Assembly: GCF_041261205.1 (NCBI RefSeq)
Contig: NZ_JBGCCH010000005.1
Location: 310,001-374,000 of the forward strand
Direction of reading: 5' to 3'
DNA from: Catenulispora sp. MAP5-51
GTDB taxonomy: Bacteria; Actinomycetota; Actinomycetes; Streptomycetales; Catenulisporaceae
DNA length: 64,000 nucleotides
Below the pieces are notes generated by a model. It ran no database searches. It saw nothing but the letters and a program-made list of their open reading frames with translations, and was not told where the DNA came from. This document shows, in pieces, positions 1-64,000 of the stretch (position 1 is the stretch's first letter; every line of letters starts with the position of its first letter). A program made the translations under genes and the position numbers.

Positions 1-651
1 ATCGGTGCCTTCATGCGCCAGGCTGGCGGCTCGGTGGTCTCCGCCGACGGCAAGACCGTCACCGCCGACTCCCCGCAGAACCTGCAGGCCCTGGACTACC
101 TGCAGAAGCTGGGCAAGGAGGGCGCGCTGAAGTTCCCCAAGCAGGTCGACACCGGCTGGGGCGGCGAGGCCCTGGGCAAGGGCAAGGCCGCGATGACGAT
201 CGAGGGCAACTGGATCGTCGGCTCGATGCAGAAGGACTACCCGAACGTGCACTACAAGGTCGTCCCGCTGCCCGCGGGCCCGGCCGGGAACGCCACGCTG
301 TCCTTCACCAACTGCTGGGGCGTCGCGCAGAAGAGCGCGCACCAGGCCGCCGCGGTCGACTTCGTCGACTACCTGACGACCGTCGACCAGCAGATGAGCT
401 TCGCCAAGGCCTTCGGTGTGATGCCCTCGCGGCAGGCCGCCAAGACCCAGTTCACCACGCAGTTCCCGGACCAGGCGGCGTTCGTGACCGGGGCGGACAA
501 CGCCTTCGGCCCGGTCGGCTTCCCCGGCTTCGACGCGGTGCAGAAGGACTTCGACGCCAAGATCCAGGGTCTGTCCGACGGTTCCTCGGACCCGAAGAGC
601 ATGCTGTCCAGCCTGCAGAAGAACGCCTCTGACGCGCTGAGCAACAACTAG
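1..651 (+). CDS. Sugar ABC transporter substrate-binding protein, C-terminal part
   Basis: The frame is open from the first base, so the start lies outside the window; 216 residues are visible. The sequence has the typical C-terminal lobe of family 1 (MalE-type) solute-binding proteins: a segment W-G-G-E-A-L-G-K-G-K-A-A-M followed by G-N-W-I-V, then a PLPAGP stretch and a TNCWG block, all usual around the hinge and ligand pocket. It would sit outside the cytoplasmic membrane, probably as a lipoprotein, and deliver a sugar to the two permeases that follow after 20 bp. The sugar cannot be read from this fragment. No ATPase gene follows; in actinomycetes such importers often share a distant MsiK-type ATPase (known of the family). 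Confidence 0.9.
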   Translation: MGAFMRQAGGSVVSADGKTVTADSPQNLQALDYLQKLGKEGALKFPKQVDTGWGGEALGKGKAAMTIEGNWIVGSMQKDYPNVHYKVVPLPAGPAGNATLSFTNCWGVAQKSAHQAAAVDFVDYLTTVDQQMSFAKAFGVMPSRQAAKTQFTTQFPDQAAFVTGADNAFGPVGFPGFDAVQKDFDAKIQGLSDGSSDPKSMLSSLQKNASDALSNN

Positions 652-671
652 GCGAAAGGACTTCCGGGAAG

Positions 672-1685
672 ATGAGCAGAACAAGATCGCAGGAGGACCG
701 GCGTCAAGCCCTCGCCGGATGGCTCTTCGTCTCGCCGGCGTTGCTCGGCCTGATCGTCTTCCTGGTGGTCCCGATCGTGCTGGCGCTCTACGTCAGCTTC
801 ACGAACTGGGACGGCCTGTCCAACCCGCTCGGCGGCGACGTCAAGTGGGTTGGACTGCACAACTACCAGCAGCTGCTCACCCACGACGGCCTGACCCGGA
901 CCACTTTCGCCGGGGCGCTGCGCAACAACTTCTGGTTCGTGCTGTTCGTGGTGCCGACCCAGACCGCGCTCGCGCTGTGGCTGGCCGTCTTGGTCAACAA
1001 CAAGTTCCTGCGCGGTCGCGGCTTCTTCCGGACCGCGTTCTACTTCCCGTCGATCACCTCCAGCATCGCGATCACCCTGGTCTTCCTGTTCCTGTTCCAG
1101 GGCGGCGGCGCGGTGAACGGGATCCTGAACTGGTTCGGTATCAAGGGCCCCAACTGGCTGGCCGACAGCCGCGGGGTCGTGCACGTCTGGCTCAGCGGCA
1201 TCGGAGTGACCAAACCGCCGGGCTGGACCCAGCACACGGTGATGGGCCAGTCATTGTGGGACTGGTTCAGCGGGCCGTCGATCGCGATGATGGTGATCAT
1301 CATCCTGGTGATCTGGACGACCTCCGGCACCTTCATGCTGATGTTCCTCGCGGCGCTGCAGAACGTGAACGACGACCTGTACGAGGCCGGCGAGCTCGAC
1401 GGCGCCGGCGCCTGGCAGCGCTTCCGCTACATAACCCTGCCGAGCCTGCGGCCCACGCTGCTGCTGGTGCTCACCCTCGGACTGATCGGCACCTGGCAGG
1501 TCTTCGACCAGATCTACCTGACCGGCAACAACCCGGCGACCCGCACCCCGGCGTACATGTCCTTCGACCAGAGCTTCCAGAACAACCACTTCGGCATCGG
1601 ATCGGCGATCGCGTTCCTGCTGTTCGCGCTGATCATGGGCCTGACGTTGCTGCAGCGGCGCGTCCTCCCGGAGGAGATCGACTGA
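672..1685 (+). CDS. Sugar ABC transporter permease, MalF type
   Basis: This 337-residue membrane protein begins with a short basic segment and then a first transmembrane helix at about residues 16-42. The EAA loop that docks on the ATPase is visible around residues 236-262, with E-A-G at 238-240, D-G-A-G after it and P-S-L-R-P near its end. A polar extracellular stretch of about 50 residues (roughly 155-205) is rather long. The gene sits 20 bp after the binding protein, and its stop overlaps the next start by one base (TGATG), so the pair is almost certainly translated together. It forms the channel with the next gene; substrate unknown. Confidence 0.9.
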   Translation: MSRTRSQEDRRQALAGWLFVSPALLGLIVFLVVPIVLALYVSFTNWDGLSNPLGGDVKWVGLHNYQQLLTHDGLTRTTFAGALRNNFWFVLFVVPTQTALALWLAVLVNNKFLRGRGFFRTAFYFPSITSSIAITLVFLFLFQGGGAVNGILNWFGIKGPNWLADSRGVVHVWLSGIGVTKPPGWTQHTVMGQSLWDWFSGPSIAMMVIIILVIWTTSGTFMLMFLAALQNVNDDLYEAGELDGAGAWQRFRYITLPSLRPTLLLVLTLGLIGTWQVFDQIYLTGNNPATRTPAYMSFDQSFQNNHFGIGSAIAFLLFALIMGLTLLQRRVLPEEID

Positions 1686-2548
1686 TGGCCGAAGTCCGCG
1701 AGCGCCGCTCCCCGTCCCGGCGCGCCCTGATGTACGGCGCGCTGGTCCTGTTCGCGCTGCTGTTCCTCGGGCCGTTCGTGATCCAGATCGCGACCTCGTT
1801 CAAGACCGACCCGGACGCCACCAACCATCCGCTGAACGTGGTCCCGCACCCGGTGACCATGGAGGCGTGGAAGCGGATCTTCGGCTACAGCTCCGACCAG
1901 CCGGTGCCCTTCGGCACCTGGCTGCGCAACAGCATCATCGTGGCCACCTCGATCACCCTGCTGCGGGTCCTGCTGGACAGCCTGGCCGGCTACGCCCTGG
2001 CCCGGCTGCGCTTCCCGGGCCGGCGCGCGGTGTTCCTGCTGATCCTGGGCACGCTGGCGGTCCCGAACGTGGTGCTGCTGATCCCGCGCTTCCTGGTCCT
2101 GAAGGAACTGAGCCTGTACAACTCCTACGCGGGCATGATCCTGCCGATCGCCATGGACGCCGCCGGCATCTTCCTGATGCGCGGGTTCTTCATGCAGGTG
2201 CCGCTGTCGATCGAGGAGGCCGCGCGCATCGACGGCGCCGGGGCCCTGCGCACGTGGTGGGACATCGCGATGCCGCTGGTGAAGCCCGGGCTGATCACGC
2301 TGACCATCCTGTCGTTCCAGGGCTCGTGGAACGAGTTCAGCTTCTTCCTGGTCGCCACCTCCGACCCGAAGTACGACACCCTGACCACCGGTCTGGCGAA
2401 GTTCAGCGGCGGCTCGCTCGGCGCCGGGAACCAGTTCCCGGTCACGCTCGGCGCGGCGCTGCTGTCGACCATCCCGGTGGCGATCCTGTTCTTCGTCTTC
2501 CAGCGGCAGATCGTGCGGAGCCAGATGGGATCCGGGGTCAAGGGGTAG
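1685..2548 (+). CDS. Sugar ABC transporter permease, MalG type
   Basis: I place the start at the ATG that overlaps the stop of the preceding permease (TGATG); longer upstream frames would run across that gene. The product is 287 residues with helices at about 15-35, 85-105, 115-135, 150-170 and near the C-terminus. The EAA loop is at residues 176-202 (E-E-A-A-R-I-D-G-A-G), as in MalG-like carbohydrate permeases. It pairs with the upstream MalF-type subunit. The operon seems to end here, since the next gene belongs to another family. Confidence 0.92.
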   Translation: MAEVRERRSPSRRALMYGALVLFALLFLGPFVIQIATSFKTDPDATNHPLNVVPHPVTMEAWKRIFGYSSDQPVPFGTWLRNSIIVATSITLLRVLLDSLAGYALARLRFPGRRAVFLLILGTLAVPNVVLLIPRFLVLKELSLYNSYAGMILPIAMDAAGIFLMRGFFMQVPLSIEEAARIDGAGALRTWWDIAMPLVKPGLITLTILSFQGSWNEFSFFLVATSDPKYDTLTTGLAKFSGGSLGAGNQFPVTLGAALLSTIPVAILFFVFQRQIVRSQMGSGVKG

Positions 2549-2602
2549 TGCCATGTCCGATGTCCGCCAGTTTCACCGCTCGCGGTCCGCGACAATCTGC
2601 CC

Positions 2603-3265
2603 ATGATCACGAACTCGCCGGGGATCCGCGTCAAGCATCGCGGCGCCCTTCCGCAGGTCCACCCGACCGCCTACGTCGCGCCGACCGCGACCCTCGTCGG
2701 CGATGTGCGGATCGGCCCGCATGCCCGGGTGATGTACGGCGCGGTCCTCGACGCCGAAGGCGCGTTCATCGAGGTCGGCGAGGCGACGGTGGTGTGTGAG
2801 AACGCGGTCCTGCGGGCTTCGGCGGTCGCCGGCGACCAGCCGGTCGTGCTCGGCGACCACGTGTTCGTCGGCCCGCACGCCACCTTGCTGGGATGTGCCG
2901 TCGAGCGTTGTTCCTATGTGGCCACCTCGGCCAGTGTCTTGCAGGAGGCGCGCGTGGGGGCCGGCAGTGTGGTCGCCGTCGCCGCTCTTGTCCATGCCCG
3001 CGCTGTTCTCCCGGAGGAGTTCTTCGTACCCCCGCACATGCTGGCCCTCGGGGATCCGCTCCGGTTGCTGGCCCCGGGAGACCCCGCAGTGCCCCAGGCC
3101 ATCAGCCAGGTGGGTTTCGCCGGGGTGGCCTTCGGCATCGATCCGTCCGGGGGTGACCGCATGGCGCGCTACGAGAAGATCACCGAGGTGCGGGTGAACG
3201 AGTTCGCCGCGCACCGTGACGACGAGGTCGTGACCTCTCCCGAGACCGAGGCGGCGGCCGGATAA
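2603..3265 (+). CDS. Gamma-carbonic-anhydrase-like hexapeptide-repeat protein
   Basis: The 220-residue protein shows the imperfect hexapeptide repeats of a left-handed beta-helix (V-H-P-T-A-Y-V-A-P-T-A, I-G-P-H-A-R, V-G-P-H-A-T) over residues 18-140, followed by a C-terminal helical tail. This matches the gamma-carbonic anhydrase / PaaY-like family, which form trimers. Active members use three zinc-binding histidines. Here one histidine lies in the V-G-P-H-A block, but the partner positions appear to carry other residues (C-E-N-A-V and L-L-G-C). I therefore doubt that it is an active carbonic anhydrase. It starts 54 bp after the permease and may be read from the same message or its own promoter; there is no clear Shine-Dalgarno sequence. 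Confidence 0.8.
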   Translation: MITNSPGIRVKHRGALPQVHPTAYVAPTATLVGDVRIGPHARVMYGAVLDAEGAFIEVGEATVVCENAVLRASAVAGDQPVVLGDHVFVGPHATLLGCAVERCSYVATSASVLQEARVGAGSVVAVAALVHARAVLPEEFFVPPHMLALGDPLRLLAPGDPAVPQAISQVGFAGVAFGIDPSGGDRMARYEKITEVRVNEFAAHRDDEVVTSPETEAAAG

Positions 3266-3267
3266 CG

Positions 3268-3283
3268 CACGTCCGAGGACGTG
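3268..3283 (+). terminator. Short stem-loop after the hexapeptide-repeat gene
   Basis: CACGTCC and GGACGTG form a GC-rich inverted repeat right after the stop codon. There is no T-run, so it could be a weak terminator or mRNA-stabilising hairpin. Confidence 0.4.
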
Positions 3284-3646
3284 GTACCGGATTCGAACCG
3301 ATTTATACCAGAAGTACCGGCCACCTGCGCACCGGGAGAGGAGCGCGGATCCTCACCGGAGATCGCACCCCGGCGAGAATAAGACTATTGAGTTGGTCGC
3401 CCCCGGTCGCCGCGCGGCGGGAACAACCCCAACGGTAGCGGGCCGTTCGGGGCGGCGGCGAGTGGTTTATATCGCCCCGCAGTCTGGCGCTGTATATGAG
3501 AGTTCGAATATAGTCCCGCTTGCCTCCTTCAACGCCGGGCTCGACCCGCGCGCGGTTAGCTCATGGCACGGAACCGGCATCGCCGGCTAGTCACCGGCAT
3601 GGCCGGTCGCACCGTCATTCGTCATGTCAACCGTAAGGAGGATCCG
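3284..3646. other. Long non-coding leader before the Cys-rich gene
   Basis: No convincing gene is seen here. The stretch is richer in A and T than its surroundings (for example ATTTATACC near 3299 and the TATATGAGAG and GAATATAG runs near 3492-3512). It probably holds the promoter region of the trio that follows. It ends with a strong ribosome-binding site, AAGGAGG at 3635-3641, six bases before the ATG. A GGATTCGAACC motif near 3290 resembles a tRNA T-arm read on the minus strand, but no cloverleaf forms around it. Confidence 0.5.
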
Positions 3647-4060
3647 ATGACCGCTGTCTATGGCGAGGCCTCGTGGTTCTGCTGCGGCGCCGCCTGGGGC
3701 CCGTGCGGGTCCGCGGGCGGAGGCGCCTGCGGCACCTGTTCGTCCAGCAAGCACCAGCATGCCTGGCCCACCGTCTCCTCGGCCTGCACCAGCATCACCG
3801 ACCCCGGCGCGTGCGGCGTCAGCCTGACCGCGCGCGGCTGCGGGTTCGTGCACTACATCACCAACCAGTGCAACAGCAAGGAAGTGAGCTGCGCGATCGC
3901 CGACTGCGGGCCGAACGTCCACCAGTTCTGCGGCGAGAAGACCTGCTGCGGCTCGGCGTGCGGCACCAACCGTCTGATCGACCTGACCCCGTCGGCGTAC
4001 AGCGCCATCGCCAGCCTGTCCAGCGGTCTGATCCCGGTCAAGATCGACGTCGTCGCGTAG
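3647..4060 (+). CDS. Cysteine-rich double-psi beta-barrel-like protein without signal peptide
   Basis: The ATG at 3647 follows an ideal AAGGAGG at the right distance, so I prefer it to upstream in-frame starts. The 137-residue product holds 15 cysteines, including C-C, C-C-G-S-A-C and several C-x-x-C-like spacings. The C-terminal half reads like an RlpA/expansin double-psi beta-barrel: D-C-G-P-N, then N-R-L-I-D-L-T-P-S-A-Y and I-A-S-L-S-S-G. In that family this part carries the D-x-G-P and R/I-D-L-S motifs. So many cysteines suggest a disulfide-rich exported protein, yet no Sec or Tat signal is visible. The next gene, 13 bp on, has a Tat signal, and the third is MauE-like. Export with the Tat partner is my inference. 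Family placement is moderately sure; function unknown. Confidence 0.7.
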   Translation: MTAVYGEASWFCCGAAWGPCGSAGGGACGTCSSSKHQHAWPTVSSACTSITDPGACGVSLTARGCGFVHYITNQCNSKEVSCAIADCGPNVHQFCGEKTCCGSACGTNRLIDLTPSAYSAIASLSSGLIPVKIDVVA

Positions 4061-4073
4061 GGAGGGAGGCACC

Positions 4074-4676
4074 ATGAGCACACAAGTGGACCGCCGCCGG
4101 TTCCTCACCAGCGCGGCGCTGGGCGGAGCCACGATCGTCGGGGCGACCGCGCTGGGCTCGCTGGCGCCGGAGGCCGCGTTCGGGGCCAGTGCCCCGGCCG
4201 TCGGGCCGGGCGATCTCGACCCGGACTTCGCCGAGGGCCGGATCACCTCGATCAGCGGCTCGCTGATCGTGGCCGCCGGCTCCGACGGCACGCTGAACGC
4301 CATCCAGACCACCAGCGGGACCAGCGTGTGGAAGCTGGCCCCGACCACCCTGTCCGCGGTGCGGGCCGGCGACGGCCTGTACGCGCGCGGCGTCCGGATG
4401 CCCGACGGCAGCCTGGCCGCCGACGCGCTGTGGGTGAACATCGTGAGCCTGGACGCGCACGTCGCGGACCTGGCCTCGGACCACCTGGACCTGGACCACC
4501 ACACCAGCAAGATCAAGGCCCACGTGGTATCCGGCGTCAGCGCCGCGGTCTACAACGGCACACCGCCGGTCACGGACCTGTCGCACGTCCCGGTCGGCGG
4601 GCACGTGCACGTCGTCGGGGCCTGGCGCCCGGACACCTCGGAGATCGACATCTCGACGGTCTACGCGAAGGTCTGA
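4074..4676 (+). CDS. Tat-exported protein of unknown function
   Basis: The 200-residue product opens with a twin-arginine signal (R-R-R-F-L at residues 7-11), a hydrophobic stretch and an A-F-G-A cleavage region near 37. The mature part is beta-rich and reads R-I-T-S-I-S-G-S-L-I-V near 57-67 and P-V-G-G-H-V-H-V-V-G-A-W, which recalls small beta-barrel proteins that bind or shield something; no family is certain. GGGAGGGAGGC precedes the ATG. It lies between the Cys-rich gene and the MauE-like gene, with 13 bp to the first, so it is in the same operon. Its last codons and stop are part of an 18-bp tandem repeat that continues downstream. Confidence 0.75.
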   Translation: MSTQVDRRRFLTSAALGGATIVGATALGSLAPEAAFGASAPAVGPGDLDPDFAEGRITSISGSLIVAAGSDGTLNAIQTTSGTSVWKLAPTTLSAVRAGDGLYARGVRMPDGSLAADALWVNIVSLDAHVADLASDHLDLDHHTSKIKAHVVSGVSAAVYNGTPPVTDLSHVPVGGHVHVVGAWRPDTSEIDISTVYAKV

Positions 4677-4742
4677 CCCGACGCGAAGGTCTGACCCGGC
4701 ATGAAGATCTGACTCGCGCGAAGGTCTGACAGGTCTGACTCG
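4663..4742 (+). repeat. 18-bp tandem repeat at the end of the Tat-protein gene
   Basis: The unit ACGCGAAGGTCTGACCCG occurs perfectly at 4663-4680 and 4681-4698. It is followed by a diverged copy at 4699-4716 and two shortened copies to 4742. The first unit contains the stop codon of the upstream gene, so each repeat carries a copy of that gene's end. It looks like slipped-strand duplication that is decaying. Confidence 0.85.
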
Positions 4743-4817
4743 ACCACGGGCCGCCGGCGGCGCGGATGCGGTGTGGCACCCCGCTCCGCCGGCGGCCCCG
4801 GCACCGAAGGAGTTCCC

Positions 4818-5636
4818 ATGACGTGGCTCGCCCAGGCGCAGCCGCTGTTCCTGGCCGGCGTGTTCGGCTGGTCCGGCACGTCCAAGACCCTCGGCGGCGA
4901 CCCCGGCGGCCGCGTCGCCGGCACCGCCCTGCACCGCCTGCTCGGCGGACGGCTCGCCCCGCCGGCGTACTTCCTGCTCGGCGTCACGGAGATCGCGCTC
5001 GCGGTCAGCCTCGCCGTCGAGCCGGGCCGCGCGAGCACGCTGTCCGCGGCCGTCCTGTCCGGCGGCTTCCTCGTCTACCTCGGCTACGCCGCGGTCGCGA
5101 CACCGCAGGCGTCCTGCGGCTGCCTCGGCAAGCGGAAGGTGCGGCAGTCGTGGCGCGGCTTCGCCCGGGCCGGGCTGTTGCTGGCGGCGGCGATCGTGGC
5201 CGCCTCTGTCGGGGCAACCTCGATCGGGGCGCCGGCCTGGTGGCACCGGCCGCCGTCGGCCGGAACGATCCTGCTGCTCCTGGCGGAGACCGCGCTGTTC
5301 ATCACCTTGTCCGCCGAACTCGACACCCTGTGGCTGTACCCGCTGCGGCGCCTGCGCGTGCGGGTCAGGCATCCGCTGGCCGGGGCACCGGACGTGGTCC
5401 CGCTGCAGGCGACGGTCCGCACCCTGGTGCGCAGCGTCGCGTGGCGCGAGACCTCGCACATGGTGGTCTCCGACATCCTCGAACACTGGGACGCCGACGG
5501 CCACCGCATCCTGGTGTACAGCGCCCGCACGCCGGAGGGCGGCGCCACCGCGCTGTTCGCCGTCCCGCTCGACGGGGACGCGGACGCCATCCGCTTCACG
5601 CTGGTCGACGACCAGGAGGTGGTCGCCATCGCGTGA
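4818..5636 (+). CDS. MauE/DoxX-family membrane protein
   Basis: I start at the ATG at 4818 because GAAGGAG ends five bases before it. The product has 272 residues. The first 130 form four hydrophobic segments with F-x-W-S-G-x-S-K near the start and A-S-C-G-C-L-G at 98-104, the hallmark of MauE-like proteins. MauE is needed for maturation of methylamine dehydrogenase and is thought to act on thiol or disulfide chemistry (known of the family). Residues from about 145 to the end form a further membrane segment and a cytoplasmic-looking tail not typical of MauE. No methylamine dehydrogenase genes are nearby. The obvious client is the 15-cysteine protein two genes upstream (inference). Confidence 0.75.
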   Translation: MTWLAQAQPLFLAGVFGWSGTSKTLGGDPGGRVAGTALHRLLGGRLAPPAYFLLGVTEIALAVSLAVEPGRASTLSAAVLSGGFLVYLGYAAVATPQASCGCLGKRKVRQSWRGFARAGLLLAAAIVAASVGATSIGAPAWWHRPPSAGTILLLLAETALFITLSAELDTLWLYPLRRLRVRVRHPLAGAPDVVPLQATVRTLVRSVAWRETSHMVVSDILEHWDADGHRILVYSARTPEGGATALFAVPLDGDADAIRFTLVDDQEVVAIA

Positions 5637-5937
5637 GGGCCGCGGGGACGACGGACGGCCGGTGCCGGGGCTGGGGCCGGCGCCGGGCCGTCATCGTTGT
5701 CGCTGGTGTTGGCGTTGTCGCGAGTCTTGCCTTGTCTTGTCTTGTCTTGTCTGCCCATAAGTAATGTCGCTGGTGTTGCCGATGTTATGGCTGTCACTTC
5801 CGGGTACAGGGTGTGATGGCGCAATCGAATGGTATGTATCGCCTTCCACGTCCAGAATCGGTTGAAATCGTCGAAGAGGCTGGAACAATGGGATGCCGGG
5901 TAACCAGCGTCCCTGAGCGACTTCGAGGAGGACTCCA
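5637..5937. other. Non-coding gap with simple repeats
   Basis: No gene is visible. The gap holds a CTTGT repeat, two copies of GTCGCTGGTGTTG (near 5699 and 5765) and, at its end, the GAGGAG ribosome-binding site of the next gene. Confidence 0.5.
5731..5752 (+). repeat. Simple repeat (CTTGT)4
   Basis: Four perfect CTTGT units plus CT, an odd low-complexity tract for this genome. Confidence 0.9.
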
Positions 5938-6462
5938 GTGACAGCGGCGAACGGCCAGTATCTTCCCGGACCCGGCACCGGCCGAAGCACCTTCGAGGTG
6001 GCCTTCGACCTGAAGCCCGAGGCCCCGAACTGGCCGCCGGTCCCCGTGGAGCGCCTGTGGGGCGAGAAGACCACGGTCGAGTTCGAGATGCGCCTGCTGA
6101 ACGTCCCCTTCTTCGCCCGCGGCGTCGCCTACGGAGACCTGGTCCACGTCCGCCCCGACCAGGAGCGCAGAGAGCTGGTCTTCGAACGCCTCAACGGCGA
6201 ATCCGGCCACTCCACCCTCCGCATCACCGTCCTCGACCAGCGCGCCGGCCGCGACGTCCAGACCCGCCTGCGAGCAGCGGGCTGCTCCTGGGAGACCGCC
6301 GCACAGTTCTCTGCCCTCCTGGCCGTGGACGTCCCCGCCGACGGCGACTACCGCGCACTGCGCGACTGGCTGGTGGCCCGCCGCAGCGAGGGGACGATCG
6401 AGTTCCAGGAGAGCGCGATCTCCGCCCGGCATCTGGAGCAGGTACCTGATTTTCCCGCGTGA
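5938..6462 (+). CDS. DUF4265 domain-containing protein
   Basis: This 174-residue soluble protein starts with GTG, eight bases after GAGGAG. It matches the DUF4265 pattern: W-P-P-V-x-x-E-R-L-W-G near residue 31, V-P-F-F-A-R-G-V-A-Y-G-D near 56, then S-T-L-R-I near the middle. It ends with an alpha/beta C-terminal half. The role of this family is unknown; members are often found near immunity or toxin genes, but nothing of that kind is adjacent here. It seems to be transcribed alone. Confidence 0.85.
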   Translation: MTAANGQYLPGPGTGRSTFEVAFDLKPEAPNWPPVPVERLWGEKTTVEFEMRLLNVPFFARGVAYGDLVHVRPDQERRELVFERLNGESGHSTLRITVLDQRAGRDVQTRLRAAGCSWETAAQFSALLAVDVPADGDYRALRDWLVARRSEGTIEFQESAISARHLEQVPDFPA

Positions 6463-6489
6463 CGGCGGTGGCGGACGACGGTAGGGTGC

Positions 6490-6610
6490 GGGACGCTGCG
6501 CGATTCGAACGCGCGGAGGAGTCCCGGGCTTGCACTCGCCCTCACCCCTCAACCCCGGCCGCGTAGTGCTCCACGACCTGGGCGCAATGGGCCGCTCTGC
6601 CAAGCATCCC
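6490..6610 (-). other. tRNA-like element, non-canonical or pseudogene
   Basis: On the minus strand the element begins GGGATGCT and ends AGCGTCCC, which pair as an 8-bp acceptor stem with one G-T pair. Next to the 3' strand is a perfect T-arm, GCGCG-TTCGAAT-CGCGC. Next to the 5' strand is TGGCAGAGCGG, which fits a tRNA D-arm. The 3' base after the stem is G, as in Ser and Sec tRNAs, followed by CA rather than CCA. At 121 nt it is longer than any ordinary class II tRNA. I could not fold a normal anticodon arm; the middle gives a 7-bp stem with two G-T pairs around GAGCACTA and another CCGGG/CCCGG stem. It may be a tRNA relic, a tRNA with an insertion, or an unusual tRNA. Confidence 0.4.
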
Positions 6611-6689
6611 GCGTGGCCGGGGCCAGCGTAGCCGGGTGGTCGGGGGGAACGCCCGTGGGTTTCGGGGGATGACGGCTCTCGGGGGAGAA

Positions 6690-6989
6690 GTGAGTCAGGA
6701 ATCTTATGCGCGTGCGGCACGGCTGGTCTACATCGTCCGCCACCCGATCGACGGCCCCGGACGGGCCCTGATCCAGGCCCACCGGCGTGCGGCGGCTGCC
6801 GTCGCCACGCATCCCGACGATGACGATGACGACGCCGCCGTCCGCGAGGCGCTGCGATCGGTGATCAAAGAGCTCGACCACTGGCGTTCGGGCTGGAGCC
6901 TGCGCGGGCCGCGCCTGACGCCGGCCGGCGTGACCAGATGCTGTTCCACCCCATCGACGCTGAGGACGCCACCTCGCGGATCATGGTGA
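6690..6989 (+). pseudogene. Possible decayed regulatory gene fragment
   Basis: A GTG at 6690 preceded by GGGGAG opens a frame of about 99 residues. It begins S-Q-E-S-Y-A-R-A-A-R-L-V-Y-I-V and continues with an A-H-R-R-A-A-A-A helix, a run of aspartates and a W-R-S-G-W segment. After about residue 80 the frame becomes unlike a protein (serine- and proline-rich). The +1 neighbouring frame from 6938 continues with more natural composition. This looks like a frameshifted remnant; I cannot assign a family with confidence. Confidence 0.3.
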
Positions 6990-7383
6990 ACCCCGTCCCC
7001 GCATCGGATCCGGCGGGACCGGGCGCCATCCGGCTTCTGGACTCCACGGCCTTCAACGCCGACCCGATCCTGCTGCCGCCGACCGTGTCGGACGTCCAGA
7101 CCGGCCCGCTGGACACCCCCTCCGAGGGGTGGCAAGTGTGCAGTGTCCGACCGTGTAGGCAAACGGACGGAAGCTGCGGTCGCTACGGAACAGCACTGTT
7201 CCCGGTGCCGGCAGATCGGCAGCGTTCAGCCATGTCCGGGTCATGCGATACAGCCTGTCGATCATGCGCGTCGGGCGTCAACCACCGGTGTACGCCGAAC
7301 CGGGCCGACCGCCGAACCGGGCCGACCGCCGCACCCGAAGACGCGACGGCCGGCTCAACCCACACCACAGTCAGCGAATCAGC
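6990..7383. other. Non-coding stretch with a 17-bp direct repeat
   Basis: Apart from the possible continuation of the decayed gene, no gene is supported. GCCGAACCGGGCCGACC occurs twice back to back at 7294-7327. The stretch separates the remnant from the 3' end of the minus-strand secreted protein gene. Confidence 0.45.
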
Positions 7384-9522
7384 TCACGAGACCTTCGTGA
7401 TCGCCACCGCCTGTCCCGCGTCGCCGAACGCCTGCCCGGCGAGCTGCCAGGTGCCGTTCACGTACTCCAGGGCCAGGCCGCTGTTGCGGTTGACCAGCTT
7501 GTAGTGGCCGATGCCGGCCAGGGAGGTGTTCGTCGCGGCCGCGATGGCCGAGGCGGACGATCCTGTGCTCAGGGTCTGCGGGGTGTCGTTGCCGATCGGC
7601 TGGAGGTACCACTGGTCGGCGCCGCCGGGGGAGCCGTTGCCGCCGTTGCCGGTGGGGTCGAAGTTCGCCTGCTGGGTGCCGGTCGCCACGGGGGCGCCGA
7701 TCGCGCGGGTCTGCTGGACCGTGCTGCCGGTGGACTGGAGGTAGGCGCCGGTGCTGGCGTTCACCAGCTTGTAGAAGCCGGTGCGGTAGGCGGTGGACCA
7801 CTGGTCCATCACCGGGACCAGGCGCCAGGCCGTGCCGGTGCTGTCGCTCAGGGTGTGGCCGCCGAGGGCCAGGCCGTAGGAGGCGCCGGCGGCGAAGCTG
7901 ATCGCGGTGCCGGTGGAGTCCACCGGGGTGGCCTGGGTCGAGAAGTGCGTCTGGCTTGCGGAGTGCGGGGTCATGCTGACGTCCCACATGCCGCCGGTCA
8001 GGCCCGAGACCATGCGGTAGGAGCGGCTGCTGACGTTCTGGTTGGTCAGGCTGCCGTAGTCGATGCTCGTCAGGTAGGAGTTCGAGGCGCCCGAGGGTTC
8101 CGTGCCGACGATCGACAGGCTGTCCGGGTTGCCCATGTCAGGGGTCTGGTAGACATTGGTGTCGTAGCCGACGCCCTGGTAGGTCAGCGAGAACGGGTTG
8201 AAGGTGAAGGCTGTCTCCTGGACCACGTTCGGCGTGATGTACAGCCGGTGCGTGGCAGTGTCCAGGAACTCCGCGCCGCTGAGCGTCGTGCTCTCCGTCG
8301 CCCCGGTGGCGTCCGTCACCGCGACGTTGACCTTCGCGCTCACCGTGGAGACCGTCACCGAGCTGTTCTGAGCCGGGTCCTGGTAGCTGACCGAGGTCAC
8401 CGTGGTGCCGGAGGCGTTGGTGATCACGCCGGTCGAGGTGTTGGCGGTGTAGGTGTTGCCCGAGGTGTCGTTGAACGTGAACGTGTTGCCGTTCTGGTTC
8501 GAGTAGTACGCGCGGTAGTCCACCGACGAGCCGTCCGCGCCGGTCCCGGCGAAGTCGACCTGGTCCGTGGCCGGGTTGTACGACGGGTTCAGGTGCAGTG
8601 CGCTGCCCGCGACGCCCTCGTACCCGCCGACGCCCGGCTGGGTCCAGGTCCCGCCGTCCCACTTGTTCCAGGTCCCCGGCGCCATCTTGCCGCTGATCGG
8701 CGCGCGGGCCACGGCCGGCCAGTAGGCGAAGGTCGTGTAGTTCGGCTTGAACTTGATCTGGGTGTTGTAGACCACGTAGAAGTAGCCGGTCGCGTAGTCC
8801 ACGAACAGCCGGCAGCCGGCGACGCCGTAGTTCCAGGTCTTGCCCGATTGCGAGGAGGCGTCCTCGGAGTCGTTGCCCAGATACGGCGAGGTGATGATCT
8901 CGCCGCCGTAGTTCCAGGTCTGGCCCTGGTCGCTGGAGGAGGCGGTGAGGATCCGGTTGCCGTGGATGCCGGTGCCGATGCGCTGGTTCTGCGTCTGGCT
9001 GCTGCTGCCCCAGGGGTTGAAGTCGTACTCGTCGTTGACGACGCCGTACCACGTGCCGCTGCCCGGATCGACCCACACGCCGACCACGTCGCAGTGGTCG
9101 TCCTCGTACGGCGAGGGCGCCGCGTGCTGCGCCGCCTTGTCGATCTGGTAGCACAGCGAGCCGGGCTTGTTCCAGTAGGTGTCGGCCGTGGTCTCGGTGG
9201 TCCCGGAGCCCACCTGGTTGGTCAGCGCGCCCAGGTCGGTGTTGGTGAACGTGTTCGTGTCCGACCCGGTGTCGGTGGCGGCGTAGGTGGCGTAGGAGCT
9301 GAGCCAGTGGAACTGGCCGCCGGCGTCGGTGAACGCCGAGCCCGCGATGTCGCCGGTCAGCCCGGAGTTGAGGCTGCCGGTGTGGTCCAGGGTGTAGGTC
9401 GGGTACAGCGGGGTCGAGGCCTGCGCGGGGGTCGCGGCCAACGCCGCGATCCCCAGGGCGGCCACGCTGAGCAGGGCGCTGAGACGCCTGACCCGGCTCC
9501 GGCCACTGAGGTGCCGATGCAT
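7384..9522 (-). CDS. Secreted protein with C-terminal ricin-type lectin region
   Basis: The 712-residue product has a classic Sec signal (basic start, hydrophobic core, cleavage near A-Q-A-S at 33-36) and the ribosome-binding site AAGGAAC before its ATG. The large N-terminal part is rich in aromatic, Ser, Thr and Asn residues and has an S-S-D-Q-G-Q-T-W motif like the Asp-box of sialidase-type propellers. From about residue 555 the pattern F-Y-K-L-V-N-A-S-T-G-A-Y-L, W-Y-L-Q-P-I and H-Y-K-L-V-N-R-N-S-G-L-A-L fits ricin-type beta-trefoil carbohydrate-binding repeats. It probably binds or cuts an extracellular polysaccharide. A perfect 14-bp palindrome lies 24 bp upstream and links it to the LacI regulon of this cluster. 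Confidence 0.8.
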   Translation of the reverse strand: MHRHLSGRSRVRRLSALLSVAALGIAALAATPAQASTPLYPTYTLDHTGSLNSGLTGDIAGSAFTDAGGQFHWLSSYATYAATDTGSDTNTFTNTDLGALTNQVGSGTTETTADTYWNKPGSLCYQIDKAAQHAAPSPYEDDHCDVVGVWVDPGSGTWYGVVNDEYDFNPWGSSSQTQNQRIGTGIHGNRILTASSSDQGQTWNYGGEIITSPYLGNDSEDASSQSGKTWNYGVAGCRLFVDYATGYFYVVYNTQIKFKPNYTTFAYWPAVARAPISGKMAPGTWNKWDGGTWTQPGVGGYEGVAGSALHLNPSYNPATDQVDFAGTGADGSSVDYRAYYSNQNGNTFTFNDTSGNTYTANTSTGVITNASGTTVTSVSYQDPAQNSSVTVSTVSAKVNVAVTDATGATESTTLSGAEFLDTATHRLYITPNVVQETAFTFNPFSLTYQGVGYDTNVYQTPDMGNPDSLSIVGTEPSGASNSYLTSIDYGSLTNQNVSSRSYRMVSGLTGGMWDVSMTPHSASQTHFSTQATPVDSTGTAISFAAGASYGLALGGHTLSDSTGTAWRLVPVMDQWSTAYRTGFYKLVNASTGAYLQSTGSTVQQTRAIGAPVATGTQQANFDPTGNGGNGSPGGADQWYLQPIGNDTPQTLSTGSSASAIAAATNTSLAGIGHYKLVNRNSGLALEYVNGTWQLAGQAFGDAGQAVAITKVS

Positions 9523-9545
9523 GTGCGCACGTTCCTTTCCGTCGT

Positions 9546-9559
9546 AGTAAGCGCTTACT
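9546..9559. promoter_or_regulatory. LacI-type operator, perfect palindrome
   Basis: AGTAAGCGCTTACT is a perfect 14-bp palindrome upstream of the secreted ricin-type gene. Its central CG and half-site AGTAAGC are typical for LacI-family repressors. Near copies lie at 16864-16877 and 16989-17002. Confidence 0.75.
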
Positions 9560-9637
9560 TGAGAGGGAAGAAGGGAGGAACTGTGGTGCGAGGGAACTGT
9601 GGTGCGGTGAGCCCCAGAATCAGAACCAGAGTCAGAA

Positions 9638-11395
9638 TCAGGGCTCTTGGGTGCCGAGCGGCTCCACCGGCGCGGGCCACGGCCCGGCTCCGGCCCGCTC
9701 GGCGACGCGGACGGCCTCGGGCGGCAACTCGGTCAGCCCCTCAGCGTTGTCCTCCATGACGCTGTCGGCGCCGGAGAACGCAGGGGTGATCGTGTTGTCC
9801 GTCCAGTTGCCGGCCGCGCGGTTCTCGACCCCGTATTCGGCCCAGTTCGACACCCACTTGTAGCCGACCCGGGTGACGACGTTGCGCGCGACGAGGATGT
9901 GCGAACTCTGCTCGTCCAGGTAGATCCCGTTGCCGTCGTTCGCGGTGGTGCCGTACTCGGACCGGTCGATGTGGTTGCCCTGGACGATCGTCCCCCGCTG
10001 CGGGCCCTGCGTGTAGACGGCCCCGCCGTCGTACTGCCGCTCGGCCACGCGCAGCACGTCGACGATCCGGTTGCCGGTGATCCGGTTGTCCCCGAGCCAC
10101 GGATCCTGCGCCTCGGGCTGGTTCCATCCCCAGCCGACGCTGATGCCCGAGTACGGCAGGTGCTCCAACGTGTTGTGGTCGATGACCAGGTTCCGGGTGT
10201 ACCCGCCCCAGACGGCGACCGAGTCCGTGAACTCCGCACCGGTGCCGCGGAAGGTGTTGAAGGACACTGTGTTGTGCTCGTCGGCCTGCTCCAGGGCCGG
10301 ATGCGGATCGATGTCGCCGACGTAGACACCGCCGGAGGACAGGTCGCTGAACGTGCAGGCCGTGACCGTGGTGTCCTTGGTCCCCGCCTCCAGCACGGCT
10401 CCCGCTCCGCCGAGGTGCACGAACTCGCAGCCGCTCACCGTGACCTGCCGTCCCCCGCGCACGGTCAGCGCCGCGACCGGCTTCGTGTAATGGGATCCGG
10501 CCTCGCCGAGCGGACCCGACGCACCGGTCAGCGTGAATCCCGCCTGGGCGCCGACATAGCCGTCGTCGGACCGGTGCCAAGCGGTGTGGCTGAACGTCAG
10601 GCCTTTGAGAACGAGGTCGTGCGCACCGTTCAGGACCACCAGCTGTTCACAGGCGGGCACCATGACCTCCGCGTTTACCATGTCCTCGCCCTCACGCGGA
10701 AGATACGTGACAGTCCGGTCATCGGAGTTCCAGACGAAGTGCCCGGGCTCCATGAGGAGTTCCAGGGCGTTGGTGGCGAACATCGACCACCCGTGGATCT
10801 CGGTCCCGACCGCCGTGTTGTCCCAGTGCGGTCCGACCCGGCCGGTGCCCGGCAGCGCGTTGGTCCAGCAGGGTTCTGCGAAACGGATCAGGTCGCCCGA
10901 GACTTCCACGATCCGGCAGTGGTAGTCGCGCCACCGCACCCGGAACACCATCTCGACATCCGATGGACGCGCATAAGCGGCGACCCCGAGTGAGCCGGCG
11001 CCGGTCATCCCCTCCGGGCCGATCTTGCAGTCGTCGTGGTCTAGCCAGTCGCTGCGCGCCCACGGTGCTCGCAGGCTATTGACATAGAGCTGGCGAGGCG
11101 CGGGAATCCCTTCCGGGACGGTCGCGACCCACCGGCCATCGCCACCGACATCGCCGGCCGGCTGCCATTCATGGAGCGCGATGCCTCCAGAGAGCTCAAC
11201 GCGCCCGCCGGGCTCGGCGGTCCACGTCACCGTGTGGCCGTTGCGCCCGGAGTCCAGGTCGGTGAGGACCAGGGGAGCGGTCCGCGCATAGGTTTTGGCG
11301 CTCAGCCGCACCTCCAGGTCCTGCCCCTGCCCGGCCGCGAGCAGCCTTCGCACCTCGTTCTGTGCGACGTCCAGATCGTCAAAGCTCAGCAGCAC
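9638..11395 (-). CDS. Right-handed parallel beta-helix protein, glycan-active
   Basis: I place the start at a GTG overlapping the end of the PL8 gene by 17 bp, since AGGAG lies about ten bases before it; the longer frame runs back into the lyase gene. The 585-residue protein has an N-terminal D-L-D-S-G-R-N-G-H-T-V-T-W-T block and R-Q-L-Y-V-N-S-L-R. Beta-helix rungs rich in V-x-G-N and N-x-I follow (residues about 280-540), including G-G-A-V-Y-T-Q-G-P. It resembles the secreted protein at 23310-25991 and proteins placed near glycoside hydrolase family 141 (family placement is my recollection, not tested). It has no signal peptide, so it may act on imported oligosaccharides together with the lyase. 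Confidence 0.75.
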   Translation of the reverse strand: MLLSFDDLDVAQNEVRRLLAAGQGQDLEVRLSAKTYARTAPLVLTDLDSGRNGHTVTWTAEPGGRVELSGGIALHEWQPAGDVGGDGRWVATVPEGIPAPRQLYVNSLRAPWARSDWLDHDDCKIGPEGMTGAGSLGVAAYARPSDVEMVFRVRWRDYHCRIVEVSGDLIRFAEPCWTNALPGTGRVGPHWDNTAVGTEIHGWSMFATNALELLMEPGHFVWNSDDRTVTYLPREGEDMVNAEVMVPACEQLVVLNGAHDLVLKGLTFSHTAWHRSDDGYVGAQAGFTLTGASGPLGEAGSHYTKPVAALTVRGGRQVTVSGCEFVHLGGAGAVLEAGTKDTTVTACTFSDLSSGGVYVGDIDPHPALEQADEHNTVSFNTFRGTGAEFTDSVAVWGGYTRNLVIDHNTLEHLPYSGISVGWGWNQPEAQDPWLGDNRITGNRIVDVLRVAERQYDGGAVYTQGPQRGTIVQGNHIDRSEYGTTANDGNGIYLDEQSSHILVARNVVTRVGYKWVSNWAEYGVENRAAGNWTDNTITPAFSGADSVMEDNAEGLTELPPEAVRVAERAGAGPWPAPVEPLGTQEP

Positions 11396-13103
11396 GTCTC
11401 GCCGTCTCCTCTTCGCTGGCTCCCGGCAGGAGCACGTACATGTATCCGGCTCCCCGCGGCGAGATGCCGTGGTCGAGCCACAGGGTGTGGAAGACACGCC
11501 GCACCTCGACCTCGTCGCCCTCGGTCGAGACGCCCACGTCGATCGCGTGCCACGTCCCGGTGCGCTCCTCGCGCAGCGCCATCAGATCGACGCCGCCGGG
11601 GAACACGTAGCCGCCGACGCCCTCCAAGTGGGCCCACTGCACACTCAGGTGGCGGCGCTCGATTCCGAGGTCCGGCGGTTGCGCGACACCGTCCACGACG
11701 AACCGCCGGCCGGCGTCCGCCCGCAGGTTCCGGTTCTCCACGATCGTCTCGATCCGGCGGCCGTCGGAGGCGGAGATGTCCGTCCCGAGCGCGACCACGG
11801 CGTCGTCCAGGAAGTGCCACCGCTTGTGCGCCCGCAGCGTGCTCCCCTCGCCGTGCAGGTCGAGCTCGGCGGTGCCGAACCCGCCGTCGAACAGCGTCCC
11901 GCCGGCGACCCGGTTCGGCGCCGTGATCGCGCCGGTGCCCCGGCCCGAGCCGCGTCCGACGTCCTCGCGCCGCCGCGTGTCGACGGTCGTGCCGGGGAGC
12001 CGGTAGGGGTCGACCGTCGGCCAGAACTCGTCCGTGTAGTGGTCGGGATCGCAGAGGTCGTAGATGTAGAGCATGCCGTCGCCGGTGTACCAGCCGTGCA
12101 GGTTCTCGCCGTTGCCGCACTCATAGCGCGCGATGCGCTCGGAGGACAACGACAGCGCGGCGGACCAGCGCGGCCGGTGGTGCACGACGCGCTCCATCGC
12201 ACCGAACACGTGGAACCCGATCGGCCGTCGCAGCGCGCTCCAGCGCTCGACATATGAGGCGGGAGCGCTCTCCGCCAGCACCCGGATCGCGTCGAGCGTC
12301 GCGGCGCCGATGTCCCGGTCCCGCGAATGCTGCCGCGCGATGGCCCGGCCCCGCACCGTGTCCATCATCCGGCCCTCGAACAGGAACGGCAGGAACGACT
12401 TCTCGACCGCGTCGAAGACCACTGACACGCCGGGATCGGTGACCTCCCACGGCGAACCGCGTAGCAGTGCCAGGATCTCCGCGACCGACGTCAGCAGCAC
12501 GACGCCGTACGACCCGGTGTAGGCGACCGTGTCGTGCTGGATGAACGACCCGTCCTCGTAGAAGCCGTCGCCGGAGGTCGCGTACTCGAACAGCGGCGAC
12601 AGCCCGTTCCGGGCCAGAGCAACGCGATCGGCGTCCCCGGCGAGCAATCCGGACAGCGCGACGATCAGGGCTTTGTCAGCGCGGTTGGCCCCGGTCTCGC
12701 TAAGCGGCGACCATGGTCCGGACTTCACCCGGCGGTCGGGGTCCGGACAGAACCACTGCACCGCCGCGAGGTAGTCCTTCAGGTCGGACTCGGGAAGCTG
12801 CGTGCGAAGCAGGACGCAGATGTCCAGCAGGATGCGCGGGGTCCCGATCTCCCAGTGCCACCAGTTGCCGGTCTCCTCGGCTTCCGGGTGGAAGGCGTTC
12901 TCATGCAGGAAGCGTAGGGCGTCTACGACGGTCGCGGTCGCGCTGGGGTCTGCCAGCGTCAAGGTCCGCAGCTGCGCGTAGCTCAAGGTGGTGTGTCCTT
13001 CGTCGGACACATCGAGATCCAGCTGGATCCCGGTGGCTTTGATTCGGCTGCGGAGCTGTCGCTCGTACCGGGCGAGCAGCTCCTCGAATATCGCTTCCCG
13101 CAT
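11379..13103 (-). CDS. Polysaccharide lyase family 8 protein, no signal peptide
   Basis: The 574-residue protein carries the PL8 signatures in order: N-W-W-H-W-E-I-G at 80-87, T-G-A-N-R at 137-141 (catalytic Asn140) and D-G-S-F-I-Q-H-D-T-V-A-Y at 184-195 (His190), with tyrosines at 195 and 199. PL8 enzymes split uronic-acid glycans such as hyaluronan, chondroitin or xanthan by beta-elimination. Typical members are secreted and 700-1000 residues long. This one has no signal peptide and ends early, apparently lacking the C-terminal beta domain. It lies 16 bp after the binding-protein gene and overlaps the next. I infer a cytoplasmic lyase for imported oligosaccharides; the exact glycan is unknown. 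Confidence 0.9.
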   Translation of the reverse strand: MREAIFEELLARYERQLRSRIKATGIQLDLDVSDEGHTTLSYAQLRTLTLADPSATATVVDALRFLHENAFHPEAEETGNWWHWEIGTPRILLDICVLLRTQLPESDLKDYLAAVQWFCPDPDRRVKSGPWSPLSETGANRADKALIVALSGLLAGDADRVALARNGLSPLFEYATSGDGFYEDGSFIQHDTVAYTGSYGVVLLTSVAEILALLRGSPWEVTDPGVSVVFDAVEKSFLPFLFEGRMMDTVRGRAIARQHSRDRDIGAATLDAIRVLAESAPASYVERWSALRRPIGFHVFGAMERVVHHRPRWSAALSLSSERIARYECGNGENLHGWYTGDGMLYIYDLCDPDHYTDEFWPTVDPYRLPGTTVDTRRREDVGRGSGRGTGAITAPNRVAGGTLFDGGFGTAELDLHGEGSTLRAHKRWHFLDDAVVALGTDISASDGRRIETIVENRNLRADAGRRFVVDGVAQPPDLGIERRHLSVQWAHLEGVGGYVFPGGVDLMALREERTGTWHAIDVGVSTEGDEVEVRRVFHTLWLDHGISPRGAGYMYVLLPGASEEETARRAAEL

Positions 13104-13119
13104 GAGCGGCGTCCGCCCC

Positions 13120-14811
13120 TCAGCTCTTCGGCGCGCTCGCGTACGCCTGCTCGAACTCCGACCGGATCTGGTCGCCGCCTTGGCTGCGCCAGGTCTTCAG
13201 CGCGGAGTCGAAGGCGCTCATGCCCGACTGCCCGCCGACGATCTGCGTCACGGTGTCCGTGACCGCCTTGTACAGCGAGACGCCCTGCTTGCCGTAGGTC
13301 GGCGAGTACAGCGTCGCGGTCGGGTCCGCCAGGGCCATCGGCACCAGCTCGGAGTAGGCCTGGTGGACCGCGTCGGTCAGGTCGTTGACGCCGGGGTTGT
13401 AGGTGACCAGCTGCGGCGCCGCGACGTACTTCCAGGTGACGTTCGCGTCGTTCTTGCCCTGCGCGGTCTGCACCGGGTTGTGGTTGGCGTCCAGCGTGTA
13501 GTCCGTGCCCTCGACGCCGTAGGTCTTGAGCAGGTACTCCTCGGTGCCGAACGGCGCGGCCAGGAAGTCGGCGAGCTTGAGCACCTCGGCCAGCTTCGCC
13601 GGGTCCGCCTTCTTCAGCATGGTGCCGGCGAAGACCACGTTGTCCTGGTAGGCCACGCCGGGCCCGCCGTTGGCGCCGAACGGGACGAACGGCATCAGCT
13701 TGGCGTTCGGGTCGATCTTCTGCGCGGTGGCCCAGACGCTGGTGGACAGCGCCGGCAGGCCGTCGTAGATCAGCGCGGCCTTGCCGGACTGGAACGCGTC
13801 CTCCATCTTGGCCTTGGTCCAGCCCTGCGAGCCCGGGTAATAGCAGCCGGCCTTGGCCACGTTCACCATGAACTCCAGCGCGGCCTTGAACTCGTCGGTC
13901 TCGATGTCGGCGGTCATCTTGCCGCCACCGTCCACCCGCCACTTGTTCGGGACGCCGAAGATCTGCTGGAAGATCTGGAGGCAGTAGTAGTTGCCGTTGG
14001 AGCTGGTGGCCAGCGCGTAGCGGTCCTTGCCCGGGTTCGTCAGCTCCTTGAGGAGCGTGAAGAAGTCGTCGGAGTTCTTGATGTCCTTGTAGCTGTTGAC
14101 GCCTGCGGCGGCGAACTGGTCCTGCCGGTACAGCCCGGCGCCGGCGCTGATGCCGCGCGGGATCGGGATGAAGTAGAGCTTCCCGGCCACCGTGCACTGC
14201 TCCCAGAACACCTTCGGGATCGCCGCCAGGTGCGGGTACTCCTTGACCTTGTCCCCGCCGATGAGCTCGGTGAGGTCGGCGATCTGCGAGTCCAGGAACT
14301 GCGGCAGGTTGCTGATGGTGGGCACGCCGGCCAGGCCGTCGTACTGGATCAGGTCCGGCAGGCCGCCGCCGGCGATCAGCGTCGAGAGCTTGGTGTCGAA
14401 GTCGTCGCCGACCACCATCGTGAGGTCGACGCTCGCGCCGATCTTCTTCTCCATCGCCTGCCACGCCGGGTTCGAGCCCCGGGCCGGGGGAGGAGCGGTG
14501 AACAGCGGCGTCATCGCCGAGAACTTGCCCCCGGACAGCGGCGGGCTGGCGAACGCGGTGGTCGGCGAGGCCGGATAGCTGTAGAAGCCGGCCGGGACGC
14601 CGGCGTCGGTGCCCGGCAGGTCCGGCTTCGGGCCGTCGGCCAGCGGCGTGTACGTCGGCAGTTGGACCTGCGCGGCGCTGCCGGCCTTGTTCACGGTCGC
14701 GGCCTTGCCGCTGCCGCACGCGGCCAGCGTCGAGCCGCCGGCGGTCAAAGCCGCCGCGGCGCCGACGCCGCGCAGGAACCCGCGGCGCCCGAGGCTTTGG
14801 GGTGTGTGCAT
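13120..14811 (-). CDS. Extracellular solute-binding lipoprotein, LplA/YtcQ type
   Basis: The 563-residue protein has both a twin-arginine motif (R-R-G-F-L-R at 9-14) and a lipobox L-A-A-C ending at Cys32, so it is probably a Tat-exported lipoprotein. Its length and sequence style (for example W-x-K-A-K-M-E-D-A-F-Q-S-G-K-A-A) fit the large binding proteins that serve LplB/LplC permeases and take oligosaccharides. GGAGGAAGC precedes the ATG. It follows the two permeases on the same strand after a 90-bp gap of 15-bp repeats, and precedes the PL8 lyase. Oligomers produced outside would be bound here and passed to the importer. Confidence 0.92.
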   Translation of the reverse strand: MHTPQSLGRRGFLRGVGAAAALTAGGSTLAACGSGKAATVNKAGSAAQVQLPTYTPLADGPKPDLPGTDAGVPAGFYSYPASPTTAFASPPLSGGKFSAMTPLFTAPPPARGSNPAWQAMEKKIGASVDLTMVVGDDFDTKLSTLIAGGGLPDLIQYDGLAGVPTISNLPQFLDSQIADLTELIGGDKVKEYPHLAAIPKVFWEQCTVAGKLYFIPIPRGISAGAGLYRQDQFAAAGVNSYKDIKNSDDFFTLLKELTNPGKDRYALATSSNGNYYCLQIFQQIFGVPNKWRVDGGGKMTADIETDEFKAALEFMVNVAKAGCYYPGSQGWTKAKMEDAFQSGKAALIYDGLPALSTSVWATAQKIDPNAKLMPFVPFGANGGPGVAYQDNVVFAGTMLKKADPAKLAEVLKLADFLAAPFGTEEYLLKTYGVEGTDYTLDANHNPVQTAQGKNDANVTWKYVAAPQLVTYNPGVNDLTDAVHQAYSELVPMALADPTATLYSPTYGKQGVSLYKAVTDTVTQIVGGQSGMSAFDSALKTWRSQGGDQIRSEFEQAYASAPKS

Positions 14812-14820
14812 GCTTCCTCC

Positions 14821-14880
14821 GATGAGTGCGGTGCCAATGGTTGCGGTGCCAATGAGTTCGGTGCCGATGAGTTCGGTGCC
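14821..14880 (-). repeat. Four 15-bp direct repeats between permease and binding-protein genes
   Basis: Four exact-length units (14821-14835, 14836-14850, 14851-14865, 14866-14880) share the form RATGRKTKCGGTGCC on the plus strand. They fill most of the gap inside the operon, just before the ribosome-binding site of the binding-protein gene. They could affect mRNA folding or translation, or be neutral slippage. Confidence 0.85.
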
Positions 14881-14901
14881 AGATGGTGGTGCGGGACGTC
14901 C

Positions 14902-15810
14902 TCAGCCCTTGACGGCGCCGGTGAGCACGCCCTTGGTGAAGTAGCGCTGCAGGAAGGGATAGACGGCGGCGATCGGCACGACGCTCACCACGACGACGGC
15001 CATCTGCACCGCCTGCTGCGGCACGACCCCCTCGTTGGCCGCGCTGGTCGCCTCGCCGCCGATCACCAGGCCGCGCAGCACCAGGGCCAGCGGCCACTTG
15101 CTGGTGTCGTTCAGGTAGAGCAGGGCGTTGAAGAAGGCGTTCCAGTAGGAGACCGCGTAGAACAACGCCACGACCGCGAGCACGGCCTTGGACAGCGGCA
15201 GCACCACACGGGTGAGGATCCGCCAGTCCCCGAGACCGTCGATGCGGGCGGCGTCCAGCAGCTCGGCCGGCAGGTTCATGAAGAACGAGCGCAGCACCAC
15301 CAGGTTGAACGCGCTGACCAGGCTGGGCACCACGAGGGAGGCCAGGGTGTTGTAGAGCCCGAGCTTCTGCACGGTCAGGAACATGGGGATGACGCCCGGC
15401 GTGAACAGCATCGTGAACAGCGCGGTGGTCAGGAAGAACCGGCCGCCGACCACGCCGCTGCGGGACAGGCCGTAGGCCATCCCGATGGTGGCCGCCATGC
15501 TCAGCGCGGTGCCGACCACGGTGACCAGGAAGCTGATCCACAGCGCCTGGGAGACGATGCCGCCGCTGAACACGTAGCGGTAGGCGTCGAAGGTCGGGTG
15601 CGAGGGCCAGATCACCAGGCCGCCGGAGGCCGCGATGTCGGACTCCGAGGACAGGCTGGTCGCCACCACCGCCAGGAACGGATAGATCACCAGGGCGCTG
15701 ATCACCACGATCGTCACGGTCTTGGCGCCGCGCCCGAACCAGCTGGGCCGCTCCATCCACGGCGGCCGTCCGGTCAGTGCCGGCTTCGCGTCCATCTCAA
15801 CGGTCGCCAC
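14902..15810 (-). CDS. Carbohydrate ABC transporter permease, LplC/YtcP type
   Basis: The 302-residue protein starts at a GTG that overlaps the upstream permease by 14 bp. It has six hydrophobic segments and an EAA loop containing A-R-I-D-G-L-G-D-W-R, then P-L-S-K. The M-F-x-P-G-V-I-P segment near residue 140 is typical of the LplC branch. It forms the importer with the preceding permease. No ATPase gene is present in the cluster, so a shared ATPase is expected. Confidence 0.9.
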   Translation of the reverse strand: MATVEMDAKPALTGRPPWMERPSWFGRGAKTVTIVVISALVIYPFLAVVATSLSSESDIAASGGLVIWPSHPTFDAYRYVFSGGIVSQALWISFLVTVVGTALSMAATIGMAYGLSRSGVVGGRFFLTTALFTMLFTPGVIPMFLTVQKLGLYNTLASLVVPSLVSAFNLVVLRSFFMNLPAELLDAARIDGLGDWRILTRVVLPLSKAVLAVVALFYAVSYWNAFFNALLYLNDTSKWPLALVLRGLVIGGEATSAANEGVVPQQAVQMAVVVVSVVPIAAVYPFLQRYFTKGVLTGAVKG

Positions 15811-16849
15811 GGCTGTAGATCCCTTCCTGTCCGAAGCGGTGGGCGAGCTTGTTGGCGCCCAGGACGAGCACCAGCCCCACGACCGCCTTGATCAAGCCCG
15901 CCGCCGCGGCGGTGCCCCACTGCTGGGTGGCCACGCCGTGGTAGTAGACGTAGGTGTCCAGGACCTCGCCGGCCTTGGCGCCGACGGTGTCGCGCTGCAG
16001 GAGGATCTGCTCGAAGCCGACCGACAGGATCGTGCCCAGGCGCAGGATCAGCAGCAGGATGACGACCGGCATGATCCCCGGCAGCGTGACGCTGCGGAAG
16101 CGGCGCCAGCGTCCGGCGCCGTCCACCGCCGCGGCCTCGTACAGGCCCTGGTCGATGGCCAGCAGCGCGGCCAGGAAGATGATCGTGCCCCAGCCGCAGT
16201 CCTTCCAGATCGCCTGGATCGCCACCAGCCACGGGAAGAACCCGGGATCGGACATGAAGTCGAAGCGCGGCAGACCGGCCGCCGACATCATGTGCTGCAT
16301 CGCGCCGGTCGGGCCCAGGACCTCCTGGAAGATCGAGACGATCACCACCCAGCCGATGAAGTGCGGCAGGTAGACCACGCTCTGCACGAACTTGCGGATC
16401 TTCGCCGAGGCGACCGAGTTCAGCAGCAGCGCCAGCCCGATCGGGGCCGGGAAGAACAGGATCAGCTGGATCAGGCTGATGACGAAGGTGTTGCTCAGCG
16501 CGGACCAGAACGCCTGGTCGGCGAACAGGTCCGTGAAGTTCTGCAGGCCCAGCCACGTGCTGTGGATGAAGCCGGTGTACGGCTGGTAGTCCTCGAACGC
16601 GGCCAGGTACCCGAACAGCGGCGCGTAGCTGAAGACCGCGAAGTACAAGAACCCCGGCAGCATCAGCGCGAGCATCACCTTGTCGCGCTTGATCCGCTGC
16701 CACAGGGACAGCGAGGGGCGTGCGACGGTGCCGCCGGCCCGCCGGCTGCGCCGAGTGCGTCTGGTACGGCTGCGGGGAGGGCCGCCGACTGCGGCCTTCT
16801 CGGGCACGGACCTGGGGACCGGGCGGTCCGCGGCGCGTATCTCGGTCAA
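15797..16849 (-). CDS. Carbohydrate ABC transporter permease, LplB type
   Basis: First gene of the minus-strand operon, 350 residues, with a TTG start six bases after GGGAG. A basic tail of about 50 residues (many Arg) precedes the first helix. The F-x-x-Y-x-P-x-x-G segment, Y-L-P-H-F-I-G-W and an EAA loop (Y-E-A-A-A-V-D-G-A-G-R-W-R-R-F) mark the LplB/YteP branch. Its promoter region overlaps an operator-like site at 16864-16877, so transcription of the whole operon (permeases, binding protein, lyase, beta-helix protein) is probably repressed by the nearby LacI protein. Confidence 0.9.
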   Translation of the reverse strand: MTEIRAADRPVPRSVPEKAAVGGPPRSRTRRTRRSRRAGGTVARPSLSLWQRIKRDKVMLALMLPGFLYFAVFSYAPLFGYLAAFEDYQPYTGFIHSTWLGLQNFTDLFADQAFWSALSNTFVISLIQLILFFPAPIGLALLLNSVASAKIRKFVQSVVYLPHFIGWVVIVSIFQEVLGPTGAMQHMMSAAGLPRFDFMSDPGFFPWLVAIQAIWKDCGWGTIIFLAALLAIDQGLYEAAAVDGAGRWRRFRSVTLPGIMPVVILLLILRLGTILSVGFEQILLQRDTVGAKAGEVLDTYVYYHGVATQQWGTAAAAGLIKAVVGLVLVLGANKLAHRFGQEGIYSRGDR

Positions 16850-16863
16850 CGTGCTCTCCCGCC

Positions 16864-16877
16864 GGTAATCGCTTACT
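16864..16877. promoter_or_regulatory. LacI-type operator before the importer operon
   Basis: GGTAATCGCTTACT matches 12 of 14 positions of the perfect palindrome at 9546-9559. It lies 15 bp upstream of the first permease start, where bound repressor would block transcription. Confidence 0.65.
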
Positions 16878-16988
16878 AATGTGATGAGCTGGACAGGAGT
16901 ATTCGACTGAGCCGCATCCCTGTCAACCCCCCAGTACCCAAACTGTTTTCTTGCAGTTCCAGGCTTCGTGGTCTTGCGCTCCGGTCGT

Positions 16989-17002
16989 AGTAAGCGTGTA
17001 CC
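16989..17002. promoter_or_regulatory. LacI-type operator before the dehydrogenase-lacI operon
   Basis: AGTAAGCGTGTACC matches 11 of 14 positions of the site at 9546-9559, with one perfect half. It lies about 36 bp before the likely start of the hydroxyacid dehydrogenase gene, so the regulator gene in that operon may control itself. Confidence 0.55.
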
Positions 17003-17037
17003 ATCCTCACCGACACACAGCGGAGGGGGAGATCATC

Positions 17038-18108
17038 CTGACCACGTCCCACACGGCCGCGCACATTCCGGCCCCGGCCACAGCGCCGGACCGTCCGACC
17101 CTGCTTCTGGCCGTGACCGCCGAGGAGTCCGGCCTGGTGCTGGACGCCGAGAGCCGCGAGCGCCTGGCCGCGACCGCGAGCATCGTGGCCGGCGGCGACG
17201 TCCCGAGCCTGGCGGAGCCGGCGTTCACCGCGGCGCTGGCGGACACCGAGGTCCTGCTGACGTCGTGGTCCTCGCCGCGGATCGACGCCGACCTGCTGGC
17301 CGCCGCACCCCGGCTGCGCCTGGTGGTGCACGCCGCCGGCACCGTGAAGTTCCTGATGACGCCGGAGGCCTTCGCCGCCGGCGTCCGGGTCTGCTCGGCG
17401 GCCGAGGCGAACGCGGTGCCGGTCGCCGAGTACACGCTGGCCGCGATCATCCTGGGCGCCAAGCGCGCCTTCACCGCGGCCGCGCGCTACCGGCGCGGCC
17501 TGCGCTCGTCCGACGGCACCCACCGCAACCTGGACGGCATCAGCCCGATCGGCACGCACCGGATGACGGTCGGCGTCGTCGGCGCCTCCCGCATCGGCCG
17601 CAAGGTCGTGCGGCTGCTGCGCGACGTGCTCGACGCCGACGTGCTGATCTACGACCCGTACGGCGCCGGCGACCTGACCGCCGACCCCCGCGTCCGGATG
17701 ACCTCGCTGGAGGAGCTGCTCGCGGCCTCGGAGGTGGTGAGCCTGCACGCGCCGCTGACCCCGGTCACCCGCGGCATGCTCGACGCCCGCGGCCTGGCCC
17801 TGATGCCGGACGGCGCGGTCCTGGTGAACACCGCCCGCGGCCCGATCGTCGACCAGACGGCGCTGACCGCCGAACTGGTCTCCGGCCGTATCGACGCCGT
17901 CCTGGACGTCACCGCCACCGAGCCGCTGCCGCCGGACTCGGTGCTGTTCACGCTGCCCAACGTCTTCCTCACCCCGCACATCGCCGGCGCGCTGGGCGGC
18001 GAGGTGTTGCGCCTGGGACGCCTGGCCGTGGAAGAGGTGGAACGGTACGTAGCCGGTCTGCCACTACGGTATGAGGTACTTCCCGACCAGCTGGACCGGC
18101 TGGCGTGA
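17038..18108 (+). CDS. D-isomer-specific 2-hydroxyacid dehydrogenase family protein
   Basis: The protein is a 2-hydroxyacid dehydrogenase. It has an N-terminal substrate half, then the NAD-binding fold with V-G-V-V-G-A-S-R-I-G-R, L-H-A-P-L-T-P-V-T-R-G, V-N-T-A-R-G-P-I-V-D and the catalytic H near L-T-P-H-I-A-G. The start is uncertain. The best ribosome-binding site, GGAGGGGGA, points to an in-frame CTG at 17038; the GTG at 16996 lies inside the operator and has no such site, and an ATG-initiated version is not available nearby. From the CTG the product has 356 residues. It is first in an operon with the LacI regulator (overlap of four bases or a short gap) and DUF2264 gene. It may reduce a keto acid formed from uronic sugars (inference). 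Confidence 0.85.
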   Translation: MTTSHTAAHIPAPATAPDRPTLLLAVTAEESGLVLDAESRERLAATASIVAGGDVPSLAEPAFTAALADTEVLLTSWSSPRIDADLLAAAPRLRLVVHAAGTVKFLMTPEAFAAGVRVCSAAEANAVPVAEYTLAAIILGAKRAFTAAARYRRGLRSSDGTHRNLDGISPIGTHRMTVGVVGASRIGRKVVRLLRDVLDADVLIYDPYGAGDLTADPRVRMTSLEELLAASEVVSLHAPLTPVTRGMLDARGLALMPDGAVLVNTARGPIVDQTALTAELVSGRIDAVLDVTATEPLPPDSVLFTLPNVFLTPHIAGALGGEVLRLGRLAVEEVERYVAGLPLRYEVLPDQLDRLA

Positions 18109-18146
18109 GGCCACAGCCGAAGAGCAGGACGAAGGGAGCGGTAAGG

Positions 18147-19262
18147 GTGCCGACGCCGCAGGGCAAGCAGTCTCGGACACCACGGACGCCGCGGGACACC
18201 GCGGGCCCCAAGCGGGCCACCGTCCAGGAGGTCGCCGAGGCCGCGGGGGTGTCCACGGCCACGGTGTCCCGGGTCCTCAACGGCAACTATCCGGTGGCCG
18301 CCGACACCCGCCGCAAGGTCGAGCAGGCCGTGCGCACCCTGGGCTACGTGGTGAACGCACACGCCCGCGCGCTGGCCGGCTCCCGGACCCGCACGGTCGG
18401 CATCATCGTCCAGGACATCATCGACCCCTTCTACACGTTCATCGCGCACGGCGTGCAGCGCCAGGCCGCCGAGGACGGCAAGCTGTGCCTGGTCTGCAGC
18501 ACCTACGGCGTGGTCGGCGGCGAGCTGGACCTGATCGACGCCCTGCACGAACAGCGCGCGGACGCGGTGATCCTGGTCGGCGGCGGCGTGGACGACCCGG
18601 CCTACCGCCGCAAGCTCGCCGACCGCGCCCGGGCCCTGGGCCGCGAGGGCTCGTGGCTGGTGCTGTGCGGGCGCCCCGCGTTGGAGCCGGGCGTCCCGGC
18701 CGGCGTGGTCGACTACGACAACACCGGCGGCGCGCACGCCATCACCGAGTACCTGCTCGGTCTGGGACACCGCCGGATCCTGTACGTCGGCGGGCCCGAA
18801 CAGCTGTCCGTCCACCAGGGACGTGTGGCCGGCTTCCGGCGCGCTTACGCCAGCCGCGGCCTGGAGCTCGACGAGCGGCTGATCCAGCCCGGCGCCTTCA
18901 GCCGCCGTTTCGGCTACGAGCGCGTCGCGCAGCTGCTGCGCGACGGTTCGGCCGGGGAGTTCACCGCGGTCTTCGGCGCCAACGACGGCGTCGCCGTCGG
19001 CGCGATGCAGGCGCTGCGCGAGGCGGGCCTGCGGGTGCCGCAGGACGTCTCGGTGGTCGGCTACGACGACATCCCGCTGGCCGCCGAGGTCACTCCGGCG
19101 CTGACCACGGTGCACCTGCCGCTGGAGCAGATGGGGCGCGAGGCGGTGCGGCTGGCGGTCGCGCTGCGCGGGGAGTCCGAGGGCCCGACCGACACCCGCC
19201 ACGTCGGCACCCACGTGGTGATCCGCGACTCGACGGCGCCCCCGCCGGCTCCTGCTTCTTGA
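18147..19262 (+). CDS. LacI-family transcriptional regulator of the polysaccharide cluster
   Basis: A GTG at 18147 lies nine bases after GAAGGGA and gives 371 residues; a GTG at 18105 that overlaps the previous stop is an alternative. The DNA-binding domain is clear: T-V-Q-E-V-A-E-A-A-G-V-S-T-A-T-V-S-R-V-L-N-G. A sugar-binding-protein-like sensor domain with G-I-I-V-Q-D-I-I-D-P-F and V-G-Y-D-D-I-P-L-A follows. Being next to the importer and lyase genes, and flanked by three copies of a LacI-style palindrome, it is the likely repressor of the whole cluster, released by an imported sugar. Confidence 0.93.
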   Translation: MPTPQGKQSRTPRTPRDTAGPKRATVQEVAEAAGVSTATVSRVLNGNYPVAADTRRKVEQAVRTLGYVVNAHARALAGSRTRTVGIIVQDIIDPFYTFIAHGVQRQAAEDGKLCLVCSTYGVVGGELDLIDALHEQRADAVILVGGGVDDPAYRRKLADRARALGREGSWLVLCGRPALEPGVPAGVVDYDNTGGAHAITEYLLGLGHRRILYVGGPEQLSVHQGRVAGFRRAYASRGLELDERLIQPGAFSRRFGYERVAQLLRDGSAGEFTAVFGANDGVAVGAMQALREAGLRVPQDVSVVGYDDIPLAAEVTPALTTVHLPLEQMGREAVRLAVALRGESEGPTDTRHVGTHVVIRDSTAPPPAPAS

Positions 19263-19278
19263 CCGAAAGGCCTGATCC

Positions 19279-21225
19279 TTGTTCTCACGCGCCGAATGGG
19301 AAGCCGAGGCCGACCGCTGGCTGCTGACCGCGCGCAAGCACGCGGTGGGCGGCGGGGCGCTGATCTGCCCGCCCGGCCCGGTCTCGCAGAGCGGGCCGGT
19401 CAGCGACGGGATGGAGGGCTTCGCCCGCAGCTTCCTGATCGCGGCCGCGCGGCTCGGCGGGGGCGAGGGCGACCCGCTCGGGCACGCCGAGTGGTACGCC
19501 GAGGGCCTGGCCGCGGCCGTGGATCCGGCGAGCGGCGGGTTCTGGCCGCGGGCCGTCGGCTTCGAGGACTGGCCGCACGCCGGGATCACGCAGCCGGCGG
19601 TGGAGGCGGCGAACCTGGCGTTCGGACTGGCGTTGTGCCGGGAGCAGGTGTGGGATCAGCTTCCTGATCCGGTGCGCGAACGGCTCGCCGACTGGCTGGC
19701 GCACCACGCGCGGCTGCGGGTGTGGCAGCACAACAACTGGCTGCTGTTCCCGGCGGTGGTCGAGGCGTTCCTGGAGTCGGTCGGGGTTCCGGTCGACGGT
19801 GGACACGGCGCGGAGAACGTCGAGCGCATCGAGTCCTGGTACCTCGGGGACGGCTGGTACAACGACGGCCCTCCGGCGGCGCCCGGACGGAATCTCGATC
19901 ACTACAACTCGTGGGTTTTTCAGCCTTTCCTGTGGCAGTGGTACGTGCTGCGGGGGGAATCGGGGGCGCGCGTTGAGCGGTTCCGGGAGCGGTTGAGCGA
20001 GTTCGCGTCGTCGTATGCGCTGCTGTTCGGCGACGACGGGGCGCCGCTGCATCTGGGGCGTTCGCTGGCTTATCGGCACGCGGTGTTGGGTGGCCTGTGG
20101 ACTGCCGGGCTCGCCGGGGCCGATCCGCTCGGACCGGGTGTGGTGCGCGGGATCGCGGGACGGACGCTGGACTACTTCCGGCGGCTCGGGGTGGACGGTG
20201 CCGAGGCGCCGAGTCTGGGGTGGGGCGCACGGGAGTTCTTGCCGGTGGTGCAGGAGTACAGCGGGCCGGGGTCTGCTTACTTCGCTGGGATGGGGTTCCT
20301 GGGGTTGGCGGCCCCGGCTTCGCATCCTTTGTGGTCGGCGTCGGCGTCGGCGTCGGCATCTGCATCAACATCGGCGCCTTCTGATACTCCCGCCGAGGAC
20401 TCGGTGACAATTCTTCCGTCGCTCGGCTGGGCGGTGCAGCGCGGCTTGGGCGACGGGATCGTGCGCGTGGTCAACCACGGCAGCGATCACGCCAACTACG
20501 CGGACGATCCCGGCGACCCGCACTATGCGAAGTTCGCTTACTCGACGCGCACAGCTCCCGGTACCGGGGCCGCGTGGTCCGATCGCGCGTGGGCGACCGG
20601 TGTGGACGGGCACGTGGCGCTCGTCGATGAATGGGGCCGGGCGACGCGGCGAGGACGGATCATGGGTGTCGCGGCGGGGGAGGGGTACGTCGCGTCGTGG
20701 CACGTGCCGCGTCTCGGGGCCTCGGGGCGGGAGTTGGCCGGGGCGCGGATCGTGACGGCTTCGCTGGTCACGGCCCGGTATGAGCTGCGCTGCCATCTGG
20801 TGACGGCTCCGGCCGGGTGGTCGCTGCGCGAGGGCGGGAACGCGGTCGCCTCGGACGCTGAGGTCGAGTGCGGCGCGGATGCTCTGACGGCCTGGGCCGT
20901 CGGCGGTGGTGTCCGTTCGTCGGTGTCAGGCGTGTTCGGCTACGAGGCGAGTGCTGTCGTGCGCTACGAGGATGCGAATGCGCTCGGACGACACAGCGCT
21001 GCGCCATACCTGTCCGCCGGGCTTTCATCGGCAGAGTCTGTGCATGTCGCACTACACGTTCTGGAGGCTGCGGACACCGCGCCCGACACCGCGCCCGACC
21101 TCGACCCGGCCGGCCTGATCGACGTCCGCGGAAATGAGGTGACTGCGCGCTGGCCCGGGGGATCTACTGTCTCGGTCGATCTGGGCAGCCTCTTCGCCTC
21201 CGGGAGCACCGATGCCGCATCTTGA
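19279..21225 (+). CDS. DUF2264 domain-containing protein
   Basis: The 648-residue protein starts with TTG eight bases after GAAAGG. The N-terminal 380 residues match DUF2264: D-G-M-E-G-F-A-R-S near 38, H-N-N-W-L-L-F-P near 153 and G-W-Y-N-D-G-P near 193. These belong to an alpha/alpha-barrel fold seen near polysaccharide-lyase and glycoside genes. The C-terminal part is beta-rich. A TCGGCG microsatellite at about 20335-20358 encodes an Ala-Ser linker at about 352-365. It is the third gene of the dehydrogenase-lacI operon and probably helps degrade the same glycan. It has no signal peptide. Its end overlaps the next gene by 14 bp. Confidence 0.85.
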   Translation: MFSRAEWEAEADRWLLTARKHAVGGGALICPPGPVSQSGPVSDGMEGFARSFLIAAARLGGGEGDPLGHAEWYAEGLAAAVDPASGGFWPRAVGFEDWPHAGITQPAVEAANLAFGLALCREQVWDQLPDPVRERLADWLAHHARLRVWQHNNWLLFPAVVEAFLESVGVPVDGGHGAENVERIESWYLGDGWYNDGPPAAPGRNLDHYNSWVFQPFLWQWYVLRGESGARVERFRERLSEFASSYALLFGDDGAPLHLGRSLAYRHAVLGGLWTAGLAGADPLGPGVVRGIAGRTLDYFRRLGVDGAEAPSLGWGAREFLPVVQEYSGPGSAYFAGMGFLGLAAPASHPLWSASASASASASTSAPSDTPAEDSVTILPSLGWAVQRGLGDGIVRVVNHGSDHANYADDPGDPHYAKFAYSTRTAPGTGAAWSDRAWATGVDGHVALVDEWGRATRRGRIMGVAAGEGYVASWHVPRLGASGRELAGARIVTASLVTARYELRCHLVTAPAGWSLREGGNAVASDAEVECGADALTAWAVGGGVRSSVSGVFGYEASAVVRYEDANALGRHSAAPYLSAGLSSAESVHVALHVLEAADTAPDTAPDLDPAGLIDVRGNEVTARWPGGSTVSVDLGSLFASGSTDAAS

Positions 21226-21694
21226 ACTCGTCCGCGCCGACCACGCCGACGCCCTGCTCGCCTTCGAGCTGGAGAACCGCGAGTACTTCGCCGCCTCCAT
21301 CCCCGACCGCGGCGACGACTACTTCGCCGAGTTCGCCGCCCGCCACGCCCAACTCCTGCAATGGCAGGTCGAAGGCACGGACTTCTTCCACGTCCTGGTG
21401 ACCGACACGGGCCGGATCGCAGGCCGCGTCAACCTGGTCGAGGTCGCGGACGGCTCAGCCGAACTCGGCTACCGCATCGCCCAGAACCACGCCGGCCAAG
21501 GCCTGGCCACCGCCGCCGTCGCCGAGATCCGCAAACTCGCCGCCACCACCTACGGCCTCACCACACTGCGCGCAAAGGTGACCCTCGACAACCCGGCCTC
21601 GCACAAGGTGCTCGAGCGCAACGGGTTCGTGGCGACCGGGGAGCGGGTGCTGAACGGGAAGCCCGCGGTGACGTACTTGTGTGAGCTCGGCTAG
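21212..21694 (+). CDS. GNAT-family N-acetyltransferase
   Basis: The 160-residue protein has the RimJ/RimL-like acetyltransferase pattern: A-G-R-V-N-L-V-E, E-L-G-Y-R-I-A-Q-N-H-A-G-Q-G-L-A-T (acetyl-CoA loop) and N-x-A-S-H-K-V-L-E-R-N-G-F. It transfers an acetyl group from acetyl-CoA to an amino group; the target is unknown. It overlaps the DUF2264 gene by 14 bp, so it may be co-transcribed with it. Its stop overlaps that of the convergent TetR gene by four bases. Confidence 0.9.
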   Translation: MPHLELVRADHADALLAFELENREYFAASIPDRGDDYFAEFAARHAQLLQWQVEGTDFFHVLVTDTGRIAGRVNLVEVADGSAELGYRIAQNHAGQGLATAAVAEIRKLAATTYGLTTLRAKVTLDNPASHKVLERNGFVATGERVLNGKPAVTYLCELG

Positions 21695-22281
21695 CTCCTC
21701 GCCCAGCTCCTTGCCTGGCTTTCCGGCCGCACGATCCGCTCCACCATCGCTCCGACCGCCTCCCGGATCGCCGCCGGCTCCAACTCCGTGTCCGGGTTCG
21801 CGGTCGCGCCGAAGGGGAACGCCGGGGACCAGGCCGTCGCCAGGGTCATGACCGCCATCAGGATCAGCTCGGGCGGGACCGTGGCGGCCACGGTTCCGGT
21901 TTCCTGCTCGGCGCGGATCAGCGGGATCTTGCGGTCGTGCTCGCGGGCGCGCGCCGGGGGGCGGGGCGCGGTGCGCTCCAGGGTGGCCCAGGCCAGCAGG
22001 CGGTAGACGTCCGGGTTGGTGTGGGCGTAGTCGAAGACGCGGCGCGCCAGGTCGGGGAGGTTCTGGGGGGTGAACTCCAGGCCCGCGTAGGCGTCGGCGA
22101 GGTGGTGGTCCAGGACGGTGGCGAAGAGGTTCTCCTTGCTGTCGAAGTAGACGTAGATCAGGTTCTTGTTGCAGGCGGCGTTCTTCGCTATGCGGTCCAC
22201 GCGGGCGCCGGCCACGCCGTGGTCGGCGAATTCCTGGAAGGCGGCGGCGAGGATGCGCGCCTTGGTTTCCTGTGCGGCCAT
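21691..22281 (-). CDS. TetR-family transcriptional regulator
   Basis: The 196-residue protein shows a TetR HTH (T-K-A-R-I-L-A-A-A, then D-H-G-V-A-G-A-R-V-D-R-I-A, and N-K-N-L-I-Y-V-Y-F-D-S-K-E-N-L-F). The C-terminal ligand domain is typical. It is divergent from an SDR gene, and the 85-bp gap contains one perfect and one imperfect ACTAACCGG palindrome, the likely binding sites. It probably represses itself and the SDR gene. Confidence 0.93.
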   Translation of the reverse strand: MAAQETKARILAAAFQEFADHGVAGARVDRIAKNAACNKNLIYVYFDSKENLFATVLDHHLADAYAGLEFTPQNLPDLARRVFDYAHTNPDVYRLLAWATLERTAPRPPARAREHDRKIPLIRAEQETGTVAATVPPELILMAVMTLATAWSPAFPFGATANPDTELEPAAIREAVGAMVERIVRPESQARSWARS

Positions 22282-22300
22282 GCGCTCAGCCTATCGCTTG

Positions 22301-22344
22301 ACTAACCGGTTAGTGAAGCTTAAATTGACTAACCGGATGGTTAA
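22301..22344. promoter_or_regulatory. TetR operator pair in the divergent gap
   Basis: ACTAACCGGTTAGT (22301-22314) is a perfect 14-bp palindrome; ACTAACCGGATGGTTAA (22328-22344) is a second, imperfect copy 27 bp downstream. Both lie between the TetR gene and the SDR gene. Confidence 0.75.
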
Positions 22345-22366
22345 GTACTCGATCGAAGGACCTCTC

Positions 22367-23173
22367 ATGGACTCCACGACTGCCGGAGGCGCTCGCCCGA
22401 CCGGGCTGGCGCTGGTCACCGGCGCCTCCTCCGGCATCGGCCAGGCCTTCGCGCGCCGGCTCGGCGGCCTCGGCCACGATCTGATCGTCGTCGGCCGGCG
22501 CCGCGAGCGCCTGGACGCGCTGGTGGACGAGCTGCCGCAGGTCTTGGTGCGGCCGCTGGTCGCCGACCTGGCCACCGACGAGGGCGTGGCGGCCGTCGCC
22601 GAGGTCTGCGCGACCGAGCCGCTGACGCTGCTGGTCAACAACGCCGGCGTCGCGCACTACATGCCGTTCGCCGAACTCCCGGCCGCCAAGGCCGCCGAAC
22701 TGCTCCACGTCAAGGCCGTCGCCCCGGTCATGCTGTCCCGCGCCGCGGTCCCCGGCATGCTGGCGCGCGGCGAGGGCGCCATCGTCAACGTCGCGGGCAT
22801 GATCGCCTTCAGCGGGCCGGCGACGCTGGAGCAGGTGCCGGTGCGGCGCGCGGTCTACGCCGGGACGCTGGCCGGCGGCGTCGCCTTCTCCCAGACGCTG
22901 CACGAGGAGGTCAAGGCGCAGGGCCTGAAGGTGCAGGCGCTGTGCCCGGGCGTCGTGGCGACCGAGTTCCACGAGCGCCAGGGTCTCGACCTCAGCGCCG
23001 TCCCGCGGATGTCGGCCGACGACGTGGTGACCGCGAGCCTGCGCGGACTCGAACTCGGCGAGGTGGTCTGCGCTCCCGGCGTCGAGCGCGAAGACCTCCT
23101 GCAGGCGGTGTCCGCCGCCGATCTCGCCGCGTTCGGCGCGCAGTCTCCGGAGCTCGCGCAGCGATACATCTGA
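22367..23173 (+). CDS. SDR-family protein with altered catalytic motif
   Basis: I start at the ATG at 22367, after GAAGGA, rather than at upstream in-frame codons that would cover the operators. The 268-residue product has the Rossmann motif T-G-A-S-S-G-I-G (18-25) and N-N-A-G (91-94). The catalytic Tyr is at 164, but the Lys expected four residues later is Leu168 (Y-A-G-T-L), and the usual catalytic Ser region reads N-V-A-G. This makes normal dehydrogenase activity doubtful. The gene is divergent from the TetR regulator and is likely its target. Confidence 0.85.
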   Translation: MDSTTAGGARPTGLALVTGASSGIGQAFARRLGGLGHDLIVVGRRRERLDALVDELPQVLVRPLVADLATDEGVAAVAEVCATEPLTLLVNNAGVAHYMPFAELPAAKAAELLHVKAVAPVMLSRAAVPGMLARGEGAIVNVAGMIAFSGPATLEQVPVRRAVYAGTLAGGVAFSQTLHEEVKAQGLKVQALCPGVVATEFHERQGLDLSAVPRMSADDVVTASLRGLELGEVVCAPGVEREDLLQAVSAADLAAFGAQSPELAQRYI

Positions 23174-23309
23174 TCTCTTACTGAAACAAGCTGCGATGGT
23201 GGCGGCTTGACCCTGGTCAAGCCGCTGTTTCCATGTTCGGGGTTGACAGACATCCGAGGAATCATCAGGGTGACCCCTGACGAGTTAAGGATGTTAACGG
23301 AGGGACCCC

Positions 23310-25991
23310 ATGATCAGGGTTCGACGACAACCCGGACGCCTCGTGACAGCGATCGCCGCGGCCGCGGCACTCGCCGCCGGCACCACGGCCGCGGCCTCGA
23401 CCGGCACCAGTCCCGATCACCACGGAGTCACCACGGTCTTCGTGTCCCCCTGGGGCGACGACCACGACAGCGGCACGAACCCCGGCCGCGCCGTCCATTC
23501 CTTGCAGCGCGCACAACAGATCGTCCGATCGCTGAACTCCGCGATGGCCGGCGACATCCGCGTCGACCTCGCCGACGGCACCTACCCGCTGTCCCAGCCG
23601 CTGGCCCTGGACGCCCGGGATTCCGGGACGAACGGCCACACCGTGATCTGGACCGCCGCCCCCGGCGCCCATCCGGTCATCAGCGGCGGCACCCGCGTCG
23701 ACGGGTTCCGGCCGTCCGGGCAGACGACGTCGGCGGGCACGCTGATCTGGTCGGCCCCGGCGCCGGCCGGGCTTCCGTCCCGGGAGATGTACATCGACGG
23801 CCGCCGTGCGCAGCGCGCGTCCGGCACAGTACCGGTCACGCTGAAGGCGACGCCGACCGGCTACACCGCGTCCTCGGATCTGATGGCGTCGTGGGGGAAT
23901 CCGACCGCCATCGAGTTCGTCTACAGCGGCGGCGACGGCTACTGGTCGCTGCACACCGGCGGCCTCGGGGCCTGGACCGAGCCGAGGTGTCCGATCGCCT
24001 CCGTCTCCGGCACCACCATCACCATGGCAGAGCCCTGCTGGATCAACTCCACGCAGCGCGTGATGCGCACGGACAGCTCCGGGCGGACCGTGAACCTCGT
24101 CGGCCCGGCCTCGGTCGGCAACCACGAACTGCCCACGTCGGTCGAGAACGCGCGCGAGCTCTTGCAGCGGCCGGGCCAGTTCTATTACGACGCCGCGGCC
24201 GGGCGCGTGGACTACGTCCCGCTCCCCGGCGAGCGGCCGGACCGCGCCGACGTCGAACTCGCCACGGCGCAGACGCTGGTCAGCGGCACCGGAACGGCTG
24301 ACGCGCCGGTCCACGACATCGCCTTCTCCGGATTGCGGTTCTCCTACGGGACGTGGGATCAGCCCAGTTCTGACGAGGGCTTCTCGGAGATCCAGGCCGG
24401 CTACACGATCACCGGTGCCGACGGCTACGCCACGCAGGGCCTGTGCCAGTTCATCGCCGGCGGGACCTGCCCGTTCGGGAACTGGACCAAGGAGCCGGGG
24501 AACGTCTCGTTCGAGCACGACCGGCGGATCTCGTTCACCGGCGACGTCTTCACGCACCTCGGCGCGGCGGGCCTGGACCTCGGCGACGGCTCGCAGAACG
24601 ACTCCGTCAAGGGTTCGGTGTTCACCGACATCTCCGGCAACGGCCTGGAACTCGGCGGAGTGGACGATCCGCTGCCGGCGGTCGCGGGCGACCACACCGT
24701 CGGGAACCAGGTCACTGACAACCACATCTATTCCACGTCGGTGGAGTACCGCAGCGGAGTCGGGATCGACGTGGGCTACGCCGAGGACTCGCTGATCTCC
24801 CACAACCAGATCGACCACACCCCCTACACCGCGATCTCGCTGGGCTGGGGCGGCTGGCCGGACAAGATCAAGGCCCCGGCGATCGCCAACTCCAGCCATG
24901 GCAACGTGGTCTCCGACAACCTCATCTATGACGCGATGCAGTACCTCGCCGACGGCGGGGCCATCTACACGCAAGGCATCACCGGGTCCTCGCTGGGCGA
25001 CGGCGAGCAGATCACCGGGAACGTCATCCACGACATCCTGAACCACGGACACGCGATCTACTGCGACAACGGCTCGACGTTCCTGACCATCACCTCGAAC
25101 GTCGAGTACGGCAACCAGAACGACTGGGGCGCGCGCCACGCGGACTACGTGCCGCCGGCCGACGGCTCGACCGACGACCCGCTGGACATCGAGCACAACT
25201 ACTGGCAGCAGGGCGATCCGGACTCCGACGCGCGCGGCGTGGTGGTCGCGGGCAACACGATCATCACCGGTCCGCAGCACGCGCCGCGCACGATCGTCGA
25301 CTCGGCCGGGTTGGAGCCGCGCTACCGCGGGTTGCTGTCCGTGGATCCGGGACACGTCCGCGGTGCGGTACCGGACGCTCCGCAGCAGGCGGCGGCGTTC
25401 GCGGGGGAGGGGTCGGCGTACGTGTCGTTCACGCCGACGTTCTCCGACCAGGGGCGGCCGGTCACGGCGTACACGGTGACGGCGTCGCCGGGTGGGAAGC
25501 AGGTGACGGTTGACGCCGCGGCGTATCTGAAGACGTTCTACGTGCTGGTGCCCGGCCTCACGGACGGGACCGCGTATACGTTCGCTGTCACAGCGGACAC
25601 CGGGCATGGCGCGGCGGACCCGCACAGCTCCCCGTCGTTGCCGACCGGCGCGGTGACGCCGGCCCCGGCGACCGTGGTGCCGGCCGCACCGGCCTCGGCC
25701 TCGGCGGACGCCGGCGTCGGTGACGTGAGCGTGCACTGGAACCCGGCGACCGTGGCGAAGGGCACGACGCCGACCCTGTCGTACGACGTGACGCTGACGG
25801 ACCAGAAGACCGGCGCGGTCGCGACCGTCACCGAGACCGGCAAGACGGAGGTCTGGGCGACCAACGGCCGTGACACGTTCGCGGTCGTCGGCGGCCTGGC
25901 CCATGGTGACGCCTATGCCGTGACAGTCGCGGCCCGGAACGCCGCCGGTGTGGGGCCCGCGGCGTCCGCCGGGGTGGTGACCATCGGCTAG
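23310..25991 (+). CDS. Secreted beta-helix protein with C-terminal fibronectin type III domains
   Basis: The 893-residue protein has a Sec signal (A-A-A-A-A-L-A-A-G core, cleavage near residue 30) and CGGAGGGA before the ATG. Residues 40-110 carry the block D-S-G-T-N-G-H-T-V-I-W-T shared with the protein at 9638-11395. A right-handed beta-helix follows to about 660 (G-G-A-I-Y-T-Q-G-I, G-L-D-L-G-D-G). Two Fn3-like domains (about 690-780 and 795-893) are typical of actinomycete secreted glycan enzymes. A TTGACA and the dyad TCAGGG-TGAC-CCCTGA (23265-23280) lie in the leader. It is likely a polysaccharide-active enzyme related to GH141-type proteins, but the reaction is not certain. Confidence 0.85.
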   Translation: MIRVRRQPGRLVTAIAAAAALAAGTTAAASTGTSPDHHGVTTVFVSPWGDDHDSGTNPGRAVHSLQRAQQIVRSLNSAMAGDIRVDLADGTYPLSQPLALDARDSGTNGHTVIWTAAPGAHPVISGGTRVDGFRPSGQTTSAGTLIWSAPAPAGLPSREMYIDGRRAQRASGTVPVTLKATPTGYTASSDLMASWGNPTAIEFVYSGGDGYWSLHTGGLGAWTEPRCPIASVSGTTITMAEPCWINSTQRVMRTDSSGRTVNLVGPASVGNHELPTSVENARELLQRPGQFYYDAAAGRVDYVPLPGERPDRADVELATAQTLVSGTGTADAPVHDIAFSGLRFSYGTWDQPSSDEGFSEIQAGYTITGADGYATQGLCQFIAGGTCPFGNWTKEPGNVSFEHDRRISFTGDVFTHLGAAGLDLGDGSQNDSVKGSVFTDISGNGLELGGVDDPLPAVAGDHTVGNQVTDNHIYSTSVEYRSGVGIDVGYAEDSLISHNQIDHTPYTAISLGWGGWPDKIKAPAIANSSHGNVVSDNLIYDAMQYLADGGAIYTQGITGSSLGDGEQITGNVIHDILNHGHAIYCDNGSTFLTITSNVEYGNQNDWGARHADYVPPADGSTDDPLDIEHNYWQQGDPDSDARGVVVAGNTIITGPQHAPRTIVDSAGLEPRYRGLLSVDPGHVRGAVPDAPQQAAAFAGEGSAYVSFTPTFSDQGRPVTAYTVTASPGGKQVTVDAAAYLKTFYVLVPGLTDGTAYTFAVTADTGHGAADPHSSPSLPTGAVTPAPATVVPAAPASASADAGVGDVSVHWNPATVAKGTTPTLSYDVTLTDQKTGAVATVTETGKTEVWATNGRDTFAVVGGLAHGDAYAVTVAARNAAGVGPAASAGVVTIG

Positions 25992-26004
25992 GACGAGCGG
26001 ATCG

Positions 26005-26042
26005 CGCGGCGGCCGGAACCCGATGGAGCTCCGGTCGCCGCG
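26005..26042 (+). terminator. Stem-loop terminator after the beta-helix/Fn3 gene
   Basis: CGCGGCGGCCGGA pairs with TCCGGTCGCCGCG (13 bp, one G-T pair) around a 12-nt loop, 13 bp after the stop. No T-run follows, as is common in high-GC actinomycetes. Confidence 0.6.
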
Positions 26043-26083
26043 TGTTCCGGGATAACCCGGTAAGTCAGTGCAATGATCTGAGC

Positions 26084-26998
26084 ATGGAGCGGACGGCGTC
26101 GCGGCGCGTGGTCGTGATCGGCAGCATCAACGTCGACGAGGTCGTGGGAGTGGCCGAACTGCCGACGCCGGGGGAGACGGTGCACGGACGGGAGCGCGCG
26201 ACCGGCCTCGGCGGCAAGGGCGCGAACCAGGCGGTGGCGGCGGCAGTCGCCGGCGGCGAGGTGGCGCTGGTCGGAGCGGTCGGTGCGGACGAGCGGGGTG
26301 CGACGGCTCTTGAGCAGCTGAGGGGCTACGGCGTCGACACCTCGATGGTCGCCACACTCGACGGCACCCCCAGCGGACGTGCGCTGGTGATACTGAGCGA
26401 GGCCGGGGAGAACGAGATCATCGTGATCGGCGGCGCGAACCAGGCTCTTGATGACAGTGTCCTGAAGCAGGATGTACTGCGCGAGGCCGCCGTGATGGTG
26501 GTGCAGGGCGAGGTGTCGCCGACCGTGAACCGGGCGGCGCTGCGCCTGGCCGCCGAACGCGGGGTTCGCGCGGTGGTGAACCTCGCTCCGGTCCAGGACC
26601 TCGGTGCCGAGCTCGCCGGGGCGGATCCGTTGGTGGTCAACGAGATCGAGGCCGGTCAGCTCATCGGGTCCGAGCTCGGCACCGTGCCGGACGTCACCGA
26701 TGCGGCACCGCGGCTGCGGGGGCTGGCGCGGTCGGTGCTGGTGACGCTCGGCGCGTCCGGCGCCGTGCTCATCACCGGCGAGGCGGTCGACCACGTGCCC
26801 GCGCCGCGCCCCGACCGGGTCCGCGACACCACCGGGGCCGGCGATGCCCTGGTGGGTGTCCTCGCCGCCGCGCTCGCGGAGGGTTTCGAGCTGCGCGAGG
26901 CGGTGGAGCGGGCGGTTCGGGCGGCGAGTCTGTCGGTCGCCGAGGTCGGTGCCGCTGCCAGCTATGAGGCGTTTCGGGAGCGGCTCGGTCAGGAGTGA
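26084..26998 (+). CDS. rbsK: Ribokinase, PfkB family
   Basis: The ATG at 26084 gives 304 residues, the usual ribokinase length; an in-frame codon at 26042 is less likely because it would lie in the terminator. Motifs are G-S-I-N-V-D at the start, G-G-K-G-A-N-Q-A (sugar binding), V-N-E-I-E-A and D-T-T-G-A-G-D-A-L (anion hole and catalytic Asp). It phosphorylates ribose or a similar sugar with ATP. No transporter is adjacent; the ribose/xylose-type importer at 57460-60893 is far away. The last 40 bp of the gene and its stop are duplicated downstream. Confidence 0.88.
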   Translation: MERTASRRVVVIGSINVDEVVGVAELPTPGETVHGRERATGLGGKGANQAVAAAVAGGEVALVGAVGADERGATALEQLRGYGVDTSMVATLDGTPSGRALVILSEAGENEIIVIGGANQALDDSVLKQDVLREAAVMVVQGEVSPTVNRAALRLAAERGVRAVVNLAPVQDLGAELAGADPLVVNEIEAGQLIGSELGTVPDVTDAAPRLRGLARSVLVTLGASGAVLITGEAVDHVPAPRPDRVRDTTGAGDALVGVLAAALAEGFELREAVERAVRAASLSVAEVGAAASYEAFRERLGQE

Positions 26999-27056
26999 GC
27001 CCGGCGCGCTAGCTATGGGGCGTTTCGGGAGCGGCTCCGTCGGGAGTGAGCCCGGC
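26960..27056 (+). repeat. Two 46-bp copies of the ribokinase gene end
   Basis: 26960-27005 and 27011-27056 match at all but three positions. The first copy holds the last codons and the stop of the ribokinase gene. The second copy lies beyond the stop and supplies the antisense C-terminal codons of the small gene at 27009-27200. Confidence 0.85.
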
Positions 27057-27200
27057 CATCAGGTTCTCGACGTGCGTCTGCGTCCATGATGCGACCATGC
27101 GCTCCGGCGTCGCGTGATACAGCTCGGCCAACGCCTGTAAGTCCCGTGCCACCTGCGCGGGCAGCGGTACCGCCAGTGTCACCGTGTCCTTCTTAGTCAC
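27009..27200 (-). CDS. Small ribbon-helix-helix-like protein
   Basis: The 63-residue frame begins with GTG and reads like a short DNA-binding or antitoxin-type protein. A beta-strand (D-T-V-T-L-A-V-P-L-P) is followed by two helices (Q-V-A-R-D-L-Q-A-L-A-E-L-Y and T-P-E-R-M-V-A-S-W-T). This fits ribbon-helix-helix proteins such as CopG. No toxin gene is adjacent. Its last 16 or so codons lie in the duplicated ribokinase end. It is divergent from the ArsR-type gene. Confidence 0.5.
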   Translation of the reverse strand: MTKKDTVTLAVPLPAQVARDLQALAELYHATPERMVASWTQTHVENLMAGLTPDGAAPETPHS

Positions 27201-27226
27201 CCGGCCAGTGTGCCATCGCCGCCGCC

Positions 27227-27276
27227 TTGACAGGCAGCCAAACGGCTGCCTAAATTAAAGGCAGCCGAAAGGCTGC
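27227..27276 (+). promoter_or_regulatory. Promoter with two ArsR-type operators
   Basis: TTGACA (27227-27232) and TAAATT (27251-27256) are 18 bp apart. The spacer is an inverted repeat, GGCAGCC-AAAC-GGCTGCC (27233-27250), and a second copy, GGCAGCC-GAAA-GGCTGC, sits at 27260-27276. The arrangement fits autorepression by the ArsR-type protein encoded right after it. Confidence 0.7.
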
Positions 27277-27300
27277 ATATTTGGGGAGAGGGCGACGGGC

Positions 27301-28122
27301 ATGGACGAGGTGTTCAAGGCGCTGGCCGATCCGAGCCGGCGTGCGCTGCTCGATTCGCTCAACGCCCGCAACGGGCAGACGCTGCGCGAGTTGTGCGCCG
27401 GCTTGGACATGGCCAGGCAGTCCGTCAGCAAGCACCTCGCCGTGCTGGAGGAGGCCGGTCTGGTCGCCACGGTGCGGCAGGGCCGCGAGAAGCTGCACTA
27501 CCTCAACGCCGCGCCGGTGCACGAGATCGCCCACCGCTGGATCAACCAGTTCGACCGCGCCAGGGTCCAAGCCCTGGCGGACCTGAAACTCGCCTTGGAG
27601 GACACCGCGATGGACACTGCGACCGAAGCCGCGACCGAAGCCCCGACCTTCGTCTACACCACCTACATCCGCACCACCCCGGAGAAGCTGTGGCGGGCGC
27701 TGACCGAGCCGGCCTTCACCCGGCGCTACTGGGAGACCGAGTTCACCACCGACTGGGCCGCCGGCTCGCCGATGACCTGGGACAACCACGGCGTGGTGAT
27801 CGCCGACCCGGAGCAGGTCGTGCTGGAGTCCGACCCGTACAGCACCCTGTCCTACACCTGGCACTCCGTCACCCCCGAGCTCGCCAAGCGTTTCGACTGG
27901 GACGAGGAGACGCTCGCCCGGCTGTCCGCCGAGCCCCGCTCGAAGGTCACCTTCACCATCGAGGAGGAGGCCCCGCAGACCGTGAAGCTCACCGTCGTGC
28001 ACGACGGCTTCGGCGCCGGCTCGAAGTTCGCCGAGATGGTCAGCCACGGCTGGCCGAGCGTGATCGCGAGCCTGAAGACGCTGCTGGAGACCGGCGAGCC
28101 GCTGGGGACGGACGTCGCGTGA
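27301..28122 (+). CDS. ArsR-type HTH fused to SRPBCC (AHSA1-like) domain
   Basis: The 273-residue protein has two parts. Residues 1-90 form an ArsR winged helix (L-A-D-P-S-R-R-A-L-L, then Q-S-V-S-K-H-L-A-V-L-E and the wing). Residues 105-270 form an SRPBCC/AHSA1 fold (I-R-T-T-P-E-K-L-W-R-A-L-T, H-G-W-P near the end) that usually binds a hydrophobic ligand. Such fusions probably sense a small molecule directly. Palindromes overlapping its promoter suggest it regulates itself. Confidence 0.88.
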   Translation: MDEVFKALADPSRRALLDSLNARNGQTLRELCAGLDMARQSVSKHLAVLEEAGLVATVRQGREKLHYLNAAPVHEIAHRWINQFDRARVQALADLKLALEDTAMDTATEAATEAPTFVYTTYIRTTPEKLWRALTEPAFTRRYWETEFTTDWAAGSPMTWDNHGVVIADPEQVVLESDPYSTLSYTWHSVTPELAKRFDWDEETLARLSAEPRSKVTFTIEEEAPQTVKLTVVHDGFGAGSKFAEMVSHGWPSVIASLKTLLETGEPLGTDVA

Positions 28123-28162
28123 CCGGCCGGGCCGGACGGCGGCACGCCGGATCGCGACCGGG

Positions 28163-29662
28163 TCAGCGCCGCAGCACGACGTAGCCCGAAGCGTTGAACA
28201 CCTGGCGGAATCCCGCACTCTGCGCCTGTCCGATGATGGTCGCGGAGTGCGAGAGCCAGTCATCGGCGTCGGTGTCCAGCACGACCCAGTCCACCTGCGC
28301 GTGCGCGAAGACGGTGTCAGTGGCCAGATACACCTGCGCCGTGTCGGTGAGGTGCGGGGCCAGCGCGTTGCTGGCCGCGACGTGCGCCCCGGCGGGGACC
28401 AGCGCCACCGCCTGGCGCGCGGACGCCGTCCGGGGCCCGTCGTGCCAGAAGCCCGGATCGAAGACGCTGCGCAGCGGGGACAGCGGGACCAGGCCGATCG
28501 TCACCACGGTCACGACGGCCGGGACCCATCGAGCCGGGATCCATCGGGTCGGCCGCAGATCGGGCCGCCACCGCAGGGTGTCTGAACGCGCCAAGGTGTC
28601 TGAACGCGCCAGGGCATCGATCAGCGCGAAGAACACGATCGGCATCAGGATCGCCGAGTAGTGGTAGTCGGTGCCCCAGTACATGTGGTCCGCCGAGGTG
28701 AACCGCATCAACAGAGTGGGGACGCCGACCAGGATCAGAGGGCTGCGAAGCGCCAGCAGCGCCGTCGGGATCAGCAGCATGGCCAGCGTCTTCAGCTTCG
28801 TCGCCGGCCAGACCAGGTGGACCGGTATCAGCCAGGGCTGGGAGAGCGCGGAGCCCGCCGAAGCCTGGCGGCCGGTGCTTTGCAGGTACGGATACACGTG
28901 CTGCGGGTTGAAGTGCGGGATGACCACCAGCACCAGCAACGCCGTGGCGACCGGACCCGCCACGCACAGCACACCGCCGATCCGGCGATCGTGCCGCCAC
29001 AGCAGCAGTCCGAAAACGGCCAGCGTGAGCCCGGCGTCCTCCTTGACCAGCAACAGGCTCGCCGCCCACCACGCGCACGCGACCCAGCGCTGCGCCAGGT
29101 ACGCGTCCAGGGCCAGCGCGATCAGCGGGACCGCGAACGCCACCTCGTGGAAGTCGAAATTGACCAGCCCCTGCAAGCCCCAACTCATCGCGTAGGCGAC
29201 GGCGAGCCACCAGTGCGGCGCGGCACGGCGCGCGACGATGAACACCGAGCAGCCCACCAGCACGGACTGCGCGATCAGCAGCAGCTCGATGTGCGGCCAC
29301 AACCGGTACAGCGGGCCCAGGACGCCCACGATCGGCGAGAAGTGGTCGCCCAGCAACGGGAATCCGTGGCCCCAGGGCCCTGACGGCGCGCTGTCGGAGC
29401 GGATCGTCGAGGTCGGCAGATGGCCGGCGGCGTAGGAGCGCACCCCCTGGCCGAATATGCCCAAGTCGTAGGCGTAGGTGCGGAACAGGAAGTGGCGCCG
29501 GAGCGCGAAGACGGTGTAGACGACGGTCGTGGCCGCCGCGAGGACGGCCGGCGTTCGCAGTGTGGCCCGCAGCGTGGTCCGCGGCGCGGCCGACGTCGTC
29601 TCGTCGGCATCGGCCGCTCTCGCGACCCCCGTGATACTCGTGTCAGCCACAGACTCCGGCAC
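28163..29662 (-). CDS. DUF2079 family membrane protein
   Basis: The 499-residue protein has about ten hydrophobic segments. It carries the DUF2079 signature near the start: F-x-T-Y-A-Y-D-L-G-I-F-G-Q and L-L-G-D-H-F-S-P-I. These proteins resemble GT-C glycosyltransferases that use lipid-linked sugars at the membrane, but their reaction is unproven. The end is Y-V-V-L-R-R. It is convergent with the ArsR-SRPBCC gene and has no operon partner in the same direction. Confidence 0.88.
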   Translation of the reverse strand: MPESVADTSITGVARAADADETTSAAPRTTLRATLRTPAVLAAATTVVYTVFALRRHFLFRTYAYDLGIFGQGVRSYAAGHLPTSTIRSDSAPSGPWGHGFPLLGDHFSPIVGVLGPLYRLWPHIELLLIAQSVLVGCSVFIVARRAAPHWWLAVAYAMSWGLQGLVNFDFHEVAFAVPLIALALDAYLAQRWVACAWWAASLLLVKEDAGLTLAVFGLLLWRHDRRIGGVLCVAGPVATALLVLVVIPHFNPQHVYPYLQSTGRQASAGSALSQPWLIPVHLVWPATKLKTLAMLLIPTALLALRSPLILVGVPTLLMRFTSADHMYWGTDYHYSAILMPIVFFALIDALARSDTLARSDTLRWRPDLRPTRWIPARWVPAVVTVVTIGLVPLSPLRSVFDPGFWHDGPRTASARQAVALVPAGAHVAASNALAPHLTDTAQVYLATDTVFAHAQVDWVVLDTDADDWLSHSATIIGQAQSAGFRQVFNASGYVVLRR

Positions 29663-29775
29663 CCCCGATCCGCCATGCTGCCACCGGGCCGGTGACTAGG
29701 GGTGGTGGTGAGTACCCTGAAAGTGAGCTCTTATTCTGTAGAAACCCGCAAAGGTGTTTTCGCCCTCTGATACGC

Positions 29776-30843
29776 CTAGCCGACGCGGTGCAGGCTGGAG
29801 GTCCGCACCACCAACTCCGGCTGGAGCACGACGGATCGGTGCTCGTGCGAGCCCTCGCCGCCGGCGGCGGCCTCGGCCAGCAGCATCTGCGCCGCCAGCC
29901 GCCCCATCTCCGCGGCCGGCTGCCGCACCGAGGTCAGCGGCACCGCGACCGCCGAGGCGAACTCGATGTCGTCGTACCCGACGATCGCGACCTCCTCGGG
30001 CACCTTCACCCCGGCCGCGTACAGCGCTTGCTCCAGGCCCAGCGCCAGCAAGTCGTTCGCGCAGAACACCGCGGTCGGGCGGTCGGCCAGGCCCAGCAGG
30101 CGCGCCGCGGCGTCGCGGCCGGCGGCGATGGTCATGTGCGCGGTCGGGAGTTCGTGCAGGGTCTGCGGCGGCAGGCCGGCGGCGGCGATCGCGTCCAGGG
30201 CGCCGGTGCGGCGGTCGCGGATCTGCTGCAGGTGCGGCGGGCCGCTGATGTAGGCGACGCGGCGGTGGCCCTGGGCCAGCAGGTGTTCCACGGCCAGCCG
30301 GCCGCCGGCCACGTCGTCCACCGACACCGAGCACACCTCGGCGTCCTCGACCAGGCGGTCCACCACGACGTACGGGATCCCGCGGCGGCGCAGGGGTTCC
30401 AGCGAGCGTCCGGTCGGATCGGCCGGGATCACCAGGACGCCGCGCACCTGCTGCTCGGTGAACAGCCCGACGTACTCCGCCTCCTCCGACGGCGACTGCG
30501 CGCTCGTGCACACCATCACGCCCAGGCCCTGGGCGCGGGCCGCGCGCTCGGCGCCGTTCGCGACCTCCACGAAGAACGGGTTCGCCAGGTCCAGCACCAG
30601 CAGGGCGACGATCCGGCTGGTCCCGGTCCGCAGTTGGCGCGCCGATTCGCTGCGCACGTAGCCGAGGCGCTCCACCACGGCCAGGATCCGGGCCCGGGTC
30701 TCCGGTGCCACTGAGTCCGGGCGGTTGAAGCTGTTCGAGACCGTGCCGACGGACACGCCGGCCTCGCGCGCGACGTCCGAGATCCCGACTGTCTTCCTGG
30801 TCACCTGGGGGTCCGCCTGATGGTTGGGACTGAATGGTTTCAC
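29776..30843 (-). CDS. LacI-family regulator of the rhamnose genes
   Basis: The 355-residue protein has the LacI HTH I-S-D-V-A-R-E-A-G-V-S-V-G-T-V-S-N-S-F-N near residue 20 and a periplasmic-binding-protein-type sensor domain (V-G-Y-D-D-I-E-F-A near the end). It is divergent from the rhamnose isomerase gene. The palindrome ATTGAATCGATTCAAT lies between them and has the LacI half-site style, so it probably represses the rhamnose operon until rhamnose or a derivative is present (inference from position). Confidence 0.92.
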   Translation of the reverse strand: MKPFSPNHQADPQVTRKTVGISDVAREAGVSVGTVSNSFNRPDSVAPETRARILAVVERLGYVRSESARQLRTGTSRIVALLVLDLANPFFVEVANGAERAARAQGLGVMVCTSAQSPSEEAEYVGLFTEQQVRGVLVIPADPTGRSLEPLRRRGIPYVVVDRLVEDAEVCSVSVDDVAGGRLAVEHLLAQGHRRVAYISGPPHLQQIRDRRTGALDAIAAAGLPPQTLHELPTAHMTIAAGRDAAARLLGLADRPTAVFCANDLLALGLEQALYAAGVKVPEEVAIVGYDDIEFASAVAVPLTSVRQPAAEMGRLAAQMLLAEAAAGGEGSHEHRSVVLQPELVVRTSSLHRVG

Positions 30844-30975
30844 CGGTCGGGGGTCACCTTACAGCCCGGGCCTGTCACCGGGCCCACCTGGGAGTTCGTT
30901 CAAGATCGCGTCGGCGCCCCGGGATCCCCTCTTGACGGTGGCCGGGGTGCCGCCTATGGTCGGCAGCAGCGAGGT

Positions 30976-30991
30976 ATTGAATCGATTCAAT
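30976..30991. promoter_or_regulatory. Operator of the rhamnose operon
   Basis: ATTGAATCGATTCAAT is a perfect 16-bp palindrome, 21 bp before the rhamnose isomerase start. Its low GC makes it stand out. Confidence 0.8.
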
Positions 30992-31012
30992 TCCGAGGTG
31001 CGAGGGGGAGCC

Positions 31013-32179
31013 ATGCCCGACCTGCCGGCTGTGGGGGCCGCTCTGAAGGCGCAGGAGATCGAGACCCCGTCCTGGGGCTACGCGAACTCCGGCACCCGGT
31101 TCAAGGTGTTCGCGCAGGCCGGAGTGCCACGGGACCCGTTCGAGAAGCTGGCCGACGCCGCGCAGGTCCAGGCGGCCACCGGCGTCGCGCCGCTGGTGTC
31201 GCTGCACATCCCCTGGGACAAGGTCGAGGACTACGGCGCGCTGTCCGCGCACGCCGCGGGGCTGGGCGTGCGGATCGGGATGATCAACTCCAACACGTTC
31301 CAGGACGACGACTACAAGCTGGGCTCGGTGGCGCATCCGGACCCTGCGATACGCCGCAAGGCGGTGCGGCATCTGCTGGAGTGCGTCGACATCATGGACG
31401 CGACCGGGTCGGACAGCTTGAAGCTGTGGTTCGCCGACGGCACCAACTACCCGGGCCAGGACGACATCGCGGCGCGGCAGGACCGGCTGTCCGAGGCGCT
31501 GTCGCAGGTGTACGAGCGGCTCGGCGAGCACCAGCGGATGGTGCTGGAGTACAAGCTTTTCGAGCCGTCCTTCTATACGACGGACGTCCCGGACTGGGGG
31601 ACGTCGTACGCGCACTGCCTGAAGCTGGGGCCGAAGGCGAAGGTGGTCGTGGACACCGGGCACCACGCGCCGGGGACGAACATCGAGTTCATCGTCGCCT
31701 TCCTGCTGCGCGAGCGGAAGCTGGGGGCGTTCGACTTCAACTCCCGCTTCTACGCGGACGACGACCTGATGGTCGGGGCCGCCGATCCGTTCCAGCTGTT
31801 CCGGATCCTGCACGAGGTGGCGAAGAACGGCGGGTTCGACAAGGCCAACGGCGTGGCGTTCATGCTCGACCAGTGCCACAACATCGAGGCCAAGATCCCG
31901 GCGATGATCCGGTCGGTGATGAACGTGCAGGAGGCCACGGCCAAGGCGCTGTTGGTGGACCTGCCCGCGTTGCGCGCGGCGCAGGCGGCCGGGGACGTGC
32001 TCGGCGCGCACGCGGTGCTGATGGACGCCTATGACACGGACGTGCGTCCGCTGTTGGCGCAGGTCCGGCAGGAGATGGGGTTGGCGCCGGATCCGATGGC
32101 GGCCTATCGCGAGAGCGGGTACGCGGAGAAGATCGTCGCCGAGCGCGTCGGCGGGGTGCAGGCGGGATGGGGAGCTTGA
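31013..32179 (+). CDS. rhaI: L-rhamnose isomerase
   Basis: I use the ATG at 31013, which follows GGGGGAG; an upstream in-frame start would cover the operator. The 388-residue protein is the RhaI type of L-rhamnose isomerase (the Pseudomonas-stutzeri-like TIM barrel), not the E. coli RhaA form. Metal- and substrate-site segments include S-L-H-I-P-W-D, K-L-W-F-A-D-G-T-N-Y, V-D-T-G-H-H-A-P-G-T-N and D-F-N-S-R-F-Y. It converts L-rhamnose to L-rhamnulose. It is first in an operon with the aldolase/dehydrogenase and the kinase, whose start overlaps its stop (TGATG). Confidence 0.95.
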   Translation: MPDLPAVGAALKAQEIETPSWGYANSGTRFKVFAQAGVPRDPFEKLADAAQVQAATGVAPLVSLHIPWDKVEDYGALSAHAAGLGVRIGMINSNTFQDDDYKLGSVAHPDPAIRRKAVRHLLECVDIMDATGSDSLKLWFADGTNYPGQDDIAARQDRLSEALSQVYERLGEHQRMVLEYKLFEPSFYTTDVPDWGTSYAHCLKLGPKAKVVVDTGHHAPGTNIEFIVAFLLRERKLGAFDFNSRFYADDDLMVGAADPFQLFRILHEVAKNGGFDKANGVAFMLDQCHNIEAKIPAMIRSVMNVQEATAKALLVDLPALRAAQAAGDVLGAHAVLMDAYDTDVRPLLAQVRQEMGLAPDPMAAYRESGYAEKIVAERVGGVQAGWGA

Positions 32180-34227
32180 TGAACGACGGCCTTGGAAACG
32201 GTGCGGTGGATTCCCTCATTGCCCGGTCGAACCGGCTGGGTGCCGATCCGCGGAACACGAACTACGCCGGCGGCAACACGTCGGCGAAGGGGAGCGCGAC
32301 CGATCCGGTGACCGGCGGGGACGTCGAGCTGTTGTGGGTCAAGGGTTCCGGCGGCGACCTGGGGACGTTGACCGGGGCGGGGCTGGCGGTGCTGCGGCTG
32401 GACCGGCTGCGCGCGCTGGTCGATGTCTATCCCGGCGTCGAGCACGAGGACGAGATGGTCGCGGCGTTCGACTTCTGCCTGCACGGCAAGGGCGGGGCCG
32501 CGCCGTCGATCGACACCGCCATGCACGGGCTGGTCGACGCGCCGCACGTCGATCATCTGCACCCTGATTCCGGGATCGCGCTGGCGTGCGCCGCTGATGG
32601 GGAGAAGCTGACGGCCGAGTGCTTCGGCGACGATGTGGTGTGGGTTCCGTGGCGGCGTCCCGGGTTCCAGCTCGGTCTGGACATCGCGGCGATCAAGGCG
32701 GGCAATCCGCAGGCGATCGGATGCGTTCTCGGCGGGCACGGGATGACGGCGTGGGGTGCGACGTCGCAGGAGTGCGAGGCGAACTCGCTGCGGATCATCC
32801 GCACGGCCGAGACCTTCCTCGCCGAACGCGGCCGGCCCGAGCCGTTCGGCCCCGTGGTCGCCGGGTTCGAGGCGCTGCCTGAGCAGGAGCGGCGGGCTCG
32901 GGCGGCTGCGTTGGCGCCGTATGTCAGCGCTCTGGCTTCGGTCGATCGGCCGCAGGTCGGGCACTTCACCGACGCCGAGGTCGTGCTGGACTTCCTGGCG
33001 CGGGCCGAGCACCCGCGCCTGGCCGCGCTCGGCACGTCGTGTCCGGACCACTTCCTGCGGACGAAGGTGCGTCCGCTGGTGCTGGACCTGCCGCCGGATG
33101 CGCCGCTTGAGGAGGCGGTCGCGCGGCTGAAGGAGCTGCACGCCGCCTACCGTGACGACTACCGCGCCTACTACGAGCGGTATGCGACGCCTGATTCGCC
33201 GCCGATGCGCGGTGCGGATCCGGCGATCGTGCTGGTCCCGGGCGTCGGGATGTTCTCCTATGGCCGGGACAAGCAGACCGCGCGGGTCGCCGGGGAGTTC
33301 TACGTCAACGCGATCAACGTGATGCGCGGGGCCGAGGCGGTGTCGACGTATGCGCCGATCGAGGAGTCGGAGAAGTTCCGGATCGAGTACTGGGCCCTGG
33401 AGGAGGCCAAGCTGGCGCGGATGCCCAAGCCCAAGCCGCTGGCCACGCGGGTGGCGCTGGTGACCGGCGCCGGGTCGGGGATCGGCAAGGCGATCGCGCA
33501 TCGGCTGGTCGCCGAGGGGGCTTGCGTGGTGGTCGCCGATCGGGACGGCGAGAACGCCGCCGCCGTCGCCGAGGAGCTTGGCGGCCCCGACAAGGCGATC
33601 GCAGTCACCGTGGACGTGACCTCCGAGGAGCAGATCGCCTCGGCCTTCGACGCGGCGGTGCTGGCGTTCGGGGGCGTGGACCTGGTGGTGAACAACGCCG
33701 GCATCTCCATCTCCAAGCCGTTGCTGGAGACGACGAGCGCGGACTGGGACCGGCAGCACGCCATCATGGCGCGCGGGTCGTTCCTGGTCTCGCGGGAGGC
33801 GGCGCGGGTGATGGCGGCGCAGGGGCGCGGTGGGGACATCGTGTACGTCGTGTCGAAGAACGCTGTGTTCGCCGGGCCGAACAACATCGCCTATTCCGCG
33901 GCGAAGGCTGATCAGGCGCATCAGGTGCGGCTGTTGGCGGCGGAGTTGGGGGAGCACGGGATCCGGGTGAACGGGGTCAACCCCGATGGGGTGGTGCGCG
34001 GGTCGGGGATCTTCGCCGGGGGGTGGGGCGCGCAGCGTGCGGCGACGTATGGGATTCCGGAGGAGAAGCTCGGCGAGTTCTATGCGCAGCGGACCATTCT
34101 CAAGCGCGAGGTGCTGCCCGAGCATGTCGCCAACGCGGTGTTCGCGCTGGTCGGCGGCGATCTGACACACACCACCGGGCTGTTGGTGCCGGTGGACGCC
34201 GGGGTCGCGGCGGCCTTCCTGCGATGA
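32179..34227 (+). CDS. Bifunctional rhamnulose-1-phosphate aldolase / short-chain dehydrogenase
   Basis: The 682-residue protein starts at an ATG overlapping the stop of the isomerase gene, after GGGGAG. Residues 1-420 form a class II aldolase domain (A-G-G-N-T-S-A-K-G, V-D-H-L-H-P-D-S and G-H-G-M, with zinc-type histidines). The end is a short-chain dehydrogenase domain (T-G-A-G-S-G-I-G-K-A, N-N-A-G, Y-S-A-A-K-A). Such proteins (the RhaEW type) cut L-rhamnulose-1-phosphate to dihydroxyacetone phosphate and L-lactaldehyde and oxidise the latter to lactate. It is the second gene of the rhamnose operon. Confidence 0.95.
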   Translation: MNDGLGNGAVDSLIARSNRLGADPRNTNYAGGNTSAKGSATDPVTGGDVELLWVKGSGGDLGTLTGAGLAVLRLDRLRALVDVYPGVEHEDEMVAAFDFCLHGKGGAAPSIDTAMHGLVDAPHVDHLHPDSGIALACAADGEKLTAECFGDDVVWVPWRRPGFQLGLDIAAIKAGNPQAIGCVLGGHGMTAWGATSQECEANSLRIIRTAETFLAERGRPEPFGPVVAGFEALPEQERRARAAALAPYVSALASVDRPQVGHFTDAEVVLDFLARAEHPRLAALGTSCPDHFLRTKVRPLVLDLPPDAPLEEAVARLKELHAAYRDDYRAYYERYATPDSPPMRGADPAIVLVPGVGMFSYGRDKQTARVAGEFYVNAINVMRGAEAVSTYAPIEESEKFRIEYWALEEAKLARMPKPKPLATRVALVTGAGSGIGKAIAHRLVAEGACVVVADRDGENAAAVAEELGGPDKAIAVTVDVTSEEQIASAFDAAVLAFGGVDLVVNNAGISISKPLLETTSADWDRQHAIMARGSFLVSREAARVMAAQGRGGDIVYVVSKNAVFAGPNNIAYSAAKADQAHQVRLLAAELGEHGIRVNGVNPDGVVRGSGIFAGGWGAQRAATYGIPEEKLGEFYAQRTILKREVLPEHVANAVFALVGGDLTHTTGLLVPVDAGVAAAFLR

Positions 34228-35669
34228 GCGCGGGCAGGAAGACCGTCGCCGCGGTCGATCTCGGCGCGTCCAGCGGCCGGGTGATGGCGGCGCGGGTCGG
34301 TGCGGGCGTGGTGGAGATGCGCGAGGCGCACCGGTTCGAGAATCGGCCGGTGCGCGTCGGCGGGACGCTGCACTGGGACGTGTTGGCGTTGTATCAGGGC
34401 ATTGTGGATGGGCTGCGCGCCGCCGGGCAGGTCGATTCGGTGGGGATCGACAGCTGGGCCGTGGACTATGGGCTGCTCGACGCCGACGGCGCGTTGCTCG
34501 GCAACCCTGTGCACTATCGCGACGCCCGGACGGAGGGTGTGGCCGAGCAGGTGTGGAAGACGGTGCCCGCCGAGGCGCTGTATGCCATCACCGGGCTTCA
34601 GTACGCTCCGTTCAACACGCTGTATCAGCTCGTTGCGGCGCGGGAAGCCGCCGCGTTGGCGTCTGCTCGGCAGGCGATGCTGATCCCGGACCTGATGGGC
34701 TACTGGCTGACCGGCGTCGCCGGCACCGAGCTCACCAACGCCTCCACCACGCAGCTGCTCGACGCGTCGAGCCGGGGGTGGTCGACCGATCTGGCCGCTC
34801 GGCTCGGCGTGGACGTCGGCCTGTTCCCGCCGCTGCGGCAGCCGGGATCGCGGATCGGCGACCTGCTGCCGGCGGTGCTGGAGGCGACCGGTCTGCGCGG
34901 TCCGGTCCCGGTGACCGCGGTGGCCTCGCACGACACGGCGTCGGCGGTAGTCGCGGTGCCGGCGGGGGCGGGGGAGCGGTTCGCGTATATCAGCACCGGA
35001 ACGTGGTCGCTCGCCGGGCTGGAGCTGGAGCGGCCGGTGCTGACCGAGGCCGGCCGCACGGCGAACTTCACCAACGAGGCGGGGATCGACGGCACGGTCC
35101 GCTACCTGCGTAACATCATGGGGCTGTGGCTGCTACAGGAGTGCGTGCGGGAATGGGGCGCTGAGCTGCCGCCCCTGTTGGCAGCCGCCGCCGAGCTGCC
35201 AGCTTTGCGCTCGGTGATCGACGCCGCCGACCCGGCCTTCCTTCCGCCGGACCGAATGCCCGAGCGCATCCGCCAGGCCTGCCGCACCACCGGCCAGCCG
35301 GTACCGGACACGCCGCCGCAGATCACGCGCTGCATCCTCGACTCACTGGCGCTGGCACACCGGCGCGCGATCCAGGACGCCCAACGCCTCGCCGACCACC
35401 CCGTCGATGTGGTGCACATCGTCGGCGGCGGAGTACACAACACGTTGCTCTGCCAACTCACCGCCGACGCCTGCGGCCTCCCGGTGATCGCGGGCCCGGC
35501 GGAGGCCGCAGCGTTGGGGAACGTGCTGGTTCAGGCGCGAGCGCTGGGGTTGGTCGGCGACCGGGTGGAGATGCGGGCGTTGTTGGCGAAAACGCAGTCG
35601 TTGATGCGGTACGAGCCGACGGGGGATCGGGGTGCCTGGGACGCGGCGGCTGGGCGGCTGGGATCTTAG
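34224..35669 (+). CDS. rhaB: Rhamnulokinase
   Basis: The ATG at 34224 overlaps the previous stop by four bases (ATGA), and gives 481 residues, the usual length of FGGY-family rhamnulokinases. The N-terminus reads V-D-L-G-A-S-S-G-R-V, and the ATP-site blocks I-S-T-G-T-W-S-L and I-V-G-G-G-V-H-N-T follow. It phosphorylates L-rhamnulose before the aldolase step. With isomerase and aldolase/dehydrogenase it completes the core pathway; no mutarotase or dedicated transporter is in the operon. Confidence 0.95.
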   Translation: MSAGRKTVAAVDLGASSGRVMAARVGAGVVEMREAHRFENRPVRVGGTLHWDVLALYQGIVDGLRAAGQVDSVGIDSWAVDYGLLDADGALLGNPVHYRDARTEGVAEQVWKTVPAEALYAITGLQYAPFNTLYQLVAAREAAALASARQAMLIPDLMGYWLTGVAGTELTNASTTQLLDASSRGWSTDLAARLGVDVGLFPPLRQPGSRIGDLLPAVLEATGLRGPVPVTAVASHDTASAVVAVPAGAGERFAYISTGTWSLAGLELERPVLTEAGRTANFTNEAGIDGTVRYLRNIMGLWLLQECVREWGAELPPLLAAAAELPALRSVIDAADPAFLPPDRMPERIRQACRTTGQPVPDTPPQITRCILDSLALAHRRAIQDAQRLADHPVDVVHIVGGGVHNTLLCQLTADACGLPVIAGPAEAAALGNVLVQARALGLVGDRVEMRALLAKTQSLMRYEPTGDRGAWDAAAGRLGS

Positions 35670-35678
35670 GCTGTCCGC

Positions 35679-35885
35679 ATGCAGAGGGCTGACCTACTCA
35701 GGGATCTGGTGGCGCGCGGTACCGAAACGAGTCCCGACCGCTGTCGGGAACTCGCGGTGGAGCTGGGACTGCTGGCCTCCGACATTTCCTCAAGCTCCCA
35801 CGGCCGCCGCAGCCTCCGCACCGACGGGCACCGCACCCGCGTCGCCGGCCATCCCGGCGCCGTCAGCCGCCTCGCCCTCCTCTAA
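35679..35885 (+). pseudogene. Small truncated gene after rhaB
   Basis: A 68-residue frame begins M-Q-R-A-D-L-L-R-D-L-V-A-R-G and continues with a natural helical segment to about residue 37 (L-A-V-E-L-G-L-L-A-S-D-I). The rest reads S- and R-rich, and it overlaps the 3' end of the convergent histidine kinase gene, so it is probably the broken start of an older gene. I cannot name the family. Confidence 0.35.
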
Positions 35886-37124
35886 CTCCACCAGCTCCAC
35901 CGCGATCGGCAGCGTCAGCGACACCTCGAACCCGCCGTCCGGGCCGCGGCCGGCGGACAGTTCGCCGCCGTAGAGCGCTGCGCGCTCGCGCATGCCGGTG
36001 AGGCCGACGCCGCTGCCGCTGTGGCGGGCTGCTTGGGTTATGGCCGCTGCCGGGATGCCCATCTTGCGGGCCGGGACCGGGTGGGTGCCGGTGTCGGTGA
36101 TGGTGACGCGGATGCTGTCCGGTTCGTATTCGAGGCGCACCTCGACCGAGGAGCCCGGTGCGTGCTTCAGCACGTTCGTCAGGGACTCCTGGACCACGCG
36201 GTAGACGCACAGCTCGATGCCCGCCGGCAGGGGGCGCTTGCGTCCTGCGACCGTGTAGCGGCTGGGGGTGCCGGACAGGCCGACGCGCTCTATCAGGACC
36301 GGGAGTTGGGCCACGCCGGGGGCCGGGGGGTCGGAGGTGTGGGTGCGGGCGCCTTCGTCGTCGTCGGGGCGCAGGAGGCTGATCAGGCGGCGGAGTTCTG
36401 CCAGGCCTTCGCTGCCGACCTCGGAGATGGCGCGCAGGGCCTGGTCGGCGGTCTCGGGTTCCTTGTCGATGACGAAGCGGGCCACGCCGGCCTGCACTGC
36501 GATGACCGACAAATGGTGTGCTGTCACGTCGTGCAGTTCGCGGGCGATGCGGATGCGCTCCAGGAGCACCGCGCGCTGTTCCCGGTCGCGGTGTTTGCGC
36601 TGCACCTGCTCCTTGTACGCGGCCAGCAGGGCCCGGCTCTCGTCCAGTCGCCGTGCGCCGTCGGCTATGAAGGCCACGGCGGCAACCCACAGCGCGGTGC
36701 CGAGGTAGAACCAGGTGTGGGAGCCGGACCAGTCGTGGAAGTGGTCGTACAACAGCTCCGCGTAAGTGATGCCCGCCGCCAGGATCGCCCAGGGGCGCCC
36801 GCGGCGTTCGCCGACCGTGAACATCGCCAGGAGGAGGCCGGCCTGGGCCAGGCCCATGCGGTAGCCGTGGGCCTCGAAGGCCGCCATCAGTGCCGCGCTG
36901 ACTCCCAGCACCGCTAAGGGGAACCTGCGCCGCAGGACCAAGGCCGCGCCCATGGCGATGATCAGGGTGATCGCGAGGGCGTCGATGGGGCGGCTGCCGT
37001 GTAAGGCGTGGGGGCGGATCGAGGCGGCGACGGCGAGCCAGGTGACGGCCGTGGCGGCGGCGACATCCAGGACGAGCGGGGGTATCGACGCCAGGGGTTT
37101 GGCGGCGTCGTGCATGCGGAGCAT
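35790..37124 (-). CDS. Sensor histidine kinase, NarL-partner type (HisKA_3)
   Basis: The 444-residue protein has about five transmembrane segments in the first 155 residues, then the dimerisation/phosphoacceptor helix R-I-A-R-E-L-H-D-V-T-A-H-H (phosphorylated His198). A HATPase domain follows with N-V-L-K-H-A, D-T-G and G-V-G-L-T-G-M-R-E-R. This class works with NarL-type response regulators. No regulator is adjacent; the nearest, at 44594-45478, is 7 kb away on the other strand. It is thus an orphan kinase by position. Confidence 0.92.
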   Translation of the reverse strand: MLRMHDAAKPLASIPPLVLDVAAATAVTWLAVAASIRPHALHGSRPIDALAITLIIAMGAALVLRRRFPLAVLGVSAALMAAFEAHGYRMGLAQAGLLLAMFTVGERRGRPWAILAAGITYAELLYDHFHDWSGSHTWFYLGTALWVAAVAFIADGARRLDESRALLAAYKEQVQRKHRDREQRAVLLERIRIARELHDVTAHHLSVIAVQAGVARFVIDKEPETADQALRAISEVGSEGLAELRRLISLLRPDDDEGARTHTSDPPAPGVAQLPVLIERVGLSGTPSRYTVAGRKRPLPAGIELCVYRVVQESLTNVLKHAPGSSVEVRLEYEPDSIRVTITDTGTHPVPARKMGIPAAAITQAARHSGSGVGLTGMRERAALYGGELSAGRGPDGGFEVSLTLPIAVELVELEEGEAADGAGMAGDAGAVPVGAEAAAAVGA

Positions 37125-37377
37125 CCAGCCAAACTAGGGAGCACATCCTGGCTTTGTCCTCAGTTGGCGGCCGGGTTCAGCCGAACGAGGGTAAACCTGT
37201 GCGGTATGCGTCACTGCCGTCCTGGTTATAGAGCGGATCTTGATTGTCAACCTGTGGGTAACGCGGCGGACCGACCGGGACTGGAACCCTAGACTTTCGC
37301 GCGGTTGCTCAGCCCTTTGAGCGGTTGCTGAGCGTCGTGCGTTGTAAGCGGTTGAGAACAAAACTGGGTGGCAGGCG
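37125..37377. other. Divergent gap before the secretion-type ATPase gene
   Basis: No gene seen. The gap should hold the promoters for both divergent genes. A repeated word (GCGGTTG at about 37301, 37320 and 37348) lies just before the ATPase gene and could be a binding site; this is weak. Confidence 0.35.
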
Positions 37378-40300
37378 ATGAGGTTCGTCCATCGGGACGC
37401 TGGGGTCGAACGGGATATGGAGCTGCGGCTCGGCCGCCAGGACGCGGTGGCCGGGGACCTGGCCACCGCGCTGGGCGGGTACGGCGGCGCGGTGATGATC
37501 GACGGCCGGCTGACCCCGCCGGCCACGCCGTTGAGCGGGTCCGGGCTGGTCATGGGCGCGGAGGTCTCGCTCACCGTGACCCCCGAGGCCGACACCGGGA
37601 CGATGTCCGACCGGGGCTTCGTGCTGCGGGTCGTCGGCGGGCTGGACGCCGGGCTGTCGGTGCCGCTGATGCCCGGCCGGTACAAGCTGGGACGCGGCGA
37701 TCAGGCCGACATCCGGGTCGACAGCCCGGATCTGTCGCGGCTGCACTGCGAGATCGACGTCACCCGCGACGGCCTGGTGCGGGTCCGCGATCTCGACTCG
37801 CGCAACGGCACCGACCTGAACGGCCGGCGCCTGACCGGGCCGGTGCGGGTCGGGCCGCAGGACATCGTCTCGGCGGCCGGCCGTGTTCCCTTCCGGGTGC
37901 TGCCGGTGGCCGACCTCGGTCCGGTGCAGTACGTCAACCCGGCGTTCGAGGCCGGCTCCGGAGGCACTTTGCCCTTCAACCGCGCCCCGCGGCTGGCCGC
38001 CTCGGCCGACGCCGGGCCGGTGAAGCTGCCGCAGCCGCCCAAGCGCTCCGGCTCGCAACCGCTGCGGGTCACCACCATCGTCGCGCCGATCATCCTGGCC
38101 GCCGTCATGGTCGCGATCCTCAAGAATCCCGCCTTCGCCTTGTTCGCGCTGTTCAGCCCGGTCATGATGCTCGGCACCCAGCTGGAGGACCGGACCCGCG
38201 GCCGGGTCGGGTTCCGCCGGGGCAAGCGCGACTACGCCGCGCGGTTGGCCGAGGTCCACGACGAGCTCCAGGAACGCCGCGAGGACGAGGAGGACCGGCT
38301 GCGGGAGGAGTACCCGGACCCGGCCGAGGTCCTGTACCGCGCCTCGGTTCCCGGCCTGCGGCTGTGGGAGCGGCGCAACGGCGCGGCGGACTTCCTGCGC
38401 CTGTCGGCCGGCTCGGCCGACCAGAGCTGGACCCCGCCGGTGGAACACGGCCGCCGAGCCGGATCGGATCAGGAACCTGATCCGGCGATCACCGACGCCG
38501 TCGCCGACGCCTCCCGGCTCAGCCAGGTCCCGGTCGCGGTGAACCTCGCCGACGGCGGCGTGCTCGGCCTGGAGGGCGACCGCGGCGCGGCGCTGGCGGC
38601 CGCGCGGTCGCTGCTGTGCCAGGCCGTCGCCGAGAGCGGGCCGGCCGACGTCGCGGTCGTGGTCTTCGCCGACGACGACCGCATCGCCGACTGGGACTGG
38701 ACCAAGTGGCTGCCGCACGGTGCCGACCCGCGCTCGAGCGCCTCGCGCTACGTCGCCGTCGGCGCCGAGCACTGCGAGACCCTGGCCCGCAGCCTGCTGG
38801 CCGAGCTCGCCGAGGCCAACGCCGGCCCCGGCGGATACGGCGGCGGACGCCCCGCGGACCCGTCCGTCACCGGCATGCCGGCCCTGCTGCTCGTCGTCGA
38901 CGGCGCCACCTTGCTGGAAGGCCGCCCCTGTGCGCTGCGCGACCTGCTCGGCGGCCAGGCCGGGCCGGTGGCCGGGATCGTGCTCACCCGGCGGCTGCCC
39001 GCGCTGTGCACCGAGGTGCTGTCGGTGTCGGCCGACGGCTTCGGCCGGCTGCACCGGGTCGCCTCCGGCCAGCGCGTCGACGGCGTCCTGGTGGCCGGCA
39101 TGACCCGGCACCGGGCGCGCGCCGTGGCCCGGGCCCTGGCCCGGTTCGAGGACCCCGAGGTCCGGGCGGCCGGCGCCGGGCTGCCCGACCGGGTCAACCT
39201 GCTGCCGCTGCTGCACCTGACCGGCGCCCCGAACGGCGCCCCGAACAGCGGCCTGGACGCCGCCCTGGCCGACCGCTGGCGCACCACGGTCGGCACCCTG
39301 CGGGCCCGGGCCGTGCTCGGCGTCACCGACCACGGCGAGTTCGAGATCGACCTCGACGACGACGGCCCGCACGCCCTGTTCGCCGGCACCACCGGCTCCG
39401 GCAAGAGCGAGCTTCTGCGGACTCTGATAGCCGCGCTCGCCGTCGGCGCCGACCCCGAACACCTCACCTTCGCCCTCGTCGACTACAAGGGCGGCGGCGC
39501 CCTGGACGAGTGCGCGCGCCTGCCGCACGTCGTGGGCCTGGTCACCGACCTGGACGAGCAGCTCGGCGAGCGCGCCCTGCGCTGCCTGGAAGCCGAGCTG
39601 CGGCACCGCGAACACGCGCTGCGCGGCGTGGGCCTGAGCCACGTCCGCGACTACCAGCGGCTGCGCGACTCACAGCGTCCCGACCTGGAGCCGATGCCTC
39701 GCCTGGTGGTGGTCATCGACGAGTTCGCGACCCTGGTCAAAGCCCTGCCGGAGTTCGTCGACGCGCTGGTCAGCATCGCCCAGCGCGGCCGCAGCCTGGG
39801 CATGCACCTGGTGATGGCGACCCAGCGGCCCTCCGGCTCGGTCAACGACGCCATCAAGAACAACGTCAAACTGCGCCTCGCGCTGCGCCTGGAGAGCGCC
39901 GCCGACTCCAGCGACGTCATCGACTCGCCGGTGGCCGCCAGCATCGGCAGCCGCCAGTGGGGCCGCGGCTTCTACCGGGTCAGCGCCGGTGAAGTGCTCG
40001 CGGTGCAGACCGCACTGTCCACCGGCATCACGGCCGTGGACAACGCCGCAGGCCGGCTGTCCCTTCTACCCTTCAGGTTGACATCGGGGGAGCGCGCCGG
40101 AGCCGTCGCCGCGCCGCAGCAGGCCGCCGCCGGCCAGCCGACCGACCTGGCCCGGCTGGTCCAGGCCGCGCAGCACGCCAGCTACTCCGCCGGATTCGCC
40201 CAGCCCCGGCGGCCCTGGCCGGACCCGCTGCCCACCGCTATCCCGCTGCACGAACTGGGACCGGCGGTGAAGGGCCTGCAGACCGACAGCACCGGCCTGG

Positions 40301-41790
40301 CGGCCTACGCCCTGCTCGACGATCCGGACCGGCAGGCGCAATACACCGTCGGCTGGGACCCGGCCGTCGGCAACATCCTGATCTACGGCGGCGTCAACTC
40401 CGGCACCTCCACCGCGCTGTCGGCGCTCGCGCTGTCCGCTGCCCTCCCCGAGGCCCCCGACCGCCTGCACCTGTACGTCCTGGACCTCGGCTCCGGCGCC
40501 CTCGCGCCGCTGCAGGGCCTGCCGCACACCGGCGCCTACATCGGCCCCGGCGACCGGCCCCGCCAGATCCGGCTGATCAGGATGCTGCGCGCCGAACTGA
40601 ACACCCGCAAGGCCGGCGGCTCGGTGCGCGAATCCGACGCCGCCGTCGCCGGACCACCGAAGGTGATCGTCCTCATCGACAACGTCGGGTCGCTGCGCTC
40701 GGAGCTGGAGAAGGACTACGGCGGCATGAGCGTTCTGGACGACCTGGAACGGGTCTTCGCCGACGGCCCCGCGGTCGGCCTGTACATCGCCGCCACCGGC
40801 GACCGGCTGGGCGCGATCCCCGGCGCCTGGGGTGCGCTGAGCAGGCAGAAACTGTTGCTGCGCCTGGCCGACACCGCCGACTACGCGAACTTCGACATCC
40901 CCCGGCGCGCGGTGCCCGCCGCGGTGCCGGGCCGCGCGGTGATCGTGGCCACGCGCCAGGTCGTGCAGATCGGCCACCCCGGGGCCGACCTCGCCGCCGC
41001 CGTCGGCGCGGTCGCGCAGCGCTGGACCGGAGCCCCGCGCACCGCCAACAAGGTGCGGCTGCTGCCGGACGTCATCCCGATCGACCGGATGCGCCGCGCG
41101 GGAGTGGCCGCGGCCACCGGCGGCGAACCCTGGTCCATCCCCGTCGGCTTCACCGACAGCGCCCTGGCCGCGGCCGTCCTGCGACTGCACGACCACGAAC
41201 ACGCCCTGATCGCCGGACCCTCGCGCTCGGGCCGCAGCAGCGCGCTGGTCGCGATCGCGCACATGGTCCTCACCGGCGCCGAACCTCCGGCGCTGGTGAC
41301 GTTCACGCCCCGGCGCTCGCCGTTGCGCGACCTCCCGCCGACGGTCATCGGGTGCACCGAGTACTCAGAACTCGAACGCGCCCTGGAGTCCGCCGGGGAC
41401 CGGGCACTCCTTCTGGTTGACGACGCCGACACGGTCACCGACACCCTGGGAGTACTCGACCGGTTCATGGCCAAGCCCGGCCGGCACGTCATCGCCGCCG
41501 GCCGCAACGACGGCGTGCGCAGGCAGTTCGGCCAGTGGACGCAGCGGATCCGTGAGGCACGCTGCGGAATCCTGCTGGTCCCGGACCACGACCACGACCA
41601 CGACCTGCTCGGCACCCCGCTGCCGCGGCAGCACCGGATGGCGCCCCTTCCCGGCCGGGGCTACCTCGTCTGCGACGGCACGATCGAGGGAGTGCAACTC
41701 GTGCAGGCGACGCCGGGCGACTTCTATAACGACCGTGGTAGCGCGGATTTACACCGCTCGTTAGACGACCGGACGAGCGGACGTCCGTAG
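37378..41790 (+). CDS. FHA-FtsK/SpoIIIE ATPase of type VII secretion type (EssC/EccC-like)
   Basis: The 1470-residue protein begins with about 80 residues of beta-rich sequence. An FHA domain follows at 80-180 (Y-K-L-G-R-G near its start, L-S-R-L-H-C-E and D-S-R-N-G-T), which normally binds phosphothreonine. Two hydrophobic segments lie at about 230-262. Three FtsK-like ATPase modules follow. The first is intact: Walker A G-T-T-G-S-G-K-S at 670-677 and D-E at 781-782. The second P-loop has G-G-V-N-S-G-T-S (Thr1010 for Lys) and the third G-P-S-R-S-G-R-S (Arg1286 for Lys). This is how EssC and EccC look, with an active first motor and degenerate later modules. It would drive secretion of WXG100 proteins such as the next gene. 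Confidence 0.88.
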   Translation: MRFVHRDAGVERDMELRLGRQDAVAGDLATALGGYGGAVMIDGRLTPPATPLSGSGLVMGAEVSLTVTPEADTGTMSDRGFVLRVVGGLDAGLSVPLMPGRYKLGRGDQADIRVDSPDLSRLHCEIDVTRDGLVRVRDLDSRNGTDLNGRRLTGPVRVGPQDIVSAAGRVPFRVLPVADLGPVQYVNPAFEAGSGGTLPFNRAPRLAASADAGPVKLPQPPKRSGSQPLRVTTIVAPIILAAVMVAILKNPAFALFALFSPVMMLGTQLEDRTRGRVGFRRGKRDYAARLAEVHDELQERREDEEDRLREEYPDPAEVLYRASVPGLRLWERRNGAADFLRLSAGSADQSWTPPVEHGRRAGSDQEPDPAITDAVADASRLSQVPVAVNLADGGVLGLEGDRGAALAAARSLLCQAVAESGPADVAVVVFADDDRIADWDWTKWLPHGADPRSSASRYVAVGAEHCETLARSLLAELAEANAGPGGYGGGRPADPSVTGMPALLLVVDGATLLEGRPCALRDLLGGQAGPVAGIVLTRRLPALCTEVLSVSADGFGRLHRVASGQRVDGVLVAGMTRHRARAVARALARFEDPEVRAAGAGLPDRVNLLPLLHLTGAPNGAPNSGLDAALADRWRTTVGTLRARAVLGVTDHGEFEIDLDDDGPHALFAGTTGSGKSELLRTLIAALAVGADPEHLTFALVDYKGGGALDECARLPHVVGLVTDLDEQLGERALRCLEAELRHREHALRGVGLSHVRDYQRLRDSQRPDLEPMPRLVVVIDEFATLVKALPEFVDALVSIAQRGRSLGMHLVMATQRPSGSVNDAIKNNVKLRLALRLESAADSSDVIDSPVAASIGSRQWGRGFYRVSAGEVLAVQTALSTGITAVDNAAGRLSLLPFRLTSGERAGAVAAPQQAAAGQPTDLARLVQAAQHASYSAGFAQPRRPWPDPLPTAIPLHELGPAVKGLQTDSTGLAAYALLDDPDRQAQYTVGWDPAVGNILIYGGVNSGTSTALSALALSAALPEAPDRLHLYVLDLGSGALAPLQGLPHTGAYIGPGDRPRQIRLIRMLRAELNTRKAGGSVRESDAAVAGPPKVIVLIDNVGSLRSELEKDYGGMSVLDDLERVFADGPAVGLYIAATGDRLGAIPGAWGALSRQKLLLRLADTADYANFDIPRRAVPAAVPGRAVIVATRQVVQIGHPGADLAAAVGAVAQRWTGAPRTANKVRLLPDVIPIDRMRRAGVAAATGGEPWSIPVGFTDSALAAAVLRLHDHEHALIAGPSRSGRSSALVAIAHMVLTGAEPPALVTFTPRRSPLRDLPPTVIGCTEYSELERALESAGDRALLLVDDADTVTDTLGVLDRFMAKPGRHVIAAGRNDGVRRQFGQWTQRIREARCGILLVPDHDHDHDLLGTPLPRQHRMAPLPGRGYLVCDGTIEGVQLVQATPGDFYNDRGSADLHRSLDDRTSGRP

Positions 41791-41887
41791 CGTTCTGGTC
41801 GTACCGCCGAGGGATTCCACGGCGTACCAATAGCCACCCGGCGGGACCGCGACCAGCGGACCCGCGGACAAGATATGGAGCACCAAG

Positions 41888-42238
41888 ATGACTGATGGCG
41901 GCACCGTCAAGGTCACTGCTGAGGCCCACCTGCACATCGGCCAGCTGATGAACCTCCTCCAGGGACCGCTCGGCGATGTGCTGTCCCAGATCACCTCGCA
42001 CGGCCTGGCGCTGACCGACCCCGCGGTCTGGGAGGGCCCGGCGGCGTCGGTGTTCAGCAGCCAGATCTGGCCGGCCGCGCAGTCGCAGCTGGACAGCGTG
42101 CGCTCCACCCTCATGGAGCTGCAGCAGCAGGTCGGCGGCGTGCTCGGCAACGTCACCCAGGCCGGCAGCGGCCTGCCGGTCGTGGGCCAGCTGCCGGTGG
42201 TCGGCGGCCTGGTCGGCGGCCTGACCAACGGCCTGTAG
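41888..42238 (+). CDS. WXG100-like secretion substrate
   Basis: The 116-residue protein is helical, with W-E-G at 48-50 in the turn between two helices, the hallmark of WXG100 (ESX) proteins. The C-terminal 25 residues are Gly-, Val- and Leu-rich and do not show the usual Y-x-x-x-D/E secretion signal. It is 97 bp after the FtsK-type ATPase gene and is its natural substrate or partner. A strong terminator follows, so this unit probably ends here. Confidence 0.8.
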   Translation: MTDGGTVKVTAEAHLHIGQLMNLLQGPLGDVLSQITSHGLALTDPAVWEGPAASVFSSQIWPAAQSQLDSVRSTLMELQQQVGGVLGNVTQAGSGLPVVGQLPVVGGLVGGLTNGL

Positions 42239-42310
42239 GACTCCCGGCCTCACCCGCCGGATGGAGCGAGCGAGCGGACTGAACTGAACAGCAAGCACCC
42301 ACCCGGCGAC

Positions 42311-42375
42311 GGCGGTGGTGTGGCGGCGCGGAAAGAGCGTGCCGCCACACCACCGCCCCGTCGTGTTTTTGTTTC
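42311..42375 (+). terminator. Strong Rho-independent terminator after the WXG100-like gene
   Basis: A perfect 17-bp stem (42311-42327 with 42341-42357) and a 13-nt loop are followed by GTGTTTTTGTTT. It separates the ATPase-WXG100 unit from the kinase gene. Confidence 0.88.
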
Positions 42376-42420
42376 GCCGGGGATATCGCCGATGTCGTGG
42401 AACGGACGGGAACGCAGGTC

Positions 42421-44484
42421 ATGACACGCCACAGTGGTTCGACGGGTACGGCGCCGAAGGCGGCGAACGCTCCGGAGCGGCCGGAGCGGCCGGAGCACGT
42501 CCCGGGGTACCGGGATCTGACGCGCATCGGGCACGGCGGCTTCAGCGTGGTCTACCGGGCCGTGCAGGAGTCCTTCGAACGCGACGTCGCCCTGAAACTG
42601 TTGACGATCGTCGGCCCCGACGAGGACGCCCGGCGCCGGTTCGAGCGCGAGGTCCGGCTGGCCGGCCGGCTCAGCGACCACCCGCACGTGGTGACGGTGC
42701 TGGACACCGGTACGACCGCCGCGGGCCGGCCGTACCTGGCCATGGACCTGTACGACGGCGGGTCCATGAAGCAGTGGCTGAACCGGCGCGGTCCGCTGTC
42801 CGGGGCACAGGCGGCCGGGGTCGGCGCGAAGATCGCCGACGCGCTGCACGCCGCGCACGCGCTCGGGGTGCTGCACCGGGACGTGAAGCCCAACAACATC
42901 CTGGTCTCCCGGTACGGCGAGCCGGCGCTGGCCGACTTCGGGGTGTCGTGGCTGCTGGACGCCAGCAACTCCAGCTCGGTGCTCGACGTGTTCTCCCCGC
43001 AGCACGCGGCGCCGGAGCTGATGACGCGGGGCGTGCCGACGGCCTCCTCCGACGTGTACGCGCTCGGCTCGACGCTGTACGAGCTCCTCGCCGGCCGGCC
43101 GCCGTTCGGCGCGCCGGGCCAGGACGTGCGCCGGACCATATACCTGGCGCTGAGCGAACCGGCGCCCCGGTTGGAGTGCCCTGACATGCCGGACCTGCCG
43201 GCGGTCATCGCGCGGGCCATGGCCAAGGAGCCGGAGGACCGGTTCCCGGACGCGGCCGCCTTCGGCCGGGCTCTGCGGGCCCTGATTCCCGACGGCCGTT
43301 CGCCCTCGCTGGAGATGGCCGATCCGGCGGCGGCCACGGCTGTGACCACCGGCACCGTCACCGGCACAGCCGCAGCCGCAGCCGCAGCGACGGCCACCGC
43401 CGCGCTGCCACCGGAGCTGGACATCCCCGGGTCGGCCGATCCGTCCCGCTCGGTCGACATGACCGACGCCATGTACCTCTACTCCGGCTCCGGCCGCGAC
43501 GACTACGTTCCGCCGCCGGACGACACCATGGTCCGTCCGGACCGGGTGGACGCCGACGCGCCGATCCCCGGGCCGCGCAGCGGCGGGAGCCGGCGGAGGC
43601 CTGACGACCGGCGGGGACCCGATGACCGGCGCGGCGTCGCGGACGGCGGTCGGGATGGTGGCCGGGACAGCGGCCGAGACGGCGGCCGGGCCCGGCGCGG
43701 CGGGTACGGCGGATCCGGCGGGCGGGCCGCGGTCGGGGCCGACGCGGGCGGCCGGCGCGGCAGGGGCAAGCCGCTCGCGCTGGTCGCGCTTGTGGCTTTG
43801 GTCGCCGTCGGGGCATATGTCCTGGTGACGTCGCAGGGTTCATCGACATCCAAGAACACCGCCGCTCCCGGCCTGACGCCGACCACGGGCAGCACCGGCC
43901 CGGCCAGCACGTCCGCCGCCGCGCACAGTTCCTCCGCGTCCAGCCCGTCGCGGTCGAGCTCCAGCAGTTCGCCGTCGGAGACCCGCCACAGCTCGTCGGC
44001 GGCGCCGAGCCACACGGCCACGAGCACCGCGGCCTCCTCCAGCGCCCCGGGACTGCCGCCGGCGACCTCGGCGACCGCACCGCTGCTTCCGGCGAACTTC
44101 CACCGGTTGCGGAACTCGTCCACCGGGGACTGCCTGGCGCAGTCCGGCGGCGGCGCCGCCCACCAGGGCTGCGCGGACGTCAAGGGACAGGGCTGGGAGT
44201 CCACGGTGCCGCTCACCGGGATCCTCGGGGCCGTCACCGGCCAGGAGGAGTTGGTCAACGGGGACAGCAACGACTGCCTGACCGGCAGCGGCGGCAGCGT
44301 GAGCGTGAAGTCGTGCAGCGGCGGCATGGCGCAGCTGTGGTCCAAGACCGGCGGCTCCGGCGGGGCCACCGAGCTCCAGAACGGCGCCGACCTGCTGTGT
44401 CTGAAGGCTTCGGGCGGCTCGGTGACGGAGGCGGTGTGCGACGGGGACCCGGCCGAGATGTGGGCCGAGGACGGGAACGTCTGA
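42421..44484 (+). CDS. Transmembrane Ser/Thr protein kinase with ricin-like outer domain
   Basis: The ATG at 42421 gives 687 residues (a GTG at 42397 is possible). The kinase domain (about 30-290) has the Gly loop G-H-G-G-F-S-V-V-Y, Lys59, H-R-D-V-K-P-N-N (152-159), D-F-G (172-174) and A-P-E, so it is expected to be active. An R-, G- and D-rich linker follows, then a transmembrane helix at about 450-470. A Ser-rich stalk leads to an outer beta-trefoil-like domain (R-N-S-S-T-G-D-C-L, then L-V-N-G-D-S-N-D-C-L). Kinase and the FHA domain of the ATPase may be functionally linked: kinases of this type feed FHA proteins (inference). Confidence 0.88.
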   Translation: MTRHSGSTGTAPKAANAPERPERPEHVPGYRDLTRIGHGGFSVVYRAVQESFERDVALKLLTIVGPDEDARRRFEREVRLAGRLSDHPHVVTVLDTGTTAAGRPYLAMDLYDGGSMKQWLNRRGPLSGAQAAGVGAKIADALHAAHALGVLHRDVKPNNILVSRYGEPALADFGVSWLLDASNSSSVLDVFSPQHAAPELMTRGVPTASSDVYALGSTLYELLAGRPPFGAPGQDVRRTIYLALSEPAPRLECPDMPDLPAVIARAMAKEPEDRFPDAAAFGRALRALIPDGRSPSLEMADPAAATAVTTGTVTGTAAAAAAATATAALPPELDIPGSADPSRSVDMTDAMYLYSGSGRDDYVPPPDDTMVRPDRVDADAPIPGPRSGGSRRRPDDRRGPDDRRGVADGGRDGGRDSGRDGGRARRGGYGGSGGRAAVGADAGGRRGRGKPLALVALVALVAVGAYVLVTSQGSSTSKNTAAPGLTPTTGSTGPASTSAAAHSSSASSPSRSSSSSSPSETRHSSSAAPSHTATSTAASSSAPGLPPATSATAPLLPANFHRLRNSSTGDCLAQSGGGAAHQGCADVKGQGWESTVPLTGILGAVTGQEELVNGDSNDCLTGSGGSVSVKSCSGGMAQLWSKTGGSGGATELQNGADLLCLKASGGSVTEAVCDGDPAEMWAEDGNV

Positions 44485-44593
44485 GATCTTCATCGAGTTG
44501 CCAACCACCGGATATGAATGGTCCGGTACCTTCGGGGTAGAGCCAACAGGCGCCGGCGACGGACGCCGGAGGAACAGAAGGCGGCGGGACGGC

Positions 44594-45478
44594 ATGGTCA
44601 AGGTTCTGATCGTCGACGACCAGGTGTTGATCCGGGCCGGGATGGCGGCCATTCTGCGCGCCGCGCCCGGCTACGAGGTGGTCGGCGAGGCGTGCGACGG
44701 CACCGAGGCGGTGACCATGGCCGCGCTCACCGAGCCCGACGTGGTGCTGATGGACATCCGGATGCCGGAGATGGACGGGATCGCCGCGACCCGCGCGATC
44801 CTGGGCTCCGGCCGGGAGAACCTGCCGCGCATCCTGATCCTCACCACCTTCGACATGGACCGGTACGTGTACGAGGCGCTGCGGGCCGGCGCCGACGGCT
44901 TCGTGCTGAAGGACACCCCGCCCGAGCGCCTGCTCGCGGCGCTCAAAGCGGTCGCCGACGGCGACACGCTGTTCTCCTCGACCGTGACCCGCCGCCTGGT
45001 GCAGGCCTACGTCACCGCCGCCGGTCTCGACGGCGAACCGCAGGGGCCCGGCCCCGGCGCGGGGCTGCCGCCGGGAGCCGGGCCGGCCTTGGTGCCGCCG
45101 CCGGGAACCGGGGCGGGCACGGGGCCGGGCACAAGGCCGGGGGCGCCGGGGACAGGCCCGGGACACGGGGCCGGGACCGCCGGGGACTGGCCCGCGGCCG
45201 GCTTCGTCCCCCGCTCGCGCCGCCCCGAGGCCGCCTCCTCGGCCGAACGCGCCGCCCTCGCCGCGCTCACCGCCCGCGAGACCGACGTCCTGCGCCTGGT
45301 CGCCACCGGCCTGTCCAACGGCGATATCGCCGAGCGGCTGGTGGTCAGCGAGGGCACGGTGAAGACGCACCTGAACCGCGCGATGGCCAAGCTGAACCTG
45401 TCGAGCCGGGCCCAGGCCGTGGTGCTGGCCTACGAGTCGGGTCTGGTGGTGGCGGGACAGCCGCAGGTGCAGGTGTAG
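44594..45478 (+). CDS. NarL/LuxR-type response regulator with long linker
   Basis: The ATG at 44594 starts a canonical receiver domain (V-L-I-V-D-D, then phosphoacceptor in V-L-M-D-I-R-M-P-E-M-D-G, T-T-F, and K-D). It ends in a LuxR HTH (L-T-A-R-E-T-D-V-L-R-L-V-A, V-S-E-G-T-V-K-T-H-L-N). Between them lies about 75 residues rich in Gly, Pro and Ala, far longer than the usual linker. The gene sits within the secretion locus without its own histidine kinase; the orphan kinase at 35790-37124 is of the matching class and may be its partner (inference). Confidence 0.92.
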   Translation: MVKVLIVDDQVLIRAGMAAILRAAPGYEVVGEACDGTEAVTMAALTEPDVVLMDIRMPEMDGIAATRAILGSGRENLPRILILTTFDMDRYVYEALRAGADGFVLKDTPPERLLAALKAVADGDTLFSSTVTRRLVQAYVTAAGLDGEPQGPGPGAGLPPGAGPALVPPPGTGAGTGPGTRPGAPGTGPGHGAGTAGDWPAAGFVPRSRRPEAASSAERAALAALTARETDVLRLVATGLSNGDIAERLVVSEGTVKTHLNRAMAKLNLSSRAQAVVLAYESGLVVAGQPQVQV

Positions 45479-45619
45479 GAGCCGGCGCCGCCGAACGGGA
45501 CTCCCCGTCCCACTCCGTGGAATCGCAACACGCAACCTTGGCGATAACGGCTCGACCTGTCAGTGGCAGGCATCAGAATATTGGTGTCTTCTCAACGGGT
45601 GCGGGATGGGGGTACAGAA

Positions 45620-46591
45620 ATGGTCAACAGTCTTATATCGGGGTCTCGTGCCCAAGGTGCTTGCGCCTTGGCCGGTGTTCTTCTGGTCGGGTCGCTGGCG
45701 GCGTGCGGCGGCGGGAGCAGCAGTGCCTCCTCCCCGAACTACTCGACCGGCAGCGGTTCCTCCGACACCTCGGCCGAGGTCACCACCTCCTCGCCGAGTC
45801 CCACGACCATGAGCTCGGCCGCCTACGCGCAGAGCCTGACCGCCATCGGCACAGAGCTGGCGCCGGACTTCCAGGCCGTCGCCAATTCCCACTCCACCGA
45901 CGACGTGAAGTCCGCGCTGACCAAGCTGTCGGCGGACGCGCAGACCCTGTCCGACGGGCTGCCCAGCAATCCGCCGGACCCGCTGTCGCCGTCGACGACG
46001 CAGCTGGCGCAGGCCCTGCGGGACTTCTCGACCTCGGCGAACACCACCGCGAGCGACGTCGGGTCGGCGGTGTGCACCTCGGCCTCGGCGCTGGCCGAGT
46101 TCACGCGCTCGGCCGGGGCGACGTCCCTGCGCGGGGTCGCGACCTCGCTCAACTCCGTCGATCCCACCCTCGGCAAGGACCTCGCGGGCTTCCTGCCGGC
46201 GCCGATCGCCGACCAGAACCGGCAGCTGGGCAACGGCCAGGTGCTGCGGCACTCCTCCGGGCCGGGCTCGCTGACCGTCAAGAACTCCGGCACCGACGCC
46301 ATCGTCACCCTGACCAAGGTCGGGACCAAGACCCCGGTCGCCTCGGTCTACGTGCGGGCCAACGCCGACACGACGCTGAGCGACATCCCGGGCAGCACCT
46401 TCGACATCTACGTCAGCTCCGGGAGCGACTGGGACAGCGCCTCGCAGAAGTTCAGCCGGCAGTGCTCGTACCAGAAGACCGACTCGACGTGGGACTTCAG
46501 CGACTCCGACTGGACCCTGACGCTGACGCAGCAGATCAACGGAAACCTGTCGGTGTCCACGCTGAACCCGGGCGACGCGCCGAACCCGTGA
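45620..46591 (+). CDS. Secreted lipoprotein of unknown function
   Basis: The ATG at 45620 follows GGGGG and gives 323 residues with a lipobox S-L-A-A-C (Cys29). After a Ser-rich start, residues 60-190 are helical with many T/S, and the C-terminal part is beta-rich (S-L-T-V-K-N-S-G-T-D-A-I-V-T-L near 215). No family is recognised. It precedes the large exported protein in the same orientation and may work at the cell surface with it. Confidence 0.75.
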   Translation: MVNSLISGSRAQGACALAGVLLVGSLAACGGGSSSASSPNYSTGSGSSDTSAEVTTSSPSPTTMSSAAYAQSLTAIGTELAPDFQAVANSHSTDDVKSALTKLSADAQTLSDGLPSNPPDPLSPSTTQLAQALRDFSTSANTTASDVGSAVCTSASALAEFTRSAGATSLRGVATSLNSVDPTLGKDLAGFLPAPIADQNRQLGNGQVLRHSSGPGSLTVKNSGTDAIVTLTKVGTKTPVASVYVRANADTTLSDIPGSTFDIYVSSGSDWDSASQKFSRQCSYQKTDSTWDFSDSDWTLTLTQQINGNLSVSTLNPGDAPNP

Positions 46592-46680
46592 CGCGGTGCC
46601 GAAGGGCACTGAAGGCGCATCCAGGCGTATCCAGGCGCACTGACTGACACTGGCCGCGAGCGGCAGGACGGTGGGACGCG

Positions 46681-49600
46681 ATGAGCACTCGGACACTGCG
46701 CGGCGCCGTGGCCGGCATGGCCGACCGCCGCCGCCTCTTCGGCGCGGCGGCGGCCGTCGTCCTGGCCGCCGGCATCGGCATCGGGGCCTGGGGCTGGGCC
46801 GGCGGCGGCAGGGCCAAGGCGCCCTCGCAGGTCGTCGTGCCCCGCACCGGCTTCGTGGTCTCCTACTCCGCCGCGGCCTCGCGGCTCACCGGCCTGGACG
46901 CCTCTGACTCCGCCGACCAGGTCCGCGACTGGATCCGGACCGCGCTGGCCGCGCACCTGGGGATGACCACCGCGGCCGTCCGCGACGCGGACTACGACAC
47001 CCTCCCGGTGCGCGACCAGGGCTTCACCGACCTGGCCGACCAGCAGGTGGGCCCGGGCCGCGAGCTCGCGGACACCAGCGGCGTGCTGCATCTGCTGGTC
47101 CCGCAAGGCGATCCGCAGGAGAACCGCACCGTCGGGCTGTTGATGGACCAGTACCGCACCGACCACGGCGCCGATCCCGAGCTGGTCCAGATCCACCACT
47201 ACACGATCGACCAGGGCACGCAGACGGCCGACGTCACCTCCGACCCGATCAGCACCCCCGCCCAGGTCCGGACCGACCACGGCTACGTGAGCATGCCGAT
47301 CACCGGCCTGGACGATCTGGCGACCTTCCTGAAGACCACCCAGTCGCTGTCCGAGCTGTCCGTCCAGGGCGGCCAGGTCACCGCCTCCGGGTGGAAGTGG
47401 CCCGGGGTGCCCTCGGTGCCGATGACCGTCGACGACATCACCGTTCTGCAGAACGGCTACCAGGCGCACGCCGCGGGCACCGGCCTGGCCCCCGGCTTCT
47501 CGCTGGACCCGCTGCCGGCCAAGACCGTCGGCGACATCCGGGCCATGGCCCCCTCGCTGAGCGCCGACGTCGCCGCGCGCCTGCTGTCGAACTCCTGGAC
47601 CGGCTCCCCGTTCAAGTCCTCCGACGACGTCAGGACCCAGGTCGAGAACGAGCTCTACAGCCCCAGCGGCGACCAGGCCGCGCTGAACACCCGGCTCGGC
47701 CTGCCCACCGACCGCACCCAGCTGTGGGCGGTGGAGGAGTTCCTCAACGGCCACACCACGATGAGCCAGGCCCGCTACGACGGCGGCCTGGCCGGGACCG
47801 CCGTCGGCGACTCCCTGGCCTACGTCGACTACGTGACGAAGAACTGGGTCGCCGGCGTCGGCCAGGGCGTGCCGACCCAGGCCGTCGGCGGCTTCCTGGC
47901 CGACCCGGCGGCCGTGACCCCGTGGAGCGAGTGCGCCGGCTCGAACGACCCGACGTCGGAGTCCGGGCGGCTGTGGTTCGGCCGCAACGACAGCGCTTTC
48001 GCCTCCACCGACAGCCAGATCGACATCGGCGCCGAGGCGGCCCGGCTGTTCGTCCGCGACGACGGCCCGAACGGCACCGAGGTCGAGCCCAGCTACTCCT
48101 TCGGCCGGGCCCTGCAGTGGTGGGACGTGCACCAGCAGGACATCGAGGACTACGAGCCGCAATACCAGCGCCTGGACCAGATCATGCGCTGGAGCGGGGC
48201 CCTGGAGTGGCTGACGCACGAGGGCAAGGCGCTGCTGCCGACCGCGGCGCAGACCCCCGCGCCGATCTCCTTCAAGGACTGGTACACCGCGCACAACGAG
48301 CTGCGCGAGCGCGCTCCGATCGACTTCCTGACCCCGCCCTCGGCGACGCAGGAAGCGCTGATCGTCAACCCCAGCCGGGACTACCAGGACTGCGGGTACG
48401 TCGAGATCGAGGGCGGAGTCTCCCTCAGCGACCTCTACGACCGCACCAACGGCCAGAACTACCATCCCGATCTGCCCACCTCGGTCACCCGCGCCGGACT
48501 GTTCGATGCGAAGTCCACCTACGACGACACCTCCGGCACCGGCGAGATCAGCAAGCTGTCCATCGACGACTCCGGGAAGGCCTCCGAACGCGTCGACCGC
48601 ACGCTGTCGATGTCCGGCGACACGGCGAAGGTGGACGTCAAGGCCACCGGCCGCAAGGTCATCCCGCTGGGGGACCTGAAGGTCTGGCGGTCCTCCGACT
48701 CCGACCGGGAGCTCACGTACAACGTCCGCGCCGAGGGGCACAGCGTCCAGGAAGACGTCACGTACGAGGGCAAGGACTTCGGCTCCCTGGACACCAGCGA
48801 CACCGCGAACATCGTCACCGTCCAGTGGAGCTCCGGGGTCGTGGACAAGGCCCGCCGCGCCTTGTCCACGATCCAGGCCAAGCTGTCCAAGGGCACCTCC
48901 AGCACCGTCCCGGCCGCGAGCGACGGCGTGCTGTACGAGATGAAGGGCGCGGACGGGACGGTCAAGGACCGCCTGGGCGGCCCCGGCCAGTCCTGGCTCG
49001 CGGTCACCACCACGGTTCCGGCCGCCGCGGACGCCCTCGGGTTCCGCATCGGCGGACCGGACCCGGACACCGGCGCCCCGTCCTTCATGGACGGCGGCTT
49101 CACGGCCGGACCCGGGCCGCCCCCGGACGGCACCGGCTATCTCAGCGTCCTGCCGCCCTCCGGCGGGCGCCCGGCGTTCGCCGCCTTCGTGGGCCCGCCC
49201 GACCGCTCGGACAAGACCGTCACCGTCAAGACGCTCAGCGGCCGGACGGCGCTGGTGTACGAGGACGGGGACGCCGCCGTCGTCCCGGACGCCGATCCGG
49301 TGCTCGGCGCGGACGGCTCGGTGGAGGGCGCGGCCCTGCTCCGCGACTTCCCCACGATCAAGAAGCTGCTCCAGGAGGCCGGGCAGGCCATGGACGGCAG
49401 ACTGCACGCCGCGGCGCTCGGCGACGACGGCGTCGCCCTGGCCGCCGACGACGGCACGGTGATCCTGGCGCCGTCGGACAGCGACATCGCCGACCGGGTG
49501 CTGCGCGCGCTCGGGCCGGATCTGAGCGGCACGGCGGTCTTCGACATCCTGAAGCAGCACCAGGGCATCCCGGACGAGATCGTGCAGGACGATGCCAGCC

Positions 49601-50064
49601 CACTGACACCCACCGGCGCCCCGGTCACGATGTTCCTCGGCAGCGTGCTGCACATCCCCGGCGTGGACGGCGTCTACTTCAGCCCGGGCCTGCGCGCCGC
49701 CCTGCACCTGGCCGCGGGTCCCATCATTCCGGAGAACCTGTCGGCGACGTTCCAGGTGACGGTGGAGCCGGTCTCGGTCGGCCACGACCCGCGCGCCGAC
49801 AGCACGACGGCGCAGCCGGACATCCGGACCTACGACGGCGCGCAGTGGAATCTGGTGAACACCGCCGGGCTCATGCACGCCACCGGCCAGTCGATGTGTC
49901 CGCCGATCGGCGCGGGGACCTCCGTGCCCGGCGGCGGCACCGGTGCCGGCACCACGCCATCGCCGTCTTCGGCGCCTTCCGGGGCGCTGTCCGGATCGCC
50001 GCCGGCCGCGCAGGGCACGCTCCTGATGGTCAGCCAGGCCGGCCAGGGCCAGCTCGTGTGCTGA
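46681..50064 (+). CDS. Large exported or membrane-anchored protein, unknown family
   Basis: The 1127-residue protein has one N-terminal hydrophobic segment (about 19-40) after three arginines, then an all-extracellular-looking sequence. I find no known domain. Notable parts are T-S-A/D-T-rich beta segments in the second half and a disordered C-terminal tail (residues ~1070-1127, Gly-, Pro- and Ser-rich). Its stop lies 18 bp before the CHAT protease gene, so the two are probably co-expressed. It may be a surface component or an effector of the secretion locus. Long open antisense frames in this gene are codon-bias artefacts. Confidence 0.7.
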   Translation: MSTRTLRGAVAGMADRRRLFGAAAAVVLAAGIGIGAWGWAGGGRAKAPSQVVVPRTGFVVSYSAAASRLTGLDASDSADQVRDWIRTALAAHLGMTTAAVRDADYDTLPVRDQGFTDLADQQVGPGRELADTSGVLHLLVPQGDPQENRTVGLLMDQYRTDHGADPELVQIHHYTIDQGTQTADVTSDPISTPAQVRTDHGYVSMPITGLDDLATFLKTTQSLSELSVQGGQVTASGWKWPGVPSVPMTVDDITVLQNGYQAHAAGTGLAPGFSLDPLPAKTVGDIRAMAPSLSADVAARLLSNSWTGSPFKSSDDVRTQVENELYSPSGDQAALNTRLGLPTDRTQLWAVEEFLNGHTTMSQARYDGGLAGTAVGDSLAYVDYVTKNWVAGVGQGVPTQAVGGFLADPAAVTPWSECAGSNDPTSESGRLWFGRNDSAFASTDSQIDIGAEAARLFVRDDGPNGTEVEPSYSFGRALQWWDVHQQDIEDYEPQYQRLDQIMRWSGALEWLTHEGKALLPTAAQTPAPISFKDWYTAHNELRERAPIDFLTPPSATQEALIVNPSRDYQDCGYVEIEGGVSLSDLYDRTNGQNYHPDLPTSVTRAGLFDAKSTYDDTSGTGEISKLSIDDSGKASERVDRTLSMSGDTAKVDVKATGRKVIPLGDLKVWRSSDSDRELTYNVRAEGHSVQEDVTYEGKDFGSLDTSDTANIVTVQWSSGVVDKARRALSTIQAKLSKGTSSTVPAASDGVLYEMKGADGTVKDRLGGPGQSWLAVTTTVPAAADALGFRIGGPDPDTGAPSFMDGGFTAGPGPPPDGTGYLSVLPPSGGRPAFAAFVGPPDRSDKTVTVKTLSGRTALVYEDGDAAVVPDADPVLGADGSVEGAALLRDFPTIKKLLQEAGQAMDGRLHAAALGDDGVALAADDGTVILAPSDSDIADRVLRALGPDLSGTAVFDILKQHQGIPDEIVQDDASPLTPTGAPVTMFLGSVLHIPGVDGVYFSPGLRAALHLAAGPIIPENLSATFQVTVEPVSVGHDPRADSTTAQPDIRTYDGAQWNLVNTAGLMHATGQSMCPPIGAGTSVPGGGTGAGTTPSPSSAPSGALSGSPPAAQGTLLMVSQAGQGQLVC

Positions 50065-50082
50065 GCCGGACGGGAGCCGACG

Positions 50083-52689
50083 GTGACTGAGAACTTCTTC
50101 CTCGACGGCGGGGAGGTGCTGGCCGAGGCCCTTCAACAGGCGCGGGCGTCCGCCGCCGACGGGACAGACGCCGCCTACGCTCATGTCCTCGGCCTCGTGG
50201 CCGCCGACGACGCCGCGCTGTGGGCGACGCTGGCGGCCGAGCATGTCAGCGTCCTGCGCTCCTGGGGCCGGTTGTCGACAGCCGCTTCCCAGTGCGAGCG
50301 ATACCTACGCGACGAGCGAGGCGCGGCCCATCGCCTGCCGCTGTTGATCGAGCGTGCCCAGGTGCGGTCCGAGTCGGGCATGCATGCCGCTGCCGCCGCC
50401 GACGCGGCCGAGATCCGCGAGGCGGTCGGCCGCGATCCGCGCGCAGAGCTGGACTCCGCAGCCCATGCTCGGCTGCGGCGGGTGGAAGGGCTGGCGGCCG
50501 GCGACCCCGCCACGGCTCGGCGCTATTTGGGCGAGGCGCGCGCCGTGTTCGAGTCCGTCGGCGATGCGGCGGCGGTGGCCGTCCTCGACGCCGATCTGCG
50601 GCTGGTCGCGGCGCGCGGCGGCTCCGACGAGGCGGTGTCGGCGATCCTCGCCGAGGATTCGGATGCCGCGACATCGGTGCCGCGTGCGTTGGCTCGCGCA
50701 CTGGCCCTCAAGGCTCGGCACCGGTACGAGGAGGCGCTTCTGGTCGTCGTGACGGCGCTGGCCTCCGACGGCCTCGATGCCGCATTGCAGCTTCCGTTGC
50801 TGGAAGAACTGGTCGGCCTGCTTGTGGCGCTGCGCCGTGGCAAGGCGCTGAAGGCCCTGAGTGCGGAACTCTCTCACCTGACCTTTATGGAGGCCGGCGG
50901 TTCGGCGGAGGGGACCGAACCGCCGGCCGCACGCTTCCTCAGGGTCCTGCTGACCACGTTCGGCTTGCTGGACCGTGGCGAGGTGCAGCGGGCCCGCGGC
51001 GAACTGGACGCGATCCGGGAGCTGGCCGACTCGGACCGGGACCGGGCGCATTGGCACCTGGCGTCGGGGGAGGTGTCGGTCGCGGCGTTCAAGCGTCGCA
51101 AGGTGGAAGCGGATCTCACGGCTGCGGTGAGTGACCTAACCACTGCCCTTGAACTGGCCAATACGGATCAGCTCCTTGATGTGCGAATCCGGGCCCTGCG
51201 ACTGCTCGGCGAGGCGTTCGAGCTCCTCAAGCAGCCCGATCAGGCCTCGGACCGCTGGGCCCGGGCGCACGCGCTGGAAGAAGAGCTCGTCGCCCGCCAG
51301 GTCAGCGATGAGGTGCGGGCCACGCTGCTGGAGGACATCCCCACCGAGCACGACGAACGGATCCGGGTCGCGGCCGAGCTCGCGGCGTCCGGGCCCGGCG
51401 GCGCCCCGGCGGCCACGGCCGTCGCGGCGGCGATCGTCGCGATGGAGTCGGCGCGCGGCGCCGCGGTCCTGGCCGGCATCGCCCCCGGCGCGGCCGGAGC
51501 GCTGCGCCGGCTTCCCGCGCCCGGCGACGGCCCGGCCGCCTGGCAGTGGCTGCGGACGATCGCCGACGCGACGGCCCGCGACGAGGCGATCTGGATCATG
51601 CACGCGCGCCCGGGGCGGGTGCACCACGGCATCGTCGGTCGCGGGCTGGTGCACCACGTCGATCTGCCGGCGGACCGGGGCGAGCTGGAGAAGCTCGTCA
51701 AGGCACTGCGCAAGGAGTGCAACGAGTACCGGCTCGGCCGGCCCGAGGGGCGCGACCGGGTCTCGCAGCTCATCGAGCGGCTCGCCGCCGGGATCGGGGT
51801 CGAGACGGTGCTCGGCCTGGTGCCGCCGAGGATCAAGCGGCTGGTGGTGGTCGCCGGGGGAGTGCTGTCGGACATTCCGTTGGCCGCGCTGCCGATCAAG
51901 AGCGGTCGGGGTGCTCCCGGCGGTCTGGGCGGTCTGGGCGGTCCGGCTGGTTCGGCCGGTTCGGACGGTGCGCCGGTGCCGATCGTCACCCGCTTCGCGT
52001 TGTCGGACCTGCCGTGTCTGTCGGCGCGTCCGCTGCTCCGTCAGCGGGCTGTCGGCAACCGGGGCTCCCGGGCTTTGATGATCAGCGCCTTCGAAGCCAC
52101 CCCCGAGGATTTCGAAGGGGAACTGCTGCGGACGGACTACCGGCGTGTGCGCATCCTCGGCCACGGCCAGACCGATCCGAAGGACGCCTCGCAGACGTGG
52201 CTCCAGTTCGCGGGCACGAAGAACGAGCGCGACGGCCGGATCCAACCCGGACGGTTCCAGCAGGCGAATCTCACGTCCTGCGGGACCTTGATCCTCGGGG
52301 CGTGCGAGTCGGGGATGGCGCAGCGCGTCGGCCGCGACGAGCGGACCGGATTCGTCCGGGCCGGTCTGCACGCCGGCGCCGCCTCGGTGGTGGCCGCGCG
52401 GTGGATCGCAGAGGTCTCCGTCACCGCCGTCCTGCTGGACAGGTTCGAGGGCTATCTGCGGTATCTGCCGCGCGACGTGGCCTTGCAGCGTGCGCAGCTC
52501 GATGTCCGCGACGGCCGGGCGGTGCCGGCGGGGGACGTGCCCGAGCCGGGGCATCCGGCCTGGTGGGCGTGCTGGACTTTATACGGGGATTCAGGGCATC
52601 AGGTGAAGGCGCCTATATTGCGTGCGTCGGCCCGTCGGCCGGCGCACGTGATCCGCCGCCTGTTCCGCACCGCTGTCCAGACCGATTGA
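50083..52689 (+). CDS. CHAT-domain protease with helical repeat N-terminus
   Basis: The GTG at 50083 opens an 868-residue protein. Residues 1-480 are helical and TPR-like (repeated A-x-x-A-L-x-x-A patterns). The C-terminal part is a CHAT caspase-like domain: the catalytic His694 lies in I-L-G-H-G-Q, and Cys741 in L-G-A-C-E-S-G. Both dyad residues are present, so it should be an active cysteine peptidase. CHAT proteases in bacteria often act in immune or cell-death pathways (known of the family). It is followed after six bases by the TIR-ubiquitin-like gene, a likely partner. Confidence 0.88.
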   Translation: MTENFFLDGGEVLAEALQQARASAADGTDAAYAHVLGLVAADDAALWATLAAEHVSVLRSWGRLSTAASQCERYLRDERGAAHRLPLLIERAQVRSESGMHAAAAADAAEIREAVGRDPRAELDSAAHARLRRVEGLAAGDPATARRYLGEARAVFESVGDAAAVAVLDADLRLVAARGGSDEAVSAILAEDSDAATSVPRALARALALKARHRYEEALLVVVTALASDGLDAALQLPLLEELVGLLVALRRGKALKALSAELSHLTFMEAGGSAEGTEPPAARFLRVLLTTFGLLDRGEVQRARGELDAIRELADSDRDRAHWHLASGEVSVAAFKRRKVEADLTAAVSDLTTALELANTDQLLDVRIRALRLLGEAFELLKQPDQASDRWARAHALEEELVARQVSDEVRATLLEDIPTEHDERIRVAAELAASGPGGAPAATAVAAAIVAMESARGAAVLAGIAPGAAGALRRLPAPGDGPAAWQWLRTIADATARDEAIWIMHARPGRVHHGIVGRGLVHHVDLPADRGELEKLVKALRKECNEYRLGRPEGRDRVSQLIERLAAGIGVETVLGLVPPRIKRLVVVAGGVLSDIPLAALPIKSGRGAPGGLGGLGGPAGSAGSDGAPVPIVTRFALSDLPCLSARPLLRQRAVGNRGSRALMISAFEATPEDFEGELLRTDYRRVRILGHGQTDPKDASQTWLQFAGTKNERDGRIQPGRFQQANLTSCGTLILGACESGMAQRVGRDERTGFVRAGLHAGAASVVAARWIAEVSVTAVLLDRFEGYLRYLPRDVALQRAQLDVRDGRAVPAGDVPEPGHPAWWACWTLYGDSGHQVKAPILRASARRPAHVIRRLFRTAVQTD

Positions 52690-52695
52690 GAGAAC

Positions 52696-53616
52696 ATGCC
52701 GCATCATCCCGACGGCCGGGGGCCGGCCGTCTTCATCTCGTACGCGACGGCCGACCGCACCGAGGTCCTGAAGTTCCACCAGGACCTGCTGGACCGCGGG
52801 ATCGACCCCTTCCTCGACATCATGGACATCCTCCCCGGCGACGACGTCGTGATGAGCATCAACGGCGCCCTGGAGCGCTCGGACTTCTATGTGCTCGTCT
52901 GGTCCGCGGCGGCCCGCGACCGGTACTGGGTCAACAGCGAGATCTCCGCGGCCATGGTGCTGGAGCAGCGCCGCGCGCGTCCCTTCGTGTTCATCGTGCG
53001 CCTGGACGACAGCGAACTGCCTCCGGTCCTGGCCCCGCGCCGCTACCTGGACGCCTTCGGCGGCCGCCGCCATTTCGCCGCCGACCAGCTGGCGGCGGTC
53101 TGGACGCGGGACCGCGCGGTCGGCACCAAGGTCCTGCCCGCCCCGGCCCCGGTCCCCGAGCCGGCACCGCGCGACGAGCCGACGCTGCACATTTACGCGC
53201 GCAACCAGTCGCTCCAGGTCTCGCACGAGGTGCGGATCCCGCACGGCGTCACCTCGCGCGAGCTGGTCGCGGCGATCACCGAACAGCTCGCGCTGCCCAC
53301 CGAGGCCTCGGAGTACGGCGGTGCGGTGGGCGTCCGCTTCGCCTACCGCTACCGGCACGCCGGCGAGTCGCTGACTGAGGACTCCGACGTCCCGCTGGCG
53401 CTCGGCGATGGCGACGTCGTGGACATCGAGGTGGTGGTCGAGCCGTTCGGCCCGGACGGCGCCTTGGCGGACCCGGTTTCGTTCCTGCCGGGGCGCGACT
53501 ATGCGATCCCGCCGGAGATGATCCGGGACTTGTGCCAGAAGGCGATCGAGCATCTGCTCGCGGAGGATCCGGAGGACGATCAGGACCAGGAGGACTGGCC
53601 GGACCAGGAGTCCTAA
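52696..53616 (+). CDS. TIR domain fused to ubiquitin-like beta-grasp domain
   Basis: The 306-residue protein starts six bases after the CHAT gene. Residues 11-145 form a TIR domain: V-F-I-S-Y-A-T-A-D-R at 12-21, then D-F-Y-V-L-V-W-S, with W-V-N-S-E-I-S near 78-84 where Glu82 sits at the usual NADase position. A proline-rich linker follows (149-160). Residues 162-249 read as a ubiquitin-like (EsaB/YukD-type) beta-grasp domain: V-T-S-R-E-L-V-A-A-I near 185, then L-G-D-G-D-V-V-D-I near 236. The C-terminus is acidic. TIR domains in bacteria often deplete NAD+ when activated. The fold calls are by pattern only. Its stop overlaps the convergent NUDIX gene. Confidence 0.82.
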   Translation: MPHHPDGRGPAVFISYATADRTEVLKFHQDLLDRGIDPFLDIMDILPGDDVVMSINGALERSDFYVLVWSAAARDRYWVNSEISAAMVLEQRRARPFVFIVRLDDSELPPVLAPRRYLDAFGGRRHFAADQLAAVWTRDRAVGTKVLPAPAPVPEPAPRDEPTLHIYARNQSLQVSHEVRIPHGVTSRELVAAITEQLALPTEASEYGGAVGVRFAYRYRHAGESLTEDSDVPLALGDGDVVDIEVVVEPFGPDGALADPVSFLPGRDYAIPPEMIRDLCQKAIEHLLAEDPEDDQDQEDWPDQES

Positions 53617-54233
53617 GCCAGCGGCTCCCGCAGATGCCCGAACGACAACAGCGCGTACGCGCTCCCGGCGTGCCGGATCTGCCCGGACCACACCAGCTCC
53701 AGCGCCTGCTCGAACGACAGCCAGCACAGCGCCATGTCGGCCTCGCCGCCCTCGCGCGCGGCCTCGCCCTGCGTCAGGTCCTGGGCGACGAAGACGTGGT
53801 CGACGTGGTTGGTGAGGCTGTCGGCGCCGTTGACCGCGCCGAGCGCGCCCCAGCGGGCGGCGCGAAGGCCGGTCTCCTCGGCCAGTTCGCGGCGGGCGGC
53901 GGCCAGCGGGCGCTCGTCGAAGGGCTCGATGGTGCCGGCCGGGAGCCGCCACTGGACGCCGCCGTGGGTGTAGATCCATTGGCGGGTCAGCAGGACGCGG
54001 CCGTCGTCGGCGACCGGCAGGACCGTCACCGAGCCCGGGGTGGCCACGTGGTGGTAGACGTCGGCCGCGCCGTCGGGGCGGATCACGGCGTCCTGGCGGA
54101 CGTCGAACCAGGGCGTGGCCAGCACCACGGTGCTGTCCAGCCGCCGCCAGTCGGTGGCCTCGGTGGTCGTCTCGGTGGCTGCGGTGGCTTCAGTGGCCCG
54201 CGCGCCGTCCGCGGCGTCCGTCGCCCCGGCCAT
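53613..54233 (-). CDS. NUDIX hydrolase, ADP-ribose-pyrophosphatase-like
   Basis: The ATG overlaps the stop of the upstream regulator by one base (TGATG), giving 206 residues; longer frames would run into that gene. The NUDIX box is clear (G-x5-E-x7-R-E-L-x-E-E-T-G, with R-R-E-L-A-E-E-T-G visible). The first 30 residues are a Thr-, Ala-rich extension not usual in the family. NUDIX enzymes of this type split ADP-ribose or related nucleotides. Next to a TIR gene that may make ADP-ribose, this is suggestive, but the two are convergent and belong to different units. Confidence 0.9.
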   Translation of the reverse strand: MAGATDAADGARATEATAATETTTEATDWRRLDSTVVLATPWFDVRQDAVIRPDGAADVYHHVATPGSVTVLPVADDGRVLLTRQWIYTHGGVQWRLPAGTIEPFDERPLAAARRELAEETGLRAARWGALGAVNGADSLTNHVDHVFVAQDLTQGEAAREGGEADMALCWLSFEQALELVWSGQIRHAGSAYALLSFGHLREPLA

Positions 54234-55471
54234 CAGGCGCGTCGGGTGGCGACGAGGGCTTCGTCGAGGCTGGTGCGCAACTCTCTCAGGGCACGGATGT
54301 TGTGGTGGCGCATCAGGGCGCGGGACAGTCCGCGCAGTTCGGCGTCGGCGCCGGCGGAGGCGACCAGGCCGGCGTCCTGGAGGACCCGAAGCGTCACGGC
54401 CTGCATCTCCTCGAGTTCGCCGGAGGCCTCGTAGGCCAGGGCGAGCCGGGCTCCGAACAGCGCGCGGGAGCGGTGCGCCTCGGCCGGCGTCCGGTCCAGC
54501 GCGTCGGCCAGGAACTCGCTGGCGCGCCGGGGACGGCCCAGGTCGTAGTGGCACCAGCCGGCTATCGCGTTGTCCAGGCCGCCGACCGTGACCGAGCCGA
54601 CGACCGGCTCGTCCTGCGCGACGCGTTCGGGGTGCAGCAGGTCGCGGGCGTGGTCCAGCGAGCTGAGGCAGCGCGCGTGGTCGCCGCGGATCGCGAAGGC
54701 CTGCGCCTGCCGGTGCGCGGCCAGGCCCCGGCTGCGGGCCCGGGCCCGGGGATCGGCCAGCACCCGCCCGGCCAGCTCCATCGCGGTCGCCGGGTCCCCG
54801 TCGTACAGCGCCAGCTCCGCCTCCCGCACCAGCGTGTACGCGGCCAGATCGGCGGCCTCGGCCCGGGTCGCCAGGGCCGCGGTGCGGCGGGTCCAGGCCA
54901 GCGCGAGGTCCAGGCGCCCGGCCTCCTGGCACATCCAGCCGATGAACTCGGCATAACGGGCCGACAACAGGTGCAGCTGCGGGGCCGACTCCGGCGAGGC
55001 GGTCTGCGCCAACTCCATCAGGGTGTCGAAATCCACGATCAGCCGCCGCAGCACCAGCTCCGGGGGCAGCTGCTGGCTCAGCCGCCGGTGCCGGTCGAAC
55101 TCCTCGCGGTAGTGGGCCAGCAGCCTGACATCGTCGGCCTCGCCCCGGACCGCCGAGCGCAGGGTCAGCGGCACCGACAGCGCCTCGCCGAACGCGGCCA
55201 GCTCGCCGCCCCAGTCCGGCTCGCCGTCATGGCCGGCCGCGGCGCCGGATCCGCCCCGGCGCCGCGGCTCCTCGGGCACCAGCGCGACCAGGTCGCCGTC
55301 GGCGCCCAGCTCCACGTCGACCAGGATCGCCAGCCGCCGGTTGGCCGGCAGCCGCCCCGTCTCGATCTTGCTCAGATAGCCCTTGTCGTAGTGCACGCGC
55401 TCGGCCAGCGCGGCCAGCGACATCTCGCGGCTCATGCGCAGGCGGCGCATCTCGATCCCGAACTCGGACAC
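54233..55471 (-). CDS. XRE-family regulator with TPR-like domain
   Basis: The 412-residue protein has an N-terminal HTH (M-S-L-A-A-L-A-E-R-V-H, then K-G-Y-L-S-K-I-E-T-G-R). A long helical, TPR-like C-terminal region follows, as in many actinomycete XRE regulators that bind small ligands or peptides. It is in one operon with the NUDIX gene (TGATG overlap) and divergent from the unknown gene at 55540. Confidence 0.88.
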   Translation of the reverse strand: MSEFGIEMRRLRMSREMSLAALAERVHYDKGYLSKIETGRLPANRRLAILVDVELGADGDLVALVPEEPRRRGGSGAAAGHDGEPDWGGELAAFGEALSVPLTLRSAVRGEADDVRLLAHYREEFDRHRRLSQQLPPELVLRRLIVDFDTLMELAQTASPESAPQLHLLSARYAEFIGWMCQEAGRLDLALAWTRRTAALATRAEAADLAAYTLVREAELALYDGDPATAMELAGRVLADPRARARSRGLAAHRQAQAFAIRGDHARCLSSLDHARDLLHPERVAQDEPVVGSVTVGGLDNAIAGWCHYDLGRPRRASEFLADALDRTPAEAHRSRALFGARLALAYEASGELEEMQAVTLRVLQDAGLVASAGADAELRGLSRALMRHHNIRALRELRTSLDEALVATRRA

Positions 55472-55539
55472 GATTCCACCATAGCCAGCGTTGAGCTTGT
55501 GAAAGAGCCCTGAGACGGCATGGCGGGAGGTTGCGTGTT

Positions 55540-56916
55540 GTGTCTTCCGAGGACATCGCGAGGGTGGAAGCGGACTATCTGGACGCCTTGCGGCACACCG
55601 ACGAAGCGCTCTTGTCCGCCATCAGCTCGGTGGCGCCGGAGTCGGTGGGCTACATCGGCCTCGGCCCGCCGCCGACTCTGCGTCCCCGGCCCACGATCGA
55701 GGACTACGAGCACGATCTGGCGCTCCTGCGCCACCCCGGCCACGACGCCTTCGGCCATCTGCGCGACACGGTCCTGATCGGCCTCAGAGCCGGCACCATC
55801 AGCGCGAAGGACGTCTACCGCCGCGTGCGCCCCGCCATGATCGCGCTGACGGTGTTGCTGGACCCGGGAGCGGACCGGGCCGCGAAGGAGCTCGCGGAGC
55901 GGATCCGGCGGGGCGCCGGCCGGAGCCTGGACCGCTGGGCCGAGGCGGTGATGGCCGTCGACACCTGGCCGGGCAGCCTTCACAGCCTCCTGCGACAGGA
56001 ACCCCAGGAACCGCACACCGGGAATGACCCGCACCTGCACGCGTTGCTGGGCCTGGACGAGCATCTGTGGCGCGGCGCGAACATCCTGCTCGCCCTGGCC
56101 CCGCCGCAGACCCTGCCCCACATCGCGGCCCAGGCGGCTCCGATGGCCGCCACCGGCAGCGTGGTCGGCGGTCCGCGTGCGGTCCGCAACGCCCGCGCGC
56201 TGCTGCGGATCGTCAGCCATGTCCCGCTGTCCCGGACCATCGTCGACTACGCGCTCAGACCGCAGACCAGTCCGCGTGTGCGGATCCAGCTGGCCGCGAA
56301 CCCGCTGACGCCGAACGCGGTGCTCATCAGGCTACTGATGTTCGCCGGCGGCGAACCGGGGGTCGCCGCCGCGATCAGCCTGCACGAGTGCGCCCCGCCG
56401 GCCGTGCGGCTCGCCGCGTTCCGCGAGGTGCACGATCCCGAGGTCCTGGCCCAGGCCGGCGAGGCGCTTCGGCGCGACGCCGCCGTGGTCCACCGGGTCC
56501 AGCAGATCGCCTCGCTCACCGACCGCGAGGCGCCGTTGGCGCACGCCCTGATCCGGGACGCCCACCCGGACCTGCCGCCCCAGGCCCGCCTGTTCGCCTA
56601 CGCGCATCTGGCCCGGATATCAGGCATCGAAGGAGTCTGGACGCTGGAGATGGAGCGCGCCGGCACCTTGGAGCGGATGCATCCGGCGGTGCGCGCGTCG
56701 ATGCAGTCGGGATCGGCCGTCCCGCTGCTCGAGGCCGCGGTCGCCGATCCCTATCGCGGTATGGATCAGGACGCTGTCATGGCGGTCAGCGCGTTGCGGC
56801 GCGAGGAGGTGCTGGACAGGCCGTTCTCGTGGCAGGACGCCGCCGATCCGGATGTCGCTGGTCCGGACTGCCCTGGCGATGCCAACCCCGTGTCGAGGCC
56901 GGAACTCCCCACATAA
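55540..56916 (+). CDS. Hypothetical helical protein
   Basis: I choose the GTG at 55540, nine bases after GGGAGG; a TTG at 55531 is too close to the ribosome-binding site. The 458-residue protein is almost wholly helical, with repeated short helices that look HEAT-like (for example V-R-I-Q-L-A-A-N-P-L-T, A-A-I-S-L-H-E-C-A-P-P-A-V-R). No catalytic motif is visible. It is divergent from the XRE regulator, whose product may control it. Confidence 0.65.
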   Translation: MSSEDIARVEADYLDALRHTDEALLSAISSVAPESVGYIGLGPPPTLRPRPTIEDYEHDLALLRHPGHDAFGHLRDTVLIGLRAGTISAKDVYRRVRPAMIALTVLLDPGADRAAKELAERIRRGAGRSLDRWAEAVMAVDTWPGSLHSLLRQEPQEPHTGNDPHLHALLGLDEHLWRGANILLALAPPQTLPHIAAQAAPMAATGSVVGGPRAVRNARALLRIVSHVPLSRTIVDYALRPQTSPRVRIQLAANPLTPNAVLIRLLMFAGGEPGVAAAISLHECAPPAVRLAAFREVHDPEVLAQAGEALRRDAAVVHRVQQIASLTDREAPLAHALIRDAHPDLPPQARLFAYAHLARISGIEGVWTLEMERAGTLERMHPAVRASMQSGSAVPLLEAAVADPYRGMDQDAVMAVSALRREEVLDRPFSWQDAADPDVAGPDCPGDANPVSRPELPT

Positions 56917-56973
56917 GAGTGATCAATCGGCGATTCGTCCTGTCACCAGACCGCCGCCGCACTAGGGTGCGCC

Positions 56974-57438
56974 GTGTGGAGATCGGCGCGCGTGGGCGTC
57001 TCGCCGCCCTATGACGACCTGCGTTCGACCTCGCTGGCCCTGCGCCTGGCCCGCATCGCCCTGCACGGCGCCGCCGAACGCCGCCGCGTCGTGGTCTTCG
57101 GCAGCGACCCGCTCTCGGCGGTGGCCGGCAGCGCGCCGGACATCATGCCGCGCGTGGCCCGCGGCATCCTGGCGGGCCTGGACGAGCTCACCGTCCAGGA
57201 CCGCACGCTGCTGCTGGACACCTTCGGCGCCTGGCTCGACGCCGACGGCTCGGCCGGCGAGGCCGGGCGGCGCCTGTTCGTGCACCCGAACACGGTGCGC
57301 AACCGGCTGCGCCGGCTGGAGAAGCAGACGGGGCGCTCGCTGTCGAACCCGCGCGCCATCGCCGAGCTGATCCTGGCCTACGAGATCGACTGCGGGACGC
57401 GCGCGGCGGTGGCCGAGGCGGCGGGGACGGCGCGGTAG
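56974..57438 (+). CDS. PucR-type HTH domain, stand-alone or truncated
   Basis: The 154-residue frame matches only the C-terminal part of PucR-family regulators: S-P-P-Y-D-D-L-R-S-T near 10, L-L-L-D-T-F-G-A-W-L-D and the HTH L-F-V-H-P-N-T-V-R-N-R-L-R-R-L-E. Normal members are 400 residues or more, with a ligand-sensing N-terminal domain that is missing here. No broken upstream part is visible in the 57-bp gap, so it is either a true short form or the remnant of a deletion. Starts with GTG. Confidence 0.7.
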   Translation: MWRSARVGVSPPYDDLRSTSLALRLARIALHGAAERRRVVVFGSDPLSAVAGSAPDIMPRVARGILAGLDELTVQDRTLLLDTFGAWLDADGSAGEAGRRLFVHPNTVRNRLRRLEKQTGRSLSNPRAIAELILAYEIDCGTRAAVAEAAGTAR

Positions 57439-57443
57439 CCGGC

Positions 57444-57459
57444 CCCGACCGCCGTCGGG
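57444..57459. terminator. Stem-loop between convergent genes
   Basis: CCCGAC-CGCC-GTCGGG forms a 6-bp stem between the PucR-type gene and the ABC permease gene; it can serve both directions. Confidence 0.5.
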
Positions 57460-58962
57460 CTAGACCCGGCCGCTGGCCTTCTGCGTCCGCCGTGCCACCG
57501 CGTCGATGACCACCGCGGCCAGGAGCACCGCGCCGGTGACCATGTACTGGATGCTGTTCGACAGGCCCTGGATGTTCATGCCGGACTGGATCGAGCCGAT
57601 CACCAGCGCGCCGAGCAGCGCCGACCAGGTCTTGCCGCGTCCGCCGAACAGGCTGGTGCCGCCGATGACCGCCGCGGCGATCGCGTTCACCAGCAGGTTG
57701 CCGCCGCCGGAGGTCTGGGAGGCGGATTCGATCTGGCCGGCCAGGAACAGGCCGCCGACCGCGGCCATGAGGCCGCAGATCGAGAAGACCGTCAGGCGGA
57801 TGAACGGCACGCTGATACCGGCCCGGCGCGCGGCCTCGATGCTGCCGCCGACCGCGAAGATGCGGCGGCCGTAGACGGTGCGCCGGAGGATGAAGTCGCC
57901 GACCACAATGAAGATGAGGAAGATCAGCGGCGCCAGCGGCAGGCCCTTGTACTCGTTGAACACGTAGGCGGCGAGGAAGGCGACGATCGCCAGCAGGATG
58001 ACCCGCGCCGCGATCTCGCCGACCGGCGGCGCCGGTACCTTGGCCCGCATCCGGCGCGCCCGGCCGTACATCGCCACCGCCGCGTAGAGCAGGACACCGA
58101 TCGCCGCGGCTCCGTAAGCGGCGATCTGCTGGCCGTAGATGGTGTTGTAGAGCCTGGAGACGATGCTGGTGGGCGGCAGGTTGACGGTGCCGGTGGCGCC
58201 CAGGATGTTGAGCATCAGGCCGTTCCAGAACAAGAAGCCGGCCAGGGTGACGACGAATGCGGGCACGCCGATCCTGGCGAAGAAGAAGCCCTGGATCAAT
58301 CCGGTGGCGATACCGGTGACCAGCGCCAGGATCAGCGCCAGATACTCGTTGACGCCGTTGTTCACCGACTCCACCGCGAACACCGCCGCGGCCAGGCCCG
58401 ACACCGAGCCCACCGACAGGTCGATCTCGCCGAGCAGCAGGACGAACACCACGCCGAGGGCGATCATGCCGGTGCCGACGATCTGCTGGGAGAGGTTGGA
58501 CAGGTTCTGCGCCGACAGGAACGTGCTGTTCAGGCTGTAGAACACGATCCAGATGACCGCCAGAGCGATGATCATGGGGAGCGAGCCGAGTTCGCCGCCC
58601 TTGACCCGGCGCATGAACTCGTTCCAGTAGCCGGAAAGGCCGTGTTCCCGGGCCATCAGCCGCGGGTCGGCGGCCGAGCCGGCCGCCGGGACCATGGTCT
58701 CGACGATCTCCCGGACGGCCTCCTTGGACTCCCCGGTCTCCTTCGCCACCCGGTTGGTGACCTCGGACGGGGCGACGCCGGCGGCCAGCAGCTCCTCGAC
58801 CTGCCCGCTGACCGTGCCGCCGCCGGCCGGGGCCGCCGCCCCCTCGCCGGCGTAGTCGCCGGCGCCGGCCGGGCCCATCAGCGGGGCGTCCTCGCCTTCG
58901 CGCCCGCGGCGGTCCTCGCCGCTGCCGCCGCCGGCACCGCCGGTGTTCGGGTCCTGGCTCAT
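57460..58962 (-). CDS. Sugar ABC transporter permease, XylH/RbsC type
   Basis: The 500-residue protein has about ten transmembrane segments from residue 130 on. The G-E-I-D-L-S-V-G-S-V-S-G motif typical of RbsC/XylH permeases is visible. Its first 125 residues are an extra, Gly-rich then helical cytoplasmic extension (T-V-S-G-Q-V-E-E-L-L-A-A-G-V near 50), unlike standard members of about 330-430 residues. Start overlaps the ATPase gene by four bases (ATGA). It takes up a pentose or similar sugar. Confidence 0.92.
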   Translation of the reverse strand: MSQDPNTGGAGGGSGEDRRGREGEDAPLMGPAGAGDYAGEGAAAPAGGGTVSGQVEELLAAGVAPSEVTNRVAKETGESKEAVREIVETMVPAAGSAADPRLMAREHGLSGYWNEFMRRVKGGELGSLPMIIALAVIWIVFYSLNSTFLSAQNLSNLSQQIVGTGMIALGVVFVLLLGEIDLSVGSVSGLAAAVFAVESVNNGVNEYLALILALVTGIATGLIQGFFFARIGVPAFVVTLAGFLFWNGLMLNILGATGTVNLPPTSIVSRLYNTIYGQQIAAYGAAAIGVLLYAAVAMYGRARRMRAKVPAPPVGEIAARVILLAIVAFLAAYVFNEYKGLPLAPLIFLIFIVVGDFILRRTVYGRRIFAVGGSIEAARRAGISVPFIRLTVFSICGLMAAVGGLFLAGQIESASQTSGGGNLLVNAIAAAVIGGTSLFGGRGKTWSALLGALVIGSIQSGMNIQGLSNSIQYMVTGAVLLAAVVIDAVARRTQKASGRV

Positions 58963-59747
58963 TCCTGTCCCTCCGCGTGGCGTGCCGCCCGCCGGGTGAC
59001 GGCGTTGTCGGTGGCGCCGGTGATCGCCGAGATGATCTGCTCCTGGTTGGTCTGCCGCCGCTCGAAGATCCCGTTGTTCCGTCCCAGCCGCAGCACCGCG
59101 ATCGTGTCGGCGACGGCCATCACGTCTTCCATGCTGTGGCTGATCAGGATCACCCCCAGGCCCCGGTCGCGCAGCCGCTCGACCAGGTCCAGCACTTGTG
59201 CGGTCTGCTCCACGCCGAGGGCGGCGGTGGGTTCGTCGAGCAGCACGACCTTGGGCTCGCCGATCAGCGAGCGGGCGATGGCCACGGTCTGGCGCTGGCC
59301 GCCGGACAGCGAGGCGACCGGGATGCGGACGCTGGGGATGCGGATCGACAGCGTCTGCAGGAGTTCCCGGGAGCGGCCCTCCATGGCGATCTCGTCCAGG
59401 ATCCCGGCCTTGGTGATCTCGTTGCCCAGGAACAGGTTGCCGACCACGTCCAGGTTGTCGGCCAGCGCCAGGTCCTGGTAGACGGTCGCGATGCCCAGCT
59501 TCTGGGCGTCGTGCGGGCCTTTGACGGAGACCGCGCCGCCCTGCCAGACGATTTCGCCCTGGTCGGGCTGGTTCACTCCGGAGATGGTCTTCACCAGGGT
59601 GGACTTGCCCGCGCCGTTGTCCCCGACCAGGGCGACGACCTCGCCGGTGTGCACGTCGAGGTCGACGCCGGTGAGGGCCTGCACGGCCCCGAACCGTTTG
59701 GACACCCCGCGCAGTTCCAGCACGGGTTGCGAACTGGGATCGAACAT
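58959..59747 (-). CDS. Sugar ABC transporter ATPase, single-domain
   Basis: The 262-residue protein has one ATPase domain: Walker A G-D-N-G-A-G-K-S-T (42-50), signature L-S-G-G-Q (147-151), Walker B V-V-L-L-D-E-P (167-173) and a switch histidine in S-H-S. Ribose and xylose importers usually have a two-domain ATPase of about 500 residues; the short form works as a homodimer, as in FrcA or actinomycete XylG-like systems. It is between the binding protein and the permease genes. Confidence 0.93.
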   Translation of the reverse strand: MFDPSSQPVLELRGVSKRFGAVQALTGVDLDVHTGEVVALVGDNGAGKSTLVKTISGVNQPDQGEIVWQGGAVSVKGPHDAQKLGIATVYQDLALADNLDVVGNLFLGNEITKAGILDEIAMEGRSRELLQTLSIRIPSVRIPVASLSGGQRQTVAIARSLIGEPKVVLLDEPTAALGVEQTAQVLDLVERLRDRGLGVILISHSMEDVMAVADTIAVLRLGRNNGIFERRQTNQEQIISAITGATDNAVTRRAARHAEGQE

Positions 59748-59804
59748 AGGGGTGCTACCTCCACGTCGGTTCGGAGCTCGGCAGGACTGTTTACGGCGTA
59801 CGGA

Positions 59805-60893
59805 TCAGCAGGTGATGCCGATCTGCGCGGCGGTGTACAGGCCGTCCTTCACGACGGTGGTGCACATGTTGTTCTTGTCCACGACGATCGGGGTCAGCAG
59901 CTTGGACGGGACGGTGTTCCCGGAGCCGTTGGTCTGCGTCGTCGGCAGCAGGTTCGTGCCGGGGGTCTTGCCCTGCGCGAACTCGGCGGTCACGTCGGCG
60001 GCCGCGACGGCCTCCGGCTTGTACGGCTTGTAGACCGTCATGGTCTGGTTGCCGGCCTGGATCCGCTGCAGCGCGTCGAGCTGCGCGTCCTGCCCGGTCA
60101 GCGGGATGCCGTGCAGCCCACCGGCCTGCAGGGCCGTGGAGATGCCGGCGGCCATGCCGTCATTGGCGGAGTAGACGCCCTGGATGTTCGCCGCGCCCAG
60201 GGCGGTGATGGCACCGGCCATCTCCTGGTTGGCGGTGTTCGGGTCCCAGTTCGGGGTGTCGTACTCCTTGCCGATCTTGACCTTGCCGTTGAGCGCGTTC
60301 ATCGCGCCCTGCTTGAACTGGGCGGCGTTCGGGTCGGTGGGCGAGCCGTTGATCATCACGATCTGGTGGTTCGCCGCGTTCGCGCCCAGTGCGGTCAGCA
60401 GGGCGGTGCCCTGCAGCTCGCCGACCTTCACGTTGTCGAAGGAGACGTAGGCGTCGACCGGGCCCTGGGCGAGCCGGTCGTAGGCGACGACCTTGACGCC
60501 GGCGTCGTGCGCCTTCTGGACGGAGGCCTGGATCGACTTGGAGTCCACGGCGTCCAGGACCAAGACCTTGTCGCCCTTGGTCAGCGCGGTGTCGACCTGG
60601 GTCTGCTGGACCGTGGCGTCCTGGCCCGCGTTGTAGTAGTCGATGTTCACGCCGGGCAGGCGGGCCTGGAGCTCCTGCTCCAGGTACGGCTTGTCGAACG
60701 CTTCGTACCGGGTGGTCTTGGATTCCGGCAGAAGGATGCCGATGCGGGTCCCCGCTGCCGCGCCGGTCGCGGTGCCGCTGGACGAGCTGGAATTGCTCGA
60801 GCTCTTGGCACTGCCGCAGGCGGCGGCGGTGGCGGCCAGCGCGGCCGCGGCGAGGACGATACCGGCGGTCCGGGCCGGACGCAGGTGCTGCAT
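59805..60893 (-). CDS. Sugar-binding lipoprotein, xylose/ribose family
   Basis: The 362-residue protein has a lipobox with Cys26 (T-A-A-A-C-G) and a Ser-rich linker. It has the periplasmic-binding-protein type 1 fold (I-G-I-L-L-P-E-S-K-T, V-V-A-Y-D-R-L, V-S-F-D-N, T-G-Q-D-A-Q). The V-A-Y-D-R-L and F-D-N segments resemble XylF, so D-xylose is a plausible ligand. GAGAGGAG precedes the ATG. It is the first gene of the importer operon. Confidence 0.93.
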   Translation of the reverse strand: MQHLRPARTAGIVLAAAALAATAAACGSAKSSSNSSSSSGTATGAAAGTRIGILLPESKTTRYEAFDKPYLEQELQARLPGVNIDYYNAGQDATVQQTQVDTALTKGDKVLVLDAVDSKSIQASVQKAHDAGVKVVAYDRLAQGPVDAYVSFDNVKVGELQGTALLTALGANAANHQIVMINGSPTDPNAAQFKQGAMNALNGKVKIGKEYDTPNWDPNTANQEMAGAITALGAANIQGVYSANDGMAAGISTALQAGGLHGIPLTGQDAQLDALQRIQAGNQTMTVYKPYKPEAVAAADVTAEFAQGKTPGTNLLPTTQTNGSGNTVPSKLLTPIVVDKNNMCTTVVKDGLYTAAQIGITC

Positions 60894-61226
60894 GGTGCGC
60901 TCACTCCTCTCGCGGCCGCCGGAGGTTCGACGGCCTACTGATTTCCCACTAGAGATCCACTTCGGGTGGGGCGCCAGTTGGAGAGGGCCATAAGGGTTGT
61001 TCGCGCTTCAGAGGGGGCGGATGGGAGGTCGCGGGAGCGGGGATTCGATGATGCGTTCGATTCTGTCGGGCTCGGCGCGGGCCGGGCGGCGGCTTGCAGT
61101 CGGCTTGTGGGCCGCTTGACCTGGCCTTGACGGCGGCTTGATCCGGCTGGGGCGCCGAGCTCGCTCAAGCCCGCGGGACAGGCGGTCCCGGGCGGTCCCG
61201 CGCCGTCGGCCAGCGGTCCCGCGCCG
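60894..61226. other. Gap with xylose-type operon promoter and short direct repeats
   Basis: No gene is visible. The 60894-61000 part should carry the promoter of the importer operon. GCGGTCCCGCGCCGTC occurs at 61192-61207 and 61213-61228 at the end of the next gene. Confidence 0.45.
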
Positions 61227-62165
61227 TCAGCTGAAAGTCCGCCGGTACGCGTTCGGGCTGGTTCCCGTCGTCCGCTTGAACCGGTCGCGGAAGGCCGTCG
61301 CCGATCCGAACCCCACCTGCGCCGCGATCCGCTCGACCGAGTGCTGCGTGGTCTCCAGGAGGTGCTGCGCGCGCCGGATGCGGGCCCGGTGCAGCCACTG
61401 GAGCGGCGTGGTGCCGGTCTGTTCGCGGAAGCGGCGGATCAGCGTGCGGGTGCTCAGGCCGGCCTCGGCGGCGATGTCCGGGAGGGTGAGGTCGCGGCCG
61501 AGGTTGTCCTGGAGCCAGCCGAGCAGTGGTTCCAGGGTTCCGCCCTGGGGTGCGGGGGAGTGGTCCAGGACGATGAACTGGGCCTGGCCGCCCTCGCGTT
61601 CCAGCGGCATCACCGACAGGCGGGCCGAGTGGGCGGCGACCGCCGAGCCGTAGTCCTTGCGGACCATGTGCAGGCACAGGTCCAGGCCCGCCGCCGCGCC
61701 GGCGGAGGTGAGGAACTGGCCGTTGTCCACGTACAGCACGCTCGGGTCCACGTCGATCGCCGGGTGCGCCGCGGCGAGGTGGTCGGCGGCGAGCCAGTGC
61801 GTGGTGGCGCGCAGGCCGTCGAGCAGGCCGGTCGCGGCCAGCGGGAAGGTGCCGACGCAGATCGAGGCGATGCGCGTGCCGTTCGCCGCGGCGGCGCGCA
61901 GGGCCTGGCCGACGGCCGGCGGCAGCGGCGCCCGCGGGTTCTCGATGCCGGGCACGATGATCGTGTCCGCGTCCTGGAGGGCTTCCAGGCCGTACGGCGC
62001 GCGCAGGGTGAAGCTCCCCGCGCTCAGCTCGGGCTGCTCGGCGCACACACGTACCTGGTAGCCGGGCCGTCCGTCGGGCAGGCGGGCCCGGTTGAACACC
62101 TCGATCGGCGTCGCGAGGTCGAACGGGATGACGCCGTCCAGGGCGATGATGGCGACGGTGTGCAT
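61227..62165 (-). CDS. GlxA-family AraC-type regulator
   Basis: The 312-residue protein has a DJ-1/PfpI-like domain at 1-180, with Cys103 in S-I-C-V-G-T-F-P-L-A, the place of the family's nucleophile. An AraC HTH region follows at about 215-312 (L-P-D-I-A-A-E-A-G-L-S-T-R-T-L-I-R-R-F, then A-A-Q-V-G-F-G-S-A-T-A-F-R-D-R-F). Such proteins activate catabolic or stress genes. No obvious target operon is adjacent except the small membrane-protein genes on the other strand. Confidence 0.93.
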   Translation of the reverse strand: MHTVAIIALDGVIPFDLATPIEVFNRARLPDGRPGYQVRVCAEQPELSAGSFTLRAPYGLEALQDADTIIVPGIENPRAPLPPAVGQALRAAAANGTRIASICVGTFPLAATGLLDGLRATTHWLAADHLAAAHPAIDVDPSVLYVDNGQFLTSAGAAAGLDLCLHMVRKDYGSAVAAHSARLSVMPLEREGGQAQFIVLDHSPAPQGGTLEPLLGWLQDNLGRDLTLPDIAAEAGLSTRTLIRRFREQTGTTPLQWLHRARIRRAQHLLETTQHSVERIAAQVGFGSATAFRDRFKRTTGTSPNAYRRTFS

Positions 62166-62319
62166 GGCGAGAACATACCTCGGTGTGGACGGTGCTGACT
62201 ACGCTTGGTGGGCATGTTCGCGCACTTCAGAGCCGCAGATCGCGGTGTGGCGTTTTCCCGTTGAAACCTGTCACTATTGCCACTGGGACTCCGGTGCGGC
62301 CGCCGGATAGCGTCGCGAA

Positions 62320-62826
62320 GTGACCAAATTCCTTCTGTCGCTGCACGTCCTGGCAGCCATCATCGCGGTCGGGCCGGTGGCCGTCGCCGCGAGCATGTTC
62401 CCCAGATCCCTGCGCCGCGCTCACGAGGACTCCGGCGCGGTGACCGGGCTTCATCTGCTTCACCGCGTGTGCCGTGTGTACGCCGGCGTCGGCGTAGCCG
62501 TCCCCGTCTTCGGTTTCGCCACCGCGAGCAATATGCACGTTCTCGGCAGCGCCTGGCTGATCACGGCCATCGGGCTGACCGCCGTGGCCGCCGGTGTTCT
62601 CGCGCTGTGGATCCTGCCCGCGCAACAAGCCGCTCTGGCCGAGCTGGGAACAGCTGAGCCGGGGACAGCTGAGCCGGGGACGTCGGAGGCGCCGCCGGAG
62701 TCCCAGGGCGGTCCCGCCGTTCGGACCGCCGCCCGCCTGGCCGCCGCGACCGGCATCTTCAACCTGCTCTGGGCGACTGTCACGATCCTGATGATCGTGC
62801 GCCCCGGTTCGACGACGGGAGCGTGA
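62320..62826 (+). CDS. Small membrane protein, DUF2269-like
   Basis: The 168-residue protein starts with GTG and has four hydrophobic segments, with L-H-V-L-A-A-I-I-A-V-G-P in the first, as in DUF2269-type proteins. A cytoplasmic loop holds G-T-A-E-P-G-T-A-E-P-G, coded by an imperfect 15-bp repeat. It is followed at once by another small membrane-protein gene (three bases between), so they probably act together. Role unknown. Confidence 0.7.
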   Translation: MTKFLLSLHVLAAIIAVGPVAVAASMFPRSLRRAHEDSGAVTGLHLLHRVCRVYAGVGVAVPVFGFATASNMHVLGSAWLITAIGLTAVAAGVLALWILPAQQAALAELGTAEPGTAEPGTSEAPPESQGGPAVRTAARLAAATGIFNLLWATVTILMIVRPGSTTGA

Positions 62827-62829
62827 CCC

Positions 62830-63072
62830 GTGCCCACCCGCTTCTTCCGGATCGCGGCGCTCGTCGAGCTCGTCACGCTGATCGTGCTGCTGGCCAACCT
62901 CGCCACCGCGAACCTTCAGCCGGTCGCGTCGGTGATCGGCCCGACCCACGGCTGCGCGTATCTCGTCATCGTTCTGGCGACGTGGCGCAACGGCCGCGCG
63001 GCGTCCGCCACCAAGCTCACCGCGCTGGTGCCGGGGATCGGGGGCCTCATGGTCCTGCGAAAGGTGGCGTAG
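62830..63072 (+). CDS. DUF3817-like integral membrane protein
   Basis: The 80-residue protein has the pattern of DUF3817 proteins: F-R-I-A-A-L-V-E at the start, then G-P-T-H-G in the middle and a second and third helix. It starts with GTG, three bases after the previous stop, so it is translationally linked. Function unknown. Confidence 0.75.
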   Translation: MPTRFFRIAALVELVTLIVLLANLATANLQPVASVIGPTHGCAYLVIVLATWRNGRAASATKLTALVPGIGGLMVLRKVA

Positions 63073-63088
63073 GCGGAACGAGCGAAAC

Positions 63089-63125
63089 GAGTCCGGGGCG
63101 CCCCGTCGCGGGAGGCCCCGGACTC
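63089..63125. terminator. Bidirectional stem-loop terminator
   Basis: GAGTCCGGGGC pairs perfectly with GCCCCGGACTC (11 bp) around a 15-nt loop between convergent genes. Confidence 0.75.
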
Positions 63126-63133
63126 GCGGTCAC

Positions 63134-63547
63134 CTACCGCCGGGCGGCCTGGCTCGGCTCCATCGCCGAGGCCCCGACACTGCCCGCCATCTGCGCGTTC
63201 TGCGCGGCGCTGAGGGTGTCGGCCCCACTGCCGGCGCCCACGACGTTGGTGATCCGGAACTTCACCGGCGGACCGTCGCCCTTGTTCGGCTTGTCGTGCG
63301 GCCGGCACATCACGACCGAGCCCACCTCCAGCGGCTCGTCGAGGTTGCCCGGGACGTAGGCCCGCACCTGTTTACCCCCGTTCATCGGGGACAGGACGGC
63401 CACGCGCGGCATGAGTTTCTCCGTGCCGTCGGGCTTCGTCTCGCGCCGGGTGAAGTCGGCGAACTCGGTCACCTTGTAGCGGTGCCGCACGTCGGACTTG
63501 GCGACATGCTCACCGTTGCCCTCGTTCTTCTTGCTGGACTTGGACAT
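63134..63547 (-). CDS. Hypothetical small soluble protein
   Basis: The 137-residue protein begins M-S-K-S-S-K-K-N-E and follows AAGGAGG at good spacing, so it is really translated. A beta-rich centre (Y-K-V-T-E-F-A-D-F, P-R-V-A-V-L-S-P, V-M-C-R-P-H-D-K-P-N) could be an OB- or SH3-like barrel. The C-terminal 35 residues are Ala-rich. No family is recognised. Confidence 0.65.
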   Translation of the reverse strand: MSKSSKKNEGNGEHVAKSDVRHRYKVTEFADFTRRETKPDGTEKLMPRVAVLSPMNGGKQVRAYVPGNLDEPLEVGSVVMCRPHDKPNKGDGPPVKFRITNVVGAGSGADTLSAAQNAQMAGSVGASAMEPSQAARR

Positions 63548-63627
63548 CGCCTCAAGACCTCCTTCAGGTCGAGCGGACCCCCACCCAGCAACTCATCGGG
63601 GCCGCACGCGTGTCCTGCGGATCGCCG

Positions 63628-64000
63628 TCATCCGGGTGACTTCGAGGAAAGGTCCAGCCACGCGGAGGTGAGGTGCACCGTGACGGCCGCGGGGGCTTGC
63701 GGGTCCACCGGGACGGACACGTCGATGCCGGGGGTCGGCCAGGGCGGCGGGGTCGGCGGGGGCGGCGGATCGGACGGCTGGATCGCAGGATTCGGAGTAC
63801 CGGTCACAGAGGGCTGGGTCACGACTGGTGTCGACTGCGGCGCGGCGGTGGGTTGGGCCGGCGAGTGCGTGGTCTGCGATGCCGATGCCGGAGTGGCAGC
63901 CGGGGGTGCGGCATGGCGCGGTGCGTACTGGACCGGCTGGGGGTGGGAGGGCTTGGCAGCTGGTTGTGGGCTTGGCGTCTCGGCGACCGGCGCCGCGGTC
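63628..64000 (-). CDS. C-terminal end of a proline-rich protein, partial
   Basis: The frame ends at 63628 and stays open to the edge of the window, giving at least 124 residues; the start is outside. It is rich in Pro, Ala, Ser and Thr (P-P-P-P-P-T-P-P-P-W), with a more structured end, V-T-V-H-L-T-S-A-W-L-D-L. It may be the C-terminal tail of a larger surface or cytoskeletal protein. It lies 80 bp upstream of the unknown gene at 63134-63547 on the same strand. Confidence 0.6.
   Translation of the reverse strand, partial: TAAPVAETPSPQPAAKPSHPQPVQYAPRHAAPPAATPASASQTTHSPAQPTAAPQSTPVVTQPSVTGTPNPAIQPSDPPPPPTPPPWPTPGIDVSVPVDPQAPAAVTVHLTSAWLDLSSKSPG

What the first reader, a model, noticed from the sequence alone, without database searches (positions are those of the whole stretch)
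37378..53616. Stripped type VII secretion-like locus joined to kinase, CHAT protease and TIR-ubiquitin-like genes
Seen: FHA-FtsK triple ATPase, WXG100-like protein, active transmembrane Ser/Thr kinase, response regulator, lipoprotein, a 1127-residue exported protein, CHAT protease and TIR-beta-grasp protein, all on one strand. Known: the Firmicutes T7SSb set has EssC (with FHA), WXG100, a ubiquitin-like EsaB/YukD and the pseudokinase-like EssB; CHAT and TIR domains are common immune effectors. Inference: this is a minimal T7SSb-like machine whose EsaB-type domain was moved onto a TIR protein and coupled to a CHAT protease. No EccB, EccD, EccE or MycP gene is in the window.
Basis: partly seen in the sequence, partly recalled or inferred. 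Interest (0 to 1): 0.85.

Follow-up and report, generated by a model that had tools for sequence, protein, structure and literature searches.

The report
Kinase-gated secretion locus beside TIR-protease module
In Catenulispora, what looks like a pared-down protein-export machine with its own signalling kinase sits next to an apparently separate three-gene set (a large surface protein, a protease and an NAD-cleaving-type enzyme with a ubiquitin-like tail) that may be an undescribed bacterial immunity module.

Summary
The genes are real and in the reported order; the reading as one T7SSb-like machine is only partly right. Two modules lie side by side. Module A (FHA-FtsK ATPase, WXG100-like protein, active-type transmembrane Ser/Thr kinase, response regulator, lipoprotein) resembles the actinobacterial T7SSd more than T7SSb; its core recurs without CHAT/TIR in Streptantibioticus and Rothia. 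Module B (1127-aa anchored exported protein without a clear PDB fold match, CHAT protease with its His/Cys dyad, TIR-Ubl with its Glu) recurs without ATPase and WXG100 in two Frankia genomes. In a class sample, full-length TIR-Ubl and the 1127-aa protein occurred in the same three genomes and contigs. A and B are contiguous in Catenulispora, but unrelated flanks keep their order too, so coupling is unproven. A ubiquitin-like domain probably sits at the ATPase N-terminus (weak sequence evidence), which argues against its move onto TIR. In 16 related ATPase loci the FHA phosphothreonine motif is kept in 4 of 5 with a nearby kinase and 0 of 11 without, which suggests kinase gating. Module B, a candidate envelope-linked conflict system, is the more novel part.

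The parts
37378..41790 (+). FHA-FtsK T7SS-type ATPase (1470 aa) with probable N-terminal Ubl; the first P-loop (GTTGSGKSE) and DEF Walker B look intact, the 2nd and 3rd P-loops look degenerate
37378..37587 (+). probable ubiquitin-like (YukD-type) N-terminal domain of the ATPase (about aa 1-70)
   Evidence: alignment; 10 of 24 weak PDB profile hits are ubiquitin-like; YukD on homologous N-termini; no Pfam match for the window's own N-terminus
37681..37869 (+). FHA domain with phosphothreonine-binding motif (GR..SRLH..NGT)
   Evidence: Pfam FHA 2.9e-14; motif meaning as described in PMC11217815 and recalled
41888..42238 (+). WXG100-like protein (116 aa, W-E-G)
   Evidence: no Pfam match; 33% to a Rothia protein with a sub-cut-off WXG100 match
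42311..42357 (+). 20-bp-stem RNA hairpin between WXG and kinase genes, terminator- or attenuator-like, conserved in 4 Catenulispora aligned
   Evidence: fold -62.2 kcal/mol, z -6.0; alignment; not listed by the terminator scan
42397..44484 (+). active-type transmembrane Ser/Thr kinase (HRD, DFG), TM about 460-478, C-terminal ricin-type-like end outside
   Evidence: Pkinase 2.8e-40, Ricin_B_lectin 6.2e-6 (below cut-off)
44594..45478 (+). NarL/LuxR-type response regulator
45620..46591 (+). lipoprotein (323 aa)
46681..50064 (+). 1127-aa N-terminally anchored exported protein (P1127); lipobox-like cysteine in 18 of 27 relatives aligned (by eye)
50083..52689 (+). CHAT protease with long N-terminal region; His694 and Cys741
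52696..53616 (+). TIR-Ubl protein; TIR with Glu82 and C-terminal beta-grasp-like tail (about aa 162-252)
35790..37124 (-). divergent sensor histidine kinase, possible partner of the response regulator
   Evidence: matches in the three relatives whose stretch reaches it

Best explanation
Two neighbouring modules. Module A is a kinase-gated minimal type VII secretion system of the T7SSd type. The transmembrane kinase senses the envelope through its extracytoplasmic end and phosphorylates a threonine partner. The FHA domain of the ATPase docks on that phosphothreonine, and the ATPase exports the WXG100-like protein. The response regulator, with the divergent histidine kinase, sets expression. Module B is an operon for a surface-anchored 1127-aa protein, a CHAT protease and a TIR-Ubl enzyme, the last two taken as cytoplasmic. 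Most likely an envelope or invasion signal linked to the 1127-aa protein leads to CHAT activation; CHAT cleaves a target, possibly the TIR-Ubl linker or tail, and frees the TIR NADase, which depletes NAD and arrests the cell. Shown: gene content, catalytic residues, N-terminal anchoring signals, separate recurrence of A and B, and the FHA-motif/kinase correlation. Inferred: locations of CHAT and TIR, every signalling step, the substrate of CHAT, and any link between A and B.
For: Two modules: P1127-CHAT-TIR-Ubl recurs in that order in two Frankia genomes without ATPase or WXG matches. Full-length TIR-Ubl (3 of 394 genomes; 38 of 394 had some TIR match) and P1127 (3 of 388) occur in the same three genomes and contigs; without the window's genome the chance is 1.3e-5, ignoring that the two others share a genus. 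CHAT-TIR gap 1-16 bp in 9 of 9 loci besides the window (8 genomes). The ATPase orthologue in Streptantibioticus sits with a WXG-motif ORF, a kinase and a NarL-type regulator and without B matches; Rothia has ATPase, WXG100-like protein and kinase. Kinase gating: FHA motif kept in 4 of 5 kinase-linked and 0 of 11 kinase-less loci, Fisher p 0.003, or 0.018 if Rothia is counted as degenerate. The TIR profile matches NADase TIRs in the PDB and the model their fold; Glu82 in 19 of 20, CHAT dyad in 9 of 9.
Against: A and B keep contiguous order across the 7 Catenulispora genomes that have B (4 whole, 3 cut by contig ends), which could mean joint function, although unrelated flanks keep order too. 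No terminator was found between lipoprotein and P1127. P1127 is outside the membrane and CHAT/TIR presumably inside; no transmembrane signalling part is identified in B. A single-sequence PDB search found nothing for TIR-Ubl or CHAT. The 16-locus test holds related Streptomyces loci and was read by eye; Embleya breaks it. Only three module B contexts independent of each other at genome level beyond close relatives (window genus, two Frankia) were read. The PADLOC kinase models of PD-T4-6 match the module A kinase (1e-63), which may be generic kinase similarity or a defence role for A.
Confidence: 0.55

Rival explanations
1. One integrated system: the secretion ATPase senses attack or exports a signal, and CHAT/TIR-Ubl are its death effectors, with the TIR Ubl docking on the ATPase.
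For: Fixed order in 7 of 7 Catenulispora genomes with module B as far as contigs reach; same strand; Ubl-like domains probable on both ATPase and TIR.
Against: 0 of 15 other loci of the ATPase family carry CHAT/TIR/P1127 matches; 0 of 2 Frankia B loci carry ATPase or WXG matches; unrelated neighbours keep order too. C. subtropica has the ATPase on a 70,619-base contig whose length is not in the TIR list (51 of 51 shown) nor the P1127 list (120 of 153 shown). The two Ubl profiles do not match specifically (hhalign probability 22).
Confidence: 0.2
2. The 1127-aa protein is the envelope conduit of the secretion system (a TsdI- or EsaA-like part) and only CHAT/TIR-Ubl are separate.
For: Large anchored extracytoplasmic protein beside the lipoprotein and ATPase.
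Against: In Frankia it lies with CHAT/TIR-Ubl and without ATPase matches; a crude hydropathy scan shows one N-terminal TM and no C-terminal one, unlike TsdI as described in PMC11217815.
Confidence: 0.1
3. Module B is not immunity but developmental or housekeeping signalling (NAD- or protease-based control in a mycelial bacterium).
For: No PADLOC match for CHAT or P1127 and only partial TIR matches; the near flanks that were scanned hold sugar-metabolism and regulator genes; kept in 7 of 10 sampled Catenulispora.
Against: Patchy distribution (3 of 388 and 3 of 394 class genomes); CHAT and NADase-type TIR are typical conflict effectors (recalled).
Confidence: 0.15

Closest known systems
T7SSd (Garrett, Higginson and Palmer 2024, PMC11217815; abstract, sections 7 and 9 and passages read)
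   Same: Actinobacterial; FHA-bearing ATPase with conserved phosphothreonine site, WXG100-type protein and active-type transmembrane kinase; no free Ubl gene
   Different: Probable Ubl fused to the ATPase; no TsdI-like protein (signal peptide, C-terminal TM, Ig-like); response regulator and lipoprotein added. The words Streptomyces and Catenulispora do not occur in its main text
T7SSb (EssC/EssB/EsaB)
   Same: FHA-bearing ATPase, WXG100-type protein, kinase-fold membrane protein
   Different: Kinase is active-type, FHA motif kept, no free EsaB called in the locus; EssC model below cut-off
ESX-type T7SSa of the same genome
   Same: FtsK ATPase and WXG100
   Different: No Pfam FHA match on the L088 ATPase, EccE beside it (EccB and EccD not found among the ten ORFs tested). 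PMC4791881 (passages read) marks four ESX clusters for C. acidiphila
EACC1 and ternary conflict systems (Kaur et al. 2020, PMC7159879; passages read)
   Same: Membrane component plus caspase-superfamily or TIR effectors in multicellular bacteria
   Different: No EACC1-named match among the proteins; a large extracytoplasmic protein and TIR-Ubl instead
SPARTA TIR and AbTir NADases

Membership tests
T7SSd | FHA-bearing FtsK ATPase with conserved phosphothreonine site (TsdC) | tested here: met
   kinship to TsdC itself was not tested
T7SSd | WXG100 protein (TsdA) | tested here: inconclusive
   WXG motif and 33% identity to a Rothia protein with a sub-cut-off WXG100 match, but no Pfam match itself
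T7SSd | active-type transmembrane Ser/Thr kinase (TsdD) | tested here: met
   HRD, DFG and one predicted TM
T7SSd | TsdH, short single-TM protein | tested here: inconclusive
   none among called genes of 80 aa or more; smaller ORFs not examined
T7SSd | TsdI, signal peptide and C-terminal TM, Ig-like repeats | tested here: not met
   P1127 shows only an N-terminal TM in a crude hydropathy scan; no other large exported protein in the locus; Ig-like repeats themselves not settled
T7SSb | EssC above the curated cut-off | tested here: not met
   477 against 778 bits
T7SSb | EssB pseudokinase | tested here: not met
   the locus kinase keeps HRD and DFG
T7SSb | free-standing EsaB/YukD | tested here: not met
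   no such gene of 80 aa or more called in the locus; a probable YukD-like domain is fused to the ATPase
T7SSb | EsaA and EssA | tested here: inconclusive
   no Pfam or NCBIfam match to either among the locus proteins scanned; divergent forms not excluded
T7SSa | EccB/EccD/EccE/MycP at the locus | tested here: not met
   no match among the locus and near-flank proteins scanned
NADase-type TIR | TIR fold with the Glu of the active site (position recalled) | tested here: met
   Glu82 in 19 of 20
NADase-type TIR | NAD cleavage | not testable with these tools
   -
CHAT protease | His/Cys dyad | tested here: met
   Pfam CHAT 1.1e-21; dyad in 9 of 9
Ubiquitin-like domain on TIR | beta-grasp fold | tested here: inconclusive
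   strand-helix order in the model; weak SUMO/LGG-2/ubiquitin profile hits, 5 of 5 listed, E 0.03-1.2; the domain was not folded or searched alone

The most novel reading that the evidence does not exclude
The surface protein-CHAT-TIR-Ubl set is an undescribed actinobacterial immune system. A large surface-anchored sensor with a fold not matched in the PDB triggers a caspase-like protease that removes a ubiquitin-like tail from a TIR NADase; in Catenulispora it has become wired to a kinase-gated secretion machine whose ATPase carries its own Ubl.
Probability: 0.2. Interest if true: 0.85.

Novelty: new variant of a known kind. Interest (0 to 1): 0.55.

Why it matters
It suggests where the missing ubiquitin-like part of actinobacterial minimal T7SS may be (fused to the ATPase) and gives a sequence test for kinase gating through FHA. 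It also singles out a compact protease-TIR-Ubl module whose large surface protein has no recognised solved relative, which makes outside-in triggering of a TIR response testable in actinomycetes.

Tried and rejected

In some searches the lipoprotein query was one base out of frame; its rows are dropped and replaced, which finds it in 5 further Catenulispora genomes (6 loci) and not in L025, the two Frankia loci, Streptantibioticus or Rothia. Lipoprotein gaps and the L063 P1127-CHAT gap are unreliable and not used. The ORF first taken as the WXG gene of own-genome paralogue L084 gave no family and is probably the wrong frame; the WXG100 hit there is. A contig length of 8,854 shared by hits of all three protein searches is taken as coincidence, since the genes would not fit on it.

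Full report
Observation. The window lies in a Catenulispora-like genome of 10.9 Mb. Pfam finds FtsK_SpoIIIE and FHA in the ATPase, Pkinase in the kinase, CHAT and TIR and a NarL-type regulator. The lipoprotein and the 1127-aa protein (P1127) match no Pfam family at E<=0.1. The 709-aa ORF over 44518-46647 is a wrong-frame artefact. A histidine kinase lies divergently upstream.

Module A. The ATPase has one intact-looking P-loop and two degenerate ones. Its EssC score is 477 bits against a cut-off of 778; the EccCa and EccCb domain models score 371 and 305, also below their cut-offs. The first 70 residues are conserved across relatives. A profile of them finds only weak PDB matches, 10 of 24 of which are ubiquitin-like (SAMP2, ISG15-type, BAG1, RAD23; E 0.03-1.5). 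Of ten N-termini of ATPase relatives, five give Pfam YukD as best match (best E 0.00026), and YukD also matches the N-terminus of one of the genome's own paralogues (0.0055); all are below the curated cut-off. The window's own N-terminus and its closest relative tested give none. So a YukD-like part fused to the ATPase is the likeliest reading, but not proven; the TIR tail gives no YukD match.

FHA and kinase. I compared 16 loci: the window, 2 own-genome paralogues and 13 plasmid loci from 22 matching records, of which 20 were listed and several are near-duplicates. A match to the kinase domain occurs in 5 of 16 stretches. The phosphothreonine motif is kept in the window, Streptantibioticus and Arthrobacter, mostly kept in Rothia, and degenerate in Embleya; it is degenerate in 11 of 11 kinase-less loci (p 0.003, or 0.018 with Rothia counted against). 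Motif calls were made by eye on printed N-termini, and related Streptomyces loci are not independent. The pattern fits the suggestion for T7SSd in PMC11217815 that threonine phosphorylation may control the system.

Module B. In the genus, P1127 and TIR-Ubl are each found in 7 of 10 genomes, the window's own included; the three without are 77-90% complete. They lie on the same contigs, in the order P1127-CHAT-TIR-Ubl, with no match to the ATPase or WXG protein; in L060 a kinase match lies on the other strand beyond TIR-Ubl. Protein databases show 153 P1127 matches (120 listed) with names from several actinomycete genera but only 51 TIR-Ubl matches, so P1127 may also have other partners. Window P1127 has an N-terminal TM; 18 of 27 aligned rows have a lipobox-like cysteine by eye. 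The model is confident (pLDDT 82.1, pTM 0.83), but no PDB fold stands out.

Are A and B one system? In Catenulispora the full order is seen in 4 genomes (window, G005, G013, G007/L026) and the visible part agrees in 3 more (G012, G008/L024, G006/L025). But NUDIX and HTH genes downstream, and FGGY upstream in the two genomes where the stretch reached it, keep place as well, so this is background synteny. Among ATPase relatives (120 of 225 listed), none of the 114 contig lengths outside the top six Catenulispora hits is shared with TIR or listed P1127 hits except 8,854, taken as coincidence; each entry shows only its longest contig. The WXG-kinase gap holds a strong conserved hairpin; no terminator was found between A and B.

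Literature. Six full-text searches were answered. Among the listed titles none names a CHAT/TIR-Ubl/large surface protein set or this Catenulispora locus. PMC11217815 was read in abstract, sections 7 and 9 and passages; PMC4791881, PMC7159879 and PMC8195603 in passages only. Subscription papers are mostly not held, so novelty in print is not proven.

Verdict. A new variant of a T7SSd-like machine next to an apparently independent protease-TIR-Ubl module; the second is the more novel. The signalling steps are inference.

Noticed in passing
window 42239-42396: The WXG-kinase intergenic stretch is strongly conserved in 4 Catenulispora (mean column identity 88%), including a 20-bp-stem hairpin with one paired change and some unpaired ones by eye.
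   Followed up: partly
window 39000-39078: ARAGORN calls a tRNA-Ala inside the ATPase gene; most likely a false positive in GC-rich coding DNA.
   Followed up: no
P0137: A metagenomic P1127 relative runs on into an NB-ARC/TPR protein; possibly another effector partner, possibly a misassembly.
   Followed up: no
G000 C2:93344-97573 and C8:87377-91696: Two further ATPase loci of this family in the same genome, without a kinase match nearby and with degenerate FHA motifs.
   Followed up: partly
L091 (G000:C6:30000-49900): A FHA-FtsK in a 941-aa open frame with two Ser/Thr kinase matches beside it.
   Followed up: no
window 53613-54932: A NUDIX ORF ends against TIR-Ubl on the opposite strand and is conserved in the Catenulispora loci read; some NUDIX enzymes act on ADP-ribose, a TIR product (recalled).
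   Followed up: no
window 42397-44484: The kinase matches many PADLOC PD-T4-6 defence-kinase models (best 1e-63); this may be generic kinase similarity.
   Followed up: no
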